The notes beneath the pieces are model-generated. The model saw only the letters and a program-made list of their open reading frames with translations. It had not been told where the DNA came from and did no database searches. Below, piece by piece: positions 1-64,000 of a stretch of 64,000 nt of DNA. The stretch comes from Laburnicola sp. R22_1 (Eukaryota > Ascomycota > Dothideomycetes > Pleosporales > Didymosphaeriaceae): positions 1,798,001 through 1,862,000 of the forward strand of contig JACONQ010000008.1 of the NCBI GenBank assembly GCA_014281115.1, written 5' to 3'. How positions within the stretch are numbered: position 1 is the first letter of the stretch; the number at the start of each line of letters is the position of its first letter. The position numbers and the translations under genes were made by a program.

Positions 1-299
1 CCCCACATCTTCGGCGCATATTCACCCCTCTTATACACTCTCAAGCTCAGGCGAGTTTGAACTAGCCCTAAACTAATTTCTTGTACATTATGGCGTGCTG
101 GTTGGCGATCTCGGATAAGGTCATTGCTGGCTGGTGTGGGGGGTAGGATAAAATGTTGTCTTCCTTATTCGATATGGATGGGGTGTTTTGTATTTTTTTT
201 GTTTTTTGTTTTTGGTGGCTTTGGTTGGTTTTTGCATGGAGACGTACGGATGGATGCTTGCACTGAGAGCGTCGGCGCGCAAGATGTCTACACGGAATT
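1..299. other. No gene seen at the left edge
   Basis: No convincing coding region was found. A T-rich stretch at about 190-215 and short open frames on both strands have no recognisable protein features. The neighbouring minisatellite begins near 300. Confidence 0.5.
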
Positions 300-1030
300 A
301 AGACGTTATGACCTTTCAATCGAAATCTGTCTTGTCTTGTTGCCTGGGTGTCTACTACCGTGAAGGGTATCTTGGTTCATTAAATGACCGTCGTCGTGGG
401 AGATTCTAACGTGTTTCGTACGTTTTAGATATGCTGTCTAATTTGTTCAGTCCTGTCGTCCACTACTGCACGTTACCTCGATTTAGCTGGAGACCTAATA
501 GCCATGCCATTTAATCTGTTCAGTATTATTGCCCCCGGATAACTACTACTTCATGTTATCCGTTTTGGTGATGCCCTCCAATCTGTTCAGGCATGTTGCC
601 CACTCCTTCATGTTGCCTGGATTCAGACAGATGTTATGGCCATCCCATCCAATCTGTTCAATCCTGCCGGCCACTGCTTCATGTTGTCTTTATTCATACG
701 TTACGGCCATACTGTCCAATCTGTCCAGTCCTGTTGTCTACAACTTCGTATTGCCTCGAATGAGAGGCGATGGCCATGCCAGCCAATCCATCCAATCCTG
801 TCGTCCACTACTTCGCATTCTCTCTATTCAGACGTTGTGACCTTTCAATATAATCTATGCCGCCTTGGTGCCCGGACATCCCCTTCTTCACGTCGCCTCA
901 ATCAGATATGATAACCATTCTATATAATCCGTCTAGCCCTGTCGTTCTGCTTCGCATTACCTTAATTAGACGTGATAACGATCCAGTCCTACTACCCAGG
1001 CGTCCACTACTTCACGTTACCTTGCCTTCA
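300..1030 (+). repeat. Degenerate minisatellite, about ten units of 67-74 bp
   Basis: The phrase AATCTGTTCAGTCCTGTCGT and variants recur near 324, 440, 513, 580, 651, 718, 785, 852 and 926, with a decayed copy near 990. Each is followed by a CCACTACTTCACGTTACC-like phrase. From 440 onward the spacing is 67-74 bp; one unit between 324 and 440 is too decayed to place. The open frames crossing it simply follow the repeat and are not genes. No gene was seen between it and the ATG at 1301. Confidence 0.75.
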
Positions 1031-1300
1031 CTCTACCCCACCCCTTTCCAACAACCACTGACGTCGTTCCTGCCTAAAGCGCCAGGCCTTTCACTCAATG
1101 TCCCGACAACCAGCAAACGGCCGAAATGACGAGTAAACAAAGCGTCGGCGTGTCGGAGTAGGCCTAGATATAAGAAAATTTCTCGTAGGCTTGACCTTTG
1201 CTCCTCACCCTGTCACTTCCTATCGAGTAGCGATAGGAAGACGACGACTCCACCACCACCACCGCCCCGCCACCACCAGCTCGCCGTCGCCGTCGCCGCC

Positions 1301-3120
1301 ATGTCGCTGCCGCTCGCTCCCGCTGCTGCTGCTGCTGCTGCTCCTGCTCCTGCTCCTGCTGCTCCTGCCTCCTCCACCGGGTAAGTTTCTATGCGTGATG
1401 TCAAGTCCCTGCACTGTTTGGAGCGTTTGGCGTTGCTTTTTTGTATGGCTGGTTGGTTTGGGTTGGTTTCCCGGACAGGGCCACCCAAACGAGGACTGGG
1501 TGGACATCCCGGACAGGGACCATCAGAACGAGGACTGGTGGGTGGAACACGACAACACCTCCGACGGACCAACAACTCCGTCGATACGATGCCATGGACG
1601 GGAATCCGGCGTCTCAGTCGCTACGCCAGAAAACAAGCGAAAAAACACTGGCATCGCGGAACGAGGAACTCGACGATATGCCAGCCAGTGCTCGTCTCCT
1701 CAAGCCACGCTGCTGAGTACGGCACCACACACTCAGCAAAGAGGGATACCTCGCGCCGACGACATGTCTTCAAGCGTACTCTTCACCGCCAAAGCCCTGT
1801 CGCTCGTCAATCGAAGACTCGCTCCAAAACACCGCTCGAGTTCCCTGGCAAGCATGAGGTAGTCAGCAATATCGACGAGACTGGAGCGAAAGTAAACAAG
1901 GCGCCTCACTCACGTCGACAACTCACTTTTCTCATGTCGACGTGCCACGTCTAGCCTGGCGTCTCTTTTGCCATCGATGCTCGCCATTGTGTCTTCTTCA
2001 ACGACATACCGTCCGCCTTGGTAGAGCGCTTTCATTCGCGTAGCAACCAGCCAATCTACATGTGGCTGCGCGAGCTCACTTTGGCTACCCAACACATGGA
2101 CAGTGTCTTCGGACATGCATGGAGGAAGACGTGCGCTGTCAGGCTCGCCAGAGACGAGGTGTGGCGAAAAGACGTTTCTGAAGCAGTATCGCATATCCGC
2201 TCGCTTCGTTAGACACATGTTCTCTTCTATCATGATATGCGAAGAGGATAATATGGCTCGCTCTATTTCGGCTCAGCATCGTCGCGAAAGTCATGCCGTC
2301 GCTGGTACAAGCGTCAAGTCTACTCTGGCTACGGTATCTCATGGCAGTCTCGTCGACCTGTCATACCGTCAACGGCGTTCGTTTTATGGATACTCGACTT
2401 CCTTCCGACATGCTGTTTACAGCATGCGACATGCGTCAAGTCTATTCTGGATAAAAGATGGAGAGATATTGGGCTGATGGACTATCATATGAAGTGGGGG
2501 CTAACCCATGTAGGACTAGATTCCCCCATCTGAACATCCGGTTCACGACGGAGTGGGAGGATCAACTCACGGTGGAGGAGGCGGAGTCGATGCGGGAGCT
2601 GATCGATGCGTCCAGGCACACCTGGGTGTACAAGTTCGCGGCCCGACAGATGGTCCCTGGCCAGGACGGTGTGCCTGGCACCGTCGCATGGACGGATGTG
2701 GAGGTCATCAAGGGGCCTCACTGCGTTGTGGCGCAGCCCTACAACCCGCACATCACTGTGCGGGTGTGGATGGGCACCGCGCACAAGTAAGACTCCAGGA
2801 CTTGGTGGCGGTTGGCCCTAATTGATGAAGTATGGTACTGACAGACTGCAGCGACTACGTACGACTCTGGGGCTCGGCCCACTTGCACCTCAACGGGCTG
2901 GAGACGATGAACCGGGTATGGATTTTCTGGTTTCTCCTTTACATGTGGAGATGACTCGGTACAAGCTGCTAATTATTATAAGTGGGGGTCTTCACCAAGG
3001 CAAATGCCGGACTGGGTCAGCTGGAGGGTATGTTTTCCTTGTCTCTTTCTATCATGATACTATCAGGGGCCTATCCTTGACCAATACACGGTATCCCTTC
3101 AGCCCCGTTCAATGTGCTGA
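1301..3120 (+). CDS. Unknown 171-residue protein, five exons
   Basis: Proposed exons are 1301-1380, 2514-2786, 2852-2915, 2983-3027 and 3067-3120. They join in frame with GTAAGT, GTAAGA, GTATGG and GTATGT donors and end in TGA. The first exon encodes an Ala/Pro-rich leader from a GCT/CCT microsatellite. The body has RFPHLNIRFTTEW, a WVYKFAARQMVPGQDGV stretch and a C-terminal GPILDQYTVSLQP. I do not recognise the family and give no function; there is no signal peptide or membrane segment. The first intron (1381-2513) is 1.13 kb, very long for this genome, and contains a 38-bp tandem duplication near 1471-1545. The last exon overlaps the tail of the convergent gene by 22 bp if that gene has no terminal intron. 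Exons 2-5 are well supported; joining exon 1 is less certain. Confidence 0.6.
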
Positions 3121-3575
3121 CTACGACCAGAGCCACCCTCCGCCGGAGTTTGTGGCGCCCGAGTGTGTGTGGACGATGGTGGAGGAGGTAGAGGAGGAGA
3201 CGGAGTTGCGGTATGTGTCCATACACCCCCAAACAGCCCCTTCATCTTCGCCCTCAAGCCCTGGAACGGCTGCTCGCCCGGCCTCGGATTCATGGGATCG
3301 GCGGCGAAGTCGTGGAAGAAGACGCCCCAGATGACGATGAAGCCGATGAGGTTCCACTGCACAATCTTGGTCCACTTCTGCCACTGCGGTTTGATGGACT
3401 TGATGCGCAGGCGGCGCTTGAACTTGCGCTCGAAGCGGAACTGCTGCCGCTCGGTGAGCTCGCGGAGGTTGGGCGGCCAATGCTTCTTTGCGGGGAAGCG
3501 GTTGCGCTCGAGGTCGAAGGGCGGCAGGTGCGACTTTGGGGCGCGGCCGAGCAGCCGCCGGAGCAGGTGCAGCAT
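3099..3575 (-). CDS. Small single-pass membrane protein, possibly mitochondrial
   Basis: Translation from the ATG at 3575 starts MLHLLRRLLGRAPKSHLPPF, an amphipathic Arg/Leu-rich segment that could be a mitochondrial presequence. A charged block follows (RFERKFKRRLRIK at about residues 51-63), then one hydrophobic segment (IVQWNLIGFIVIWGVFF). I do not recognise the family; organelle targeting is inference. The frame stays open to 3099, but the last 40 or so residues are Pro/Thr/Ser-rich and may be intronic. A donor GTATGG follows the KGLFGG codons and a TAG acceptor near 3119-3125 would give a shorter protein of about 118 residues. The gene is divergent from leucyl-tRNA synthetase and shares its promoter region. 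Confidence 0.55.
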   Translation of the reverse strand: MLHLLRRLLGRAPKSHLPPFDLERNRFPAKKHWPPNLRELTERQQFRFERKFKRRLRIKSIKPQWQKWTKIVQWNLIGFIVIWGVFFHDFAADPMNPRPGEQPFQGLRAKMKGLFGGVWTHTATPSPPLPPPPSSTHTRAPQTPAEGGSGRSQHIERG

Positions 3576-3939
3576 CGTGGCGGGCGCAGGCGAGGGCGAG
3601 GGCGAGGGCGAGGGCGAGGATGCGAGGATGCGAGGATGCGTCGATGCGTCGATGTCGCCGTGTCGATGTCGTGAGAGCAACACTGGAAGTTCACGTTGGC
3701 TAACCTTCACCTGCAGACCCGCGCCAGCGCCGAGCACGGCCCGCTCCCCCAGGCACCGCCCGACACCGACACCCCGCCGCCCCCACCGCCTGCAGCCGCA
3801 AAACCACGCTCCCTCCGGCGGCGACGACGACACGCCTGTTCTCCCGTATTGACAACTACCGCCGCCGCTGCCCATCTGCTCGTCCACCCCCGTCGCCCAC
3901 GCTCCTGTACCCCCTCCTTTGCACCCGACCCGCCCCACA
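3576..3939. promoter_or_regulatory. Shared divergent promoter region (membrane protein / LeuRS)
   Basis: These 364 bp separate two divergently oriented starts. Apart from the microsatellite, the sequence is C-rich on the plus strand, typical of pyrimidine-rich fungal promoters and leaders. No TATA box was picked out. Confidence 0.45.
3590..3660. repeat. GCGAGG and ATGCGAGG/ATGCGTCG microsatellites
   Basis: About five GCGAGG units at 3590-3619 are followed by three ATGCGAGG and two ATGCGTCG octamers. They lie just upstream of the ATG of the minus-strand membrane-protein gene, probably in its 5' untranslated region. Confidence 0.8.
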
Positions 3940-6900
3940 ATGGCCGAAGCAGCAGCAGCAGCCCCGCCTCGCATGCCCAACAACGCTATCCAAGCCACGC
4001 TCGACGTCCTCAACCCCGAACACAGCAGCGCAAACACGCTCAAGCTCGAGAACACAGAGAAGCGGGACGCCCTGGTCAAGGAGGAGGTTTGTACCGCGTC
4101 CGGCCGCACCCCACACCCCGCATCGCGACACTAACGCCTCTCCAGCAAAAATACCAGCAGCAATGGGCCGACACACACGTTTTCGAGCCAGAGGCGCCCT
4201 CCATAGACGAGGAGCCCTTCGACACGACTACGCCTGACCAGCTCCACGACAAACACCCCAAATTCCTCTGCAACTTCGCCTTCCCCTACATGAACGGCAC
4301 CCTACATGCTGGACACGGCTTCACCGTGTCCAAGATCGAGTTCGCTGCCGGATTCTCGCGCATGCAAGGCAAACGCACGCTGTTCCCTCTGGGCTACCAC
4401 CTGACTGGCATGCCCATCAAAGCCTGCGCAGACAAACTCGTCCGAGAAGTCGAACAATTCGGCCAAAACTTCGAACGCTGCCCTGTCGACGACATCATCG
4501 AACAAGGCCCCACAAGCGCCGCAGTTCCTCCAGCTCCCACACAAGCCGAAACCAAGACCGATCTCTCCAAATTCTCTGCCAAGAAAGGCAAGCAAGCCGC
4601 GAAGACGATCCAGACCAAATACCAGTTCCAGATCATGCTCGCCCAAGGCATACCTATTGAGGACATTCACAAGTTCGCCGACCCGTATCACTGGATCATG
4701 TACTTCCCGCCGCTGGCTAAGAGGGACCTCGTTGCCTTTGGCGCACGAATGGACTGGCGGAGACAGTTCACGACGACCGATGCAAACGCCTACTTCGATA
4801 GCTTCGTCAAGTGGCAGATGCGTAAGCTGAAGGACCTGGGAAAGATCATATTCGCCAAGCGGTACACAGTCTACTCGCCCAAAGACGGACAGGCTTGCCT
4901 CGACCACGACCGTGCCAGCGGCGAGGGCGTCACCGTTCAGGAATACACGGCGCTCAAAATGAAAGTCAAAGAGTGGTCCGAGACGGCCAAGAAGTTGCTA
5001 GAGGGAACGCTACCCACCGACGCCAGCGTCTTCTTCATTCCTGCTACCCTGAGACCCGAAACCATGTACGGTCAAACATCATGTTTTGTCGGCCCGACCC
5101 TAAAGTATGGAGTTTTCCAGGTTGGAACCGAGTACTTCGTCTGCTCACCACGCGCCGCACGCAACATGGCCTACCAAGGTATATTTCCCGAATGGGGTCA
5201 GTTCCCTCAAGTCGCGACCCTTACTGGCAAGGACGTCGTCGGCACTCTCGTCAATGCTCCCTTCTCCATACTCACTGACGGTGTCCGCATCCTGCCCATG
5301 GAGACTGTCAAGGATACAAAAGGTACGGCTGTCGTGACCTGCGTACCGTCCGACTCCCCCGACGACTACATTACGTCTCTCGACCTCGCAAAGAAGGCCG
5401 AATACTACGGTATCCAGAAAGAATGGGTTCGCTTCGACGATATCCTCCCCATCATCTCTACGCCCTCGTACGGACATCTCACAGCCAAACATCTCGTCGA
5501 GTCGCTCAAGATTCAGTCGCCCAAAGACACCAAGAACCTCGAGATTGCAAAGGAGGCGGCATACAAGGAAGGCTTCTACAAGGGTACCATGATCTACGGA
5601 GAATACAAAGGCCAAAAAGTCGAAAACGCGAAGAACCTCGTCCGCAAACAGCTCATCGAACAAGGTCTTGCATTTGCCTATGGTGAACCCGATGGCAAGG
5701 TCATATCTCGTTCGGGAGATGAATGCACTGCAGCCTTGCTCGATCAGTGGTTCATGAACTATGGTACCACAGAAAATGGCGGAGACGGCGAGTGGGCTAA
5801 GCAGGTGCTGCAGCAGCTCGATGACATGGAGCTCTATTACCCCGAGGCAAAGAACGCTTTTGTACATGTGGTTGCGTGGCTGGCTAACTGGGCCTGCGCG
5901 CGTTCATACGGTCTTGGAACGAAAATACCTTGGGATGAGTCGGTCATGGTCGAGTCTCTCAGCGATTCTACGATTTACATGTCATACTACAGCTTCGCTC
6001 ACCTTCTCCACAAGGACATGTTCGGCAAGGAGGTCGGCCCCCTTGGAGTCAAACCTGAGCAAATGACGGACGACGTTTGGGACTACGTACTTGGGCGCCG
6101 CGACCGAGCAGACTTGCCCCAATCGGATATTCCCAAAGAGGCTCTACAGACACTGAGACGCCACTTTGACTATTGGTATCCGCTCGACATGCGTGGCTCC
6201 GGCAAAGATCTGATCCAGAACCATTTGACCTTCAGCCTCTACATCCACGCAGCTCTATTCCCTAAAGAGAACCGCCCTCGCTCTTTCCGTGTCAACGGAC
6301 ATCTCATGCTTAACGGCGAAAAGATGAGCAAGTCGACAGGCAACTTTTTGACCATCGAAGGTGCTGTAGCGAAATTTGGTGCGGACGCTACGCGCATTAC
6401 CCTCGCCGACGCAGGTGACGGCATCGAAGACGCCAACTATGCGGAGTCTGTCGCTAATGCCAATATTCTAAAGCTCTATGAGCTCAGGAAATGGTGCGAG
6501 GAAATGATCCGCGACGCTATCATCGTAGGAACCGGGACCGACAGGAATTACGAGCAGGCCAGCCAAGAACGCATCAAGAATATCGATGTGATTCAGCGAA
6601 AGTCCGGTAGCCCACGACTCCTCCTCGACGACCTGTTCGACAATGAATTGAACACCCTTGTCGCCGAAACAAAGAAGCACTACGAAGCTACCATGTACAA
6701 GGCCGCCCTTAAATCTGGGTACTATGACTTCACCGCTGCTCGAGACTTCTACCGTGAGGCGACAAAAGCAGCTGGTTTGGGTATGCACGAGGACCTTGCG
6801 AAACGTTACATTGAGCTCCAAGCGCTGCTTGTGACACCAATCGCACCTCATTGGGCCGAGTATATATGGTTAGAGGTTCTAAAGAAGCCAGACACCGTTC

Positions 6901-7508
6901 AGAACGCCTTGTGGCCTGAAGTCCCGAGCACAGATGCCGCCCTTACCGCTGCGCGCGAGTTTGTCAGGTCAACGCAATCCAACATCACCTCCGCAGAAGG
7001 CCAAACAGTCAAACGTCTCGCCAAAGGCAAAGCCGCACTCTTCGACCCGAAGAAAGATAAGAAGATCACGATCTTCTCAGCTAGGACCTGGCCTGAGTGG
7101 CAGAAAAAGTACATCGACCTCTTGCGCAACGAGTACCCTAATATCGACATCAAAACCATTAGCAAGAATATCGACAAGTCGGAATCGAAGAAAGCTATGC
7201 CGTTCATCAACAACCTAAAGCGCCGTCTTGACAATGGCGAGTCTGCCGATGTCGTCCTCAATCGCCAGCTTCCTTTTGACGAGCTCGTCACACTACGCGC
7301 TATGATACCAGGACTGAAGCAGACGATCCAGAAGTGCGTCGCTGTCGAGATTATCGCGGTTGACGAAGGTGGCAAGACGGGTACTGTGATCAATGAGGAT
7401 GGCAGCGAGGGAGGGAAGAAGGAGGAGTTGCCGCCGTACGCAGGGAGTGCCGAGCCTGGGTCGCCGAGCTTTGCGTTTGAGAACGTGGAGAGTCTGCCTG
7501 TTCGGTAA
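3940..7508 (+). CDS. CDC60: Cytosolic leucyl-tRNA synthetase
   Basis: Exons 3940-4086 and 4146-7508 join in phase 0 (GTTTGT donor, CTCCAG acceptor) to give 1,169 residues, close to the roughly 1,090-1,200 of eukaryotic cytosolic LeuRS. The enzyme charges tRNA-Leu with leucine. Class I signatures are present: PYMNGTLHAGHGFT (HIGH motif, HAGH at about residues 103-106) and KMSKS at about 775-779. Between them lie the CP1 editing insert (TLRPETMYGQT, GDECTAALLDQWF) and the catalytic core. A long C-terminal domain follows, as in archaeal/eukaryotic LeuRS. The start ATG at 3940 follows the consensus-like CACAATGGCC; in-frame codons upstream are low-complexity and have no better start. There is no mitochondrial presequence, so this is the cytosolic rather than mitochondrial enzyme. 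Confidence 0.95.
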
Positions 7509-7963
7509 TTGGGGCGAGAGTGTGTGCGTGGGCATTTGACTACATAAGAGACGGAGACGATCACGAGCATGTTCTGGCACAGTACAGTACAGCATGGCAT
7601 GGCATGGCATGGACTGGGGGCATGATGGCTTTTATGAAACTAGATGAGACTCCTCGATCGACGAGGGATATGTCTTGACATGTTTTGCATGCGGAACGAA
7701 GTCATGATAGTTATAGATTTGATGGTTAACGCAAACCGAAAAGTTTTCCTCTTTTGACTTCCGCGACCTTTTGACATGTCTCCATGAAGGATCTAATCAC
7801 AGAACAGACTCAGACTAGGAATGCGCGTTGCAAGAAAGGACCATCACAGAACGCTTGTAGATGATCAGATGGCAATTGCAAGTCTATCCATCTATGCATG
7901 CTTCCACAACATCTATTTCATGAAAGGCTGCGACGCTCCACACCGCACCACAGCTGACCCGAA
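7509..7963. other. Intergenic 3' regions, no gene seen
   Basis: This convergent interval holds the 3' ends of LeuRS and the downstream minus-strand dehydrogenase. It contains a short GGCAT repeat at about 7590-7611 and no coding region I can support. Confidence 0.6.
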
Positions 7964-9193
7964 CTACAACTTGGCCCTCGCCTCTCCCTCGACCTCATTC
8001 CCCTCCCTATCAAACCAAATCTTCCTCCCGCTCCTCAACGACTCCTGCAACGCCACCCCAATCCTAACCGCCTCAACACTACTCTCCAAATCCACGGGCA
8101 CAGGCCCATCCTCGAGCACCGCCTCAGTAAACGCCCTCGCCTCCTCGACAAACGCATTCTCAAACCTCTCGTAGTAGTTCTGCGGTATGTCCCTGCTGAT
8201 GCCGTTGGCGCCATGCGTCTCGGTCAGGGTAAGCGTGGGGTTCGCATTGACGGTGAGTTTGCCCGTCGTGCCGATGATTTCCGTCATGTCGTGCTGGCCG
8301 GGGGCGTTCATGCGCGACGAGTAGACGTAGGCGATTTGGTTCGTGTGGAATTCGATGATGGCGACGCCGTTGTCTACGTCGCCGTGTTGGGCGAGGGCGG
8401 GTTCGAGGGCGGTGACGCCGACGGCTGTGACGCTTTTGACGCGGGGGAGCTGTGTGGGTTTGTCGGCGGAGGTGGGGTCCGCGCTGAAGAACCAGAGGGC
8501 GAGGTCGATGTCGTGGATGTTGCAGTCTACGAAGATGCCGCCGCTGAATTCGGCGTAGGCGACGAAGAAGCCCGAGGGGTCGTATTTGTCGCAGGTTTGG
8601 GAGCGGAGGATGGTGGGGCGCCCGATGGTGCCGGTTAGGGTGGCCGTGTGCGCGGAGAGATAGGATGTGTCGAAGCGGCGGGAGAAGCCGCACATTACTT
8701 TTTGGGTGGGGTGAGCGCGGGCGGTGGAGAGGACTTTTTGGCACTGGGGTGGGTCAATGGGGTTGTTGGAGGCGTGACGAAGCGGGGTCGTTTTGTTGGA
8801 GTGGAGAGGATGTTGGGGATGGGGATGTATGTATGGTGTAGGGTAGTGGGGAATACGTACTACGGCGAGATCTGTGCTCAATGGCTTTTCGCACAGGACG
8901 TGCTTGCCTGCTTCAATGGCTTTGATTGTCTGCTCGGCGTGCACTGTGGTGACGGTTGCTACGCATACTGCTTCCAGGCCCTCGTGCTTCAGCATCTGGC
9001 CATAGTCCTGGTAGATCTTGACGCCCCAGGGCTCGAGGTGTGCCTTGGCCCATGCAAGCTCCTTGGGGTCGGGGGTGAAGGCCGCGACGAGCTCTGCGCG
9101 CGGCGTGCGGTGCAGGAAGTGGTTTGCATGGCGAGCACCCATGCGGCCGAGGCCAGAGACGGCGACCTGGAGCCGGCGCATTTGGGGAGCCAT
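7964..9193 (-). CDS. Inositol 2-dehydrogenase-like oxidoreductase (Gfo/Idh/MocA family)
   Basis: Exons 8861-9193 and 7964-8743 join in phase 0 across a 117-bp intron (GTACGT donor, CCCCAG acceptor) that is also open in frame. The mature protein is 370 residues. The N-terminal Rossmann fold has AVSGLGRMGARHANHF; CEKPL supplies the conserved lysine (Lys103). VDCNIHDIDLALWF holds the D-x3-H pair (Asp184, His188) that with the lysine matches the catalytic set of bacterial IolG-type inositol dehydrogenases. GFSRRFDTSYL and IGRPTILRSQ also resemble IolG. Likely reaction: NAD(P)-dependent oxidation of myo- or scyllo-inositol or a related sugar. Sugar specificity cannot be read from sequence. It lies beside a medium-chain dehydrogenase and near myo-inositol oxygenase, supporting an inositol role. 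No targeting signal is evident, so it is probably cytosolic. Confidence 0.85.
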   Translation of the reverse strand: MAPQMRRLQVAVSGLGRMGARHANHFLHRTPRAELVAAFTPDPKELAWAKAHLEPWGVKIYQDYGQMLKHEGLEAVCVATVTTVHAEQTIKAIEAGKHVLCEKPLSTDLAVVRIPHYPTPYIHPHPQHPLHSNKTTPLRHASNNPIDPPQCQKVLSTARAHPTQKVMCGFSRRFDTSYLSAHTATLTGTIGRPTILRSQTCDKYDPSGFFVAYAEFSGGIFVDCNIHDIDLALWFFSADPTSADKPTQLPRVKSVTAVGVTALEPALAQHGDVDNGVAIIEFHTNQIAYVYSSRMNAPGQHDMTEIIGTTGKLTVNANPTLTLTETHGANGISRDIPQNYYERFENAFVEEARAFTEAVLEDGPVPVDLESSVEAVRIGVALQESLRSGRKIWFDREGNEVEGEARAKL

Positions 9194-9974
9194 TGTGTAG
9201 TCGTGACAGGTGTAGGAAGCTCAATTGGGAGAGCTGGAGGTAATCGAGACGGGAGGGAGAGAAAGGTATCAAAACAGAGCTCGTAGAATGTTGGGTTGGG
9301 AGCCGGGCCGCTGAAATATCTATTCATCCTCTGTCCAGCCTGCACACCGCCCGCAAAACAAGGTGGTCATAGCTCCAGGGTCCACCACGCTTGAGGCGGG
9401 TGAATGCTCCAGATGTTTTGCGGACGCGTCTGTCTCCGTCTCCGTCTGCACGTAAACTGCACAGGACGCGGACATTTCCCCAGTATTCGGCGCCAATGGT
9501 GTGCATGCTCGGGGCTAGCGTTCGGGAACAACTGAATTGAGATGCAGAAAAGGGCCATTGATGGCGTGGATGGACGTGCGGACGCGTTGCGACGTGACGG
9601 CGCCATGTTCGGCACCAAGCGAAAATTCTCGGCGAGGAAAGTTTCCCCATTCGAACATGGAGGTGTACCCCAGACGTTGTACGGTAACGCGGGTGGGAAG
9701 CAAAAGACGGAGAATTGAGCATCTTCGATCTGGACTCTGCACTCTGAGGACCACTGGAGTGGACATGCATCATCCGACACGGCAGCCGCAGCCGAGTGAA
9801 TGTGCGTGAACGTGGGGTTGAACCCTGAAATGACCCCCGCTCTACGTCACTCTCTTCGAAATGTTCCGGTACGAATTCACGAGGCGAGCATCAACAGCAA
9901 CCACCAAAGCAACGAAAGGACTGGTATACATTGCGACGCCCAATTTCGAACTTCAACTGCCAGCCTTTCATCGC
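9194..9974. promoter_or_regulatory. Promoter region of the inositol dehydrogenase-like gene
   Basis: This interval holds the upstream region of the minus-strand dehydrogenase and the 3' region of the next minus-strand gene. GGCGCCATGT occurs at 9599-9608, and the same 9-base core appears in the other two promoter regions of the cluster. A related CGGCGCCAATGG lies near 9488. No coding region is convincing. Confidence 0.4.
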
Positions 9975-11304
9975 TCACAGATTTGCCTTGTCGCCATCTC
10001 CCATTTCAATCACGACCTTGATGACCAAGTTACCCTTGTCGTCCTTCGTCTTTCCAGCCATCTCGAAAGCTTCATCCGCCGACTCCAGGCCCTTGTATCT
10101 ATGTGTGACAAGCTTCGAGAAGTCAGGGTAGCCAGGGCCCTTCTTCGACACGACTTCGACGCCGATCGGGTACGTGTTTGCGTATCGGAAGACGCCCATG
10201 ATGTCGACTTCGCGGAGCGCTGCGGCAGAGATGGGAAGCGTCTGAACGGGTGTGCCCATTCCGATGAGCAGGACTTTGCCTCCTGGTCGCGTTGCCTGCT
10301 TTTGTCAGACGATAGTCGGCGTCGAGCTATCTCGACAGACTTACGTATATCGATGCTTGTACGCAAGAAGGTACACCCGTGCACTCAAACACAGCATCTA
10401 CTTCGCCCACTAGTCCGCCGCTCGCCTTTGCAATCTTGCCAATCTCCGCAGCTGTCTCCTTTGCGATCTCGAGGTTCTCTTCTATCGTCTGGCCCCGCTT
10501 CAGTGGCACTGTGAAGCTCCGGTGGGCAAAATTATTCTCGACTGCGAAACTTACTCGCCCGGCATCGATGTCTGCTATCACTACGGTGCCGGCGCCTGAT
10601 ATCTTTGCCATTGCAGCGACCAACAGCCCAACCGCGCCTGCGCCGAAGACGAGTACTGTTGAGCCGACCGCAAGCTGTGCCCGTTTCAATGCTTGGATGC
10701 CGACTCCTAATGGTTCTAGAATCGCGCCGAGGTCTAGCGAAACATCGTCTGGGAGTCTACGTTTCATCAGCACTCGGCTTCGACTTTTGGTTGCGCTTCT
10801 GCTCACTTGTGACACCAAGCCGCCGGGTGGTTGATTCTATCCTGAAGCGTGCCCTGCGCGTGTGGAAATGATTTCGCGCTACTCCTAAACCTCATTTCTT
10901 TGCAGATATTATACCTCCCCTCTTTGCACCTATTGCACTGTTCGCATGGCTGCCCGACTTCCAGCGCGACTTTGTCCCCAACCTTGAACTTGGCTACTTC
11001 GGAGCCTACGGCCGTGACTACGCCTGCGGATTCGTGCCCGAGGGACATGGGTTCGCGGACAATGATATCGCCATTGCGGTAATGTCGGTAGTAGTGCAGA
11101 TCTGAGCCGCAGAGACCGGTGGAGCGAACAGCGACTTGGACTTCTGAAGGGCCTGGAGGGAACAGGGAGCGGTCTTCCTGCGAGGTGTTAGAACTGATGG
11201 TTGTCGAGGGACGACAAGCGCACAATTCTCAGGTCTTTGGCGCCGTGCAGCACAGAAGCGCGTATCTGTTGCTGTTGCACATCGGGCGGCTTTTCTGCGG
11301 CCAT
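9975..11304 (-). CDS. Zinc medium-chain dehydrogenase, sorbitol / L-idonate 5-dehydrogenase type
   Basis: Four exons (11224-11304, 10807-11177, 10345-10756, 9975-10295) join in phase to 394 residues. Introns begin GTGCGC, GTGAGC and GTAAGT; branch sites CTAAC and CTGAC are visible. Catalytic zinc ligands are Cys50 (GLCGSD) and His75-Glu76 (LGHES). The structural zinc site is the four-cysteine block CEQCNRCKEGRYNIC (Cys105, 108, 111, 119). The Rossmann motif is VFGAGAVGLL. This pattern is that of polyol dehydrogenases: sorbitol, xylitol, L-arabinitol, and the fungal L-idonate 5-dehydrogenase known from the Aspergillus niger D-glucuronate pathway. Substrate is inferred from neighbours; L-idonate to 5-keto-D-gluconate would fit the cluster, but xylitol or sorbitol oxidation is not excluded. 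Its start faces the short-chain dehydrogenase across a 465-bp divergent promoter. Confidence 0.88.
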
Positions 11305-11769
11305 TTTGCAAATCTTGTTCACGAAGCTAGGAAGTGGTTAAGTTGTTTACAAGAAAGACGAAGCGTTAGCGATCAACGGCAGTGGGGAACAAGGAACATC
11401 GAATGCATGCCTCGGAAGACGACAAAAGAATAATTGGGTCATGGCGCCTGACTCGGGCGAAAAGTCCCTAGAGACCACCACTGGATGCTGGAGACAAATG
11501 CCTCCATCGGCATCTGCTGTCCCGCATTTCAAACGCCGAAACCCTCTCCGACCTCGGAAAACCAACACCACGTCACTGTTTCAAATGCCGACGCAGGCAG
11601 CCGCGCGCTACGACTTGCACTCGGCTACTAGACATCCCTGCGGTTCGTATAACCGTAGCAATAATCTTTCAAGCTTCCGGAAAACGTCCGATGTTTGAGC
11701 GCGAGACTGAAACGACTCAATACACATCTCGAGCAGTATCCTGAACAAGTATCGCAAGGACGAGATAAC
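11305..11769. promoter_or_regulatory. Divergent promoter between the two cluster dehydrogenases
   Basis: This 465-bp interval separates the starts of the minus-strand medium-chain dehydrogenase and the plus-strand short-chain dehydrogenase, so the pair is likely co-regulated. It contains GGCGCCATGA on the minus strand at 11439-11448, matching the motif in the other cluster promoters. Confidence 0.5.
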
Positions 11770-12615
11770 ATGGCCAAAGTCCAGGAACTGTTCTCCCTAG
11801 AGGGCCAAACAGCCCTCGTGACAGGCGGCACAAGAGGCATCGGACAAGCCATGGCCATCGCCCTAGCAGAAGCCGGAGCAGACATCCTCCTCGTCCAAGT
11901 AAGTACTCAGCAAACGCACTCCCACGCTCAACTTAACACGCCCCCCAAGCGCGACACCACCAACCTCACCACCCAACAAGCGATCCTCTCCCTCAACCAC
12001 AAAGCCACAATCTACACGGCGGACCTCTCCTCCCCGGCCTCCGTCTCCACCCTCGTCCCGCAAATCCTCCAAGACGGCCACAAAATCCACATCCTCCTCA
12101 ACTGCGCCGGCATCCAAAAGCGCCACCCCGCCCACCAGTTCCCAGACACGGACTGGCACTCCGTCCTCCAGGTGAACCTCACCACCGTCTTCACCCTCTG
12201 CCGCGACGTAGGCGCACACATGCTGAGCCAACCGCCCTCCCTCCCCCCGCACGCCTCCCGCCGCGGCTCCATCATTAATATCGCCTCGCTTCTCTCGTTC
12301 CAGGGAGGGTTTACCGTGCCCGCGTACGCCGCGGCAAAGGGCGGCGTGGCGCAGCTTACGAAGGCGTTGAGTAATGAGTGGGCGGCCAAAGGGATCAATG
12401 TTAATGCTGTGGCGCCGGGGTATATAGCTACAGAGATGAATACGGCGCTGATGCAGGACGAGGCGAGGGCGAAGAGTATCCTTGAGAGGATTCCGGCGGG
12501 GCGGTGGGGTGCGCCTGAGGATTTTAAGGGCGTGGTGGTGTGGTTGGCGGGGGCGGGGAGTGCGTATGTTAGTGGGGAGGTGGTTACTGTTGATGGGGGG
12601 TGGATGGGGCGGTAG
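11770..12615 (+). CDS. Short-chain dehydrogenase, KduD / gluconate 5-dehydrogenase-like
   Basis: Exons 11770-11898 and 11950-12615 join in phase 0 (GTAAGT donor, CCCAAG acceptor) to 264 residues, a standard classical SDR length. The cofactor motif is TGGTRGIG (about residues 18-25), followed by NCAG, the IASLLSFQGG serine region and YAAAK (Tyr169, Lys173). The C-terminal half, with NVNAVAPGYIATEMN, ERIPAGRWGAPED and VDGGW, closely resembles bacterial KduD-type enzymes acting on keto-deoxygluconates. Fungal relatives are often annotated 2-deoxy-D-gluconate 3-dehydrogenase. In this cluster it could reduce 5-keto-D-gluconate to D-gluconate (inference). The ATG at 11770 directly precedes the conserved FSLEGQTALVTGG; an in-frame ATG at 11695 would add 25 residues unlike the family. 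It is read divergently from the medium-chain dehydrogenase. Confidence 0.87.
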   Translation: MAKVQELFSLEGQTALVTGGTRGIGQAMAIALAEAGADILLVQVSTQQTHSHAQLNTPPKRDTTNLTTQQAILSLNHKATIYTADLSSPASVSTLVPQILQDGHKIHILLNCAGIQKRHPAHQFPDTDWHSVLQVNLTTVFTLCRDVGAHMLSQPPSLPPHASRRGSIINIASLLSFQGGFTVPAYAAAKGGVAQLTKALSNEWAAKGINVNAVAPGYIATEMNTALMQDEARAKSILERIPAGRWGAPEDFKGVVVWLAGAGSAYVSGEVVTVDGGWMGR

Positions 12616-12733
12616 TGTTATTGGGGTTATTGGGGTTATTTGGATTTTTTGTGACTTTTCTTGTTCTATATGGTTGAGCTTTTAGCTGGGGATGGACAAC
12701 TTGTTGTGGTTTGGATATAGTGGACAGTTGAAA
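12616..12733. other. 3' flank of the SDR gene up to the hAT insertion
   Basis: This short non-coding stretch contains three GGGGTTATT-like units near 12619-12640. It ends with the left copy of the 8-bp hAT target duplication AGTTGAAA (12726-12733). Confidence 0.6.
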
Positions 12734-13842
12734 CAGCGCTTGCAACGGTCGATAGTACGCTATCGTGAGGCTTATGGCCATTACTTATCGCTCGTTTTTT
12801 GGTGTTGTTATCGATCGATCGCTTAAAATAAGCAGGATTACGTATGATAAGCCGCACTACGGCAGTAAATTACTATAAGTAGTTTAGCGTACAAATTAGA
12901 GTGGATTGAACTCTGGGAAGGCTGCTTCCGCTGCTGTCTGCTCCTTGTCCTTTCGCTTAATTTGATTACTACGTTTGATAAGAGGACACTTAACTACGCG
13001 GTTCTTAAGCTAGTTCTTCTATAGTTGGATAGCCTTAATAGTTGATGCTAATAGGCTGTTTTAATTATTAGTGATAGTGCGTCTAGCTGTACTAAAGCAG
13101 CGCTCACACTTACAACTGATACTTGGGATAGAAAGGAAATTAACAGCTATTTTGAAAAGTATAGGGTACTTGCTATAGCCAACTTTTAGCCACTAAAGCT
13201 ATAGGTTAGCTATTAACTCCTAATAGGCTTTGTCTTTGTTTAGGTCCTTGTTAAGATTGTTAATATACTTGTCTAATTAAGAGCTGCGTTTGTGCCGTTT
13301 GTAGCCGTGGTTGCTATAAAGGTACTCTTAATTAACCTCTATAATAGCTATAAGCGGATTGTTAGTGTAGCTAGCGGGTAGCTTATGTCTTTAGGGTAGC
13401 TTATGTCTTTAGGGTTGCTCCTTATTTTGTGTTTTATTTAATAATGCTTTAGTAGCGAGATACTTCTTAAACGTATTATGGAGAGAATTGTTAGCCTTTT
13501 GCTGCTAATCTTAGTAATTACGCTAGTGAGATTTAAACTAGTTAAGGCGCAGCCTAGGGTGGAGAGCTGTAGCGATAGTATAGAAGCTTGGAGTTGGTTC
13601 TATAATAAGCTTCTCCTAGTAGGTGTTAAGCTTCTCTAGGCTATAATTAATAGCTAATTTAAAGTAGCTCTTATTGTTGTTGTTAAACTTACTAGCCGCA
13701 GTGTTGTAGTGCTGCCACAAGACTTAAAGGTTGATAATAGTTTGCTATAATAAGCTGAAGCCTAATACGCTGTTGCTGCCTTTAAGTGCTTTGCAGAGGT
13801 TGTATAGCACCTTTAAAAAGATAATAAGATTGTTAACCTCTA

Positions 13843-15709
13843 ACGTATCCTATCAGCGAGCGGGTCAGATCAGCGAGCGGGTCAGATCAGCGAGCGGGTC
13901 AGTTTTCCTTGGCAACACTATAGTACTGCAAACTACAATTCGAATCACTATCAACACTATCTGAAAACTGCCCACTAAGGGTAATATCTGAGCTAGAAGA
14001 TGACTTTTTAGCCTTCTGGCAGGTTCTCGCGTTGTGCCTAGTCCCCCCGCAGTTGCCGCAGCGGCGTTGTGTTGAGGGGCCTCCCTCAGCGTTACCTCCA
14101 CCCCGCGCCCTTTTAGACGATTTCGCCCTAACAGAGGGACTCCTAGCCACTAAATCTGCTCCCTGGCCAAAGTCAAGTACTCCACCATGCTGGAGACGCT
14201 TCCTTTTACGCGATTTTCGCTTAGTAAGCAGCTCTATCTGCTCCTGAAGCTCAGCGAGTTGGCCTATTATAAGTACACCTTGGTGAGCTAGACTTTCAGC
14301 GCCCTTTGTAAGCTGTGCGAGCCTTGCAGTGACAGCAGTTGGTGATTTCTTAATAGATTCTATTACCAGCTTAGCCTGTGACGAGAGTTCAATAGCGTTT
14401 TTTGGTGTTTTTGATTGCTAGGGCTTATTTGGTATAGGTAGTCCTGGTGGGGTGTGAAGTCGCACGTCAAGGCGATCTACCACCACCAACGCGTCCAAAG
14501 GAACAAGCCTAGAGGCCTCAAAGGCTTTCCTGCAATTCTCTGGTGTGAATACATCAAAAAACGCGTTGCGAAAGGCCGGTAGGAAGCCCTCTTTGTTGAT
14601 ATGAAAGACGCGTCGGCGCGCCAAGTCTCGCACGCGCTGGGAGTACTTCAGCTTCAGTGGCGCGAAACAGACCACATCAAGCGGCTGCAGGATGTGAGAT
14701 GAGTGCGCTGGCATACAGAGGGTTAGGATCCTCTGTTCCAGGCAGTAATCCTTGAAATCTTGGGATTGGTGGCTCTCATGGCCGTTTAGAATAAGTAACC
14801 TCCACAACCCCACTATACGCGGCCTTGTATACGCGTTAAAGTGCTTTAACCACGCGACTCCAAGCTCGTTGTTGGTCCAGCTAGTCTCGGAGACTGAAAG
14901 CTTCCAATTGCGGGGGATACTAGTCTCCTCATACCACGCTGAGATGTGGACTCGCCCTTTGTAGATAATAAAGGGTGGGGCAGCATACCTAGCAGCGCAA
15001 ATGCTTTGGATCACTGTAACCCACTTGCGGTCGCCTGGCTGGACAAGATTAGGTCGAGAACGTCTCTCTGAGCCTGTTACAACCTTCATTGAGCCAATAA
15101 CTCCTATCTGGAAGCCAGTCTTATCGAAGTTATGGACGTCTTGATCCTGCACCCCATACTTGGCTTTTGTCTCCTCTACAAGCCGAAACCACGCGTTTAT
15201 CACCTCTGGATCCTCCTGTCGTATCCTCTGTCGGTCCTTTGCTTGATTAAAGGCCATTTTGAGCTCAGGTACACGCTTTATAAAGCGTTGAGCCCAGCAT
15301 TTACCCACAGGGTCTTTGTGCCGCGCAGCTAGCAGTTTATTGGCCATATCCTCCACCTCATCTAGCTGGGGTACAAATCCTCGCGAGTCTAGGTCTAGTA
15401 TGTATTGGATAAGCGTCTCCTCTTCGGTTGTAGTAAGCTTCGCCATATTGGCGCGGTTATCTGCTTGGGCAGCGATTCCGTTGTATTGGCGGGTTACTGT
15501 AGTTTTTGGGACGTTATACGCGTCAGCGGCGCGTCGTAGGCTTGAAAATTGTTTATTCTGATATGCCTGAAGGGCAAGCTCAATTCTGCCTTCTTTATTG
15601 GATAATAACGCGTTGCGTTGTTGAGACATGATAAGTTATTGTGAGGTGTTGTGGTCTTGGCAAAAACTGACCCGCTCGCTGATCTGACCCGCTCGCTGAT
15701 AGGATACGT
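13843..15709 (-). mobile_element. pogo/Fot-type DNA transposon, copy 1 (1,867 bp)
   Basis: The element begins ACGTATCCT at 13843 and ends with the complement at 15709. TA sits on both sides (13841-13842 and 15710-15711). Each end carries the 17-bp unit ATCAGCGAGCGGGTCAG in tandem, three copies on the left and two on the right. Length, TA target and ACGT terminus fit Fot/pogo (Tc1-mariner) elements of ascomycetes. It is inserted in the degraded hAT relic and is far less mutated than that relic, so it is younger. Its one transposase gene is on the minus strand. Confidence 0.93.
13899..15629 (-). pseudogene. pogo-type transposase with one in-frame stop
   Basis: Translation from the ATG at 15629 gives an N-terminal helix-turn-helix (SLRRAADAYNVPKTTVTRQ) and a CENP-B-like second DNA-binding region (GKCWAQRFIKRVPEL). 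A DDE_1 catalytic domain follows. The first catalytic Asp is in HNFDKTGF; the second position reads LLILNGHESH, where the family has D in place of N; the third is in LQPLDVVCF. A TAG at 14418-14420 replaces a likely CAG. The same frame then continues to 13899 and ends with a zinc knuckle CGNCGGTRHNARTC. Both defects are G-to-A or C-to-T changes, as RIP makes. The protein is about 576 codons and otherwise complete. It is probably inactive. Confidence 0.88.
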
Positions 15710-15982
15710 TAGCCAATTATTGTTAGAGAGAGTGTTAAGTATAGGGTTGTAGTGAGAACTATTACTATTATTGTCGGCATTAAACTCCTTATTGTTCTTA
15801 ACAGTTTGTCGATATTTGCGTTAGAAGGCTTTGATTAGCTTACGTAGCTTACTATAATAGAGAAGTATAAGATAGACTGAGTGCTAGCGTACCCTACTAT
15901 TCTAGAGTAACTAAAGCTTAACAAGCTTCTATATAGGATCCTTATTACTAAGATTGCTAAAGACTAAATAAAATAACTTATA

Positions 15983-17853
15983 ACGTACTTTGCACTCGAG
16001 TCGGACACTCCATCGAGTCGGACACTTTGCCAAGACCCCACCAAGTTCTGTACTATTCACGATAGTATAGAGTCAACATGAACTATTTTCAATAGTCTAA
16101 ATAGGCTAAACTATTCAGAATCTACTTCTATAAGCTGCCTACAGGTTTTTTTATTGTGCCCAGGCTTGCCGCAGCGTCCACAGCGCCGTTGAGCGGATTC
16201 GCCTCCATCAGTGCGCACCCTCTTCTTTGCCTTCTTGCCATCACCACGCACCCTAAAGTTCTTTAGAGTAGCTAGTCGCTGGCCCTCTTCAACTGTAAGG
16301 ACTCCTTCTTGCTGCAATCGCTTTCTTTTATATGATTTACGTTGTGTGGCGGCCTTATTAGTAGCTTGAAGTTCGGCGTTGCGTTTGGTTATCAACACCA
16401 AAGAATGCCCTATTAGCTCGGCGCCTTTGACGAGCTTTTCCACCGCCTTAACCATATAAGTTGGGGAACTATCCACATGCCTTTGAATCCTCTGCTTAAC
16501 CAGCGTCGATTGCGACCTAAGTTCTGTACTATTTCGCGGAGTTTGCGACTCCCATGTACTATCGCGAATAGTACAAAGTGGAGGCGTACGCAGGCGGACG
16601 TTAAGCTGCGATATTACAGCTTCTAGGTTGTGGGGCACTAGGCTAGCACCTTGAAAGCCTCCTTTGATATTACTTTCAGTAAACGAAGCCTTAAAAGCAG
16701 CAATAAAGCAAGGCAGGAACTCGATTTTAGTGATGTGCGTGATGTGGTTGCGCATTAAATCCTTAGCTTGGCGCCTATACGCCTTTTTTAAAGGCGCGAA
16801 ACAGCCCACATCAAGTGGCTGCAAGAGGTGCGACGAATGCGAGGGCATACAGAGAGTAACAATATTGCTCTTCTTGCAGTAATCCTGGAATTTGAGCGAG
16901 TTGTGACTTTCGTGGCTATCGATAATGAGCAAACGTGCTCTACTAGTAGTACGCCTCTTTGTATGCTTATTAAAGTGCTTTAGCCATTGCAGACCAAGCT
17001 TATTTATTGTCTAGCCGTTCTTAGAGACTGCAATAACCCAATTATGAGGTAGATCCTTCTCCTTATACTAGGCGGAGAGGTGGTGCTTGCCCCCAAAGAT
17101 AATGAAGGGTGGGATCCACCAACCTATCGCGTTAATGCCTTGGATGACTGTTGTCCACTCCCTATTGCCCTGCTGCACCTGCTTTGGCTGTCCTTGACGC
17201 TCAGAGCCTGTGACTACTGCTCTAGTCGATATCATGCCTATTATAAAGCCTGCTTCATCAAAATTGTAGGTGTCCTTGTCTAGGATACTATATTTGGCCT
17301 TTATGTTCTCCACAAGCTGGAACCAGTCTTGTATCACCTCAGGATCCTCCTAGAGAGCTCTCTTATAGTCGTACTTTCGATTGAACTTGACTTTAAGCTC
17401 TGGCTGGCGCTTAACAAAGTCATAAGGCCACCTCTGGCCAACTAGCTCGTAGTGGCGTGCAGCTAGTAAAGAATCAGCCATATCTTTTATAGCATTGAGC
17501 TAAGACGGAAATCCTCGCGCGTCTAGGTTGAGTATATGCTCCACAATCGCCTGCTCCTCTTTTATAGTAAGTCTTATTTTGTTAGGTGCGCAGTCGCGTC
17601 TAAACGTCTTTCTAGCGCGTTAGTTGCTAAGTGTACTTTAAGAGACGTTGTAGATAGCTGCAGCGCGTCGCTGAGAGAGTGTCGCGTCTTGTTCAATAGC
17701 CTGGATTGCAAGCTGTATACGCGCTTCTTTTAACGCCAGTAGTTCGTTGTGTGGTTGAGGCATCGCGTTATACTATTGCTGATAGTACGTTTTGGTGGGG
17801 TCTTGGCAAAGTGTCCGACTCGATGGAGTGTCCGACTCGAGTGCAAAGTACGT
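15983..17853 (-). mobile_element. pogo/Fot-type DNA transposon, copy 2 (1,871 bp)
   Basis: The ends are ACGTACTTTGCACTCGAGTC at 15983 and its complement ending at 17853, with TA duplications at 15981-15982 and 17854-17855. TCGAGTCGGACACT occurs twice in each end at a 17-bp period, followed by TTTGCCAAGACCCCACC. It lies in the hAT relic 273 bp to the right of copy 1. It is the same family and exact length as the element reconstructed at 46592-56195. Confidence 0.93.
16111..17763 (-). pseudogene. pogo-type transposase, several RIP-like stops
   Basis: An ATG at 17763 opens MPQPHNELLALKEARI, and the frame can be followed to 16111. It is interrupted by TAA/TAG codons where Gln (CAA/CAG) or Trp (TGG) is expected: near 17640, 17620, 17500, 17350, 17070 and 17010. 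Recognisable parts are NFDEAGF (first Asp), LLIIDSHESH (second Asp kept), LQPLDVGCF (third Asp) and a C-terminal zinc knuckle CGRCGKPGHNKKTC. The longest open stretch, 16111-16932, covers the C-terminal half. All stops are explained by C-to-T or G-to-A changes. It is not functional as it stands. Confidence 0.85.
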
Positions 17854-20090
17854 TAATGTTTGTGTAAGGCACAAATAGCTCTTATAAAGTTGTGAAGCTT
17901 GCTAATAACACTGTTGTTGTGGTAAAGTCTAAATTAATTAATAGGAGCTGCCTAAGCAAGCTCTTCTTTAAACTTTGAGACTCCTTTACTATATAATATT
18001 GCTTTAATAATAAGGTTAATAATATAACCTACGCAGCGGATGCGATGCTAAGTACTAAGACAGAGAGTTGTAGACTCCCTATTAAGGTGTTTAATAAGTT
18101 TCTTATTATTGTTTATAGCGTTATTGCCTATAAAATAGTTAAAGTTTAATTTAAAGTTGTACTTTTGCATAATATTAAGTATTACTAAGGCCTGCGCACT
18201 AGCTATGTGATTACTAAGAAGGTTATAGAAACCTATTAGAAGGTCTTATTAATTATAATTAGTGTTAACAAAGTAAGTAACTACACTTAGAAAGCTAAGA
18301 TAGTTAGCAAATATCTAAACATTAATGCTTATAGCAACCTTTCTAGCAGCTAATTAGATAAGCTAATATACCTTAGCCTTCTCATCCTTACACTACTTTC
18401 TAATATATAATAAGAGTGTGTTTAACAAATTAGGTAAGGCGTGTAATAGCTTTGCATAATTCTAGGTTAATAGGCCTTAGGTTAAAGAGTTTATAATATC
18501 TTAGAAGCTTAAATCTCTTATAATTGTCTAGTTAACAACTAAGGCTTAGAAGCTATCCTCCTCCTAGGGCATATGTAATAGCTAAGTTAAAGAACTAGGG
18601 ACGTGTGTAGTAGCTGTAAAGGGGGACTCTAGTAGAGGTATAGACGTACTAGGGATACGCTAGCTAGTAGATAGATTAATAGAGTATACTTTTTGCACGT
18701 AATCTTAGATATGTATAGTACTATTAATAGCTATAGTGTTATTAGTTTAATAACTTTAGTAATAAATCTTATATAGCCAAAGCTTAGTAATACTATTATT
18801 ATCCTTAGTATATTATAGTTAAAGCCTAAAACGCTATATATTAAAGAGCGCACGGTGACTAAATATATAGGCCTTATACCTAATAGCATAGCCTAATTAG
18901 AAAGGCTAGAGCTGCTTACCCTTCTAATATACATAGTAGAAATTAATATTAAACCTTACGCCGCATATAGCTATCTTATCTGTTAGCAGCGGGTAATTGT
19001 GGGTGGGAGGGCCTTTAGGTAATAGTAAAGGTAATAATAATAGAGAGCTAAAATAAATAGCAGATAAGGTTTAAGAGCTAGGTTAGGAGGATAATAATAA
19101 GGCTTAAGAGGCTTAAGAGTACTTAGAAGCTCTTATCTTGCTAAGCCTCTAAGAGCTAGGCCTATAGTAGGTTAGTAAAGGTGTTGCTGGTAGCAAGGCA
19201 TTATGTAAAGTATAGTTATTAGCTAAGTATTAATATATTATTAAGAGATGCGGATATGTATAGAAGCGTAGACAGCTTTAATTAATTGCATAGGTGTTCT
19301 TTTAGGTAGGTTAATAATTAATAATTAATAACTAATAATTGCTAATTAATTATAGGCGTACAGGCATTATAGTGTTTAGGGGATAATGCTAGAGGCGTTA
19401 ACGTTAGCTAGCTGGCTGCTAAGACTTATAGGCGAGACCTCGCCTCTATTAGCTAATAAGCAATAGAGGATTAGGCAGCCCTAAGCTATCCTAAGGCTGC
19501 TCCTAGAGGAGCAAAGTTAGTAGTTAAGCCGCCTAGGTATAAGTCTATTGCACGCGTTAGCGTTTAAGCATATAGAACACTAAGCTAGTATAAGGTTCTT
19601 ACGCATATAAATATTGTCTATGCGCGCTAAAAGAGCAAAAAAACGTAACAATTGCGTTATGGCGTGGACATATAAGAGGTGGTAATACTGTTAATCTTGT
19701 ATGCGAGGTTAGTGTTAAGGCCCGCGGAGTTTAACTACCCTACAAAAGCTACAGAGCCGCACTATACCTAATTAGGCCACAACACCACTAAAGTATCGCG
19801 ATTATTACAGTACTACGGTAGGCCTTACTACTATCGATCGACTACGGTATCGCCTGCCTTGTCTACTATCGATCGATTGAACACGTGACGATAGATGATA
19901 GATAGTACCGACGATAGTACGGACCGTTGCAAGCGCTGAGTTGAAAGTTGAATCCCGCTACGCATCTTCAGTGGTATGTTGGGTTACTTTTCGGCCAGGC
20001 GGGCTTGGACCTGGTCCAGTGGGCAATAGTTTTGCATTCGCCTTCACACAGCTTCATTCCCTATCTGACTCACAGCACATCTATATAAAG

Positions 20091-20218
20091 CAGAGTTGTC
20101 AACAATCAAGCGATAGGCAGATTGATTACTGGATCAGGTCTAACACGGACCTCTCTATGGTCTTTTGGCGCTTAGTTGGGCAATCAATCTGAAGATCGCT
20201 TGATTGTTGACAACTGTG
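20091..20218. mobile_element. 128-bp hAT-type MITE
   Basis: The left end CAGAGTTGTCAACAATCAAG and the right end ATCGCTTGATTGTTGACAAC (then TGTG) are inverted copies of about 24 bp with one mismatch. ATATAAAG lies directly on both sides (20083-20090 and 20219-20226), an 8-bp duplication typical of hAT. It lies about 60 bp past the stop codon of the aldo-keto reductase and could provide its 3' end or polyadenylation sequence. Confidence 0.82.
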
Positions 20219-20277
20219 ATATAAAGGGTATAACTCTCCACCACGCAGCCCGCTTCCTATAACTTGTGACCAGGCAG

Positions 20278-21333
20278 TCAGCCACTGAGATCGATACCAT
20301 CAGGCTTGTCCGGGAAGCCCGCGTTGACGCCAAAAGGCGGGTAGACGAAGCGGGTGACGCCGTTTTTCCTGTGGATGGCTTCGAGGGTCTGCATGTCGGA
20401 TCCGTCGAGGGAGACAAGGTTGCGGTTTTCATCGATGCGCGAGGGGGTCACGGACTTGGCTAGGACGGAGGAGTTGCGGGCCACTGCGTATGCGTGTTAG
20501 CGAGGTCATTGTGGTATGCGAGTGCGGTGTTTGGCTTACAGTGGTAACTAAGGAGGACGGTAGCAGGGCTGACGTTGTGCTTTTTGGCGACTTCGTTCAC
20601 GGCCTCGTTCTTTGCGAGGGGGGAGCCGGTGCTGCCGAGCGGGCTGTAGGCGGTGATGTGGATGCCTTTTTGCTTGCAGAAGTCGACGACTTCTTGCTGG
20701 GGGAGGAGGGGGTGGTTTTCGATTTGGTTGGCGGCTGGGGTGATGGTTGCGTGGGCGAGGAGCTTTTCGAGGTATTTGACCGAGTAGTTTGCGACGCCGA
20801 TGGCTTTGACTTTGTCGGGGTGCGATTGGATCAGTTTCTCGAGGTTCTTCCATGTGTCGATGTGGGTGATGGTTTTGTCGATGTCGCGGGAGCCGTCCTC
20901 GAGCTTGGGGAAGAGAGGGTGGTTTCCTTGGGGAGGGCGTTAGTCGTGAGGTGTTTTGATGTCAGAGATGGGGGGACTTACCGTTGGGGTTCATGGGTAC
21001 GGGCCAGTGCATCAGGTATAGATCCACGTACGGCGTCTTCAGCATATCCAAGCTCTTCTGGAGGCCCTCTTCTGCCCTCGTGTGGAAGGTGCACCACAGC
21101 TTGCTCGTGATGAAGAGGTCCTCCCTCTTCACGACACCGCGCGAGATGACGTCCTGGAGTGCCTCGCCTACCTCGTCCTCATTCTGGTAGCAGTACGCAC
21201 AGTCAATATGCCTATACCCGCCCTCAATGGCATGCACCACGGCCTTCTTCACCTCACCCGGCGCAGACTGCCACGTGCCCAGGCCCAAAGCAGGGATGGA
21301 GGCGCCGGTGTTCAACGGAATGGCAGTGTTCAT
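20278..21333 (-). CDS. Aldo-keto reductase (candidate D-glucuronate reductase)
   Basis: Exons 20982-21333, 20540-20926 and 20278-20483 join in phase to 314 residues, the usual AKR length. The catalytic tetrad is visible: Asp44 and Tyr49 in [11 protein letters not shown], Lys78 in LFITSKLW, and His109 in LYLMHWPV. The family signature [14 protein letters not shown] and the C-terminal [12 protein letters not shown], which binds the NADPH phosphate, are present. Donors are GTAAGT and GTAAGC. The start at ATG 21333 gives [20 protein letters not shown]; an in-frame ATG at 21402 would add 23 residues. Many AKRs share this sequence, so substrate is inferred. Beside myo-inositol oxygenase, whose product is D-glucuronate, reduction of D-glucuronate to L-gulonate is the natural guess. 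It is divergent from the oxygenase. Confidence 0.88.
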
Positions 21334-22293
21334 GGTGGGCGTAGGGTCTTGGATATCCGTGGGAGACAATTTGAGAATGAGGTTTCCAAGAGCGGGATTC
21401 ATTGCGGGCTGGGCCTCGCGGGGGGGGTATATGTAGTGGGGTGGGGACTTTTGGGGCCACTGCGTCGCATTGCGGCTATGTGGCTTGGTCCTCTCTGCCT
21501 TATCCGGGCCAGGGCCTCTAAACACGGCTGTTCTGGTCTGTTGGGCGTGGGATTGATGAGATGAATTCTTCCGGTGCCCCGCCATCGCCTTACCCCGCCG
21601 GGCTACCATCGGTCCGAGGCGCGCCGGCGAAAGGTAAACGCGCGCCGGCACTTGGCCCAAAAGGGAGGCAAAAGCCGTCGACGCTCTAGGCCAGCTTTTT
21701 CGGGGCATTTCCCCCCGATGCTCACGTGATGCGTGCGTGTTTTGGGAGAGCGGCGAGAATTCCCTTCCTGGGCTGGAATAGGAGAAAATTTCCGCCCCCC
21801 AACGGCGCCATGTGGGAACCACAAAACCTCCTCCACACCTCACGAACCAGCAAACCACTAAAGTGTGGTTCGCCACACTACCTAGAGCTAGAGGCTGGGC
21901 CGCCGTTTCTAACCTGCCACCAAGTGCGTACGGTTTGGAGAGCGGGCAGAATTCCCTCACAGCCAAAACTTCGGTGCTGGCCATGGACTACACCTGCAGG
22001 GCTCCCTGGATGTGGTGATGCAGTACAACAAACTCAGTCGAGATGGTAGGCTGAGCGTTTTCCGCGTTGTGGGGTGGCGAAAGCATCGGCCGGCCGACTG
22101 TCTGAATGACACTGCGGAGAATGCTTGCTGTAGCTGGGGATAACCAAGAATAAGTATCACGCCCCTCATCTCACTGTCTCGCTATCATCCGTCTCAAACA
22201 AATCCTTCTCTTTCATCCTGCCAAACGTACTTGTACTTTTCTACACGCGTTTGAGATACCCATCTACATTCCATCCCATCACCCACTTTCACA
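21334..22293. promoter_or_regulatory. Divergent promoter, aldo-keto reductase / inositol oxygenase
   Basis: This interval of 960 bp lies between two divergent starts. It holds GGCGCCATGT at 21804-21813, shared with the other cluster promoters. It also holds an imperfect 33-bp direct repeat at about 21733-21765 and 21924-21957 with core GAGAGCGGCGAGAATTCCCT. The last 100 bp before 22294 are CT-rich. Confidence 0.5.
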
Positions 22294-23334
22294 ATGGCAC
22301 CCGGCGCCCTCGTCGAGCTCGAGACGCCCAACGTAGCCGAGCCCTTCAACACCCGTGATGGCCTTGCCCTTGAAGCCACCTCAGATGCCATCGACGACGT
22401 GAACGTGCTCAAGGCCGCCCTAAATGTCAAAAACGGCACCGCCACACAAGAAGAAAAAGACTTCTACGCGCAACCCCAATTCGACGCCGACAAGGACAAG
22501 ACGCAATTCCGCCGATACGAGGACGCCTGCGACCGCGTCAAAAACTTCTACAAAGAGCAGCACGAAAAGCAAACGGTAGCGTACAACCTCAAAGCCCGCA
22601 ACGACTTCTACAGCAAGACGCGCGCCGAAATGACCGTCTGGGAGGCCATGGAGAAACTCAACACGCTCATCGACGAGAGCGACCCGGACACGAGTCTGAG
22701 TCAAATCGAGCACTTGCTCCAGAGTGCCGAAGCGATCCGCCGCGACGGCAAGCCCCGCTGGATGCAGCTCGTCGGCCTGATCCACGACCTCGGCAAGCTC
22801 CTCTTCTTCTACGGCGCCCGCGGACAATGGGACGTCGTCGGCGACACGTTCCCCGTCGGCTGCGCTTTCGACAACCGCATCATCTACCCAGACACTTTCG
22901 GGGGGAATCCCGACCACGGCAACGACATTTACGGCACCGAGCACGGTATATACACGCCTGGGTGTGGGCTCGACAACGTCATGCTGAGCTGGGGCCACGA
23001 CGAGTACTTGTACCATATTATGAAGGCGCAGAGCACGATTCCGGATGAGGGCCTTGCCATGATTAGGTATCATTCTTTTTATCCGTGGCATAGCCAGGGC
23101 GCGTATAGGTGGATGATGAACGAGAAGGATGAGAGGATGTTGGACGCTGTTAAGGCGTTTAACCCGTATGATCTTTATAGTAAGAGCGATGAGGTGCCTA
23201 AGGTGGAGGACTTGAAGGTGAGTTTTCTCTCTGAAAATTGTCCTTGTGATGACAGATGCTAATGTTGGGTTTAGGAGTATTATAAGGATGTCATTGATGA
23301 GTTTATTGGCTGGGATAAGAAGGTTCAGTGGTGA
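22294..23334 (+). CDS. MIOX: myo-Inositol oxygenase
   Basis: Exons 22294-23217 and 23275-23334 (GTGAGT donor, TTTAG acceptor) give 327 residues ending DKKVQW. The diiron enzyme cleaves myo-inositol with O2 to D-glucuronate. Six metal ligands of the family can be placed by motif: His140 (SQIEHLLQSAEAIR), His164-Asp165 (GLIHDLGKLL), His235 (SWGHDEYLY), His260 (IRYHSFYPWH) and Asp293 (AFNPYDLYSK). DESDPD and VGDTFPVGCAF are further family blocks. The N-terminal 70 residues are variable. The protein is cytosolic by absence of signals. It is read divergently from an aldo-keto reductase that could take its product, and is 10 kb from the SDR/MDR pair because of the transposon insertion. Confidence 0.96.
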
Positions 23335-24122
23335 GTCTTTTTGGTTGAGAGGGGCGGGTGTGGTCGCAGTCGATGGGCATAGCGAATGGGGAGGGTGGCT
23401 GTACATTTATTTATACCTCGGAAACGATTCTCCCCCGGGGTCAATCCGTGATGTCACGTGATCCCGGGCCGGCTGTTTGACCGACCACCGTGTTACGTAA
23501 TCGATAATTTCTTCGACAACATTTTTTGCTGCAGACGATGCTGTTGTGCAAAATATTAACAACAAAATTATTGTTATTTTGTGTATATTTTGTTACTACT
23601 ACTGTGTGCTAGGGACTAGATTATAGTGCCTCTAGTTTTACTCCTCTCTGTGTATGGTGCGGACTCGACCTTGGTTAGAATCTCCACACGACGAAGATCT
23701 TCAATACCTCGGAAACGGAGTGCCGAAAAGGCCCATGGAACATTTATGTCGTTTCTTCTTTTTTTTTCTTTTTTTTTTTTTTTTTTTTGCCTGTGCCCTG
23801 TCGTGCGTGAGTGACAATTCAGTAACATGATTTCCAAAGCATCTAATCATTCCTTGTGAAGCGGCAAATAGAAGACTCGCCATTGCCTTGACAATGATAT
23901 TTCATCCGAAAACATACACCAATAGCCCCCTCCACACCACCTCTCCAGCGCCATTCAGACAAATCCACGAAATCTCCACTGCCCAATTCGCCAGCCAGTC
24001 TCCAACCCAACCCCCACTCACTCCCAGACACACTCTTCCCTTTCCATATCCGCATCAACCGCTCCTCAGCTCCCCTCCAAACCCATCCCCGCCCTCTTTA
24101 TCTACTCCTACCATCCTCAAAC
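23335..24122. other. Intergenic, no gene seen
   Basis: This holds the 3' regions of two convergent genes, a poly-T tract at about 23755-23788 and a short direct repeat ATACCTCGGAAACG near 23414 and 23704. Short open frames here have no protein-like features. Confidence 0.5.
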
Positions 24123-27100
24123 TCACTCCCCAACCACCCTTTGCATGGCCTTCATCTTCGCCCGACACACCCCACACAAAGAGTCCACGGCCCCGACACC
24201 CGCGCAAACATCGCACATCTGCACGCTCCGCTCTGCAGCGCCGTGCGAGAAGAGATCCGCGGAACAGGTCTTGCAGAGCCAGCTTGGTTTGTAGGCGTGT
24301 GTGAGGAGCGTGTTGGTTATGTAGTGGAGTTCGCTCATGGGGGATGTTGGAGATTGCGAAGGGGCGGATGGGGTGGAAGGTTGGGGGTGCGTTGGGGTAA
24401 GAAAGGTGGGTGGTGTTGTGTTGCCTCTGAAGACTGGGGTTGGCGGTGGGTTGGGAGATGTTGTTGTTGCGTTGCCGCCGAAGATTGGTGTTGGCTTTGG
24501 GGAGGCAGATGATGGCGCTGTGATGTTGCCGAAGAGCGGCTTCCCGTTGGTAGGAAGCGGTGTAAAATTACTCCCAGAGGACGGCGCTGTATTGTTACCG
24601 GAGAGCGGCTTCTCTTTGGTAAGAAATGGTGTCAAAGTAGACCCGAAAGGCGGCACTGCGTTAGCTGAAGATGTCGTCGCAAGCTGTCCGAAAAGACCAT
24701 ATAGAGGCGTGGCTTGAGAAGGCTGGCCAAAAAGATCAGACGGCGCTGCGCATTGAGTGTTGCCAAATTGGGGAACAGAACCTGAAGTCGGCGTCGGTGC
24801 TGAAGCTGAAGTGGAAGACTGGCCTGCGACGCTGCCACTGTGCCAAGCCTCTTGCTTCACTTGGTGCACTGTATCAGTCTGGTCCGCATATTCGGCGGTG
24901 ATCGAAGGTCCTAGTGCAGCGTTTTCAGAGACAAGCGGCGGAGAGGGTGATCGAAAGGCACCGGGTATTCGCTGCTCGAACTTGCTTCCAGACTTTTTGA
25001 CTACGATTTGCTCATCTCTAGACTTAGTCTGGGCAGTGTGCGCTCCATCCAGTGCTTTCTTGTGAAGTTTCGTCGTGCTACTTGACTCTTGCACCACATT
25101 ACCGGACCCAGTCTCGGATTGATCCGTCTTCGCAGGAACTGTATCCCGAGACAAATCACCCGCAATTTTGGAACTGGGCGAATGAGCAGCACTTCCAGAT
25201 AACCCTTTCGTAGCAGCCGCAAGCTTCTGTTCAAAAGCCGACGAAGATACACTATACGATGCAGTCTTAGACGGACCACAGGTGAGTAGACCATCCCATA
25301 AGGATTTACCAGTCCTCATGTGAGACGTGGTCGGCACTATTGGGCTACCAAGTAGTCGTTCCTTAGTGGCCGACAGTTCTTTTTCAAAAGACAACGGCGG
25401 TGTATTGCATGGCGGCTCTATAGGTGGATACAAAGCAAGCATTCTGCCCGAGTAAGAGTTGAAATCCCCAATGTGTGGATCAATCGGCACGGGTGAGCTG
25501 CTGAATAGTCGGTCCGTAGTGGTTGAGAGCTTTCGTCCCAGAAAGGGCGAGAATAGGTCGTTTGCAGCAGCCGTAGAGGTATTGGTTTTCCCCATGTAAG
25601 AGGTGCTCAATAAGGCTGAGTTGCCGAATAGGCTTTCTGCGATAGATCCAGGCTTCGGTCCGGAAAATGATGGGGCATCGGACACTGTAGGCTTGAACCC
25701 TGGGGTGGATGGCTTAGTAGCGAAAACGTTACTCCCTGAAGGCTTGAGATTGCCGATATGAGAACTGGTTGGTAGCGTTGAGCTGCCGAGCAGACTCCCT
25801 CTGAAAGCAGGCAAAGGCTTCTGTATAGAAGGTAGTGAGAAAGCATTAGAGCCAGTCGTTGTGGTCCTCGGAGCTGGCATAGGTGCTTTGGCAAAGAACA
25901 AGTCACTTGTTGAAGTCCCCGCATTTCCGCCTGCAACGTCGCGGGAGAGCCGAGGTCTGTGAACAGCTTTCCCGCGTTGGTCCAAGAGTACCGCGCAAAC
26001 AAAGGCGAGTTGTCTGACTTGGTCGGTTTACATAAGAAGCTGAACGTAGATTGTGCATCAGAAGTCTCGCCACCCTTCGATGTAGTGGAATCTTTGTGAC
26101 CATTTGAGCCGACGGTGTGGCCTGTTGCCAGGTCCGCCGCACGGAGCTCCTCAAAGGAGATGGGCATGTCCAGATAGAGCGACAAGGCCTGGAAAACGTC
26201 GTCTCCTATCCGAGTGCAAATCTTCTCACCATGTGGCTTTTGACGGTATAGTTGGACACCGACTCGCTTGTTGATGCTCTGGATTGAGTAGTCGATGGGC
26301 AAAAAAGGTGAGGGTGTAGTACCGGAAGCAGAAGATGAAGGTACGTTGTGAGTTGTGGAATCTCCGAAAAACCCTTTTGGGTTTGAAACGAAGACTCTTT
26401 CCGTAGAATGGTGTTCTCCGGTGGGCAGACCTCCAGACCCCAGCGCAGATGGCTCCTTCTCCTCCTCTTCTACATTCGCAATCCTCAGCACAAACACCAC
26501 ATTCTTGAATTTGAACGTGCCCATCTTCGTCATCATGTCGACTTCAGTTCCGGTCTGAGCGGAGACTAACCTCCCGCCACTCTTTTTCAAATAATGTTGA
26601 TCATTCGCAATTGATGCGGGTGTAATGCGCGGACGTCATCAATGACGGAGTGCTCTGGCCCAAGTGCGCGTATATGCTTCTCAATTCCTGCAGCATCGAG
26701 AGGGAGCTGGTTAACCTTGTAGGAACATTTGACAGAAGCTTGAGAGGTGTCTTCAAAGACAGGGCGAAGAACCCATGCTTCGAGGTGAGTGGAACTGTCT
26801 GCAGATAACGGTGCAGACTCATCAGGCACAGCACAGCTAGTGTCAGCTAAGTTGGTTGGAAGATCGGCGTCCTCTATCTCGATCGTAGTTGAAGTGCCAG
26901 TTGTCGGCTGTGTTCCAGGTTGACCATTTTCAGTCGTCGCCGCTTGGTCGGATTGCGTGTCTTTCGCTAGAGCTGACTGTTCTGTAGATTCAGTAGTAGC
27001 CTCGCAGTCGGCGGGCGTATTCTCTTCGGATAAAGACTTTAATGACGATTGGTCGTTCTCATCGGAACTATCCTCCTCCTCCACTCCCCGTCCTTCTCCG

Positions 27101-27213
27101 TCATCCGTCCAAGCACCAACACCAGTACCATATGTTGAGGCGGAATTAATGGTTAGGCTGCCGTCATTCAAAGAATCAGCGTCAGCGCACTCTGCGCTGC
27201 CCGAGCCTCCCAT
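24123..27213 (-). CDS. Unrecognised FG-like, low-complexity protein with C-terminal Cys motifs
   Basis: Three long open segments in three frames belong to one minus-strand gene: 27213 to about 26600, about 26590 to about 26030, and about 25940 to 24123. Frame changes near 26600 and 25950 imply two introns. A likely second intron runs from GTAAAC near 26032 to a TTGCAG acceptor near 25934; the first junction is unresolved. The N-terminal part is acidic and Ser/Thr/Glu-rich. The middle contains GTFKFKNVVFVLRIANVEEE. The C-terminal 600 residues have scattered FG-like units (DLFGQP, YGLFGQL, PLFGN, PIFGG), as in nucleoporin-like or intrinsically disordered proteins. The tail has three CxxC pairs (CKTC, CDVC, CGVC), perhaps a zinc site. 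I do not recognise the family; a nuclear pore role is only a guess. Confidence 0.55.
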
Positions 27214-27956
27214 TGCAATGCTCTGCTCTGTCAGCGCGCGTGATGCAGACGTTGAAATATGTCAATCAAGAGGCGGGTTTACGCGATGGATTGATTGAGA
27301 TTGAGGAGCGTATCGCGGGTCAGTGCGAGTGTGTAGGCAGAGTACTTTTATGTAAGGTGCGGCTCGTGCGCTCGGGCCCGCCCGGGCGGGGCTTGCGCCT
27401 TGGCTGGTGAATGTCTTGCTGTGTCTGTGAAAGCCTCCAATACATCTCTAGAAAGTTCGGCAATAAAATTCAACACACTACCTTGATACGTTCGAGGTAT
27501 ACGCACCTGCAGGAATAGCCAGCAGTTTTGGCCTGGGATCGCTGGTTCGGTGGTACCTGTTGTTGTCGCTGTTGTTGCTGCTGCTTGTGATGGCGGACTC
27601 TGGTCGGTGGAAGGGGGATTGTATGGGGTTGCGTCCAGATCAACGTATTGCTGCCCTTGTTTGCTTGCGTCGAATTCCCTGATGCAGTCTGATAAGTTCG
27701 CGCCCTGGTAGCTGGATGCGTTGCTGTGCAGGATTCCAGGGCGTTCGCGTGGGTAAGCACGGCGATCCAGCAGGTGGCGGCTGACGTTTGACGTTCAAAA
27801 AGCACCTTGTTGTCGATTCCCGTGCGTGCCCTGGAAGCTTGGAAGGTTCTTGCGTACGGGTTGCTGCGAATAGATGAGACCACGTTGGCGCTAAGATTTT
27901 CCAAGGCGCCACGTGGGGCGCCTGGGCAAGGCTTGACGTTTCTTGGTATTGCTTAG
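27214..27956. promoter_or_regulatory. Divergent upstream region
   Basis: This interval lies between the starts of the FG-like protein and the small basic protein. It contains a GC-rich palindromic stretch near 27376-27394 (GCCCGCCCGGGCGGGGC) and a GTTGTTGCTGCTG tract near 27560. No coding region is supported. Confidence 0.4.
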
Positions 27957-28342
27957 ATGTTTGAATGGCCCGTGACGGCGCCGCGCGTGTTTCCTACCCT
28001 CGATGAGTTGGCGGACGCAAAGGAAGACAGCGCCAAAGCCAAGAAGAAGTCAGCCGTCAAGCGCAGTGGAAAGTTTGCCGGCGAGTACATGGACAAGAGA
28101 GCTAGGGCAAGGTGGGCCGGGGAGAACCCCGATAGCAACATGGCCAATGCTATAGGTAAAGAGAAATCCTCCTCTCGATATGCCGACCCGAACCACTCTG
28201 ATAGTAGTGGAGATCCCATTGCTTTGTTAACAGGAGGGTAAGTAGCGCCAGTGGGTTTGCTTTTCCTCAACACAGACTGACCACCGACAGATTTATCCAA
28301 GCAGGGCTTGGTTCGCGTGGTGGTCGCGGTGGTGGTCATTAA
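27957..28342 (+). CDS. Small basic protein of 110 residues, unknown
   Basis: Exons 27957-28237 and 28291-28342 (GTAAGT donor, GACAG acceptor) join in phase 2. The translation has a Lys-rich segment at residues 22-40 (KEDSAKAKKKSAVKRSG) and KFAGEYMDKRARARWAGE. It ends FIQAGLGSRGGRGGGH, an RGG-like tail. Together these suggest a nucleic-acid-binding or nuclear protein, but I do not recognise a family. No membrane segment is present. Confidence 0.65.
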
Positions 28343-28848
28343 TTTTCATGTAGCTACTTACCATAGAGTATTATCTATGAGTACCGCTCTAATTGAGAAA
28401 GATTGGGTCCAGAAATGTACGGGTCTCTTCACTTGAAGGTGAAGAGATCACTTAATTGCATGAGGAATCAATTAAACTCTTCAGGTTGCTGTTTGTGGCT
28501 TCTTGAATATGCACTCCTGACTGGTTCGATAAGCCTCTATCACATGTGACGGTATCTTAGTGTCCAAATTATTTCCAGGTTATGCGGGGGCTTTGTGGGC
28601 AGCATGTGAGGCGTTCCTGGGTGGTGCACGCTTACGTCATAGCGCTAGTATACATAGGGCCGCTCGGAGAAGCCGCCTGCATCAACCTTACATCCCACTT
28701 TATCAGGTTTGAGACTAGATTGCTCCTCAGCGATCGCTGCAGAGCAACATGCTCTTTCCCCAGATTTTCTCTCTTTCTGCAAATCCCTTGCAGTTTCGAA
28801 CGACGACTGTCGGCCCGAAAGAAAACGGATCCAGACCTCAGTACTGAT
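28343..28848. other. Intergenic 3' region, no gene seen
   Basis: A convergent interval between the small basic protein and the P450. No open frame with protein-like composition was found. Confidence 0.55.
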
Positions 28849-30527
28849 CTACAGCCTGCTCCACAGCGCTACCTTGACCCCATTTCCATGGCTAAGCGTT
28901 AACGCCACATTCTCGCAGAAATCACCCCCGCGGGCTTCGATCCGCGCGAAGCGCTGGACGAGGCGCACCACGACGTAGCTGACTTCAATCAGGGCACTCT
29001 GCTGGCCCAGGCACACGCGTGGACCGCCATTGAACGGCAGGTACGCCCACCCCGGCCGCAGAGGCTGCGCAGCATCAAGCCAGCATGACGGTCGAAAAGC
29101 GTCGGCATCGGCACCGTACATGTCGGGAAGCCGATGCATCGCCCACACCGAGTAGTGCACCGCGGTGCCCTTGGCGAAAAAGACGGGTGCGCAGCCGTCG
29201 GCACCACCTCCGCGCGGGATGGTGGTGTGGCGCGTAGCGAAGCGCATGTTGACGGGTACGGGAGGGTGGAGGCGTAGAGCTGGGGAAAGTCAAAAAGAAC
29301 AGATTAGAAAAAGAGGCCCGGGATATTTGCTTAAAGAGGTGGTACCTTACTCTCGTCGATGATGCTTCGCAGAAGTTTCATGCCCTTCAGCGTGTCGTAG
29401 TCGGGCATGCGCCCCTCCAGCTGGTCCACCTCGGCCGTCAGCGCACCCCAGACGTCGGGATGCTGGGCCAGGAAGTAAAAGATGCTGCTCAGCAGGTCGG
29501 CCGTGGTATCCCGGGCGGCCAGGAGCACGTTCAGAAGCTCGTTGCGGAGCTGGGTCGGGTCGCGGCAGACCGATGACAGCTCCGAGAGCAGGTTGTACCG
29601 ACGCGTCTTGACGCCGTCGGCGCTCGTCTTACCATCCTGCAGCATGTCGGCGATGTAGCTGTCTACGAAGGCGTGCACCGTATCGCAGGCTTTTTCGAAG
29701 CCCGCGTTCTTCTTCAAGCCGTCAACGAGCCCTACGAGCTTGCCCAGGCGCACTCGTTCGACCAGGCACGCTTCGGCGTGGTCCCAGGATTCTGAGAAAT
29801 ACGACATGGCCGGGTTGGTCTGGCAGTTGACGGAGCGGCCTAGGAGGAACTCGGTGGAATTGTCAATGGTGAAGTTACAGAACAACCGTTGTAGGTCAAC
29901 AATCTCGCCTTCCTCGGGCAATTTCTCAATGAGGTGCACCACGTGTGTCTCGATGCATTCCAAGTCGGCTACTTGGGCTCTGATGAAGCTGGGCCGAATA
30001 AGTGCCTATTCCATTGTCAGCCACCTATCCTGACCCACAGGAACGTTAAATTCCCCGCCGAAACTTGCCCTGGAATGTTCCCAATGCGCGCCGTCGGTCG
30101 TAAAGATACCATAGCCAAGGAGACGACCCATGGCACGCACCCTTGTTCCAAGACTGAAGTCGTCAAATTTCAACGCCAAAATAGCCTTGACATTCTCAGG
30201 CTCACAAGTCATGATCAAGGGCTGCCCCATGAGCCGTAGCGTTAGAGTGTGCTGGTCCGTCGTCATGTAGCGTTGTGTTAGGGTCGTGAGTATTTTTCCC
30301 TCAAGAGCCTTCTGCTTGAAGGTCCGAAACTGATCGAGGCCTAGTACGGGGTCGATCTGTCCCCATTGTGCAGCAGCCTTGCATCCCGTCTGGCGTTTGA
30401 AAGCCTGTACTTTGATGATAGAGATGACCCATAGTCCAAGCCCATAAACGACGAAGAGCGCCAAAGCAATCACAGCGACGTGATCCAGATGCATCTTGTT
30501 CGATGTAGCAAAGTCGTTATCTAGCAA
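28849..30527 (-). CDS. Cytochrome P450, CYP52-like
   Basis: Exons 30069-30527, 29351-30005 and 28849-29279 join to 514 residues. Intron 1 has a GC donor (GCAAGT) with branch site CTGAC and TAG acceptor; intron 2 is GTAAGG-CCCCAG. An N-terminal membrane anchor (VIALALFVVYGLGLWVI) marks an ER P450. The I-helix motif is AARDTT, the ExxR motif is ETLR (Glu371, Arg374), and the heme loop is FNGGPRVCLG with Cys461. PVPVNMRFATRHTTIPRGGG and YSVWAMHRLPDMYG resemble the CYP52 clan, which hydroxylates alkanes and fatty acids. Substrate is inferred only from that resemblance. An alternative start at Met12 (30494) would also keep the anchor. No pathway neighbours are evident. Confidence 0.9.
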
Positions 30528-30874
30528 GGGAAGGGTTATGACGAGGTCAATTCAGAGGTTATCACCGTAGGTTTCATTCGCGTGGCTCTCGTCTTGACGA
30601 CTAGTTACTTGACTGGCAGTGTGGTGTGAGACTTTGCAGGCGCCCGAAGAGGCAAACGGTCCATAACAGTTTGTTGGGGGTTTCTGTTTCGGGCCAGGCC
30701 CGTTACGAACTGCCAGGTATGTCAAGTTTTTGTCCTACCCGGCTGTCCATATCTAGTAATAGACCTTTATCTAACTAGCCGAGTTTGGTAATGGCTGTTG
30801 TGATTGCATTGGGCAGCCTAATCGATTTACTTAGTACTCTAGCTGACAGTGGGGCAGAAGGTTGGAGGAGAGTA
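30528..30874. promoter_or_regulatory. P450 upstream region, interrupted by a transposon
   Basis: These 347 bp upstream of the P450 end with the TA target (30873-30874) of the next transposon. That element may therefore have displaced distal promoter sequence. No gene was seen. Confidence 0.4.
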
Positions 30875-33000
30875 CCCTGTCTCGGCAGTCAATGCGCACC
30901 GTCACTCAATGCGCAACCCCAACATGACGCGCCCCAACTTTGACGCGCCCCAACTCCACCAATATGGACCCAATTAACGCCGCGATAGCAGCAATCGAAG
31001 CGCAAGAACCAGGAGAATTTTTATCATACAATAAAATCGCCAAATAATTTGGTGTTGTACGCTCTACGTGGACGCGCAGGCACCAACGCGTCACGCAGGC
31101 GCGTACTATCACTGATGGTACACGTCGTCTACTCCATCCACAACAAGAAAAGGGGCTTCTACAATATATCACCTACCTTACTGAGCGTGGCCTTCCTCCT
31201 ACACGGCAGATGATACAAAATTTTGCTTCCTACATGGCAAAAAGAGACGTTAGCATGTCCTGGGTTGATCGCTTTGTTAGGCGCAACCCCGACTCCTTGA
31301 TCTCACGATGGACGACTGGGCTTGACAGCAATCGCCACAAGGCTGATTCAGAGGCAAAATACAGGCTCTACTTTGAGCTTCTACACAAGAAAATTACAGA
31401 GTATAGTATAGAGCCTCAGCATACGTACAATATGGACGAGAAAGGCTTCCTCCTTGGTATCACTGGCCGCTCAAAAAGGATCTTCGATAGGCCTCTATAT
31501 AAGAGTCGCCAAGTAAGGCAATCTATACAGGACGGCAGCCGTGAGTGGATCTCGCTCATCGCATGTATATGCGCCGACGGATCTACTGTTGATCCAGCGC
31601 TAATCTATCGATCTGACGCCGCGACTCTACAATCAAGCTGGGTTGAAGAAATCAACGTCAATTCTCACAGAGTCTTTATCACCTCATCAACCTCTAGATG
31701 GTCAAACAATGAGATAGGGCTTCAATGGCTTAAACAGGTGTTTGATCGCTGTACAAAGGAGAAGGCTCGACGGCAGTGGCGACTCCTAGTCCTTAATAGG
31801 CATGGATCTCACGTTACTATAGATTTTATCAACTACTGCGATCAGAATAAGATCCTCCTTGCGATATTTCCCCCTCATGCGACTTATACGCTGCAGCCTC
31901 TTAACGTCTGCGTATTTAAGTCTCTCTCAGCTGCCTACTCTGACGAGCTCTCCAGATACCTGTATAGGAGCCAAGGACTGTCAACAATCGCCAAAAGAGA
32001 CTTCTTTACGCTATTCTGGAAGGCCTGGACGACGTCAGTTACGCCGCAGTTGATTACCAAAGCTTTTAAGTGTACAGGTATCTCGCCGCCAGATCCAACG
32101 CCTATCCTCAAAAGGTTTAACAAAGAGACTCTGCCAGAGCCAGAATCACCAGTGAGCTCTACCTCAGTACTTAGCGCGTCAGATTGGCGTAAAATAGAGC
32201 GACTGTTACGCTCCACTGTGAAGGATATCGCGACTGAGGAGTCGCGTAAGCTGAGCCAGACGATACACTCAATCTCTGTACAAAAGCAGCTCCTAGAGCA
32301 TGAAAATAAGGGTCTCCGAGAAGCTCTTGCAAACCAGAAACGGCGTCAAACAAAAGGCAAGACTCTGCCCTTAGAGCAACCTAAGGAGTGGCATGGAGGA
32401 GCAGTTTTCTGGTCACCTGCCCGCGTACAGAGGGCGCGTAACTCGCTCAGCCAGCAGGAGGCTGAAAAACAACAGTTACAACTCCAAAAAGCTCAGCAGC
32501 AAGAGATCCATATAGCTAATAAACAGCTTAAAGCTCGTTTACAGCAGGAGAAGCGCGTTGAGCGGGCAGCAGCTAGAGATGCGCGCGCCAAGGAGAAAGC
32601 TGATCAAGCTGCTGAGCGACGCCTCCGTCAACAGGCTCGCAAGACTTAACAACAACTTCAAAAACGTCTCAAAATTGCCAAAAAGGGAAGTCAGAAAGCT
32701 TCAAAAGCTACTCATACAGTTACAAAGAGGAAGAAATCTACGCCAGCACCTGTACGCGTTGATGCGGCGGCATCTGCGCCATCAACGCCATCATCGCGCT
32801 GTGGCCGTATAATCAGAACACCAAGCAGATATCTATAATCTGACTAGCTAGCAATCATCTATAGCTCTATGAGAAGCCAACTCTAGAAAATCTCGCGATA
32901 AAAGCTTTTGTGTAGAGCTCTATAGCCTCATATTGCTGGCTGAGCGATTACGTTGGGGTTGCGCATTGAGTGACGGTGCGCATTGACTGCCGAGACAGGG
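30875..33000 (+). mobile_element. pogo/Fot-type DNA transposon (2,126 bp)
   Basis: The 49-bp inverted ends begin CCCTGTCTCGGCAGTCAATG, flanked by TA at 30873-30874 and 33001-33002. TCAATGCGCA occurs twice in each end at a 17-bp period. The two ends look identical by eye over 49 bp, so the element is fairly young, although its transposase is damaged. It inserted between the P450 promoter and a gene-poor stretch. Confidence 0.94.
30964..32838 (+). pseudogene. pogo-type transposase with two stops and altered catalytic residues
   Basis: The frame runs from ATG 30964 to a stop at 32838 (625 codons). It is broken by TAA at 31045-31047 (in AK-stop-FGV) and TAA at 32647-32649, both likely former CAA. 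The longest open part is 31210-32646. It shows the CENP-B-like helix region (MSWVDRFVRRNPDSL), the first catalytic Asp in YNMDEKGFLLG, then LLVLNRHGSH and LQPLNVCVF. In those last two the second and third catalytic Asp are Asn. A long Gln/Lys/Arg-rich coiled-coil tail follows. All changes fit G-to-A or C-to-T. It should be catalytically dead. Confidence 0.88.
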
Positions 33001-34729
33001 TACTCATTGGGTCGCTAAGGCCTCCAAATGCGGTTACGACAACCATTCTGTGCAAGAATTTACGGTATGCATGACCGGTACCACGTCGACGGTAGGAGCA
33101 CTATTGGGCAAAGTCAGGAAAACATCGTGGTGCTCATAGATCTAACTGAATGGTGAGAGAAACAACGCACTAACCTCACATGTCAGAGACATCCCGATTC
33201 CCCCAACTCGCCCTAGCAGAAATATCAGCTACGAGGACATCCGAATTCAGTTAAATTGTGAGTCAAGTGGTTGAAGTGGGCAAGCAAGCCGACAACCAGA
33301 GGGTAATTCTGACGGGGCGGGAGGGGGCAATAGGCAATTCTTCGAGGCCATCCTCGAGCAGAATGCTCATATCCGACCCCATCGTTGCGTTCCCGAATAT
33401 CGGTTTTCCATCCACGTCTGTGGCATCGATATCTTCACGATGAATTTTGTTGCCAGGATAGAATGGTCTGTGTTTGTTTGCAACAAGAGCATGTAATGCT
33501 GCTGGCTGGCAAACTAATTGTACAGTCGCCCTCCCGGCCCCGGTACATAGCTTCGTGCAGGCAGGACTTTCTCTCATACAAATTTTGATTATGCGCACGA
33601 AAGCAATGATATTACGCTACGCACCCGAGCTGGGAGGTTGACCGTAGTTGTGGCTGAGTGTTTCGACGAAAAGGGATCAGATCTTGTCATTTCCATGTCC
33701 TAATTCGCACAAGGTTGCGAACCAATAAGAAATCCGCCAGGCTACCGTGCGCTTCGGGATCGCCTTCGATTTTTGCCTTTATATGTGTTTCCACGTATCG
33801 CACAGTAGGCTACTCTAGGCTACTCCCAGCATTAGACGCAGCGCGGCGGTGCAGTTGCAAGCACTAGAAGTATGGATGTGTAATTTGATCAGCGGTATCC
33901 CGGTCATTGTCATTCATATCAGCGGCTGTGCATGTAAAAGCTTGTTGCCGGCCCTAGAAAACACACGGTTCAAACTTACTTATTCTTCCTTGGCCGAACC
34001 TGTCTTGGGTCTCACTCAACATTGACCGTTCTCGCCAGACGTAGAAGGCATCAGTATTGGACTGGCTCTAGAAGAAGTCATCAGTGGGGTTGGGGCCGAG
34101 GAGAGGAGAAGGAAAACCCACAAGCTGGCTAAGATTGTCGGCGGAGTGGACGCAGGGAGGAAGTTTGCTGCGAATGGAGTTTTAGACACTGCGGCTGTGG
34201 CATAGAGTTGCTGAGCGCCTGGGAGGGTTGGCTTTTTGTATCGACATGATTTCTTTCATTGTAGACTCTATCCTATGCAATCGAAATGGCATCGAGTCTT
34301 GACCTGATTATACCAGCAGCGTTCCATGATATAACCCCATCAAAGACCATCTTCAAAAGTACGTGTCCTGCCGCCTACTCCTCGACCCGTGTCCCCTGTT
34401 GCAACTCGCAAGACCGCACGACGTCCACGATACCGCATGCCCGTCGAGGCCCCCAATCCCCCACTCCGCGCAGGCAGCAGCTCCATCTCCATCTCCACCC
34501 CTTAGCTCCGCATCCCACCGCTCCTCCTCGCACAAGCTGTGAAGCAATCTTATCGCCCGCCACGAACCAAGCCCAGGACCTGACCCGACCCAACCTAACA
34601 ACCAAATCCAACATAAAACATGCCCATCTACCTACCTACCTCGTCCCCACCCCAGCGTCCGTCCGCTGTCAATCCTCCACTCCCCACTCCACTCCGCCCC
34701 GTTTCATTCATTCATTCATATCAGTTTAT
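33001..34729. other. Gene-poor stretch with possible exon remnants
   Basis: No complete gene is supported. Two fragments look protein-like. At about 34048-34205 (+) a frame after a TAG acceptor reads GISIGLALEEVISGVGAEE and ends DTAAVA-stop. At 34286-34357 (+) ATG begins MASSLDLIIPAAFHDITPSK and runs into a GTACGT donor without a recognisable next exon. A minus-strand frame at 33263-33598 has no known features. These may be remnants of genes broken by the adjacent insertions. Confidence 0.3.
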
Positions 34730-35525
34730 AGTCGACCTAACCTTTTACAGATTATAAGACTTAATAGCAAGTACAACTAAGGTTTAATAGCTAAAGTATA
34801 TAAAAAAAAGGCGCGATTAGGATTAGCTATAGTAGGGAGCTAAAGAATAACGCAATAATTATAAGGGCGGATTATATAATAGCGAACTATAGGATAGTGA
34901 CCTTAGAGTTACTATTTAACTATAGAGCTCTAAAGGGCGGCAAGATAGCCTATTAAAGGGCAGTAATAAGAGAAGTAGAATAAAAGCTAGTGCCTCTACC
35001 TATTTTTATTATAACCTACTATAAAGGCGATCTGCAACTAATATAGTAACCTTAATCCCTTTTATTAATAAAACTATTATAGCTCTATTAATATACTATA
35101 GTAGTATAAGTAACTTTTAAACCTACTTCTCTTAACTCCTTACTTTAATAACTACTATACTAAGAGAAGTTAGATTATAAGTAAAAGAATAAAGGTATAT
35201 AGTATTACTAGTACCTAGGCCTTTTAGCTACTAGAGCTATACCTTAAGATCTTAGTAGAGCAAACCTATAAATTTAACTCCCCTTACTTAAAGCGTCTCT
35301 TATAAGGATAGTAGGTAATTAATACTAAGGCATTAATTGCGCGTATATCTAGAGGCAAAAGGCCGCTCTTACTACTATTATTAAGAAGGATAAGGACTAC
35401 AAGCTTAATAATAAGGAGAGAGGTGTTAAGGCAAAGATCTATACGTAGAATAAAAGGTAGATCTTAAATATACTAGACTAGTAGTAGAAGGAGCAACCCT
35501 AAATAATTAATATAATTGTTAACTT
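34730..35525. repeat. TA-rich RIP-like transposon relic
   Basis: An 800-bp block with sharp edges, rich in TA, TAG and TTA with stops in every frame, sits within GC-balanced sequence. It has the texture of the degraded hAT and of the 43-kb island. No ends or target duplication could be identified. Confidence 0.6.
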
Positions 35526-36956
35526 TAAACTGTGCACTGCGTAAAACTTAACAAAGTACTCAACGGGTCTGCATCGAAGACTCTGCCCCGTCGTACCCTC
35601 CTGCGTCAACAACATCCTGCAAGTGCGCGACACCCAGATCAATATGCGAGCGCACGAGCGCGAGCCAGCCTTAGAACCAGATTGATTGAGTCACACCGTA
35701 GACTGTCATGCGTGTCATCCCGTGGATCTTCTAAGGTGGTGAGGAAGCGTCTGCTTGCTTGTTTGTTTGTCTGTTTGCTTACTTACTTGCTTGCCTGCTG
35801 CCTTGAAGTGCCGTGGTGGTGCCGTCCCATCCCAAAACGGCGTCTGACAGGTCGATTACCTATCTAGGTAAGGTAGCAGTAGGTCACCTCACAGCCCTGG
35901 AGGTCCAGGGCTCAAGCAAGTGCTGTCAGCACATCCAACTCTCCCCCTTTCCCAAAGACCGCTCACTACTAACCCTTATCATATACACAGCCTCCTCCTC
36001 AATGTTTAAATGTTGAAGAATCCTACTCAAGCGCCCAGGTACCTAGGTAGTCCGGGAGTCACATGGATTTGCCACCTATCGCTGATTTGTCTAATCTATT
36101 CTCTACTAATATCTACACTCTCTAATTAGACATACAAGGCTAGACTTAGCACGTGATACCTGGACCAGGCGTTTGCGCTACGCTCCGCGAGTACATGTAG
36201 CGCGTGAGATATCACGTGTGAGGACCAAGACTTCAAGCTAAAAATGGCAACTCGTGTCAGCAACAGAGCCGCCGAGCTGATAAGCAAAACGTAAAGTCGA
36301 CCTCACTTGTTCGACTTCGCCATCAGCACACCACTTCATCACAATAGTCGCATCGCGAACTGTGTCCGGTAGCATGCTTTGACTCTCGGTACAAGCTGAC
36401 AGTGACTGTCGTGCCACCCGGTTGCTCGACGATACGATAGGGTCACCACATTTTGCTGCGAAACCCACAGGCTACCACGCGGATGGCAATCTTTCAAGTC
36501 CAGAGTCACGACGCCTGGGCCTGTTAGCCATGACCAGGAACAACGACGCGGATCGCGAAGATGAGTGAACATCACAACACAGCTCTCAACACAGCAGTTG
36601 TAATTAAGGATATTAGTATATTGTGTACTACCTACGCACCCCAAGGGCAATCTCATATTCCCGCGGATAGGGGGTATCAAAGCGCCGCAACCATGCGCAT
36701 TCAAAAAGTCACACCATGCCAAACGGTGCCGTACATGGCTTTACGGGTCGTGACTGTCGTGCCGCCGTAAGCGTCAATTGTAAACAGAGAAGAGAAAATT
36801 GTCGGGGGCCTGAAACGGGTACACGAAGAGTGTAGACGATCCAATGCCAACCCAGCCATTGCTAACAAGCCAAAGCCCACCTCTGCCGCCCTCATCGACC
36901 AAACATTATTCATTAGACCGCCGAATAAGGGCTTCGGTTTGTCAGGTAGATGGCGT
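35526..36956. other. Gene-poor interval, no gene supported
   Basis: It contains a CTTGCTTGTTTGTTTGTCTG-type microsatellite near 35753-35800 and an imperfect inverted repeat around CACGTGATA at about 36150-36222. Open frames of up to 127 codons lack protein-like features. Confidence 0.45.
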
Positions 36957-37856
36957 TTATAGCAACAACCAGGCGGCGAGACCGACGGCACCGGCGACGG
37001 GTAGGCCAGTCATGCGGGGAGCAGCACCGTCAGTGTCAGTGGCGTCCGTATTAGCGGAGCCGGCTGTTTCGGTAGCAGAAGAGATAGCAGAACCGGCGGA
37101 GTCGGTCGCACTTGAGATGGTGTTGCCAGCAGAGTCGGTAGCCTCTGAGACGCTTGAAGCGAAGGAAGAGCTATGGCATTCATTAACAATAAGTCCAAGA
37201 TGTGGCACGGGCACATGGTACTTACAGAGCGGACGAGACGGCAGATTCAACGGAAGAGACGAGAGACTCTGTCAGCTCGCTGGCCTCAGACTCAATCGAA
37301 GAAACGACGCTGGACGCAGCAGAAGAAGCAGCGCTCGTGATGGTGGCGAAAGTGCTCTCGGCGCCTGAAGCAGTAGGCCCTGCGATGATGCTACCCTCGG
37401 AGTTGGTCAAGGTCGCGGCAGCGGACGACAAGACACTGCCAGCGCCCGTAGCGATGGCAGAAGCTGACGAACCACTTGCTGACTCCTGGATAGCTGGAAG
37501 ACAATCAGAAAATGCTACCATGATGCAGATGTGGAAAGCTTACATGAACAGTAGTTGTCTCCATACACAATGACCTGGGCGGCATCCTGGGCGTTGCCGC
37601 ACGCCTCTCGGGCGCAGTCGCGAACTCCATAGCCGAAGTCCTGGTTTGTGCAGTAGCAAACAGTGTCACCCTCGGAGCAGCCGAAGTCATTTTGGGCAAT
37701 GTCGATCATGTTTTTGATGCAGGTTTGCTATGCACAGTCAGCATCGAGATGGCTAATGGAGCAAGGAGGAAGACGTACACCGCAGGTGGGCAGGCTGTCC
37801 ATGTCCTGGGCGAAGGCAGCGCCGGCGGCAACGAGGAGGAGGAGTAGTTTCATCAT
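36957..37856 (-). CDS. CFEM-domain GPI-anchored surface protein
   Basis: Exons 37779-37856, 37544-37727, 37226-37493 and 36957-37170 join in phase to 247 residues. The signal peptide is MMKLLLLLVAAGAAFAQ. The CFEM domain follows with eight cysteines, from PTCGQTC through DFGCSEGDTVCYCTNQ and DCAREACGN to YGDNYC. An Ser/Ala/Thr-rich stalk has repeated SATDSAGSAISSAT-like units, and the C-terminus VAGAVGLAAWLLL is a GPI-attachment signal. CFEM proteins of fungi bind heme, act in the cell wall, or serve as surface or secreted effectors; which applies cannot be told here. Introns begin GTACGT, GTAAGC and GTAAGT. It lies 735 bp from anthranilate synthase with no functional link evident. Confidence 0.9.
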
Positions 37857-38591
37857 CTTGTCGAAGGGTAGGTAGATAGTGAACTAGTAGCAGATAGGAT
37901 ACCAGGTAGAGGAGCGAGGGTAAGCTGGGAGCGAGGAGCTGCTAGCGTGGAGGTGCTGAAGGCTAATGAGGATGATGGGCGAGGGAGAGCAGTCGGACGA
38001 GGAGCAGGAGATATTTATGGGGTGCGTGGTGGTAGCGGCCAAAACAGGCAATTTGGACGTGGCTGGTGCCTTGGAAGCGGCGATGGCAAAGCGGAAGGCT
38101 CAAGTGGCTGTGGCCCGTGCTGAGTGGAGCACACTGCAACGGGTGCGGCACGGAACAAGCTTTGGCGCGATTCTCCACGCCGTGACCTCGGGATGATGCA
38201 GGTGGCGGACGGCAGCATGGCCTCAACGTGACGCTGCCGCAAACACAAGGCCGCCATCGCCCAGCCCCGAGCACTGCAACTTCACGTCTCTCGTGGAGCC
38301 TCTCGGCCTGGCGGCACACGACTGCAGAATGCCAGTCTGCTCACTGGCGTGGGGAGATTGCAACCAAGCCTTGTGCTTGCTATGTGACGTCTAGCTTATG
38401 TCGAACCGCTCGCCCAGCTCCAAGCCTTCGCGTGCAGCTTTCCCCCAGCCTGCCATTCACAGAGGCCAGCCTCGAAACTAAGGCTCTGGGCGCCAACGAC
38501 TGTGTATCGTGCCTATCTCGATGACCGCTTCCATGCCAACCACCTGTCCCGCCTACCCGTGGCCCCAGACAACGCGTTGCCCATGGCACCG
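37857..38591. promoter_or_regulatory. Upstream region of the CFEM gene and 3' region of TRP2-like gene
   Basis: No gene is supported. The first 150 bp upstream of the CFEM start contain purine-rich runs on the plus strand (CT-rich leader on the minus strand). Confidence 0.4.
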
Positions 38592-40756
38592 CTACGCCGC
38601 AAGGGAAATGTGCGTCTCCCGAGTGGCTGCACTCGACGCCGCTGCCGCTTCCTCGTTGGCCTCGGTCTGCTCGTCTAGATGCTTTTGTTCAGCTGTGGTA
38701 ATGCATTGCATGTTTGCACCTGGCATGGCTCGTCAGTATCATACAGGGCACAACCCGTACACAAACCGGCTCGGGCCTGAGGGCGCACCTAATTTGTTTA
38801 GCGTCTCTATCCACTCGTCGTACGGGTCTGAGTCGAAGACGATCCCGCCCTGGTGTGGCGGGTTAGCGAATCCCCCAAAAGCAAGATTTCCACGCTTCCA
38901 GGAACATACCCCGGCCTGCAGATAGGCGATGCCCTCCTTGACGACCATCGTCCGCAGCGCAATGCACGTCTGCGCAGATCCGTCAGCACTCAATCGCCTA
39001 GACGCGTGCAGTGAAGGGCACTCACGTCCATGGCACCCTCCATTTCTTTGTCGCCGTCGACGCTGCCGTAGCCAAAGTATCCGACCGCGCCTGCATACAC
39101 GCCGCGCTTTTCTTTCTCGAGCTCGGCTATCAACTCCATAGCGCGAACTTTTGGCGCCCCGCTCACCGTACCTAGTGTTCACGCTTAGGCCAGCCTTCCA
39201 TGCCATGCAAATGACGTACCTGCAGGGAATATGGAGCGGAACGCGTCGAAACGCGACTTGCCCGGCCGCAACACCCCGGAGACCTCAGAGACCAGGTGCT
39301 GCACATGGGAGAACTACTGCAATCAGGACCTTGGCCACGCGCCGATTCATCGATATCGATGTCCATGTTCCGTCAAACACGTACCTTCTGCACCACCATC
39401 AATTTGTCGACACGTGTGGTGAGCGGGTCGCACACGCGATTTACGTCATTCCGCGCGAGATCAACCAACATGACCTGCCATGGCAAAGTTAGCACCAGCT
39501 CCGCCAATGTTCTTCCTGCAGTGTGAGCGGGAAACGTACGTGCTCGGCCCGGTCCTTGATTGAGTTGGAAAGCTCCTCTGCTAGAGCCGCATCTTGCTGC
39601 ATCGTCTTGCCGCGCTTGACTGTGCCTGCAATGGGGTGCGTTATGATCCTGCCAAGTTCTTCCTTGACTAACAGCTCTGGACTTGCGCCCACGATCTGGA
39701 ACTCTTCGCAGTCGACGTAGAAGAGATATGGTGACGGGTTCACGTTTCGCAGGTGTCGGTAGATGTTGAAGGGATGCAGACTGGTCGGTCGGGCAAAACG
39801 CTGTGACGGGACAGCCTGGATAATGTCGCCCACGCTGATGTGCTCCTTCAATCGCTTCACATGGCCTTCGTATCCGTCCTGCCCAATGTTTGACGTGTAC
39901 TGCTGGCCCTGCTTGATCGGTTGCTGCTCGGGCTCGGGAATACCGTGCTTCTTCAGGATTGCCGTGTATCTTCTCAGCGTCTCCTTTGCCTCGTCGTATG
40001 CCTCGTCGAGATGCTCAAGGCTGTCAGGCACCTTGACGTAGGTGATGACTTTGACAACCTGGGCAAAGTGGTCCAGCGCGACTATAGTGTCGAACAGCAT
40101 GAACAAACTCTCCGGCACACCCAGAACATCCTTCATGTCGTCTCGCTTCGTCTTGGGCTCAAAGTATCGTACGCAGTCGTAGCCAACATAGCCAACTGCT
40201 CCTCCTGTCATCGGAGGTAGCTGTATCGAAGGGACAGTGGCCACTCTGCTCTTCGCGAGCTCCTTCTCGAGGATAGGGAGCGGGTCGGCCTCTTCGCCAT
40301 GGCCGCGGCCTGTTTTGAGGACTTTGCGCGGGTCTGTGAGCCTGTTAACCGCAGCCGTCCCGCCGCTCATGGGTCATGCACCCACCTGCACCGACAAAGC
40401 TATATCGCCCAATTGTCTCTGTAGTGGCCGCGCTTTCAAAGAGGAACGATAGCTTTGACTTTGCCCTGGGCCGTATCAACGCCGTCCTCTTCTGTGCGTC
40501 TCTGGCATGTGTGCGCGGGGTGAGTCACGACTCACTGTTCAGCGATTTTCAGATAGACCAGGCCCGGGGTGAGGAACTCGGCGGATATCGAGGAGAAGAC
40601 GGGGACGAGGTTCGGCGGGTTGGGCGACTTGGTGGCAGCAGCGAGGATCTCGCGCACCGTGTCGAGCGACGGCTGCACGGCGAACTAGCAGGTCATGCGG
40701 TCAGTCTGGTGGCCTCGCATCGTCCACGGCTGCGGGGGATGGCGCACCTGCGGCAT
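38592..40756 (-). CDS. TRP2: Anthranilate synthase component I (TrpE type)
   Basis: Ten exons (40748-40756, 40536-40684, 40386-40501, 40333-39540, 39474-39385, 39313-39220, 39171-39026, 38969-38910, 38849-38789, 38719-38592) join in phase to 548 residues. The enzyme converts chorismate and ammonia or glutamine amide to anthranilate, the first step of tryptophan synthesis, with a glutaminase partner encoded elsewhere. N-terminal [20 protein letters not shown] is the tryptophan-sensing and folding domain. The chorismate-binding domain has [51 protein letters not shown] and [13 protein letters not shown]. Exon 1 encodes only Met-Pro-Gln; this is supported by phase, a branch site and the family-like [14 protein letters not shown] that follows. 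The C-terminal tail (after [10 protein letters not shown]) is low-complexity. Confidence 0.93.
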
Positions 40757-41181
40757 GGCTCTTCCGACAGGCGAGTGGATGCAAGCGAGTCGTATCTGCT
40801 AGACTTGTCGAAGGGGAGGCACGGTGGGAATATTGAAGCTGAAGCCAGAACTTCAGCAAGCAGTACGACGCCGAGGCCAATCGGAGCGCGCTGGTGTTTC
40901 GGCCTCAGGCGGGGCGGTTTCTAAGCTCCCAGCGGCCAGCCCCGCGATGTTCAGTCCTCCTCACCACTCTTGCTGGCTCTCGCTTCACGCCGCCACACTG
41001 GATACATACTGGCGTGTGCGCTAGACACGCACTGCGCATATCGCGCCCGTCCCGCCCTTGCACGACTCCAACCTCTGCCTTTGGTCAGACTGGTCCTCCT
41101 CGAGTCTGCGTCGGGCGATGCCGCTGTAGGACCGTGCAGCGTCAGGTTTTGTAGCGCCAGCCGCACCGCATCGCGACGGCC
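40757..41181. promoter_or_regulatory. Divergent promoter, TRP2-like / coiled-coil protein
   Basis: These 425 bp lie between divergent starts. I did not identify a clear TGACTC-type general amino-acid control site here, although a TGAGTCACGACTCA palindrome lies inside the second intron of the TRP2-like gene at about 40521-40534. Confidence 0.35.
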
Positions 41182-42282
41182 ATGTCGACCTCGACCAAGC
41201 TCACCGGCGCCATGCGCTCCGCCTCCCTCCCCGTTTCCGGCGGCCGCCCGTGGACACCGCCTGAGATGGACTCGGACTGCTTCCCGGACGCCTTTGCACG
41301 CAGCTCGACACCGCCGCCCGGCGTCGAGGAGCGTGCCATTCCGTCGCCACGTCTCCCTTCCGAGTCCACCGAACCGACATCCCGACCCCAACCCGTCTCA
41401 AGGGCCACAGGACCCATTCACCGCGAGAACACGCTTGAGGGTTCCGATGACGAAAGCACGCCTGGATATTTCCGCCGGCTGGATTCGTATCCCTCGCCGA
41501 GTCTATCGGGCCTGACAGATGCGCCCGCACTGGACACCCGTCCATATGCCATGGATCCCTATACGCCCGTCAAGACTCCTTGGGCTTCTCAGATACTGCA
41601 AGACAATGGCCTGCCCCAATACCCATACACCCCCGAGTCGGTGCGCACCACAAAGTCACACGTCTTCCGACCACTGTCGCCTCCTCCCTCCATGCCATGG
41701 GATTCGGACTCAGACGCGCGCTCGTCGCCTATGCAGCACGCGCTGTCTGCTTGCGTGTCGCAACTAGAGAACTTGATCCAGACGCGCGAGCCCACCGATG
41801 AGCAGATGGAGTACCTCGTGTCCAGGTTTGAGGAGATGGCCCAGTTTCTCTCTGCGCCCGAAGCGCAGTCCAAGCAAACTGATGACCATCTATTTTCCGA
41901 GCTGGAGCAGCCTTCAGATGCGACTGGATTAGGAATCGTAAATGACAAGGTTGCGAACCACCCTCACCAGGATGCAGAAGATCTGGCTATGAGCCAAGGG
42001 TACATTTTGGGGGTCGAAAGATTCATTGAAGGCGTAAAGACGTACATGCAAGATATGGCAATGCGTATGGAAGAAGTGAAGCAGCTGAATTCTATTCAGC
42101 TCGAAATTATTGACGATCTGCGACGCGAGCTGAAGCTCAAAACAGCTCAGCTGAAGCAAGAAGAGGAAGAGCACGTCCAGAAACCGAGCAATATCAAGAC
42201 CATAGTACCGCCTAGGAACGGATTTTGGTTTGCAGTCGCTGAGGCCTTGGATAGGGTGGGTGAGATCTTACACGAGTGGTGA
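41182..42282 (+). CDS. Unrecognised 366-residue protein with C-terminal coiled coil
   Basis: A single exon from ATG 41182 to TGA 42282. The first 185 residues are Pro/Ser-rich and probably disordered (TPPEMDSD, SPRLPSESTEPTSRPQP, RPLSPPPSMPWDSDSD). Residues about 190-345 are helical and rich in Glu/Gln/Leu, with a likely coiled coil (MEEVKQLNSIQLEIIDDLRR, then ELKLKTAQLKQEEEEH). The short hydrophobic tail NGFWFAVAEALDRVGEILHEW may be an interaction or membrane-contact segment. The layout would suit a cytoskeletal or organelle adaptor, but no family is recognised. It is divergent from the TRP2-like gene. Confidence 0.7.
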   Translation: MSTSTKLTGAMRSASLPVSGGRPWTPPEMDSDCFPDAFARSSTPPPGVEERAIPSPRLPSESTEPTSRPQPVSRATGPIHRENTLEGSDDESTPGYFRRLDSYPSPSLSGLTDAPALDTRPYAMDPYTPVKTPWASQILQDNGLPQYPYTPESVRTTKSHVFRPLSPPPSMPWDSDSDARSSPMQHALSACVSQLENLIQTREPTDEQMEYLVSRFEEMAQFLSAPEAQSKQTDDHLFSELEQPSDATGLGIVNDKVANHPHQDAEDLAMSQGYILGVERFIEGVKTYMQDMAMRMEEVKQLNSIQLEIIDDLRRELKLKTAQLKQEEEEHVQKPSNIKTIVPPRNGFWFAVAEALDRVGEILHEW

Positions 42283-43026
42283 CAGATGTTCGACTTTGTC
42301 GGAAGACATTTTGCATACACGGCGTTCAAGTTGCTATATGCAGATCGGTTGGATAGCGATTGCAGAGGCTTTGGCCTTGTTAGTTGGATCCGCATAAGCA
42401 CACGACGACACGACTCACGACTTGCATTGGAGGTTACAGATACCCATGGAACTTTGCATAGCATCCGGCGCTTGATTAAGTAATCGATTATCTCATGTTT
42501 GAATAACTGAATGGAACATAGCATCACTGCCCATAGCACAGAGAATTCTTCGGTGTTAGTAGGTCTCGCTTCTCCGTGGCAACCGCGGTTCTGCTTGTTT
42601 CGTGCCATGTCTTGAGAACCAACCCTCTCGGTATGATGCATACATTTACTATTGCCGCCATTGGGCTCACCAGAGCCGCATTTGTCCACCATCATTCTGA
42701 ATGGAGAGGTGACTGGCACATAGCATGCTCGCATACAAACCAGCACCTACGTCGATGCCGGTTCACTGCATGAGCGATACACTGATCTACGCAGCTTCTG
42801 AGTACCATCTATGAACAGTTGAGTGGTCTTCGGCGGGTTCTATCCCATCTTTCCATAACCATGGTAAGCCTATCCTCTCCCAACATATGAAATCTGGTCG
42901 GCAAGGCCCCGCCCCCCGTTCCTCGTCCAGTCATCTGTTACCGAAGAACCGGACTTTTGTTGTGGCACATAGAAGTGCTGGCGCACTGGCCCTCGCCCTA
43001 GACCACTAATGCAACAAAGTTGTAAG
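42283..43026. other. 3' region up to the TA-rich island
   Basis: No gene is supported. GC-balanced sequence ends at about 43020, where AGTTGTAAG (43018-43026) matches a nonamer at 56289-56297 on the far side of the island. Confidence 0.45.
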
Positions 43027-46000
43027 CCCTTAGCGAAATAGTTAATTAAATACTATTTATTTATAATAGCGTTCTAATAAGTTATAGTAGGTATAGCTAA
43101 TACTATTTATAATACTAGGTATAGAAATTCTTTTAATATATATTTATATAGTATTATTATTACTAAAAAGGTTTTTAAATTATTTAGTAATTACTACTAG
43201 TAGCTTTAGCTAAGTAAATTTAATTTAAATATAGAAAAAGAGTTATGTATAGTAGTATTAGTATTTATAATTTAATTTTAAAAATAAAGTAGTAAGCGCT
43301 TATATATTAATATAAATATTATTTTCTATTATATATATTAGATAAATAGTTTACTATAGTTTAATTTAAGTAAAAGGCTCTACCTTTTTTATTATATTAT
43401 TTAGGATAAAATATTAGGAAAAATTTTAAGCGCGCGTGCGCATTTATAGCACCTAGGTAGCTTTGCGTATACCTACGCACTAAAAGCGCTCTAAGCGCAC
43501 CTATAATACTACTTTTTTTTTAGTGTACGTATACGTAAGGTTGCGTAAGAATACGCACCTATTCTACTAGTATACCTAGGGCACCTAGAGCATCTATAGC
43601 ACTTATACTATTAAAATAATGCTAATTAATTAGCAAATAAAGCTCTTTAATTAGCTAGAATTTAAAAAAGCTTAGTAAGCTGCTTAGTAAGCTTTTTAAA
43701 AAAGATTTCTTAAAGTATAAAGTTAAAGTCTCTTACTAGATAGTAATTACTAGTTAATATAATAGTACTAATTACTAGTGTATTATATAGAACTTCAACG
43801 TAATTCTAAATTCTAGGTTTTATAGGCTTAAAAATAAAAAATATATAGTTTTTTAATTATTTAAAAGAGTTAGAGTAGGCGAAAATTAGTGGCTTAGTAA
43901 AGAATACTATTTTAAAAAGTATAAACTTTAATAACTTTTTAACTACTTTATTTTTATTAAAACTTTTTTAAAATTTTATATACTATATTATTAGTACTAT
44001 ATATTTATATAATAATATTACGTAATATATATAATAACTAGTAAAATAAAGGGTTTTTTATTAATTACTAACTAATTACGTAATAAAAATAGTATTTTTA
44101 AATTAAATAATTAAAGACTAGTATTTCTCTATAAATCTATTAAAAATTAAAATTATAGCTACACTAGTAAACAATTTATAAAGCTTTAAAAAATTACTTA
44201 GTTAGACTATTTATGCATATTTGCGCAAGTCTGCGTATATATACGCATCTCTAAGCATTTTTGTGCTAGCAAATTGCCTATGTAAAAATGCACACAGATG
44301 CGCACATTTGTGTATAGTTAAGTAGTCTCTCTAGAAAAACCTTTTCTAATAAAGCCTTTGTTATTCTACCCCTAGGTAGATAATTTAATAATATTAGAAA
44401 AGTTTTTCTGCTTAACTATACAAATTGTGCGCAGATGTACACAGACTTATATATTTGTGCGTATTTTTACATAAGCATTTTACTAGTAAAAAAATACTTA
44501 GAGATATATAGATATGCGCAGACTTATATAGATATACACAAATAGTCTAAATAAGTCATTTTTAAAGCTTTATAACTTTTTTACTAGTAAAGCTATAATT
44601 TTAATTTTTTAATAGATTTATAGAAGAAATACTAGTCTTTAATTATTTAATTTAAAAATACTATCTTTATTTTATAATTAGTTGGTAAATAATAATAAAA
44701 TCTTTATTTTACTAGTTATTATATATAGTACTAATAAATTATTATATAAATTTCTAAAAAGTTATTAAAGTTTAAACTTTTTAAAATAGTGTTCTTTACT
44801 AAGCCACTAATTTTCGCCTAATCTATTTCTTTTAAATAATTATATAACTATATATTTTTTATTTTTAAACCTATAAAATCTAGAATTTAGGGTTAGGTAG
44901 AAGTTCTATATAATACGCTAGTAATTAGTACTATTATATTAACTAGTAATTGCTATCTAGTAAGAGACTTTAACTTTATACTTAAAACTAGTCGGCTTAC
45001 TAAACGCCTTTTTAACTTTTTTTTAGTTTAAGGTTAAATTAGATTAAGATAGAAGGTTATTATATACTACTATATATAGCACTTAATTCTAATTAAAAAC
45101 TAATCTTAAACACTACCTAATAATATAATAATAGTTTAAACTTACTTATACTCTATTTACACCTTATAAGCTTCTAATATATATAAGATTTACTTATGCT
45201 ATATATAGCCTACTTAGATTGTTACTATTACTATTATTAACTATCTACTTACTTAGATAAGCTAATCTAATAGTAGTAACTATAGCTAGAAAAATCTCGC
45301 AAATTTATATAATACTCTTATTACACTAAAAATTATTAATAAATACTTTATTCTCTATATTTTTCGTTTTCTACTAAATTCTATTACTTACTAAAAATAA
45401 TTGCTACTAAAACTAAAAATAAATCTAGTAGTTCTTTATAAACTAGATTAGTTATTAAACTAGTAGTTCTTTATAAACTAGATTAGTTATTAAACTAGTA
45501 GGTATATAAGAATCGCCTTGCAAATAGTTAAGTATACTAGACTTTTATAGATAATCTTATAGATAGAATAGAACTTTCGTATTGTTATCTTAGTAGTAGT
45601 AGCGCGAAACTTTAGCATATACTCTTAGGCGGCGGCAAGTACCTTAGCTTTAGGAATAATATTAATACCTAGATAGATAGTAGAGCGTAAAGGTATATAT
45701 AACGAGATAGTAAGAAATTTATTAAGAATAACCTTAATATAGTAATAAAGTAATAAATATATATTTAGTATATATTACTTTTATTTTACTTATAAGCAAA
45801 GTAGTACGTACCTATTAATATAGTAAATACTAAATATTAACTTATATTTACAATAATCTAGATAGCGATTTATAACTTAGAATAGTAAAGAAAGAATAGA
45901 TAACTATAGCGTAGCTACGCTAAAGTTTTATCTCTTTTCTAAAGTTCTAAGTAGCCTCTTTATAAAAGCTTTGTATATATATACAAGCTGTATACTAAAA

Positions 46001-46589
46001 CTACTAAGCTTACTTAGTAGTTTAAATATACTTTTTTATAATTATTTATTTTACACTCTTTTTTAATTACTAAGTAGGAGGCTTTGCTTTTTTTATTATA
46101 TTATTTAAGATAAAAGCCTTTATTATTCTATCTCTAGATAGTTAATTTAATAATATATACTTAAAAATATTTTTAAAAAAAGCTTACTAAGTAGCTTACC
46201 AAGCTTTTTTAAATTCTAGCTAATTAAAAAGCTTTATTTACTAATTAATTAGTATTATTTTAATAGTATAGGTGCCCTATATATCCTAGGTGTATTAGTA
46301 GTATAGGTGCGTATCTTTGCGCAATCTTATATATACGTATACTAAGAAAAAAGTAGTATTGCTAGTGCGCTCTAAGTGCATGTAGTGCGTAGGCGTGCAC
46401 AGACGTGCTTAGAGCCGCTTAGGTGCCCTAGGTGCTTATACTCGCTTAAAACTTTTCCTAATAAACACATAGTTTAATTAAAATAAAAACGTAAAGTTAT
46501 ATAAAAAATACTGCTAAATAGTTCTTTTATTTTTTTTATAAACTAAGTACTTATACTTATATTTTTTAGTAATATATAAAATAAAAAAG
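43027..46589. repeat. TA-rich RIP-like island with large inverted repeats
   Basis: About 3.5 kb of extreme TA content without open frames. An imperfect palindrome spans about 43730-45000 with its centre near 44350-44375; for example CTAGTTAATATAATAGTACT at about 43752 recurs inverted near 44930. A second inverted pair joins about 43400-43680 with about 46200-46480, marked by ACGTATACGTAAGGTTGCGT. The segment at about 45000-46200 is an inverted, partly deleted relative of 61800-63800. These are old degraded copies of at least one element family inserted head to head. Confidence 0.65.
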
Positions 46590-46824
46590 TAACGTACTTT
46601 GCACTCGAGTCGATCATTCCATCGAGTCGATCACTTTGCCAAGACCCCACCAAAACGTACTATCAGCAATAGTACAACGCGATGCCTTAACCACACAACA
46701 AACTACTGGCGTTAAAAGAAGCGCGTATACAGCTTGCGATCTAGGCTATTAAATAAGACGCGACACTCTCTTAGCGACGCGCTGCAGCCCTCTATAACGT
46801 CTCTTAAAGTACACTTAGCAACTA

Positions 46825-48631
46825 AGCCAAGGGTCCTAGTTTCCGACAGCCCCGTGTTTCCGACACCCTGCAAAGCCCCGCCGCCGTCACCACCCTGGTT
46901 ACGAATGTGTTGGTCGTTGATCCCGTGCCGAACGTCGAACCAATGCCTGCTCCGCTTCCTCCTTAGAGCAACTCTCCTCTACCTCCTGCGTTGGGCTTCT
47001 CGCCTTGCGAACACGTTGGGAGGGCTCCTAATTAGTCTAAGAGAGAACCTCTGCAAGACTCGCGAAGCGATTGTTTGGATTAATTGCGACTTTGCGGCGT
47101 TTTGGCGGATTTGCTTGCTTAACATGCTCGCGCAAGGAAGCAATCTTATAATCCTTTATAGAGACCTCTATTGCGATACGGTCTAGCGCTGTGGCAGCAA
47201 GCCGAATATATCGTCGTGTAGCTAGAGAGCTATTCTTCCTAGAAAATAGCTTCACAATGTCGCCACCGCGTTTTGGCGTCCTAATATCTATAGTAGAAGA
47301 GGGGGGTGTTAACGGCCGTTGGCGCACTACGACCCACCGAGAACCCAAGGGCTTATCCACGCTCTTAGGATACAGCCCTATTGCCTTCCACCCAGCTCGT
47401 ACGCACTGCTCTCGAAGACCAATTTTACGCGCTTCTGCATAAAATTTAAGAAATCTAGCCTTCCTAACCTTTGTTGCATCTGTCAGAGCTGTATGCTTGC
47501 TAAGGAACTGCCGATACGCTGCCTTTAGACTTAAGAAACAACTAAGATCTAAAGGCTAGAGTATATGTGAAGTATAGGTAGGCAAAAAGAGCAAGTAAAT
47601 ATTATTTAGGTAATATGTAGTTATAAATTCGTCTGAGGTATGACTGCTATGACTGTCGACAATAAGCAACCGTGCCTTGGATGGATTGTTAGGCTTAGTC
47701 TGGGGCAAGAACACCTTCTCTAGCCACTTAATAGCAATTTTGTTGCTTGTCTATCTATTTTGCAAGAAGGTAACATGCTAGCTAGGATGTTGAGCTAAAA
47801 ACTCCCGCTTAAACCACTGCTCCTGGATGCTTTTGGCCTTAAAGATAACAAGGGGGTCTAGAGCGACACCAAGCGCAGAGATACACTCTATTACAGAGGT
47901 CCAAGTATAGGCATTTACTGTCTTAACTAGTACAGAGTTTGGATTTTCCTGCGAGGAGCTAATAACAAGCCTATTAATACCCTGGCCTTCTATAATGCCG
48001 CCCTTGTCGGCATTGTACCTCCGTTGGGGGGGAATCCAGCTCACGGTCCCGTACAGGTTGAACAAGTGCCTAATATTATCTGGAGTAGCTGCATTTATGC
48101 GTTCCTAGTTAGTCTGGCGGCCTAACTTTGTCTTAATGGCTGGGTGGCGCCGCAAAAAGTGATTAGACCACTTCCTCCCTAGGTTCCTGTGGTCACCCTC
48201 TTGCTTGAGCACGCCAGTTGCGATGGCTTGCACTTGCGCATGCGTTGGCGCGTAACTGAGGGCCTCCTGCTAGAGAATCTAGTGCTCTAGATGCTCTTCT
48301 TGAACAGTTGTAAGCCGCTGTTCACCGTCGTAAGCGTGTTGGTGAGGTTAGGCACTATTAAAGCGGCCGCGAAGAGTGTTCTGTGGTATCCTATGCCGAG
48401 CAGCAGCAGTGGCCAAAGCGACCCCAGATTTGAGGTCTGCGAGTGCATTTTGGACGTCGCCCTCTGTATATCTAGCTATTGGAAGACAGAAAAAATGATG
48501 CAAAAAGATGAATTGAAATTAATGAAGAATTGAATTTTTAAGAACTTATATTCGGTTGTAGTGCATGATGAGGAGGCGCGGTTGTGGGGCTGTCCGAAAC
48601 ACGGGGGTGTCGGAAACTAGGACCCCTGGCT
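46825..48631 (-). mobile_element. Nested pogo-type DNA transposon (1,807 bp)
   Basis: Ends AGCCAAGGGTCCTAGTTTCC at 46825 and, inverted with few mismatches, at 48631. TA lies on both sides (46823-46824 and 48632-48633), and the copy 3 transposase sequence continues without loss across the pair. GTTTCCGACA occurs twice in the left end at a 17-bp period; in the right end one of the two copies reads GTTTCGGACA. It belongs to a different family from copies 1-3. Confidence 0.92.
47037..48480 (-). pseudogene. Transposase relic of the nested pogo-type element
   Basis: The minus-strand frame is broken by several TAG/TAA codons but remains legible. It shows a helix-turn-helix-like start (KSGVALATAAAARHRIPQNT), HAQVQAIATGVLKQEG, RKWSNHFLRRHPAIKTKLGR (CENP-B-like), and RYNADKGGIIEGQG around the first catalytic Asp. 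RLLIVDSHSSHTSDEF around the second Asp and a basic C-terminal tail (NPPKRRKVAINPNNRF) follow. The start codon could not be fixed; the coordinates give the recognisable extent. Confidence 0.75.
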
Positions 48632-49939
48632 TAACGCGCTGGAAAGACGTTTAGACGCGACTGCGCACCCAACAAAATAAGACTTACTATAAGAGAGGAG
48701 CAGGTGATTGTGCAGTATATACTCGACCTAAACACGCGAGGATTTCCGCCCCAGCTTAATGCTATAAAAGATATGGCCAATTCTTTACTGGCTGCACGCC
48801 ACTACAAGCCAGTTGGCTAGAGGTGGCCTTATAACTTTGTTAAGCGCCAGCTAAAGCTTTAAGTTAAGTTTAATCAAAAGTACGACTATAAGAGAGCCCT
48901 CTAGGAGGATCCTAAAGTAATACAAGGCTAGTTCTGGCTTGTGGAGAACATAAAGGCCAAGTATAGTATCCTAGATAAGGACACCTATAATTTCGACGAG
49001 TCTGGCTTTATAATAGGCATAATATCGACTGGAGCGGTAGTCACAGACTCTGAGCGTTGAGGACGGCCAAAGCAGGTGCAGCAGGGCAATAGGGAGTGGA
49101 CAACAGTCATCTAAGGCATTAACGCAATAGGGTGGTGGATCCCACCCTTTATTATCTTTGGGGGCAAGCACCACCTCTCCGCCTAGTATAAGTAGAAGGA
49201 TCTACCTCATAATTAGGTTATTGCAGTCTCTAAGAACGGCTAGACAACAAATAAGCTTAGTCTGCAATAGCTAAAGCACTTTAATAAGCATACAAAGAGG
49301 CGTACTACTAGTGGAGCACGTTTGCTCATTATTGATGGCCACAAAAGTCACAACTCGCTCGAATTCCAGGATTACTGCAAAAAGAGTAATATTATTACTC
49401 TCTATATGCCTCCATATTTGTTGCACCTCTTGCAGCCACTTAATATAGGTTGTTTTGCGCCGTTAAAGAAGGCGTATGGGCGCCAAGCCAAGAATCTGAT
49501 GCGCAACCACATCACGCACATCACTAAAATCGAGTTCCTACCTTGCTTTATTACTGCTTTTAAGGCTTTAATTACTAAAAGTAATATCAAAGGAGGCTTT
49601 CGAGGTGCTGGCCTAGTGCCCCACGACCCAGAAGTTGTGATATCGCAGCTTGACGTCCGCCTGCGTACGCCTCCACTTTGTACTATTCGCGATAGTACAT
49701 AGGAGTCGCAAACTCCGCGAAATAGTACAGAACTTAGGTCGCAATCGACGCTGGTTAAGCAGAGGATTTAAAGGCATGTAGATAGTTCCCTAACTTATAT
49801 AGTTGAGGCGGTGGAAAAGCTCGTCAAAGGCGCTAAGCTAATAGGGCATTCTTTGGTGTTGATGACTAAACGCAACGCTGAACTTTAAGCTGCTAATGAG
49901 GCCGCCACGCGACGTAAATCGCATAAAAGAAAGCGAGTA

Positions 49940-50660
49940 ACGTCCCTCCCCGCGTGGCGGAAAACCCACCGTGCCGGAAAATTTGAGGGGTACTTCGACT
50001 TCAAGCGACTATAACTCTGCGCACATGTCGAGCTTCACTAAAATTATATATAAATAATGTACTGTAGCTATTTTCGAAGATCTCGGGCGCCTCTCACCTA
50101 TAAATTACGTTTGCATCGTCGCCTTCGCGCCTGATTTGCAGAGAGCCTCCTTCTATAGCGTGACAGAGTTCCTTCCCTATAGCACCACCATCAAGCTCTT
50201 ACCACTCCATAATACTCATAAATGGTCTTATCGAGCCTTAGAACCTCGCTATAATGCTGAGAAGTTATCATCAACCTTGTGCCTGCTGTCGCGCACAAAT
50301 TCATGCAAGGCCGCTACCCCAGTCGGTACTTCCGATCGAACCAACTACCGATTTCGGCTAGTGCAAAACGACCCCGCACCTACATAATCATCGCGATGTA
50401 ATTTATTTGCGGCAAAAGACCGCCTTACCACTGCTTGGCGTAATAATTCCCCGGGTACCACTATTTCCAATACCGTACCACTCTTGTAGCCGTGCGTCGG
50501 AAATGGACCGAAATACCACCATTTCTGCCCGAAATGCCACCATTTGACCGGTCGCATGACCATCTACCATTAGCGCTAGGATAGCTCAAAACACGTCTAT
50601 CGCGATTCTAAAATGGACGCGTTCTGCCATAACAGCACGCTCTGTCACCACCAAACACTA
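49940..50660 (+). repeat. Left 721-bp inverted arm of the cargo element
   Basis: Matches 55141-55861 in inverted orientation from the very end to the phrase CACCACCAAACACTA, after which the two sides diverge. Short open frames in the arm appear in both copies and reflect the duplication. The inner boundary lacks any terminal-repeat sequence, so the arm is not a complete small transposon by itself. Confidence 0.93.
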
Positions 50661-50804
50661 CGAGCTAGTCTTGATAATCATTACAGAAGCTTTCCATTTT
50701 CCAGCAGCAGACACAAGGCTTTCTTCCATGATTCATGAAAAACAGATCTCCGGAAGGATATGGCGAATAGACAGGGACCAATTATCGCCGCCTTGTTGCG
50801 CATG

Positions 50805-52919
50805 CTACGGCGACGGTGATCCCCTCTCCTCGATCTTACTCAGCGGTCTCTTACCTCCCGCAAGTGGATCGAATTCGCCCCTACTTCCTTTTCTAGGTCG
50901 AGGCGTGGGACCAAAAGCCTCCATTCTGATGGTTCCAGTTGGAGGAATGGGAGGCAATTGCGGGCTCCCGCCACTAACCGGGGACAAGCTCAGCGGCAAC
51001 ATCGGTATAGCGTCGCTACCTCTGCTTCTTGATCTTGGCCGCCCGTACTGTCCACTATCCAGCTCCGCTTCGTCATCGTAGGGCCTTCGCGTCGTGACGC
51101 CGGGGCTGTGTTCAAAGGATGGCCGTGCTTGGCTGGGGCTGCTATCGCTGACGCTGCTCATACCTCGTCTGTGGCCTTTGCCTCGGAGGCTGCTCTGAGC
51201 GGACATTCTGGTGTCCAAGCTGGACAGTCGATGGTCGTCTGAAAAGGGGTCCCGTGCGTTTCTTGTTGTTGCGGCGACGCCAGTAGCGTAGACAGTGCCG
51301 TTCCAGACCAGCTCGTCTCCGTCGTGTGCTACCCTTTCATGCCCGATTTCTCTGATGATGGCTCTTGCTTCCTGTTCAGGGCCGGCGTTGGTGAGAATGG
51401 GTGCCCCGAAGGCCTTGCCCGTCTCTAATGGCGAGAGCGAAGTATAGTGGTCGAGCTGCCACCACCCCCACAGGAGCAACATCGTTGCTATGATGCCGCA
51501 GACCATGACAGCTACTGAGGCTGCGAGCCACCCGAAGTCCGTGATATTCCAGAGCTCTTCTCCGCTATAGACCGCGTCAAAAGTTTGGTTGCCTGTGAGT
51601 TCCGGTGACAAAGCATAGGCCGTTCTGAACATCAATGCGAGCACAACCGTCATAACATACTCAACGGGCGAGTACCACACCAACGGACATCTCCGAATAA
51701 ATTCAGCCCTTCCCGGATCTCCTAGAAGGCTTGTGTTGAGAAACATATTAGCCCAGAATGGAGCAGATCGGTCCTCGGTCGTGAAATTATACCCCACGAC
51801 ATCAATGCCGTCGATTTGCCTTTGTATCAAATGCGCCTTCGCTCTGTATATCATACCGACAGCCTCGAGAGCCCCCCGCAGGGGCCCCATGAATGCCTCC
51901 GGATTCTCCATCTCTGCGTCGCCAGCTGATGTATAATTTTTGACGATAGCTGTGGTTGGATTGTGGAATACATGGGTGAAGTTAGGCCTGAGGATACCAT
52001 TTCTGATGCGGACAGGATATAACATTGTAGCCAGAATGATGTTGCAATTTGTCGTCGTAAGGGTCCCGATACAGTTGTCATCTACCGCGGAAATATATGT
52101 CGAATCGAACAAGAGCTGCGGTGGACTAGTCTCGGGTTGCAGCTCCATGTCTATACTGAACACTGTGGAGAAATTCTCGCCAGGATCGAATAAGCCAAAT
52201 GGTACGGACTCGGAACTGCAGACGAAGTTGATTCCAGCTGCGGTCACGTTACCCTCGCAGGTGCCGTTCCCTGGACAATGAAACTGTGCCCCGTCCTCGA
52301 CCGTAAGGTTATAATCAAAGAAAGTGTCCTGTTGTATACCGATTCCCCAAGGCCGAAACGCGGAGACTGTGCCAAATGCGCCATCTGGGATCTCAGAGGC
52401 AATACGGATACTCATCGTTATATCCCTTGTTATATCGCGTAACTCTGGTTTCGTGGCTTGCTGCAAAAACGGTCCGATCGTCAGTTTTGCAGCGAAGACC
52501 ACCAAAGCCCCTAAGGCAACTCTTTGCGCGTGTCCGCCGGCTAGGAACGCGCCGGGAATATCTTTTGGGCTGGCACCAGCGTTGATATAGTGAAGCGTCT
52601 TTAATGTGGTTCCGTGTGTAATGCTTCGCCACCAAACCACCGCAACCCCTGCTGTGAACAGGCCGCTGAGAGCAATCGGATAGATGCCAGCCAGTACTGA
52701 GAGGAGAATTGAGGGTCTGATAGCCCATGACCCAACCGGATGTTCGTGGGACCTCAATAGGATGAATATCGATGCGATGATACAGGCGACGAGGAGAGTG
52801 AGGAAGGTGAAGATCAGGGTTGGTAACTTGTAGGTGGATCGCTGGCCTCTCCACGCGCTTTGATTCTTGGTGTACTCTCTAGCAGGTGCGAGCAAAGATC
52901 GTGAGGAGCCGTCGGCCAT
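50805..52919 (-). CDS. Polytopic membrane protein, DUF3176-like (704 residues), transposon cargo
   Basis: One uninterrupted frame from ATG 52919 to 50805. Hydrophobic segments occur at about residues 33-54 (LIFTFLTLLVACIIASIFIL), 70-95 (ILLSVLAGIYPIALSGLFTA), 132-150, 420-440 and 463-490. Between segments 3 and 4 a loop of about 270 residues has many N-glycosylation sequons (NGT, NVT, NFS, NFT, NYT, NTS), so it probably faces outside or the lumen. The last 200 residues are Ser/Pro/Arg-rich and likely cytoplasmic. GVAVVWWRSITHGTTLKTLH resembles the fungal DUF3176 group, whose function is unknown; the assignment is by eye. The frame shows no stops or RIP-like damage although it lies inside a mobile unit, suggesting recent capture or continued selection. 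Confidence 0.75.
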   Translation of the reverse strand: MADGSSRSLLAPAREYTKNQSAWRGQRSTYKLPTLIFTFLTLLVACIIASIFILLRSHEHPVGSWAIRPSILLSVLAGIYPIALSGLFTAGVAVVWWRSITHGTTLKTLHYINAGASPKDIPGAFLAGGHAQRVALGALVVFAAKLTIGPFLQQATKPELRDITRDITMSIRIASEIPDGAFGTVSAFRPWGIGIQQDTFFDYNLTVEDGAQFHCPGNGTCEGNVTAAGINFVCSSESVPFGLFDPGENFSTVFSIDMELQPETSPPQLLFDSTYISAVDDNCIGTLTTTNCNIILATMLYPVRIRNGILRPNFTHVFHNPTTAIVKNYTSAGDAEMENPEAFMGPLRGALEAVGMIYRAKAHLIQRQIDGIDVVGYNFTTEDRSAPFWANMFLNTSLLGDPGRAEFIRRCPLVWYSPVEYVMTVVLALMFRTAYALSPELTGNQTFDAVYSGEELWNITDFGWLAASVAVMVCGIIATMLLLWGWWQLDHYTSLSPLETGKAFGAPILTNAGPEQEARAIIREIGHERVAHDGDELVWNGTVYATGVAATTRNARDPFSDDHRLSSLDTRMSAQSSLRGKGHRRGMSSVSDSSPSQARPSFEHSPGVTTRRPYDDEAELDSGQYGRPRSRSRGSDAIPMLPLSLSPVSGGSPQLPPIPPTGTIRMEAFGPTPRPRKGSRGEFDPLAGGKRPLSKIEERGSPSP

Positions 52920-54163
52920 GGCGTCAGCTGATCGTGATGCTTATTTGGCATCCTCCAGAAAAGATTGCAACGCGGGTGCGCTCGAGGATATATGTTGGCT
53001 TGATCGAGTGAAGATGGATGTGAAATTCCACTGCTAACATATCTATTATCCTAAATGACGGGGATTGCTGGCCTGGCATGGGAGGCACCTGTTCGGAACG
53101 TGGAGGCGCATGCCTGCAGCCACAGTGGGCGCCGTGACCACACACCAATATTTCCACGCCCAAGACTTCGCTTGTGTGTGTGGTTGTTGCGCGTCTCCAG
53201 CTCTTGAACACGATGTCTAGGAGATCGACGATAGAGGAATGAAAATAATTCAAGCCAACGGCCAAAAGCCGACCCTGCTGCCCAGAAGGCTGAAGGCAGA
53301 AGGCAGAAGGCAGAAGGCTCGAGGTGTGGTGTCGTGGACCCACGATAGGCGCTGAACGATGCGCAGCTGAACCGCCATGCCGCTCATTGGAGCGCAGCGC
53401 GTATCCGCAGTGGCTCAGCCGCAAAGTAAAATAGAAGCCTGCCAGGTGGACCGCAGCGAAAACATGACTAGATATGACAAGAAAAGAGCCCGAGGGCCGA
53501 GAAAGAGGTCGTCAGCTGCACTTGACATAGCTGTATGTCGTGAACGAGATAGGTTCGTAGGACAAGCGATGGCGGTGCTAGTCTGCCAGAGTCGCGGTCA
53601 TTCCTAGACATACAGCTGATGCAGCCGTTCGCCGGGAGGTTGCCATGGCGTGCATGTGAGTGGATCCCTCATGTTACTGCGCATATGATTTTCTGTATGG
53701 TGCGACATGCTGTGGGATTTGGGGGCCACCTACATTGCTGTGCCGTAGCAAGTACGCCTGGGTAAAAGTAGGAGAGCTCACAATGGAAGCGGAAGTCGGT
53801 CCTGCCCTGGGATGGGGACAGAATTGTATGTAAGATGTCAAAAGACGAGTACAGAAGCCAGTCGGCCAGGCGATCTCCCAACATCCGAGCGTCAAGCCAA
53901 CTCCGGCTCCCCCTTCATCGCTCCCGAGGTCGTGTATACCTATCCGACATCGCGATGGTTAGGGCACCGGAGCAGTCGCCCATGTTCAGAATCCGCAGAG
54001 CATCAACACGCAGGGCATGGATGGGAAAGCTCGGGCGAAGTTCCGATCACGAGGGGGCAAAGGGCCAAGTAACCGTATAGGGCGTCGCCCACTTAGCTTC
54101 CTGTGTGGGGCGGTTATGGAGGCCACAGGTTCGCAAGGCAATACTGTGTAAGGATATTGTAGT
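52920..54163. other. Non-coding part of the cargo region
   Basis: It contains the likely promoter of the membrane-protein gene, a GGCAGAA microsatellite at about 53290-53318 and no supported coding region. Composition is like ordinary genic DNA here, unlike the TA-rich island around the nest. Confidence 0.5.
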
Positions 54164-54978
54164 CTATAGCCCATACCCCCTCAGCCACCTCAACTCCCTT
54201 GCCTGCTGCTCCAGCGCTCTCCGCATCTCAGCCCCATACTCCCTCTCCCTCAGCCTGGCCCCCTCACTCCGCTGCTCCTTCGCCATGCCCTCCCAGTGAT
54301 CTACATTGAACGCTAGTTCGCGACCAAAGCCCACCATTCCCAGCTTGCCGTCTCCCGTCCAGATAATCAAGTTATCCTGCCCGAGGGGCACTTCTGACGA
54401 AGGTCGCGCGTGCAGCGAGGGTGACACTGTTGGCAGGATCTTCTGCACGATGTCGCCCCAGCCCGCCTCGAGTCCAACCTGCGACGAGTTCGCCGTGTCA
54501 TTGATGTTAAAATGCCGGACGGGCGTTGAGCCGTCGCGCTCCACCCACTTGAGGTTGCCGTCGCCGTCGGAGAAGACAAGGCGGGTGCCATGTGGAGCTA
54601 CGGAGAGGAGCTTGGAGCTGGATGCAGTTTGGCGGTTTTGGTAGCATGCATGATTGTTGCGGGTTGTACGGTTGTCGGACAAGTTGATCGAGCGATGGGG
54701 GTCGGAAGATAGGCCGTAGAGCTCGAGGGAGCCTTTGCCTTTGTACTCGCCTGCTGCTATGAGTGTGTGTCCCGGGGTAGACTTCGCTTCGCGGAGGCGA
54801 CTAGGGTGGGTGTATGGCCGATGGGCGCGCAGCTCGTGAGGGACAAAAGGGTGTGGTATCGCCGTAAGGCATGATAGGCGCCCCCGAATGCACAGTACCA
54901 CGCAGCCGCGGAAAGAAGCGCCGGTCGAAATTCAGGAAGCTCGTGAAGCGCCTTCGTTGCTGGAACGGCACTTGGCAT
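54164..54978 (-). CDS. WD-like protein gene or 5'-truncated fragment, transposon cargo
   Basis: A minus-strand frame from about 54840 to 54164 reads as the C-terminal part of a beta-propeller-like protein: SLELYGLSSD, LLSVAPHGTRLVFSDGDG then NLKWVERDG, QDNLIIWTGDGKLGMVGFG, and a helical end RRALEQQARELRWLRGYGL. Upstream, another frame opens at ATG 54978 (MPSAVPATKALHELPEFRPA), so either an intron or a frameshift lies near 54800. Similar C-termini occur in longer fungal F-box/WD-like proteins, so this is probably missing its N-terminal half, cut at or near the right arm. Annotating it as a working gene is uncertain. Confidence 0.45.
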
Positions 54979-55140
54979 GGAATCGTGTTGGGTCGCTGGA
55001 AGTTACTTGAAAAGAAAGCCTCTGGGTAACCATGACGTGAAGAACCGACTCTTTTGCAGCATCAATCGATGCAAATGTCTGTCCAACATATAGAGTATTG
55101 GGCTGAGAGGTTGCTATCGAAGCTCTTCGTAGTTATTTTC

Positions 55141-55861
55141 TAGTGTTTGGTGGTGACAGAGCGTGCTGTTATGGCAGAACGCGTCCATTTTAGAATCGCG
55201 ATAGACGCGTTTTGAGCTATCCTAGCGCTAATGGTAGATGGTCATGCGACCGGTCAAATGGTGGCATTTCGGGCAGAAATGGTGGTATTTCGGTCCATTT
55301 CCGACGCACGGCTACAAGAGTGGTACGGTATTGGAAATAGTGGTACCCGGGGAATTATTACGCCAAGCAGTGGTAAGGCGGTCTTTTGCCGCAAATAAAT
55401 TACATCGCGATGATTATGTAGGTGCGGGGTCGTTTTGCACTAGCCGAAATCGGTAGTTGGTTCGATCGGAAGTACCGACTGGGGTAGCGGCCTTGCATGA
55501 ATTTGTGCGCGACAGCAGGCACAAGGTTGATGATAACTTCTCAGCATCATAGCGAGGTTCTAAGGCTCGATAAGACCATTCATGAGTATTATGGAGTGGT
55601 AAGAGCTTGATGGTGGTGCTATAGGGAAGGAACTCTGTCACGCTATAGAAGGAGGCTCTCTGCAAATCAGGCGCGAAGGCGACGATGCAAACGTAATTTA
55701 TAGGTAAGAGGCGCCCGAGACCTTCGAAAATAGCTATAGTACATTATTTATATATAATTTTAGTGAAGCTCGACATGTGCGCAGAGTTATAGTCGCTTGA
55801 AGTCGAAGTACCCTTTAAATTTTCCGGCACGGTGGGTTTTCCGCCACGCGGGGAGGGACGT
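55141..55861 (-). repeat. Right 721-bp inverted arm of the cargo element
   Basis: Inverted copy of 49940-50660. Differences seen by eye are near the outer end (TTTGAGGGG against TTTAAAGGG), and at single sites further in; all are C/T or G/A changes. Confidence 0.93.
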
Positions 55862-56197
55862 TACAGCGTGAAGGAGTCCTCACAGCTGAAGAGGGCCAGC
55901 GGCTGGCCACTCTGAAGGAGTTTGGGGCGCGCAGTGATGGGCAAAAGGCGAAGAAGAGGGTGCGCGCTGATGGAGGCGAATCTGCTTAACGGCGCTGTGG
56001 ACGCTGCGGCAAGCCCGGGCATAACAAAATAACCTGTAGGCAGCCTGTAGAAGTAGATTCTAAATAGATTGGCCTATTTGGACTATTGAAAATAGTTCGT
56101 GTTGACTCTGTACTATCGTGAATAGTACAGAACTTGGTGGGGTCTTGGCAAAGTGATCGACTCGATGGAATAATCGACTCGAGTGCAAAGTACGTTA

Positions 56198-56340
56198 ACT
56201 AATAAGTAAAATAGTTTAAAATACGTAAGATTTAAAAAAGCTAAAATTATAAAAACTATTTAGCTAATAGTAACTTATAGTTAACGCAAGTTGTAAGTTA
56301 GTCGTTATAGCTACAGCCTTGGGCGATTTCTTTGCCGCCA
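56198..56340. repeat. Right remainder of the TA-rich island
   Basis: About 100 bp of TA-rich sequence after copy 3 ends at about 56290 with AGTTGTAAG (56289-56297). Beyond this, composition returns to normal and the next gene begins. Confidence 0.5.
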
Positions 56341-56351
56341 TCTTCCATATG

Positions 56352-58083
56352 TGATGATGCTTCGTACACTCTCGAAAATTTTCGAACGACGCGCACATAT
56401 GCAGCGAAAAACGCAAGCACAGCAGGCTCAGGCCCAGGATCAAGCCCAGGAGCTACAATTCCGCAAAATGCAGGCTGTTCGTGTGGGCGGTACGATGGGG
56501 TCCGCCCTTTGACACCACCGCAGCCTGCACCTCCTAGTGAAGGTCAGTTTACCTTATCATATTTTGTCGCATGCTTCTGTTGTCGTTCCCAGCTATTATT
56601 CTCTTACTGTCTCTTTTAAGGCGCTTCAGTCCTTCGTTCAAAAAGCACAAAAGAATACGCAGCGGCAGGACGGTCTCGGGTTACTCGGACTTCTACACGT
56701 TCCTCCTTAGGTCTGCTTTTGACTATTGTTCTTGCTAACAGCAACACAGAAGAGTCAGGACCCTCGCCCAGGGATTCGGCCGTAGCGGAACTGGAACAGG
56801 CGGAAAAGGAAGTAGACCAGAAATCGGTGCCGGATGTCAGACTCGCAGCAGAGCGCAAAACCTTCATCCACCCCAAAGGCGAACTCATCCTCGAAGTCGG
56901 TCGCGGTGACGGAACACGCGAGATTGTCGTGCAGGCCGACACAGTGGAGCACTTCAGTCCCCAATGGAAAGAACCCATCGCAGGCAGCAAGCGCAAATGG
57001 AAAACACGCCTCACAGGAACAACACGCCAGCGGCTCGTGCTTAGAACACGAAGACTACGACTCCCAGACGATGACCCTGATATGATGCTGGTCCTCATGT
57101 GGCTGTCGCACGCCTGGCACGTGGGAAAAGTATCGAAAAGTCTTACCTTTGCTCAGCTTCTCGCTATGGCGCGGATATGCCAAAGCTACGACATGAACGT
57201 GCAAGTGTCGCCGTTCATAGGACGCTGGATCTACTCGCATCAGGCTAAGCTATTGAGCCCGAACTACGAGCAGTGGCTGTTCATTGCGTATCAGTTTGGC
57301 CTCGAGCGGCACTATGTTGAGCTGGCGAGGCATCTGACGCAGAATTGCTGCGTTAATACAAGAGGGTCGTTATACGTTCCCATGCCGGGTAGTGCTAGCC
57401 TCCTGACTGGTTATTTCCCAGGTGACACTATTGGTAAGTGCTCGCATATCTTGATTCCATGGCACCAATCACGTCTCTGCTGCTGACGGGTAATCAGCGA
57501 CCATTCGACACACGCGCATCAAGACACTCACCAAGATTTTCGACATGGTCTACCGTCTCGTCGACACCATGGTGATGACGGACATCTGTGAGGCAGACCT
57601 GCCGAAATCGTCGAATCCCGAAGTCACCGCTTCACTTGCCAGTGAGCGCACTAGCTGCACGCATTGCCAACACGGTGACTTGGTCCGCTATCTGCGGTCG
57701 TACGGGTACTGGCCACCCATCACGCAAGCTACCATGATCACGGAATCGGTCGAACAGGCAAGTTACCCCGACCCTATGAAGCGTAACCAACTCACCCTGC
57801 AATCTCCCAGGTGGTGGAGAAGCTCACCACGCTCAAGTCGATCCGGTTCCGTAACATGAGCCTCACGCTACTGGAGGACATCGAAGCCGCTGTTGCTGCG
57901 GGCAGGCGGCCTACGGATTATCTAGGCCGTATCCACGCGCGGTGCGATGTTGGCAGGAAGCTGGCGGGCGAGATCATTGCGGCCAGAGATGCGATGGAGG
58001 ATCCGATTTCGCAGGTCACGAGGGATGAGATTAGGGTGAATGCGCACAAGACGGGACTGGATGCTGATGTGCCGGAGACTTGA
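56352..58083 (+). CDS. BTB/POZ-like domain protein
   Basis: The well-supported exons are about 56620-56709, about 56754-57433, 57499-57762 and 57813-58083. The last intron has a GC donor (CAG then GCAAGT, acceptor CCCAG); the one before is GTAAGT-ATCAG. Residues FIHPKGELILEVGRGDG, VVQADTVEHFSPQWKEPI and LPDDDPDMMLVLMWLSHAWH with FAQLLAMARICQSYDM match the fungal BTB-like pattern: strand, buried core helix, PDDDP, and a helical tail. The C-terminal part is helical (TLKSIRFRNMSLTLLEDIEA). BTB proteins mediate protein-protein contacts, often with cullin ligases; role here unknown. The 5' end is unresolved: the ATG pair at 56352 can join through a short GTGGGC-CGCAG intron, but this is tentative. 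The start is 155 bp from the transposon nest, which may have replaced its promoter. Confidence 0.65.
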
Positions 58084-59539
58084 TTTGCGCATCATAGGGT
58101 GGTATATGTGTTTGTTTGGTCTTTACGCTTGTTGAAGTATCTTCACGGGCGTTGTGTATGGGTTTGCGATAGATCACACAGGAGGGTCTTTTAGGGGGCA
58201 CGGGGGGTTGACTGTGATATATTCTTGATAGCGCGGAGTTGGAGGCAGTCTAGCGGGGCTGAGCTGTGATAACTTTTTGATAGCGCCTACTTGGAGATTG
58301 GAACATGGAAAAGTCTGTTTTGTTTCCTCATCAGTAGCTAATGATACTATCGCAAGGTCTTCTAACTGTGGACTCGGTGCCTTCCATGCGTCCGAACGCT
58401 CCTTCTGTAATAGCGACAACGTTTTTCCGCGATGTGGCAGGAGCGACTTCCACCGCCTACTTGGGTAGTGCAGCAGCACAACCACGTCCACCACATCAAA
58501 TGGCGGCCTGCCATAGCTTCACGGTGTTGCCTACCTAGGCATCCCCGGAGACCGCCCCGCCGGTGCGAACGAAGTGCCGAAGGTTCCACGGCGCCAACAA
58601 GGACTCAGCATTACTCATGGAGTAGTGGTCCCAAGGACTTACCAAGACCGAGCAGCGGAGCCCACGGCGCCGAGCGCAGCACGCACCTGGAGCGTTGGCA
58701 GCAACGCCATGGAAACACGGCCTGCTGGTGACTGCACGACGACGGTCAGTGAACGGAACAGCGGGTTCCCATCCGTCCTCATCACGATTCACCACCGGCT
58801 TATTTCCAGTGGACAGGTTATTCCGCGTTTCAGCGCCCGCTTGGGACCTGGGCTTCACGTGACGCCACTCAGCCGAGCAGCCTTGGACCCGGTTTCGACT
58901 GGCACCAGCACCGACGACATGGCGGCGCCGAGACGCTCCAGCGACCTTCACGTTGCACCACCGCCGTGTCTCCTGCGCTGCCGGGGCGCGGCGAGCTCGG
59001 GCGCTGGGCGCTGGGCTCTGCGCAGCGGACAATGCGGGCGGCTGCCGTCACACAGGGTGCACGACGGCGCAGAGGCAGTCGTGCCTGTAGCCCACGGTAA
59101 TAATGGGAGCGGAGAGGGAGAGGCCTGGCTCAGGCTGGCTGTCTGTCGGCGCTTGGCGCAGCCAAGAGGGCGGACGAGCAGAGGAGCTTCATGTCCAACA
59201 CGCCGGACGCCCTCCTGCCGTGCTTTCCGGCTTGTGGGCGAGGGCACGTCCGCGACCACAGTCATACCGCGGCGGCCGTGATTGGAGTCCGCAACCATAT
59301 GCCTTTTGCCCAGTACCTCGCCGAGCCCTTGGCCCTGGAGCTGGTGTATAGGGCCAAGCCCAAGACCCTCGCCCAAGGTCTTGAGAGTCGACTTTATGTA
59401 ACCGTTTGTCTTGCCTCTCCTGAGGGGACAGACTCTTGTCTGAGCTATATCATGACCGACTGCTCGTCTGCATCCGCCCACTATACGACCCTGCAGTCGC
59501 CATTGATGCTCCGAGGAGCCTAGCCAATCGCAGACGGCC
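58084..59539. other. Intergenic, no gene supported
   Basis: Several long overlapping open frames on both strands (for example 58574-59281) reflect GC-rich sequence without stops. Their translations are Arg/Ser/Pro-rich without hydrophobic core or motif, and none has supporting splice structure. I leave the interval without a gene. Confidence 0.45.
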
Positions 59540-60488
59540 ATGGAACCTCAACTTCCACCGGCGCCCGCCGCCGCTGCGCCTCATCACCACGGCGGCCCTC
59601 TGCCTCCTCACCCCAGAGCGCCCGTCGACATTGGGTATGCGTACAACGACAAGGACGAGTATGCGCCCCGGACAGCAGCGCGCGGCAGCAAGGGCAGCAG
59701 CAGGAGGAGCCACGCGCACGATTCCGTCATTTCGCACCCGTTCTCGCCCAACCTCCCGGCACAGACACCGCCCAGTCCAGCCAGCAGCCTCGCTTCTGCG
59801 CGACGCCATCGCTCAAGCGACGACGTCCAGCGTTCACGGGACACGATCGATGCGGTGCCGTACCCCCCGCTCGCCCACATCGACCCAGAGAAAGCCGGCG
59901 GCTCTCCGCACCGCTCGCCGCCACCTACCCATGCCTCGGCGTCCATCCGGCACACGACGGCCGTTGTCTACGACGCAGGCGAATACTACGAGAAGGGCCC
60001 AGAGGACAAGCCTGTGCAGCTTTTGGTAGGACCATGACTATCTACTGAACAACGGACGCCGTACTGACCGAATGCAGCTCTACCTTTCTGGGCCCTGCGC
60101 ACTGCTCTCCTTCCTGATCATGCTGTGGACTATGGTCGCACTGCTCATATCGCTCCTCCTTCAGCCCTTCCGCCTCTTCTCCTCGCGGCCCACGCTCTCC
60201 ACGCAGCTTACCACCTTCCTCGCGCCGCCGCTAAACCTGCAACTTCACCTGATATATTCCTTCTCAGACTCGACGCATCACAGCGCACCAATGCTGGTGG
60301 TTGTCCATCTATTATCACCCTTCATCGCCATTGGCGTTGCGATAGCCGCGTGGACGGCCGCCTTTTTCTGGTTTTTCTCGGCGATATTAGGCGACCCTGC
60401 AGGCCAGGACGGACACAACGACGGCAAGGAGAGCATTCTGGGTGTGCGTAAATGGTGGGATCGATGGCTTTCGAGAGCGTTACGATGA
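59540..60488 (+). CDS. Unrecognised membrane protein of 298 residues
   Basis: Exons 59540-60025 and 60078-60488 join in phase 0 (GTAGGA donor, AATGCAG acceptor). The first 160 residues are Pro/His/Ser-rich and disordered (PPAPAAAAPHHHGGPLPPHP, then SPNLPAQTPPSPASSLA). Two or three membrane segments follow: about residues 165-190 (CALLSFLIMLWTMVALLISL) and two between about 225 and 270 (LVVVHLLSPFIAIGVAIAAW, then TAAFFWFFSAIL). A short charged tail ends KWWDRWLSRALR. I do not recognise the family; a disordered N-terminus before a small membrane domain is common in fungal hypothetical proteins. Start ATG 59540 has CGGCCATGG context. Confidence 0.72.
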
Positions 60489-61110
60489 TACATACGAGCG
60501 GAATTTCCGACGTCGCGCATGATTTTTACGATACAATTCTCGGCGTTTACAGCTTCTCCTTGAAGCAACAGTTATAGCGGCATTGGGTACGGCGTTTTTC
60601 TCGGGCTGAACAGCGCTTAGGGCTCAGGGTGGGTCATTTGTTATGCTGGTCTGCATGGCGGCATTCTGGCGTTGTCTTGTGGCTTCTGAGTACATGGTTT
60701 TGCTTCGGCATGTTGGCTGGGGTTTTGATACGAGGTCTTCTCTCGGTTGGGTTTTATGTGATATCCCCCATTTGCAATACCATGCATAACTTGTCTTTCT
60801 CAGCGTTGTCTTGATCGTACTACGTCTCGTGGCGAGGTCTCTGAACAGCGATGATACGTCCAAGTTTGAAGGCGTGGCTATCGCAGGCCTTGCTCGCATC
60901 ATTTGACATCAGTCAGCTTGTCCCAGACGGAACTGTGCGCCCTTTTACCCATCTAGGTATTCACCCGGGCACCCATCATGACCATCACAGAAGCATCCAA
61001 GACAAGAGTCAAGGCTTGACTGATGGACCAAGCGACCGACGCCAGCTGGCAGCAGTGATGGGGGCGTTACTCATTCGCTCTTTTGCCAAGAAAATCACTC
61101 ACATCATTAC
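60489..61110. other. 3' region up to the terminal TA-rich island
   Basis: GC-balanced non-coding sequence; short open frames only. The switch to TA-rich sequence occurs at about 61110-61120. Confidence 0.5.
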
Positions 61111-64000
61111 TTTTTACTAGCTATTTATAAAAGTTAATATATATTATAATACTTTTTATAGCTATAAGCTTAAATTATATAATGAAATTTAAAAAAAGAT
61201 ATTTTAAAAAAATTTAAAAATAAGTAATTACTTATAAGTAAGAGTAATTACTTACAACTTTTTAAATAATTTATATCTTAGCTATTTCTTAATATTTTTT
61301 AATATTTTTTTAATATTTTTATAGCTATTATCTAGACCTATATTATTAGAATTTTAGTTATTAATAATTCTATAAATTAGAAGGTAAAAAGGCCTTAGTA
61401 AGTAGGCTTAGCAAATAAGTTAATAAGTAACGCTCCTATTACTAGCTAGTAGCAATATTTATTCTCCGCTCCGCTAATACGCTCGCCCAGCCTAGCCAGT
61501 AATAAGAATAAGATTTTATTAACAAAACTTTCGGCTTTTGGCTATATGGTTTGCCGGTATCTATTTATATATAACAGACACGTGCTCTTATATAGATGCC
61601 TAGAGATAGTAATGGGGGAAACTAAGCGACGGTCACCTTACTTGTAAGTAAAATAATAGAATTTAATAAAAATTATATTTTTATAATCTAGAGAAAAACT
61701 AAAAATTTTATATATTAGGACTTTAGTAATAACTATTATAGTTAGCTTAGAATTTAGCTTTAAAGCTAGTAAGTTTAAAAGATAAATAATATATAATATA
61801 ATATATATAGCATTAAATTAACTACCTAGAGATAGTACGACAAAGGCTTTTATCTTAAATAATATAAAAAAAAAGCAGAGCCCCCTGCTTAGTAATTAAA
61901 AAAAGTGTAAAAAGGTAGTTATAAAAATACGCGTTTAAACTACTAAGCGAGCTTAGTAGTCTTAGTGCGCATAGCTTCTATATACAAAGTTTTTATAAAG
62001 AGGCTACTTAGAACTTTAGGGGAGATATAACTTTAGCGTAGCTACGCTATAAGCTATTTCTTCTTTACTATTCTAAGTTATAAACTACTATTCTAATTAT
62101 TATAAATAATATAAGTTAATATATTAATAAGTATATACTACTACCATACTTATAAATAGAATAAGAGTAACACATACTAGATACACTATTACTCTATTAC
62201 TATATTAAGGTTATTCTTAATAAAATCCCTACTATCTTTCTACGCCTACGCTCTACTATCTATCTAGGCATTAAAATTGTTTCTAAAGAAGTACTTACTA
62301 TTACTAAAAAGTATATACTAAAAATTTATACTACTACTATTAAAGAGGCTATTAAAGTAACTATACTAGAGTTCTATTCTATCTAGATACTTATTTAGCG
62401 TAAGGGCGAGTATACTTAACTATTTATAAGGTAGTCCTAGTGTACTAGTTAGGTTAGTAGCTTATCTAGTTTGTAAAGAACTGTAAGATTAAAGTTCTAC
62501 TCTAGTAGATATAATTACTTCTTTTTTATAAACAAAGCTATATCCCGTAACTATACTATAGTAAAAAAGAAAATCTAGCTATAATCTATTTTTCTGTATA
62601 CTAGCTCTATAAGATAGATACTATATAAATATACGTAAGTTAATAACACGCTTATTATATAGCACCCTATAAGGCTATTATATATATATAGGTAGGGTTA
62701 ACTTAACTATAATTTAGAACTATTATTAAGTAGTAACTTATCTTATCTATATAGATAGTAATAAGGTTAGAGTGCTTATTGCCTATATAAAGAAAGCCTA
62801 ATTCTACTACTATCTTACGCACTACTGCAACTAATAACTATAGCTAAATTAAATAAGATAAAGATATAACTACGCTATAAAGTAAAGTTTAACCTTAAGT
62901 ACGCCTAATTTACTATAGACCCCTTCTTATATCCCTAAAACTTAATTAATAAGCTTACAATTATTACTAAAAAGAAGCTAAAGCTTAAAATAACTAATAG
63001 TAATAAGCTTCTAGTTAAGTTACTTATACTAGATTGCTACACAATGCACATATATAGTCTATACTACTATTTACTAGCTTAGGTTATATATATATTAATA
63101 ATATGCGTAGGGACTACTTAATAGACTAAGGCAAACCTAGGATATATTATACAGTAGAGAAGAAACCTAACAAGGCTACTTAATACTATAAATAATAATA
63201 AGTTCTTTTAAAAGCTAAGGAAGTGCAATAAAAGAGGTGCTAAGTAGTTAAATAATGTTTAAAAGCTGTTAAACTAGCTATAGATAGTAATTACCTATAA
63301 CCGCGTTATTTCTAAAATTAAAAAGTTCCTTAATTATATAATTTAACTGTAAAGGGCCTGTGGGTCTTAGTTTAGACCGGAAATTACTTCTTATTAGTAG
63401 CAGAATTATCTAGTAGGGGATATAAAAAAGATAATAAGGTGTTTATTAATAAGCTATATAGTAGTAAGAGCGTTACATAAATCTATAAGATTTGTCTAAC
63501 TATTATTACTATTATTACTATTAAGTTAGCTTATCTAGCGCGTAAGTGTAAATAACTAATAATAGTAGTAGTAATAAGCTAGGTGTGCTATATATGCTAT
63601 AAGTAAACTTTATATAGGTTAGAAGCTTATAAGGTGTAGATAGGGTACGAGTAAGTTTAAACTATTATCGCGTTATTAGGTAGTATTTAAGATTAGTCTT
63701 TAATTAGAATTAGGTACTGTATATAATATATAATAACCTTCTATCTTAATCTACTTTAACCTTAAACTAAAAAAGGTTAACAAAGATGTTTAGTAAGTCG
63801 ACTATAATATAATATATAATAATATAAAATATAAAAATCTTAATAGTATATTATATACTATATAGTACTAGTATTAATAAAATTTATTTTTATAACTAAT
63901 ACTAAGCTCTATATATTTAAAATTTACCGTACACTAAAAGGTCTATAATATTTCTCTTTCTAATATTTAAAAATTAAATTTAAAAATTAAGTTATATATA
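61111..64000. repeat. TA-rich RIP-like transposon relic, continuing past the window
   Basis: This is 2.9 kb of TA-dominated sequence with stops in all frames. Parts at about 61795-62400 and 63480-63790 are inverted relatives of about 45600-46200 and 45000-45290 (shared phrases TAGCGTAGCTACGCTA, AAGGTTATTCTTAATAAA, and GTCGACTTACTAAACATCTT on the minus strand against GTCGGCTTACTAAACGCC). The stretch between, about 1.1 kb, is mostly missing from the 45-kb copy. The original element class cannot be read; it may be a retrotransposon. Confidence 0.6.

Follow-up and report, generated by a model that had tools for sequence, protein, structure and literature searches.

The inserted unit and its site

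Within the window, the stretch of 64,000 nucleotides that was analysed as a whole, a gene-carrying unit of 5,922 bp from arm to arm (49940-55861) is bounded by two inverted arms of 721 bp each, the left one on the + strand (49940-50660) and the right one on the - strand (55141-55861). Alignment of one arm against the other gives 8 mismatches, all of them transitions, as the initial annotation had estimated, and a TA dinucleotide lies outside each arm (49938-49939 and 55862-55863), identified as a target-site copy by alignment to an uninterrupted copy and by end-to-end reading. Between the arms, on the - strand, lies a DUF3176 membrane-protein gene (50805-52919) with a domain match and an intact open reading frame of 704 codons, so that the complete gene originally described at this place is indeed there. 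The second cargo, previously left as a WD-like gene or fragment, proves not to be a whole gene; what it retains of an F-box/WD gene is the 3' end (54164-54950, - strand), the 5' side being cut off, with a frame change between the first residues and the remainder. A search of positions 48000-57000 found no Rfam RNA at gathering threshold in or near the unit. Since the DUF3176 and F-box/WD genes are neighbours in relatives, and were so ancestrally, the cargo gives the impression of a single continuous stretch of chromosome.

At the insertion site, the disrupted host of the unit is a relic of a pogo-like (DDE_1) element. Its left part (48632-49937, + strand) has a DDE_1 match and aligns over 48632-49936 to 17622-16318 at 91%, with 108 transitions and 8 transversions, and its right part (55864-56197, + strand) belongs to a stretch, 55861-56197, that aligns to 16317-15981 at 88%. 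Both alignments fall on the same related element (15983-17853, - strand), an uninterrupted copy in the window and the reference for the empty site. When the flanks of the relic are joined with a single TA, they form one reading frame like that of the uninterrupted copy, which bears out the earlier statement that the coding sequence resumes at the second TA. The designation of 15983-17853 as the empty site stands as regards an uninterrupted copy with its frame kept; however, this copy reads TTG where the joined relic reads GTA, so that the TA is deduced and not seen in it. The evidence for an empty site comes from a related copy, not from a sister strain. It contradicts an origin by two separate insertions, one on each side of a native segment, and the interruption of the relic at a single TA agrees with the proposal that all 5,922 bp moved as one unit.

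A family of elements with different cargo

The outer ~460 bp of the arms (49940-50400, + strand; 55401-55861, - strand), conserved across the family comparison, define a family in the 63.9-Mb genome. In one genome search for arm ends, in which 40 of 69 candidates were scored, 32 ends formed 16 convergent pairs lying 5.3-21.5 kb apart, and the other 8 had no partner and looked solo. The TIR pattern occurs at 28 sites of the genome as against 0 in a reversed-pattern control. Both ends of the window unit belong to this family, and far from being confined to this place the arms recur in 16 further pairs elsewhere. Other arm pairs with different cargo had been named beforehand as the sign of a family, and they are observed: the ten elements read end to end carry TA at both ends without exception (10/10) and hold seven kinds of cargo, and the flanks of the elements shown share the TA only. 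The TIRs, 721 bp long in the window unit, measure between 0.3 and 2.3 kb in all of these elements (the window unit included) but one, where they are 43 bp. A second empty site is provided by C20:1988733-1991187, whose flanks, when joined by one TA, give the unbroken reading frame of a different pogo-like gene. The cargo of the C20 element amounts to 290 aa. An element at C13:318861 with two candidate far ends (3.9 kb and about 17.5 kb) was left out of the counts.

Receptor genes are prominent among the cargo of other members. An element with a HET-NB-ARC-TPR receptor (NLR) gene is present in four copies that are collinear from TIR to TIR at 91-99% and whose flanks differ; since these copies sit at unrelated sites, whole gene units have moved, and this member of the family has been multiplied as an entire unit. 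Of ten good copies of the NLR gene, three are not placed within a known arm pair. HET genes are enriched inside the 16 arm pairs (8 found, 0.40 expected), four of the eight being one multiplied NLR family, and NACHT (NPHP3_N) genes are not enriched in the same pairs (1 found, 0.21 expected, p 0.19). A PADLOC assignment of the receptor protein was set aside because it consisted of two matches only, both of them weak.

These observations bear on whether the window unit could be an immobile, native DUF3176/F-box segment flanked by chance by two inverted MITE-like or solo copies. The variation in arm length and the occurrence of partnerless ends speak for such an arrangement. However, the unit is flanked by two parts of the same relic, broken at one TA; the collinearity of the four NLR elements extends through their cargo although their flanks differ; and none of the ten complete elements lacks the TA at either outer end, all of which makes a chance arrangement very unlikely. 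In the preferred reading, to which we assign a probability of about 0.83, the unit is a member of a gene-carrying family, a TA-target DNA transposon that is non-autonomous, was inserted in one piece, presumably after mobilisation in trans, and bears a contiguous segment.

Origin of the cargo and proposed growth of the arms

Within the host genome, the ancestral neighbourhood of the cargo appears to be contig C12 and not the insertion site. There the host has an F-box gene of its own, with a decayed DUF3176 stretch still present near it, so that an ancestral DUF3176/F-box locus existed in this genome. It is conceivable that the cargo was captured long ago from this locus in the host's own lineage, its divergence reflecting age or lost constraint instead of transfer. 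The relic beside the C12 F-box gene is in agreement with such a capture, as are the topology tests on the F-box fragment: they do not reject placing it beside the host C12 gene (AU p 0.17) or in one group with host, the fungal protein P0053 and Kalmusia (AU p 0.32). Against it, the fragment is 88% identical to P0053 and only 62% to the host paralogue on C12, and the DUF3176 cargo falls in a 100/100 clade with Trematosphaeria, apart from the apparent kin of the host. The AU test rejects its union with the Kalmusia/Paraphaeosphaeria clade, a group defined once the first tree had been seen (p 4.8e-57), as do all three AU tests that included incomplete Kalmusia-clade versions (p 8e-9, 6e-37 and 1e-51). 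The weight of this tree on the question of origin is bounded by the placement of the host itself, which comes from one gene, the C12 F-box gene, grouped with Kalmusia at 98/95. The cargo phylogeny called for by the initial annotation thus points to Trematosphaeria for the DUF3176 gene and does not decide the source of the F-box fragment, and an old capture from the host's own locus comes close to even odds while falling slightly short of them.

Regarding the arms, an interspersed repeat extends across the inner border of the right one (54953-55392, - strand). Comparison of nine repeat loci, 3 of which have both pieces of this repeat, shows that the left arm has the first piece (50409-50546, + strand) and that the second is not found on that side. 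This suggests that the left arm was copied from the right arm and is not an original end, a direction that rests on one repeat. In the tree of ends the two window arms are sisters; their neighbour is the longer end of the C20 element, which has the 43-bp TIR at its other side. Arms of 2,040 bp at 99.8% identity are found in the C21 element, where they take in part of a cargo gene, and the two ends of the C5 element come from different subfamilies, the left one forming a long branch and the right one having an odd base make-up. In a possible mechanism, chromosomal DNA would become cargo once it is bracketed by ends that belong to two elements, or by one end together with a copied one. The arms may lengthen when one end is replaced by an inverted copy of the other; for the window unit this is suggested by the incomplete repeat on its left side.

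Mobilisation, significance and known systems

A domain scan and six transposase queries found no transposase between the window arms, as originally stated for the window unit, and the six queries found none in the ten elements read. With host genes between the TIRs of this unit and of other members, the initial description of a non-autonomous gene-carrying unit is upheld. The six queries, one of them a hAT transposase, covered the ten elements, the C25 element and the 3.9-kb C13 stretch. A DDE_3 gene in the C25 element was rejected as the family transposase; since it has a separate set of perfect inverted ends around it, it is read as a nested Tc1. The pogo-type elements of the window (13843-15709, 15983-17853 and 30875-33000) resemble the unit in the TA on both sides, in a periodic TIR and, in two of the three, in an outer ACGT, although they are short (about 1.9-2.1 kb) and contain a DDE_1 gene or its remains. 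A period of 17 bp is the best one in both family ends and all three window pogo-type TIRs tested, and we take this period to be a defining feature of pogo/Fot elements. Because the build of the TIRs is the same, mobilisation in trans by a pogo/Fot-type enzyme is suggested, in which a DDE_1 transposase would recognise the outer end and the 17-bp-period motif. Of 2,759 DDE_1 candidates in the genome 150 were scored, and none of these proved to be an autonomous element linked to the family ends.

The arms could also derive from a large self-mobile element of another type, a relative of Starships or of hAT elements, which has lost its recombinase or transposase. To our knowledge, Starships are without long inverted arms of the kind seen in the window unit. 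The target-site duplication of hAT elements measures 8 bp, and no such duplication surrounds the elements shown, whose flanks have just the TA in common. Such a derivation would fit with the cargo, given that Starships and the Pleosporales ToxhAT are described, in the parts of the sources available, as carrying NLR-like or patatin-TPR genes (PMC9594970; PMC6737239). It is nevertheless very unlikely in view of the TA at both ends of all ten elements read, the ends built like those of the window pogo-type elements, the lack of any DUF3435-type gene among the cargo proteins scanned with Pfam, and the hAT query that matched nothing inside the elements.

Fungal NLR/HET repertoires change fast, and how their copies spread is an open question. 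Here, receptor genes sit in delimited transposable units, one of which has multiplied whole. Since the same vehicle carries other complete genes, it offers a route, open to testing, by which entire fungal genes could be moved, duplicated and perhaps transferred with ordinary TA-target ends and no giant Starship. A more far-reaching interpretation, which we consider doubtful, is that the family is a specialised short-range vehicle for entire fungal genes, chiefly those of HET/NLR-type receptors, which it would multiply within the genome, besides importing segments from other fungi. If it were true, the insertion in the window would have supplied a foreign and intact DUF3176 gene to a host in which the C12 copy had decayed.

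Gene-carrying TIR transposons are already known, and our literature search found no report of a TA-type, receptor-bearing family. As far as the excerpts of the cited papers go, several systems are comparable. Pack-TIR and Pack-MULE elements are likewise non-autonomous TIR transposons with host sequence between their ends, for which template switching has been proposed as the origin (PMC8277862); the present family differs in its whole genes in several members, its arms of 0.3-2.3 kb in 9 of the 10 elements read, its TA target, its fungal host and its recurrent NLR-like cargo. The transduplication of histone H3 by hAT elements in Pyrenophora and Pseudocercospora is also a case of a fungal DNA transposon multiplying a host gene, but it involves the hAT superfamily and H3 as cargo, whereas several kinds of cargo, a TA target and no transposase found inside characterise the family described here (PMC3538342; PMC6710886). 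ToxhAT of Pleosporales is gene-rich and TIR-bounded, includes a Patatin gene with TPR repeats and has been reported to be horizontally transferred; however, it has TIRs of 74 bp, a length of 14.3 kb and an associated hAT-like transposase gene (PMC6737239). Starships share HET, NACHT and ankyrin genes as cargo and differ in their DUF3435 tyrosine-recombinase 'captain' and their much larger size (PMC9594970). Galileo of Drosophila belongs to the P-element superfamily and makes 7-bp target copies, and whole-gene cargo is not described in the available part of its account; like the present family, it displays TIRs that vary widely in length and grow by recruiting inner sequence, as well as chimeric copies with diverged ends (PMC3573991).

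The inserted unit and its target site

The unit at 49940-55861 (5,922 bp) of the window, which belongs to contig C25 of a genome of 63.9 Mb in 26 contigs, is a real TA transposon that carries a whole gene and has a family around it. As the initial annotation had read, its arms (49940-50660, +; 55141-55861, -) are each 721 bp long and differ by 8 mismatches, all 8 of them transitions, with TA present outside each arm end. The surrounding element is a pogo-like DDE_1 relic, both halves of which align to a single uninterrupted copy in the window (15981-17622). It had also been claimed that the interrupted coding frame resumes at the TA. Fusion of the window flanks through one TA indeed gives a single frame. 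Judged by length and frame the empty site is clean, but the reference copy has not kept the TA: it has TTG where the joined site has GTA. The left part of the relic differs from this copy by 108 transitions and 8 transversions, a transition excess as expected after RIP, which we infer as its cause. Elsewhere in the window, repeats at 43472-46393 and 61804-63804 hold several inverted pairs, and an AT-rich stretch spans 43650-46224.

A family of elements with receptor cargo

The arm is composed of an outer module of ~460 bp, common to 14 aligned ends that are all preceded by TA, and an inner part matching a separate repeat. Other arm pairs, proposed earlier as the mark of a family, were recovered in a genome search with a divergent end: 32 of 40 scored ends (69 candidates) make 16 convergent pairs (left arm +, right arm -) with a spacing of 5.3 to 21.5 kb, and the other 8 have no partner in that search. 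The plain TIR pattern (at most 3 mismatches) occurs at 28 sites, its reversed control at 0, and it supplied the second end of the element on C5 (C-numbers are contigs). TA is found at both ends of all ten elements read end to end, the window element (49940-55861) included. The C20 element (C20:1988733-1991187; 2,455 bp, TIR 43 bp) encodes a 290-aa protein without Pfam family; that of C26 (6,583 bp, arms of 2.3 kb at 94%) a collagen-like protein; that of C21 (5,338 bp, arms of 2,040 bp at 99.8%) a GRF zinc ribbon; that of C8 (6,587 bp) MYND-type and OTT_1508 deaminase-like proteins; and that of C5 (6,741 bp) a PNP-NACHT-ankyrin protein. Those of C22, C1, C24 and C13 (6.1-8.0 kb) carry a HET-NB-ARC-TPR gene or remains of one. 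An eleventh element, at C25:2852539, whose outer left end lies beyond the stretch read, includes a HET gene as well as a nested Tc1. A second empty site was obtained by joining the flanks of the C20 element, which yields a continuous pogo-like frame.

Smaller structures were also observed. Two facing TIR-pattern sites ~560 bp apart (C20:2062258-2062817) may be a miniature family member, and two family ends that point the same way, each preceded by TA, lie 916 bp apart at C13:202720 and C13:203636 (locus L032). A MITE-like repeat of ~590-660 bp with inverted ends of 123-134 bp (loci L021, L023, L026, L027, L028, L029) has an end common to window arm positions 464-601, an arm part with matches on many contigs.

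Collinearity of the four NLR elements (C22, C1, C24 and C13) extends from one TIR to the other. C22 and C24 share 96.9% over 4,663 columns and 97.7% over 1,241 columns, C1 and C22 share 96.4% over 6,311 columns and 99.0% over 1,263 columns, and the C13 element shows 91-96% to the other three. Homology ends at most 9 bases beyond the TIR ends, and the flanks are unlike each other. Their length differences fall in the TPR region, which suggests repeat change alongside transposition; the mobile gene copies vary in length within an array of similar TPR units. Seven of the ten genome copies of the NLR gene (at least 77% identity over most of the query) lie within arm pairs and three outside any known pair. 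The 16 pairs cover 168,427 bp (0.26% of the genome), and 7 of them contain 8 of the listed HET matches versus 0.40 expected with 150 as genome total (the count being 153, matches listed only); the Poisson p of 1e-8 is too small and independent acquisitions are fewer, because 4 of the 8 represent one multiplied family. NACHT (NPHP3_N) enrichment in the 16 pairs is not significant (1 vs 0.21 expected, p 0.19), a count that excludes further NACHT genes behind unpaired or late-found ends at C5:409927, C8:1680590, C13:320198, C26:631339 and C3:331408.

Ancestry of the cargo

The initial annotation had described a full membrane-protein gene and a WD-like gene or fragment. The former, a DUF3176 gene (50805-52919, -), is intact and the sole intact copy found in the genome, with a weak partial match (27-31%) at C26:269842; the latter (54164-54950, -) matches only the C-terminal part of an F-box/WD protein, at 62% to a 628-residue protein encoded on C12. 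The cargo looks like one ancestral segment, because the two genes adjoin or nearly so, by locus number, in Kalmusia (N0V90_009168/009169), Melanomma (K505DRAFT_328876/328875) and Lojkania (CC78DRAFT_21635/21633). On C12, a DUF3176 stretch that has decayed or diverged strongly (3802500-3805300, L047) lies ~4.2 kb from the F-box/WD gene; its best match is Kalmusia (47% over 47 residues), with weaker matches for its remaining pieces. Both genes share a strand in the window and are on opposite strands on C12.

The recognised named protein neighbours belong mostly to Pleosporales. The host is placed here by a single gene, its own F-box gene, which clusters with Kalmusia (98/95). The window DUF3176 is 91% identical to a metagenome protein, 68% to Trematosphaeria and 41-46% to Kalmusia, Paraphaeosphaeria and Paraconiothyrium; it groups with Trematosphaeria (100/100; 20 rows), and constraining it with the whole Kalmusia clade, a group chosen after the first tree had been viewed, is rejected (AU p 4.8e-57). 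The F-box fragment, 88% identical to the fungal homologue P0053 versus 62% to the host copy, pairs with P0053 (99/97, bootstrap not settled) in a tree of 48 hand-picked among 120 listed homologues plus the fragment and the host gene. Neither its union with the host gene (p 0.17) nor a joint group with Kalmusia, P0053 and the host (p 0.32) is rejected by the AU test. A horizontal origin of the cargo is thus favoured by DUF3176, for which the AU test rejects the Kalmusia clade, and left undecided by the fragment, for which it rejects neither grouping.

Mobilisation, arm formation and known systems

The claim that no transposase resides inside holds across the ten elements and the eleventh, where six transposase queries in tblastn (four of pogo type, a Tc1 and an in-frame hAT-like one) detected none but the nested Tc1 at C25:2852539. 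No DDE_1 match among 150 scored of 2,759 candidates fell inside the 16 pairs when the lists were compared by eye, a result of little weight with ~0.4 expected. These 2,759 first-look candidates would represent a very high pogo/Fot-type load if even part were real. A 17-bp period, which the length of the CENP-B box fits, is the best in both family TIRs tested and in all three pogo-type TIRs of the window, two of which share the initial ACGT of the window element. A pogo/Fot-type enzyme acting in trans would be the mobilising agent of the family, a reading to which we give odds of about three in five.

The arm border at 55141, on the right side, is straddled by a repeat (54953-55392), of which the left side shows the first piece only. 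Of 9 repeat loci compared, 3 (L011, L012, L014) have the two pieces in this order; the other 6 match the arm piece only. In the simplest reading, an inverted copy of the right end, including some of the repeat, would have been placed on the left side, and such copying of one end to the opposite side may lengthen arms. In a tree of 24 rows, the two window arms form a sister pair (99/88), joined next by the long end of the C20 element (98/95), whose other end is the 43-bp TIR. In the C21 element the copied arm extends into the cargo gene. The ends of the C5 element belong to different major subfamilies, in a tree flagged for a long branch and for unusual base composition. Such a pattern would follow if two separate elements had contributed ends that came to act as joint borders of one unit.

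The receptor-gene cargo, together with the possible foreign origin of the window unit's cargo, makes the family worth following up. No description of TA-target, long-arm elements with NLR/HET genes was found in the full-text literature searched, which comprised few subscription papers, with preprints outside its scope. Gene-carrying mobile elements as such are already known and include hAT-borne capture of histone H3 in fungi (PMC3538342; PMC6710886), the ToxhAT element (PMC6737239), Starship-type elements with NLR/HET cargo (PMC9594970) and the Pack-TIRs of animals (PMC8277862). Arm growth and chimeric copies like those suggested here are described for Galileo (PMC3573991).
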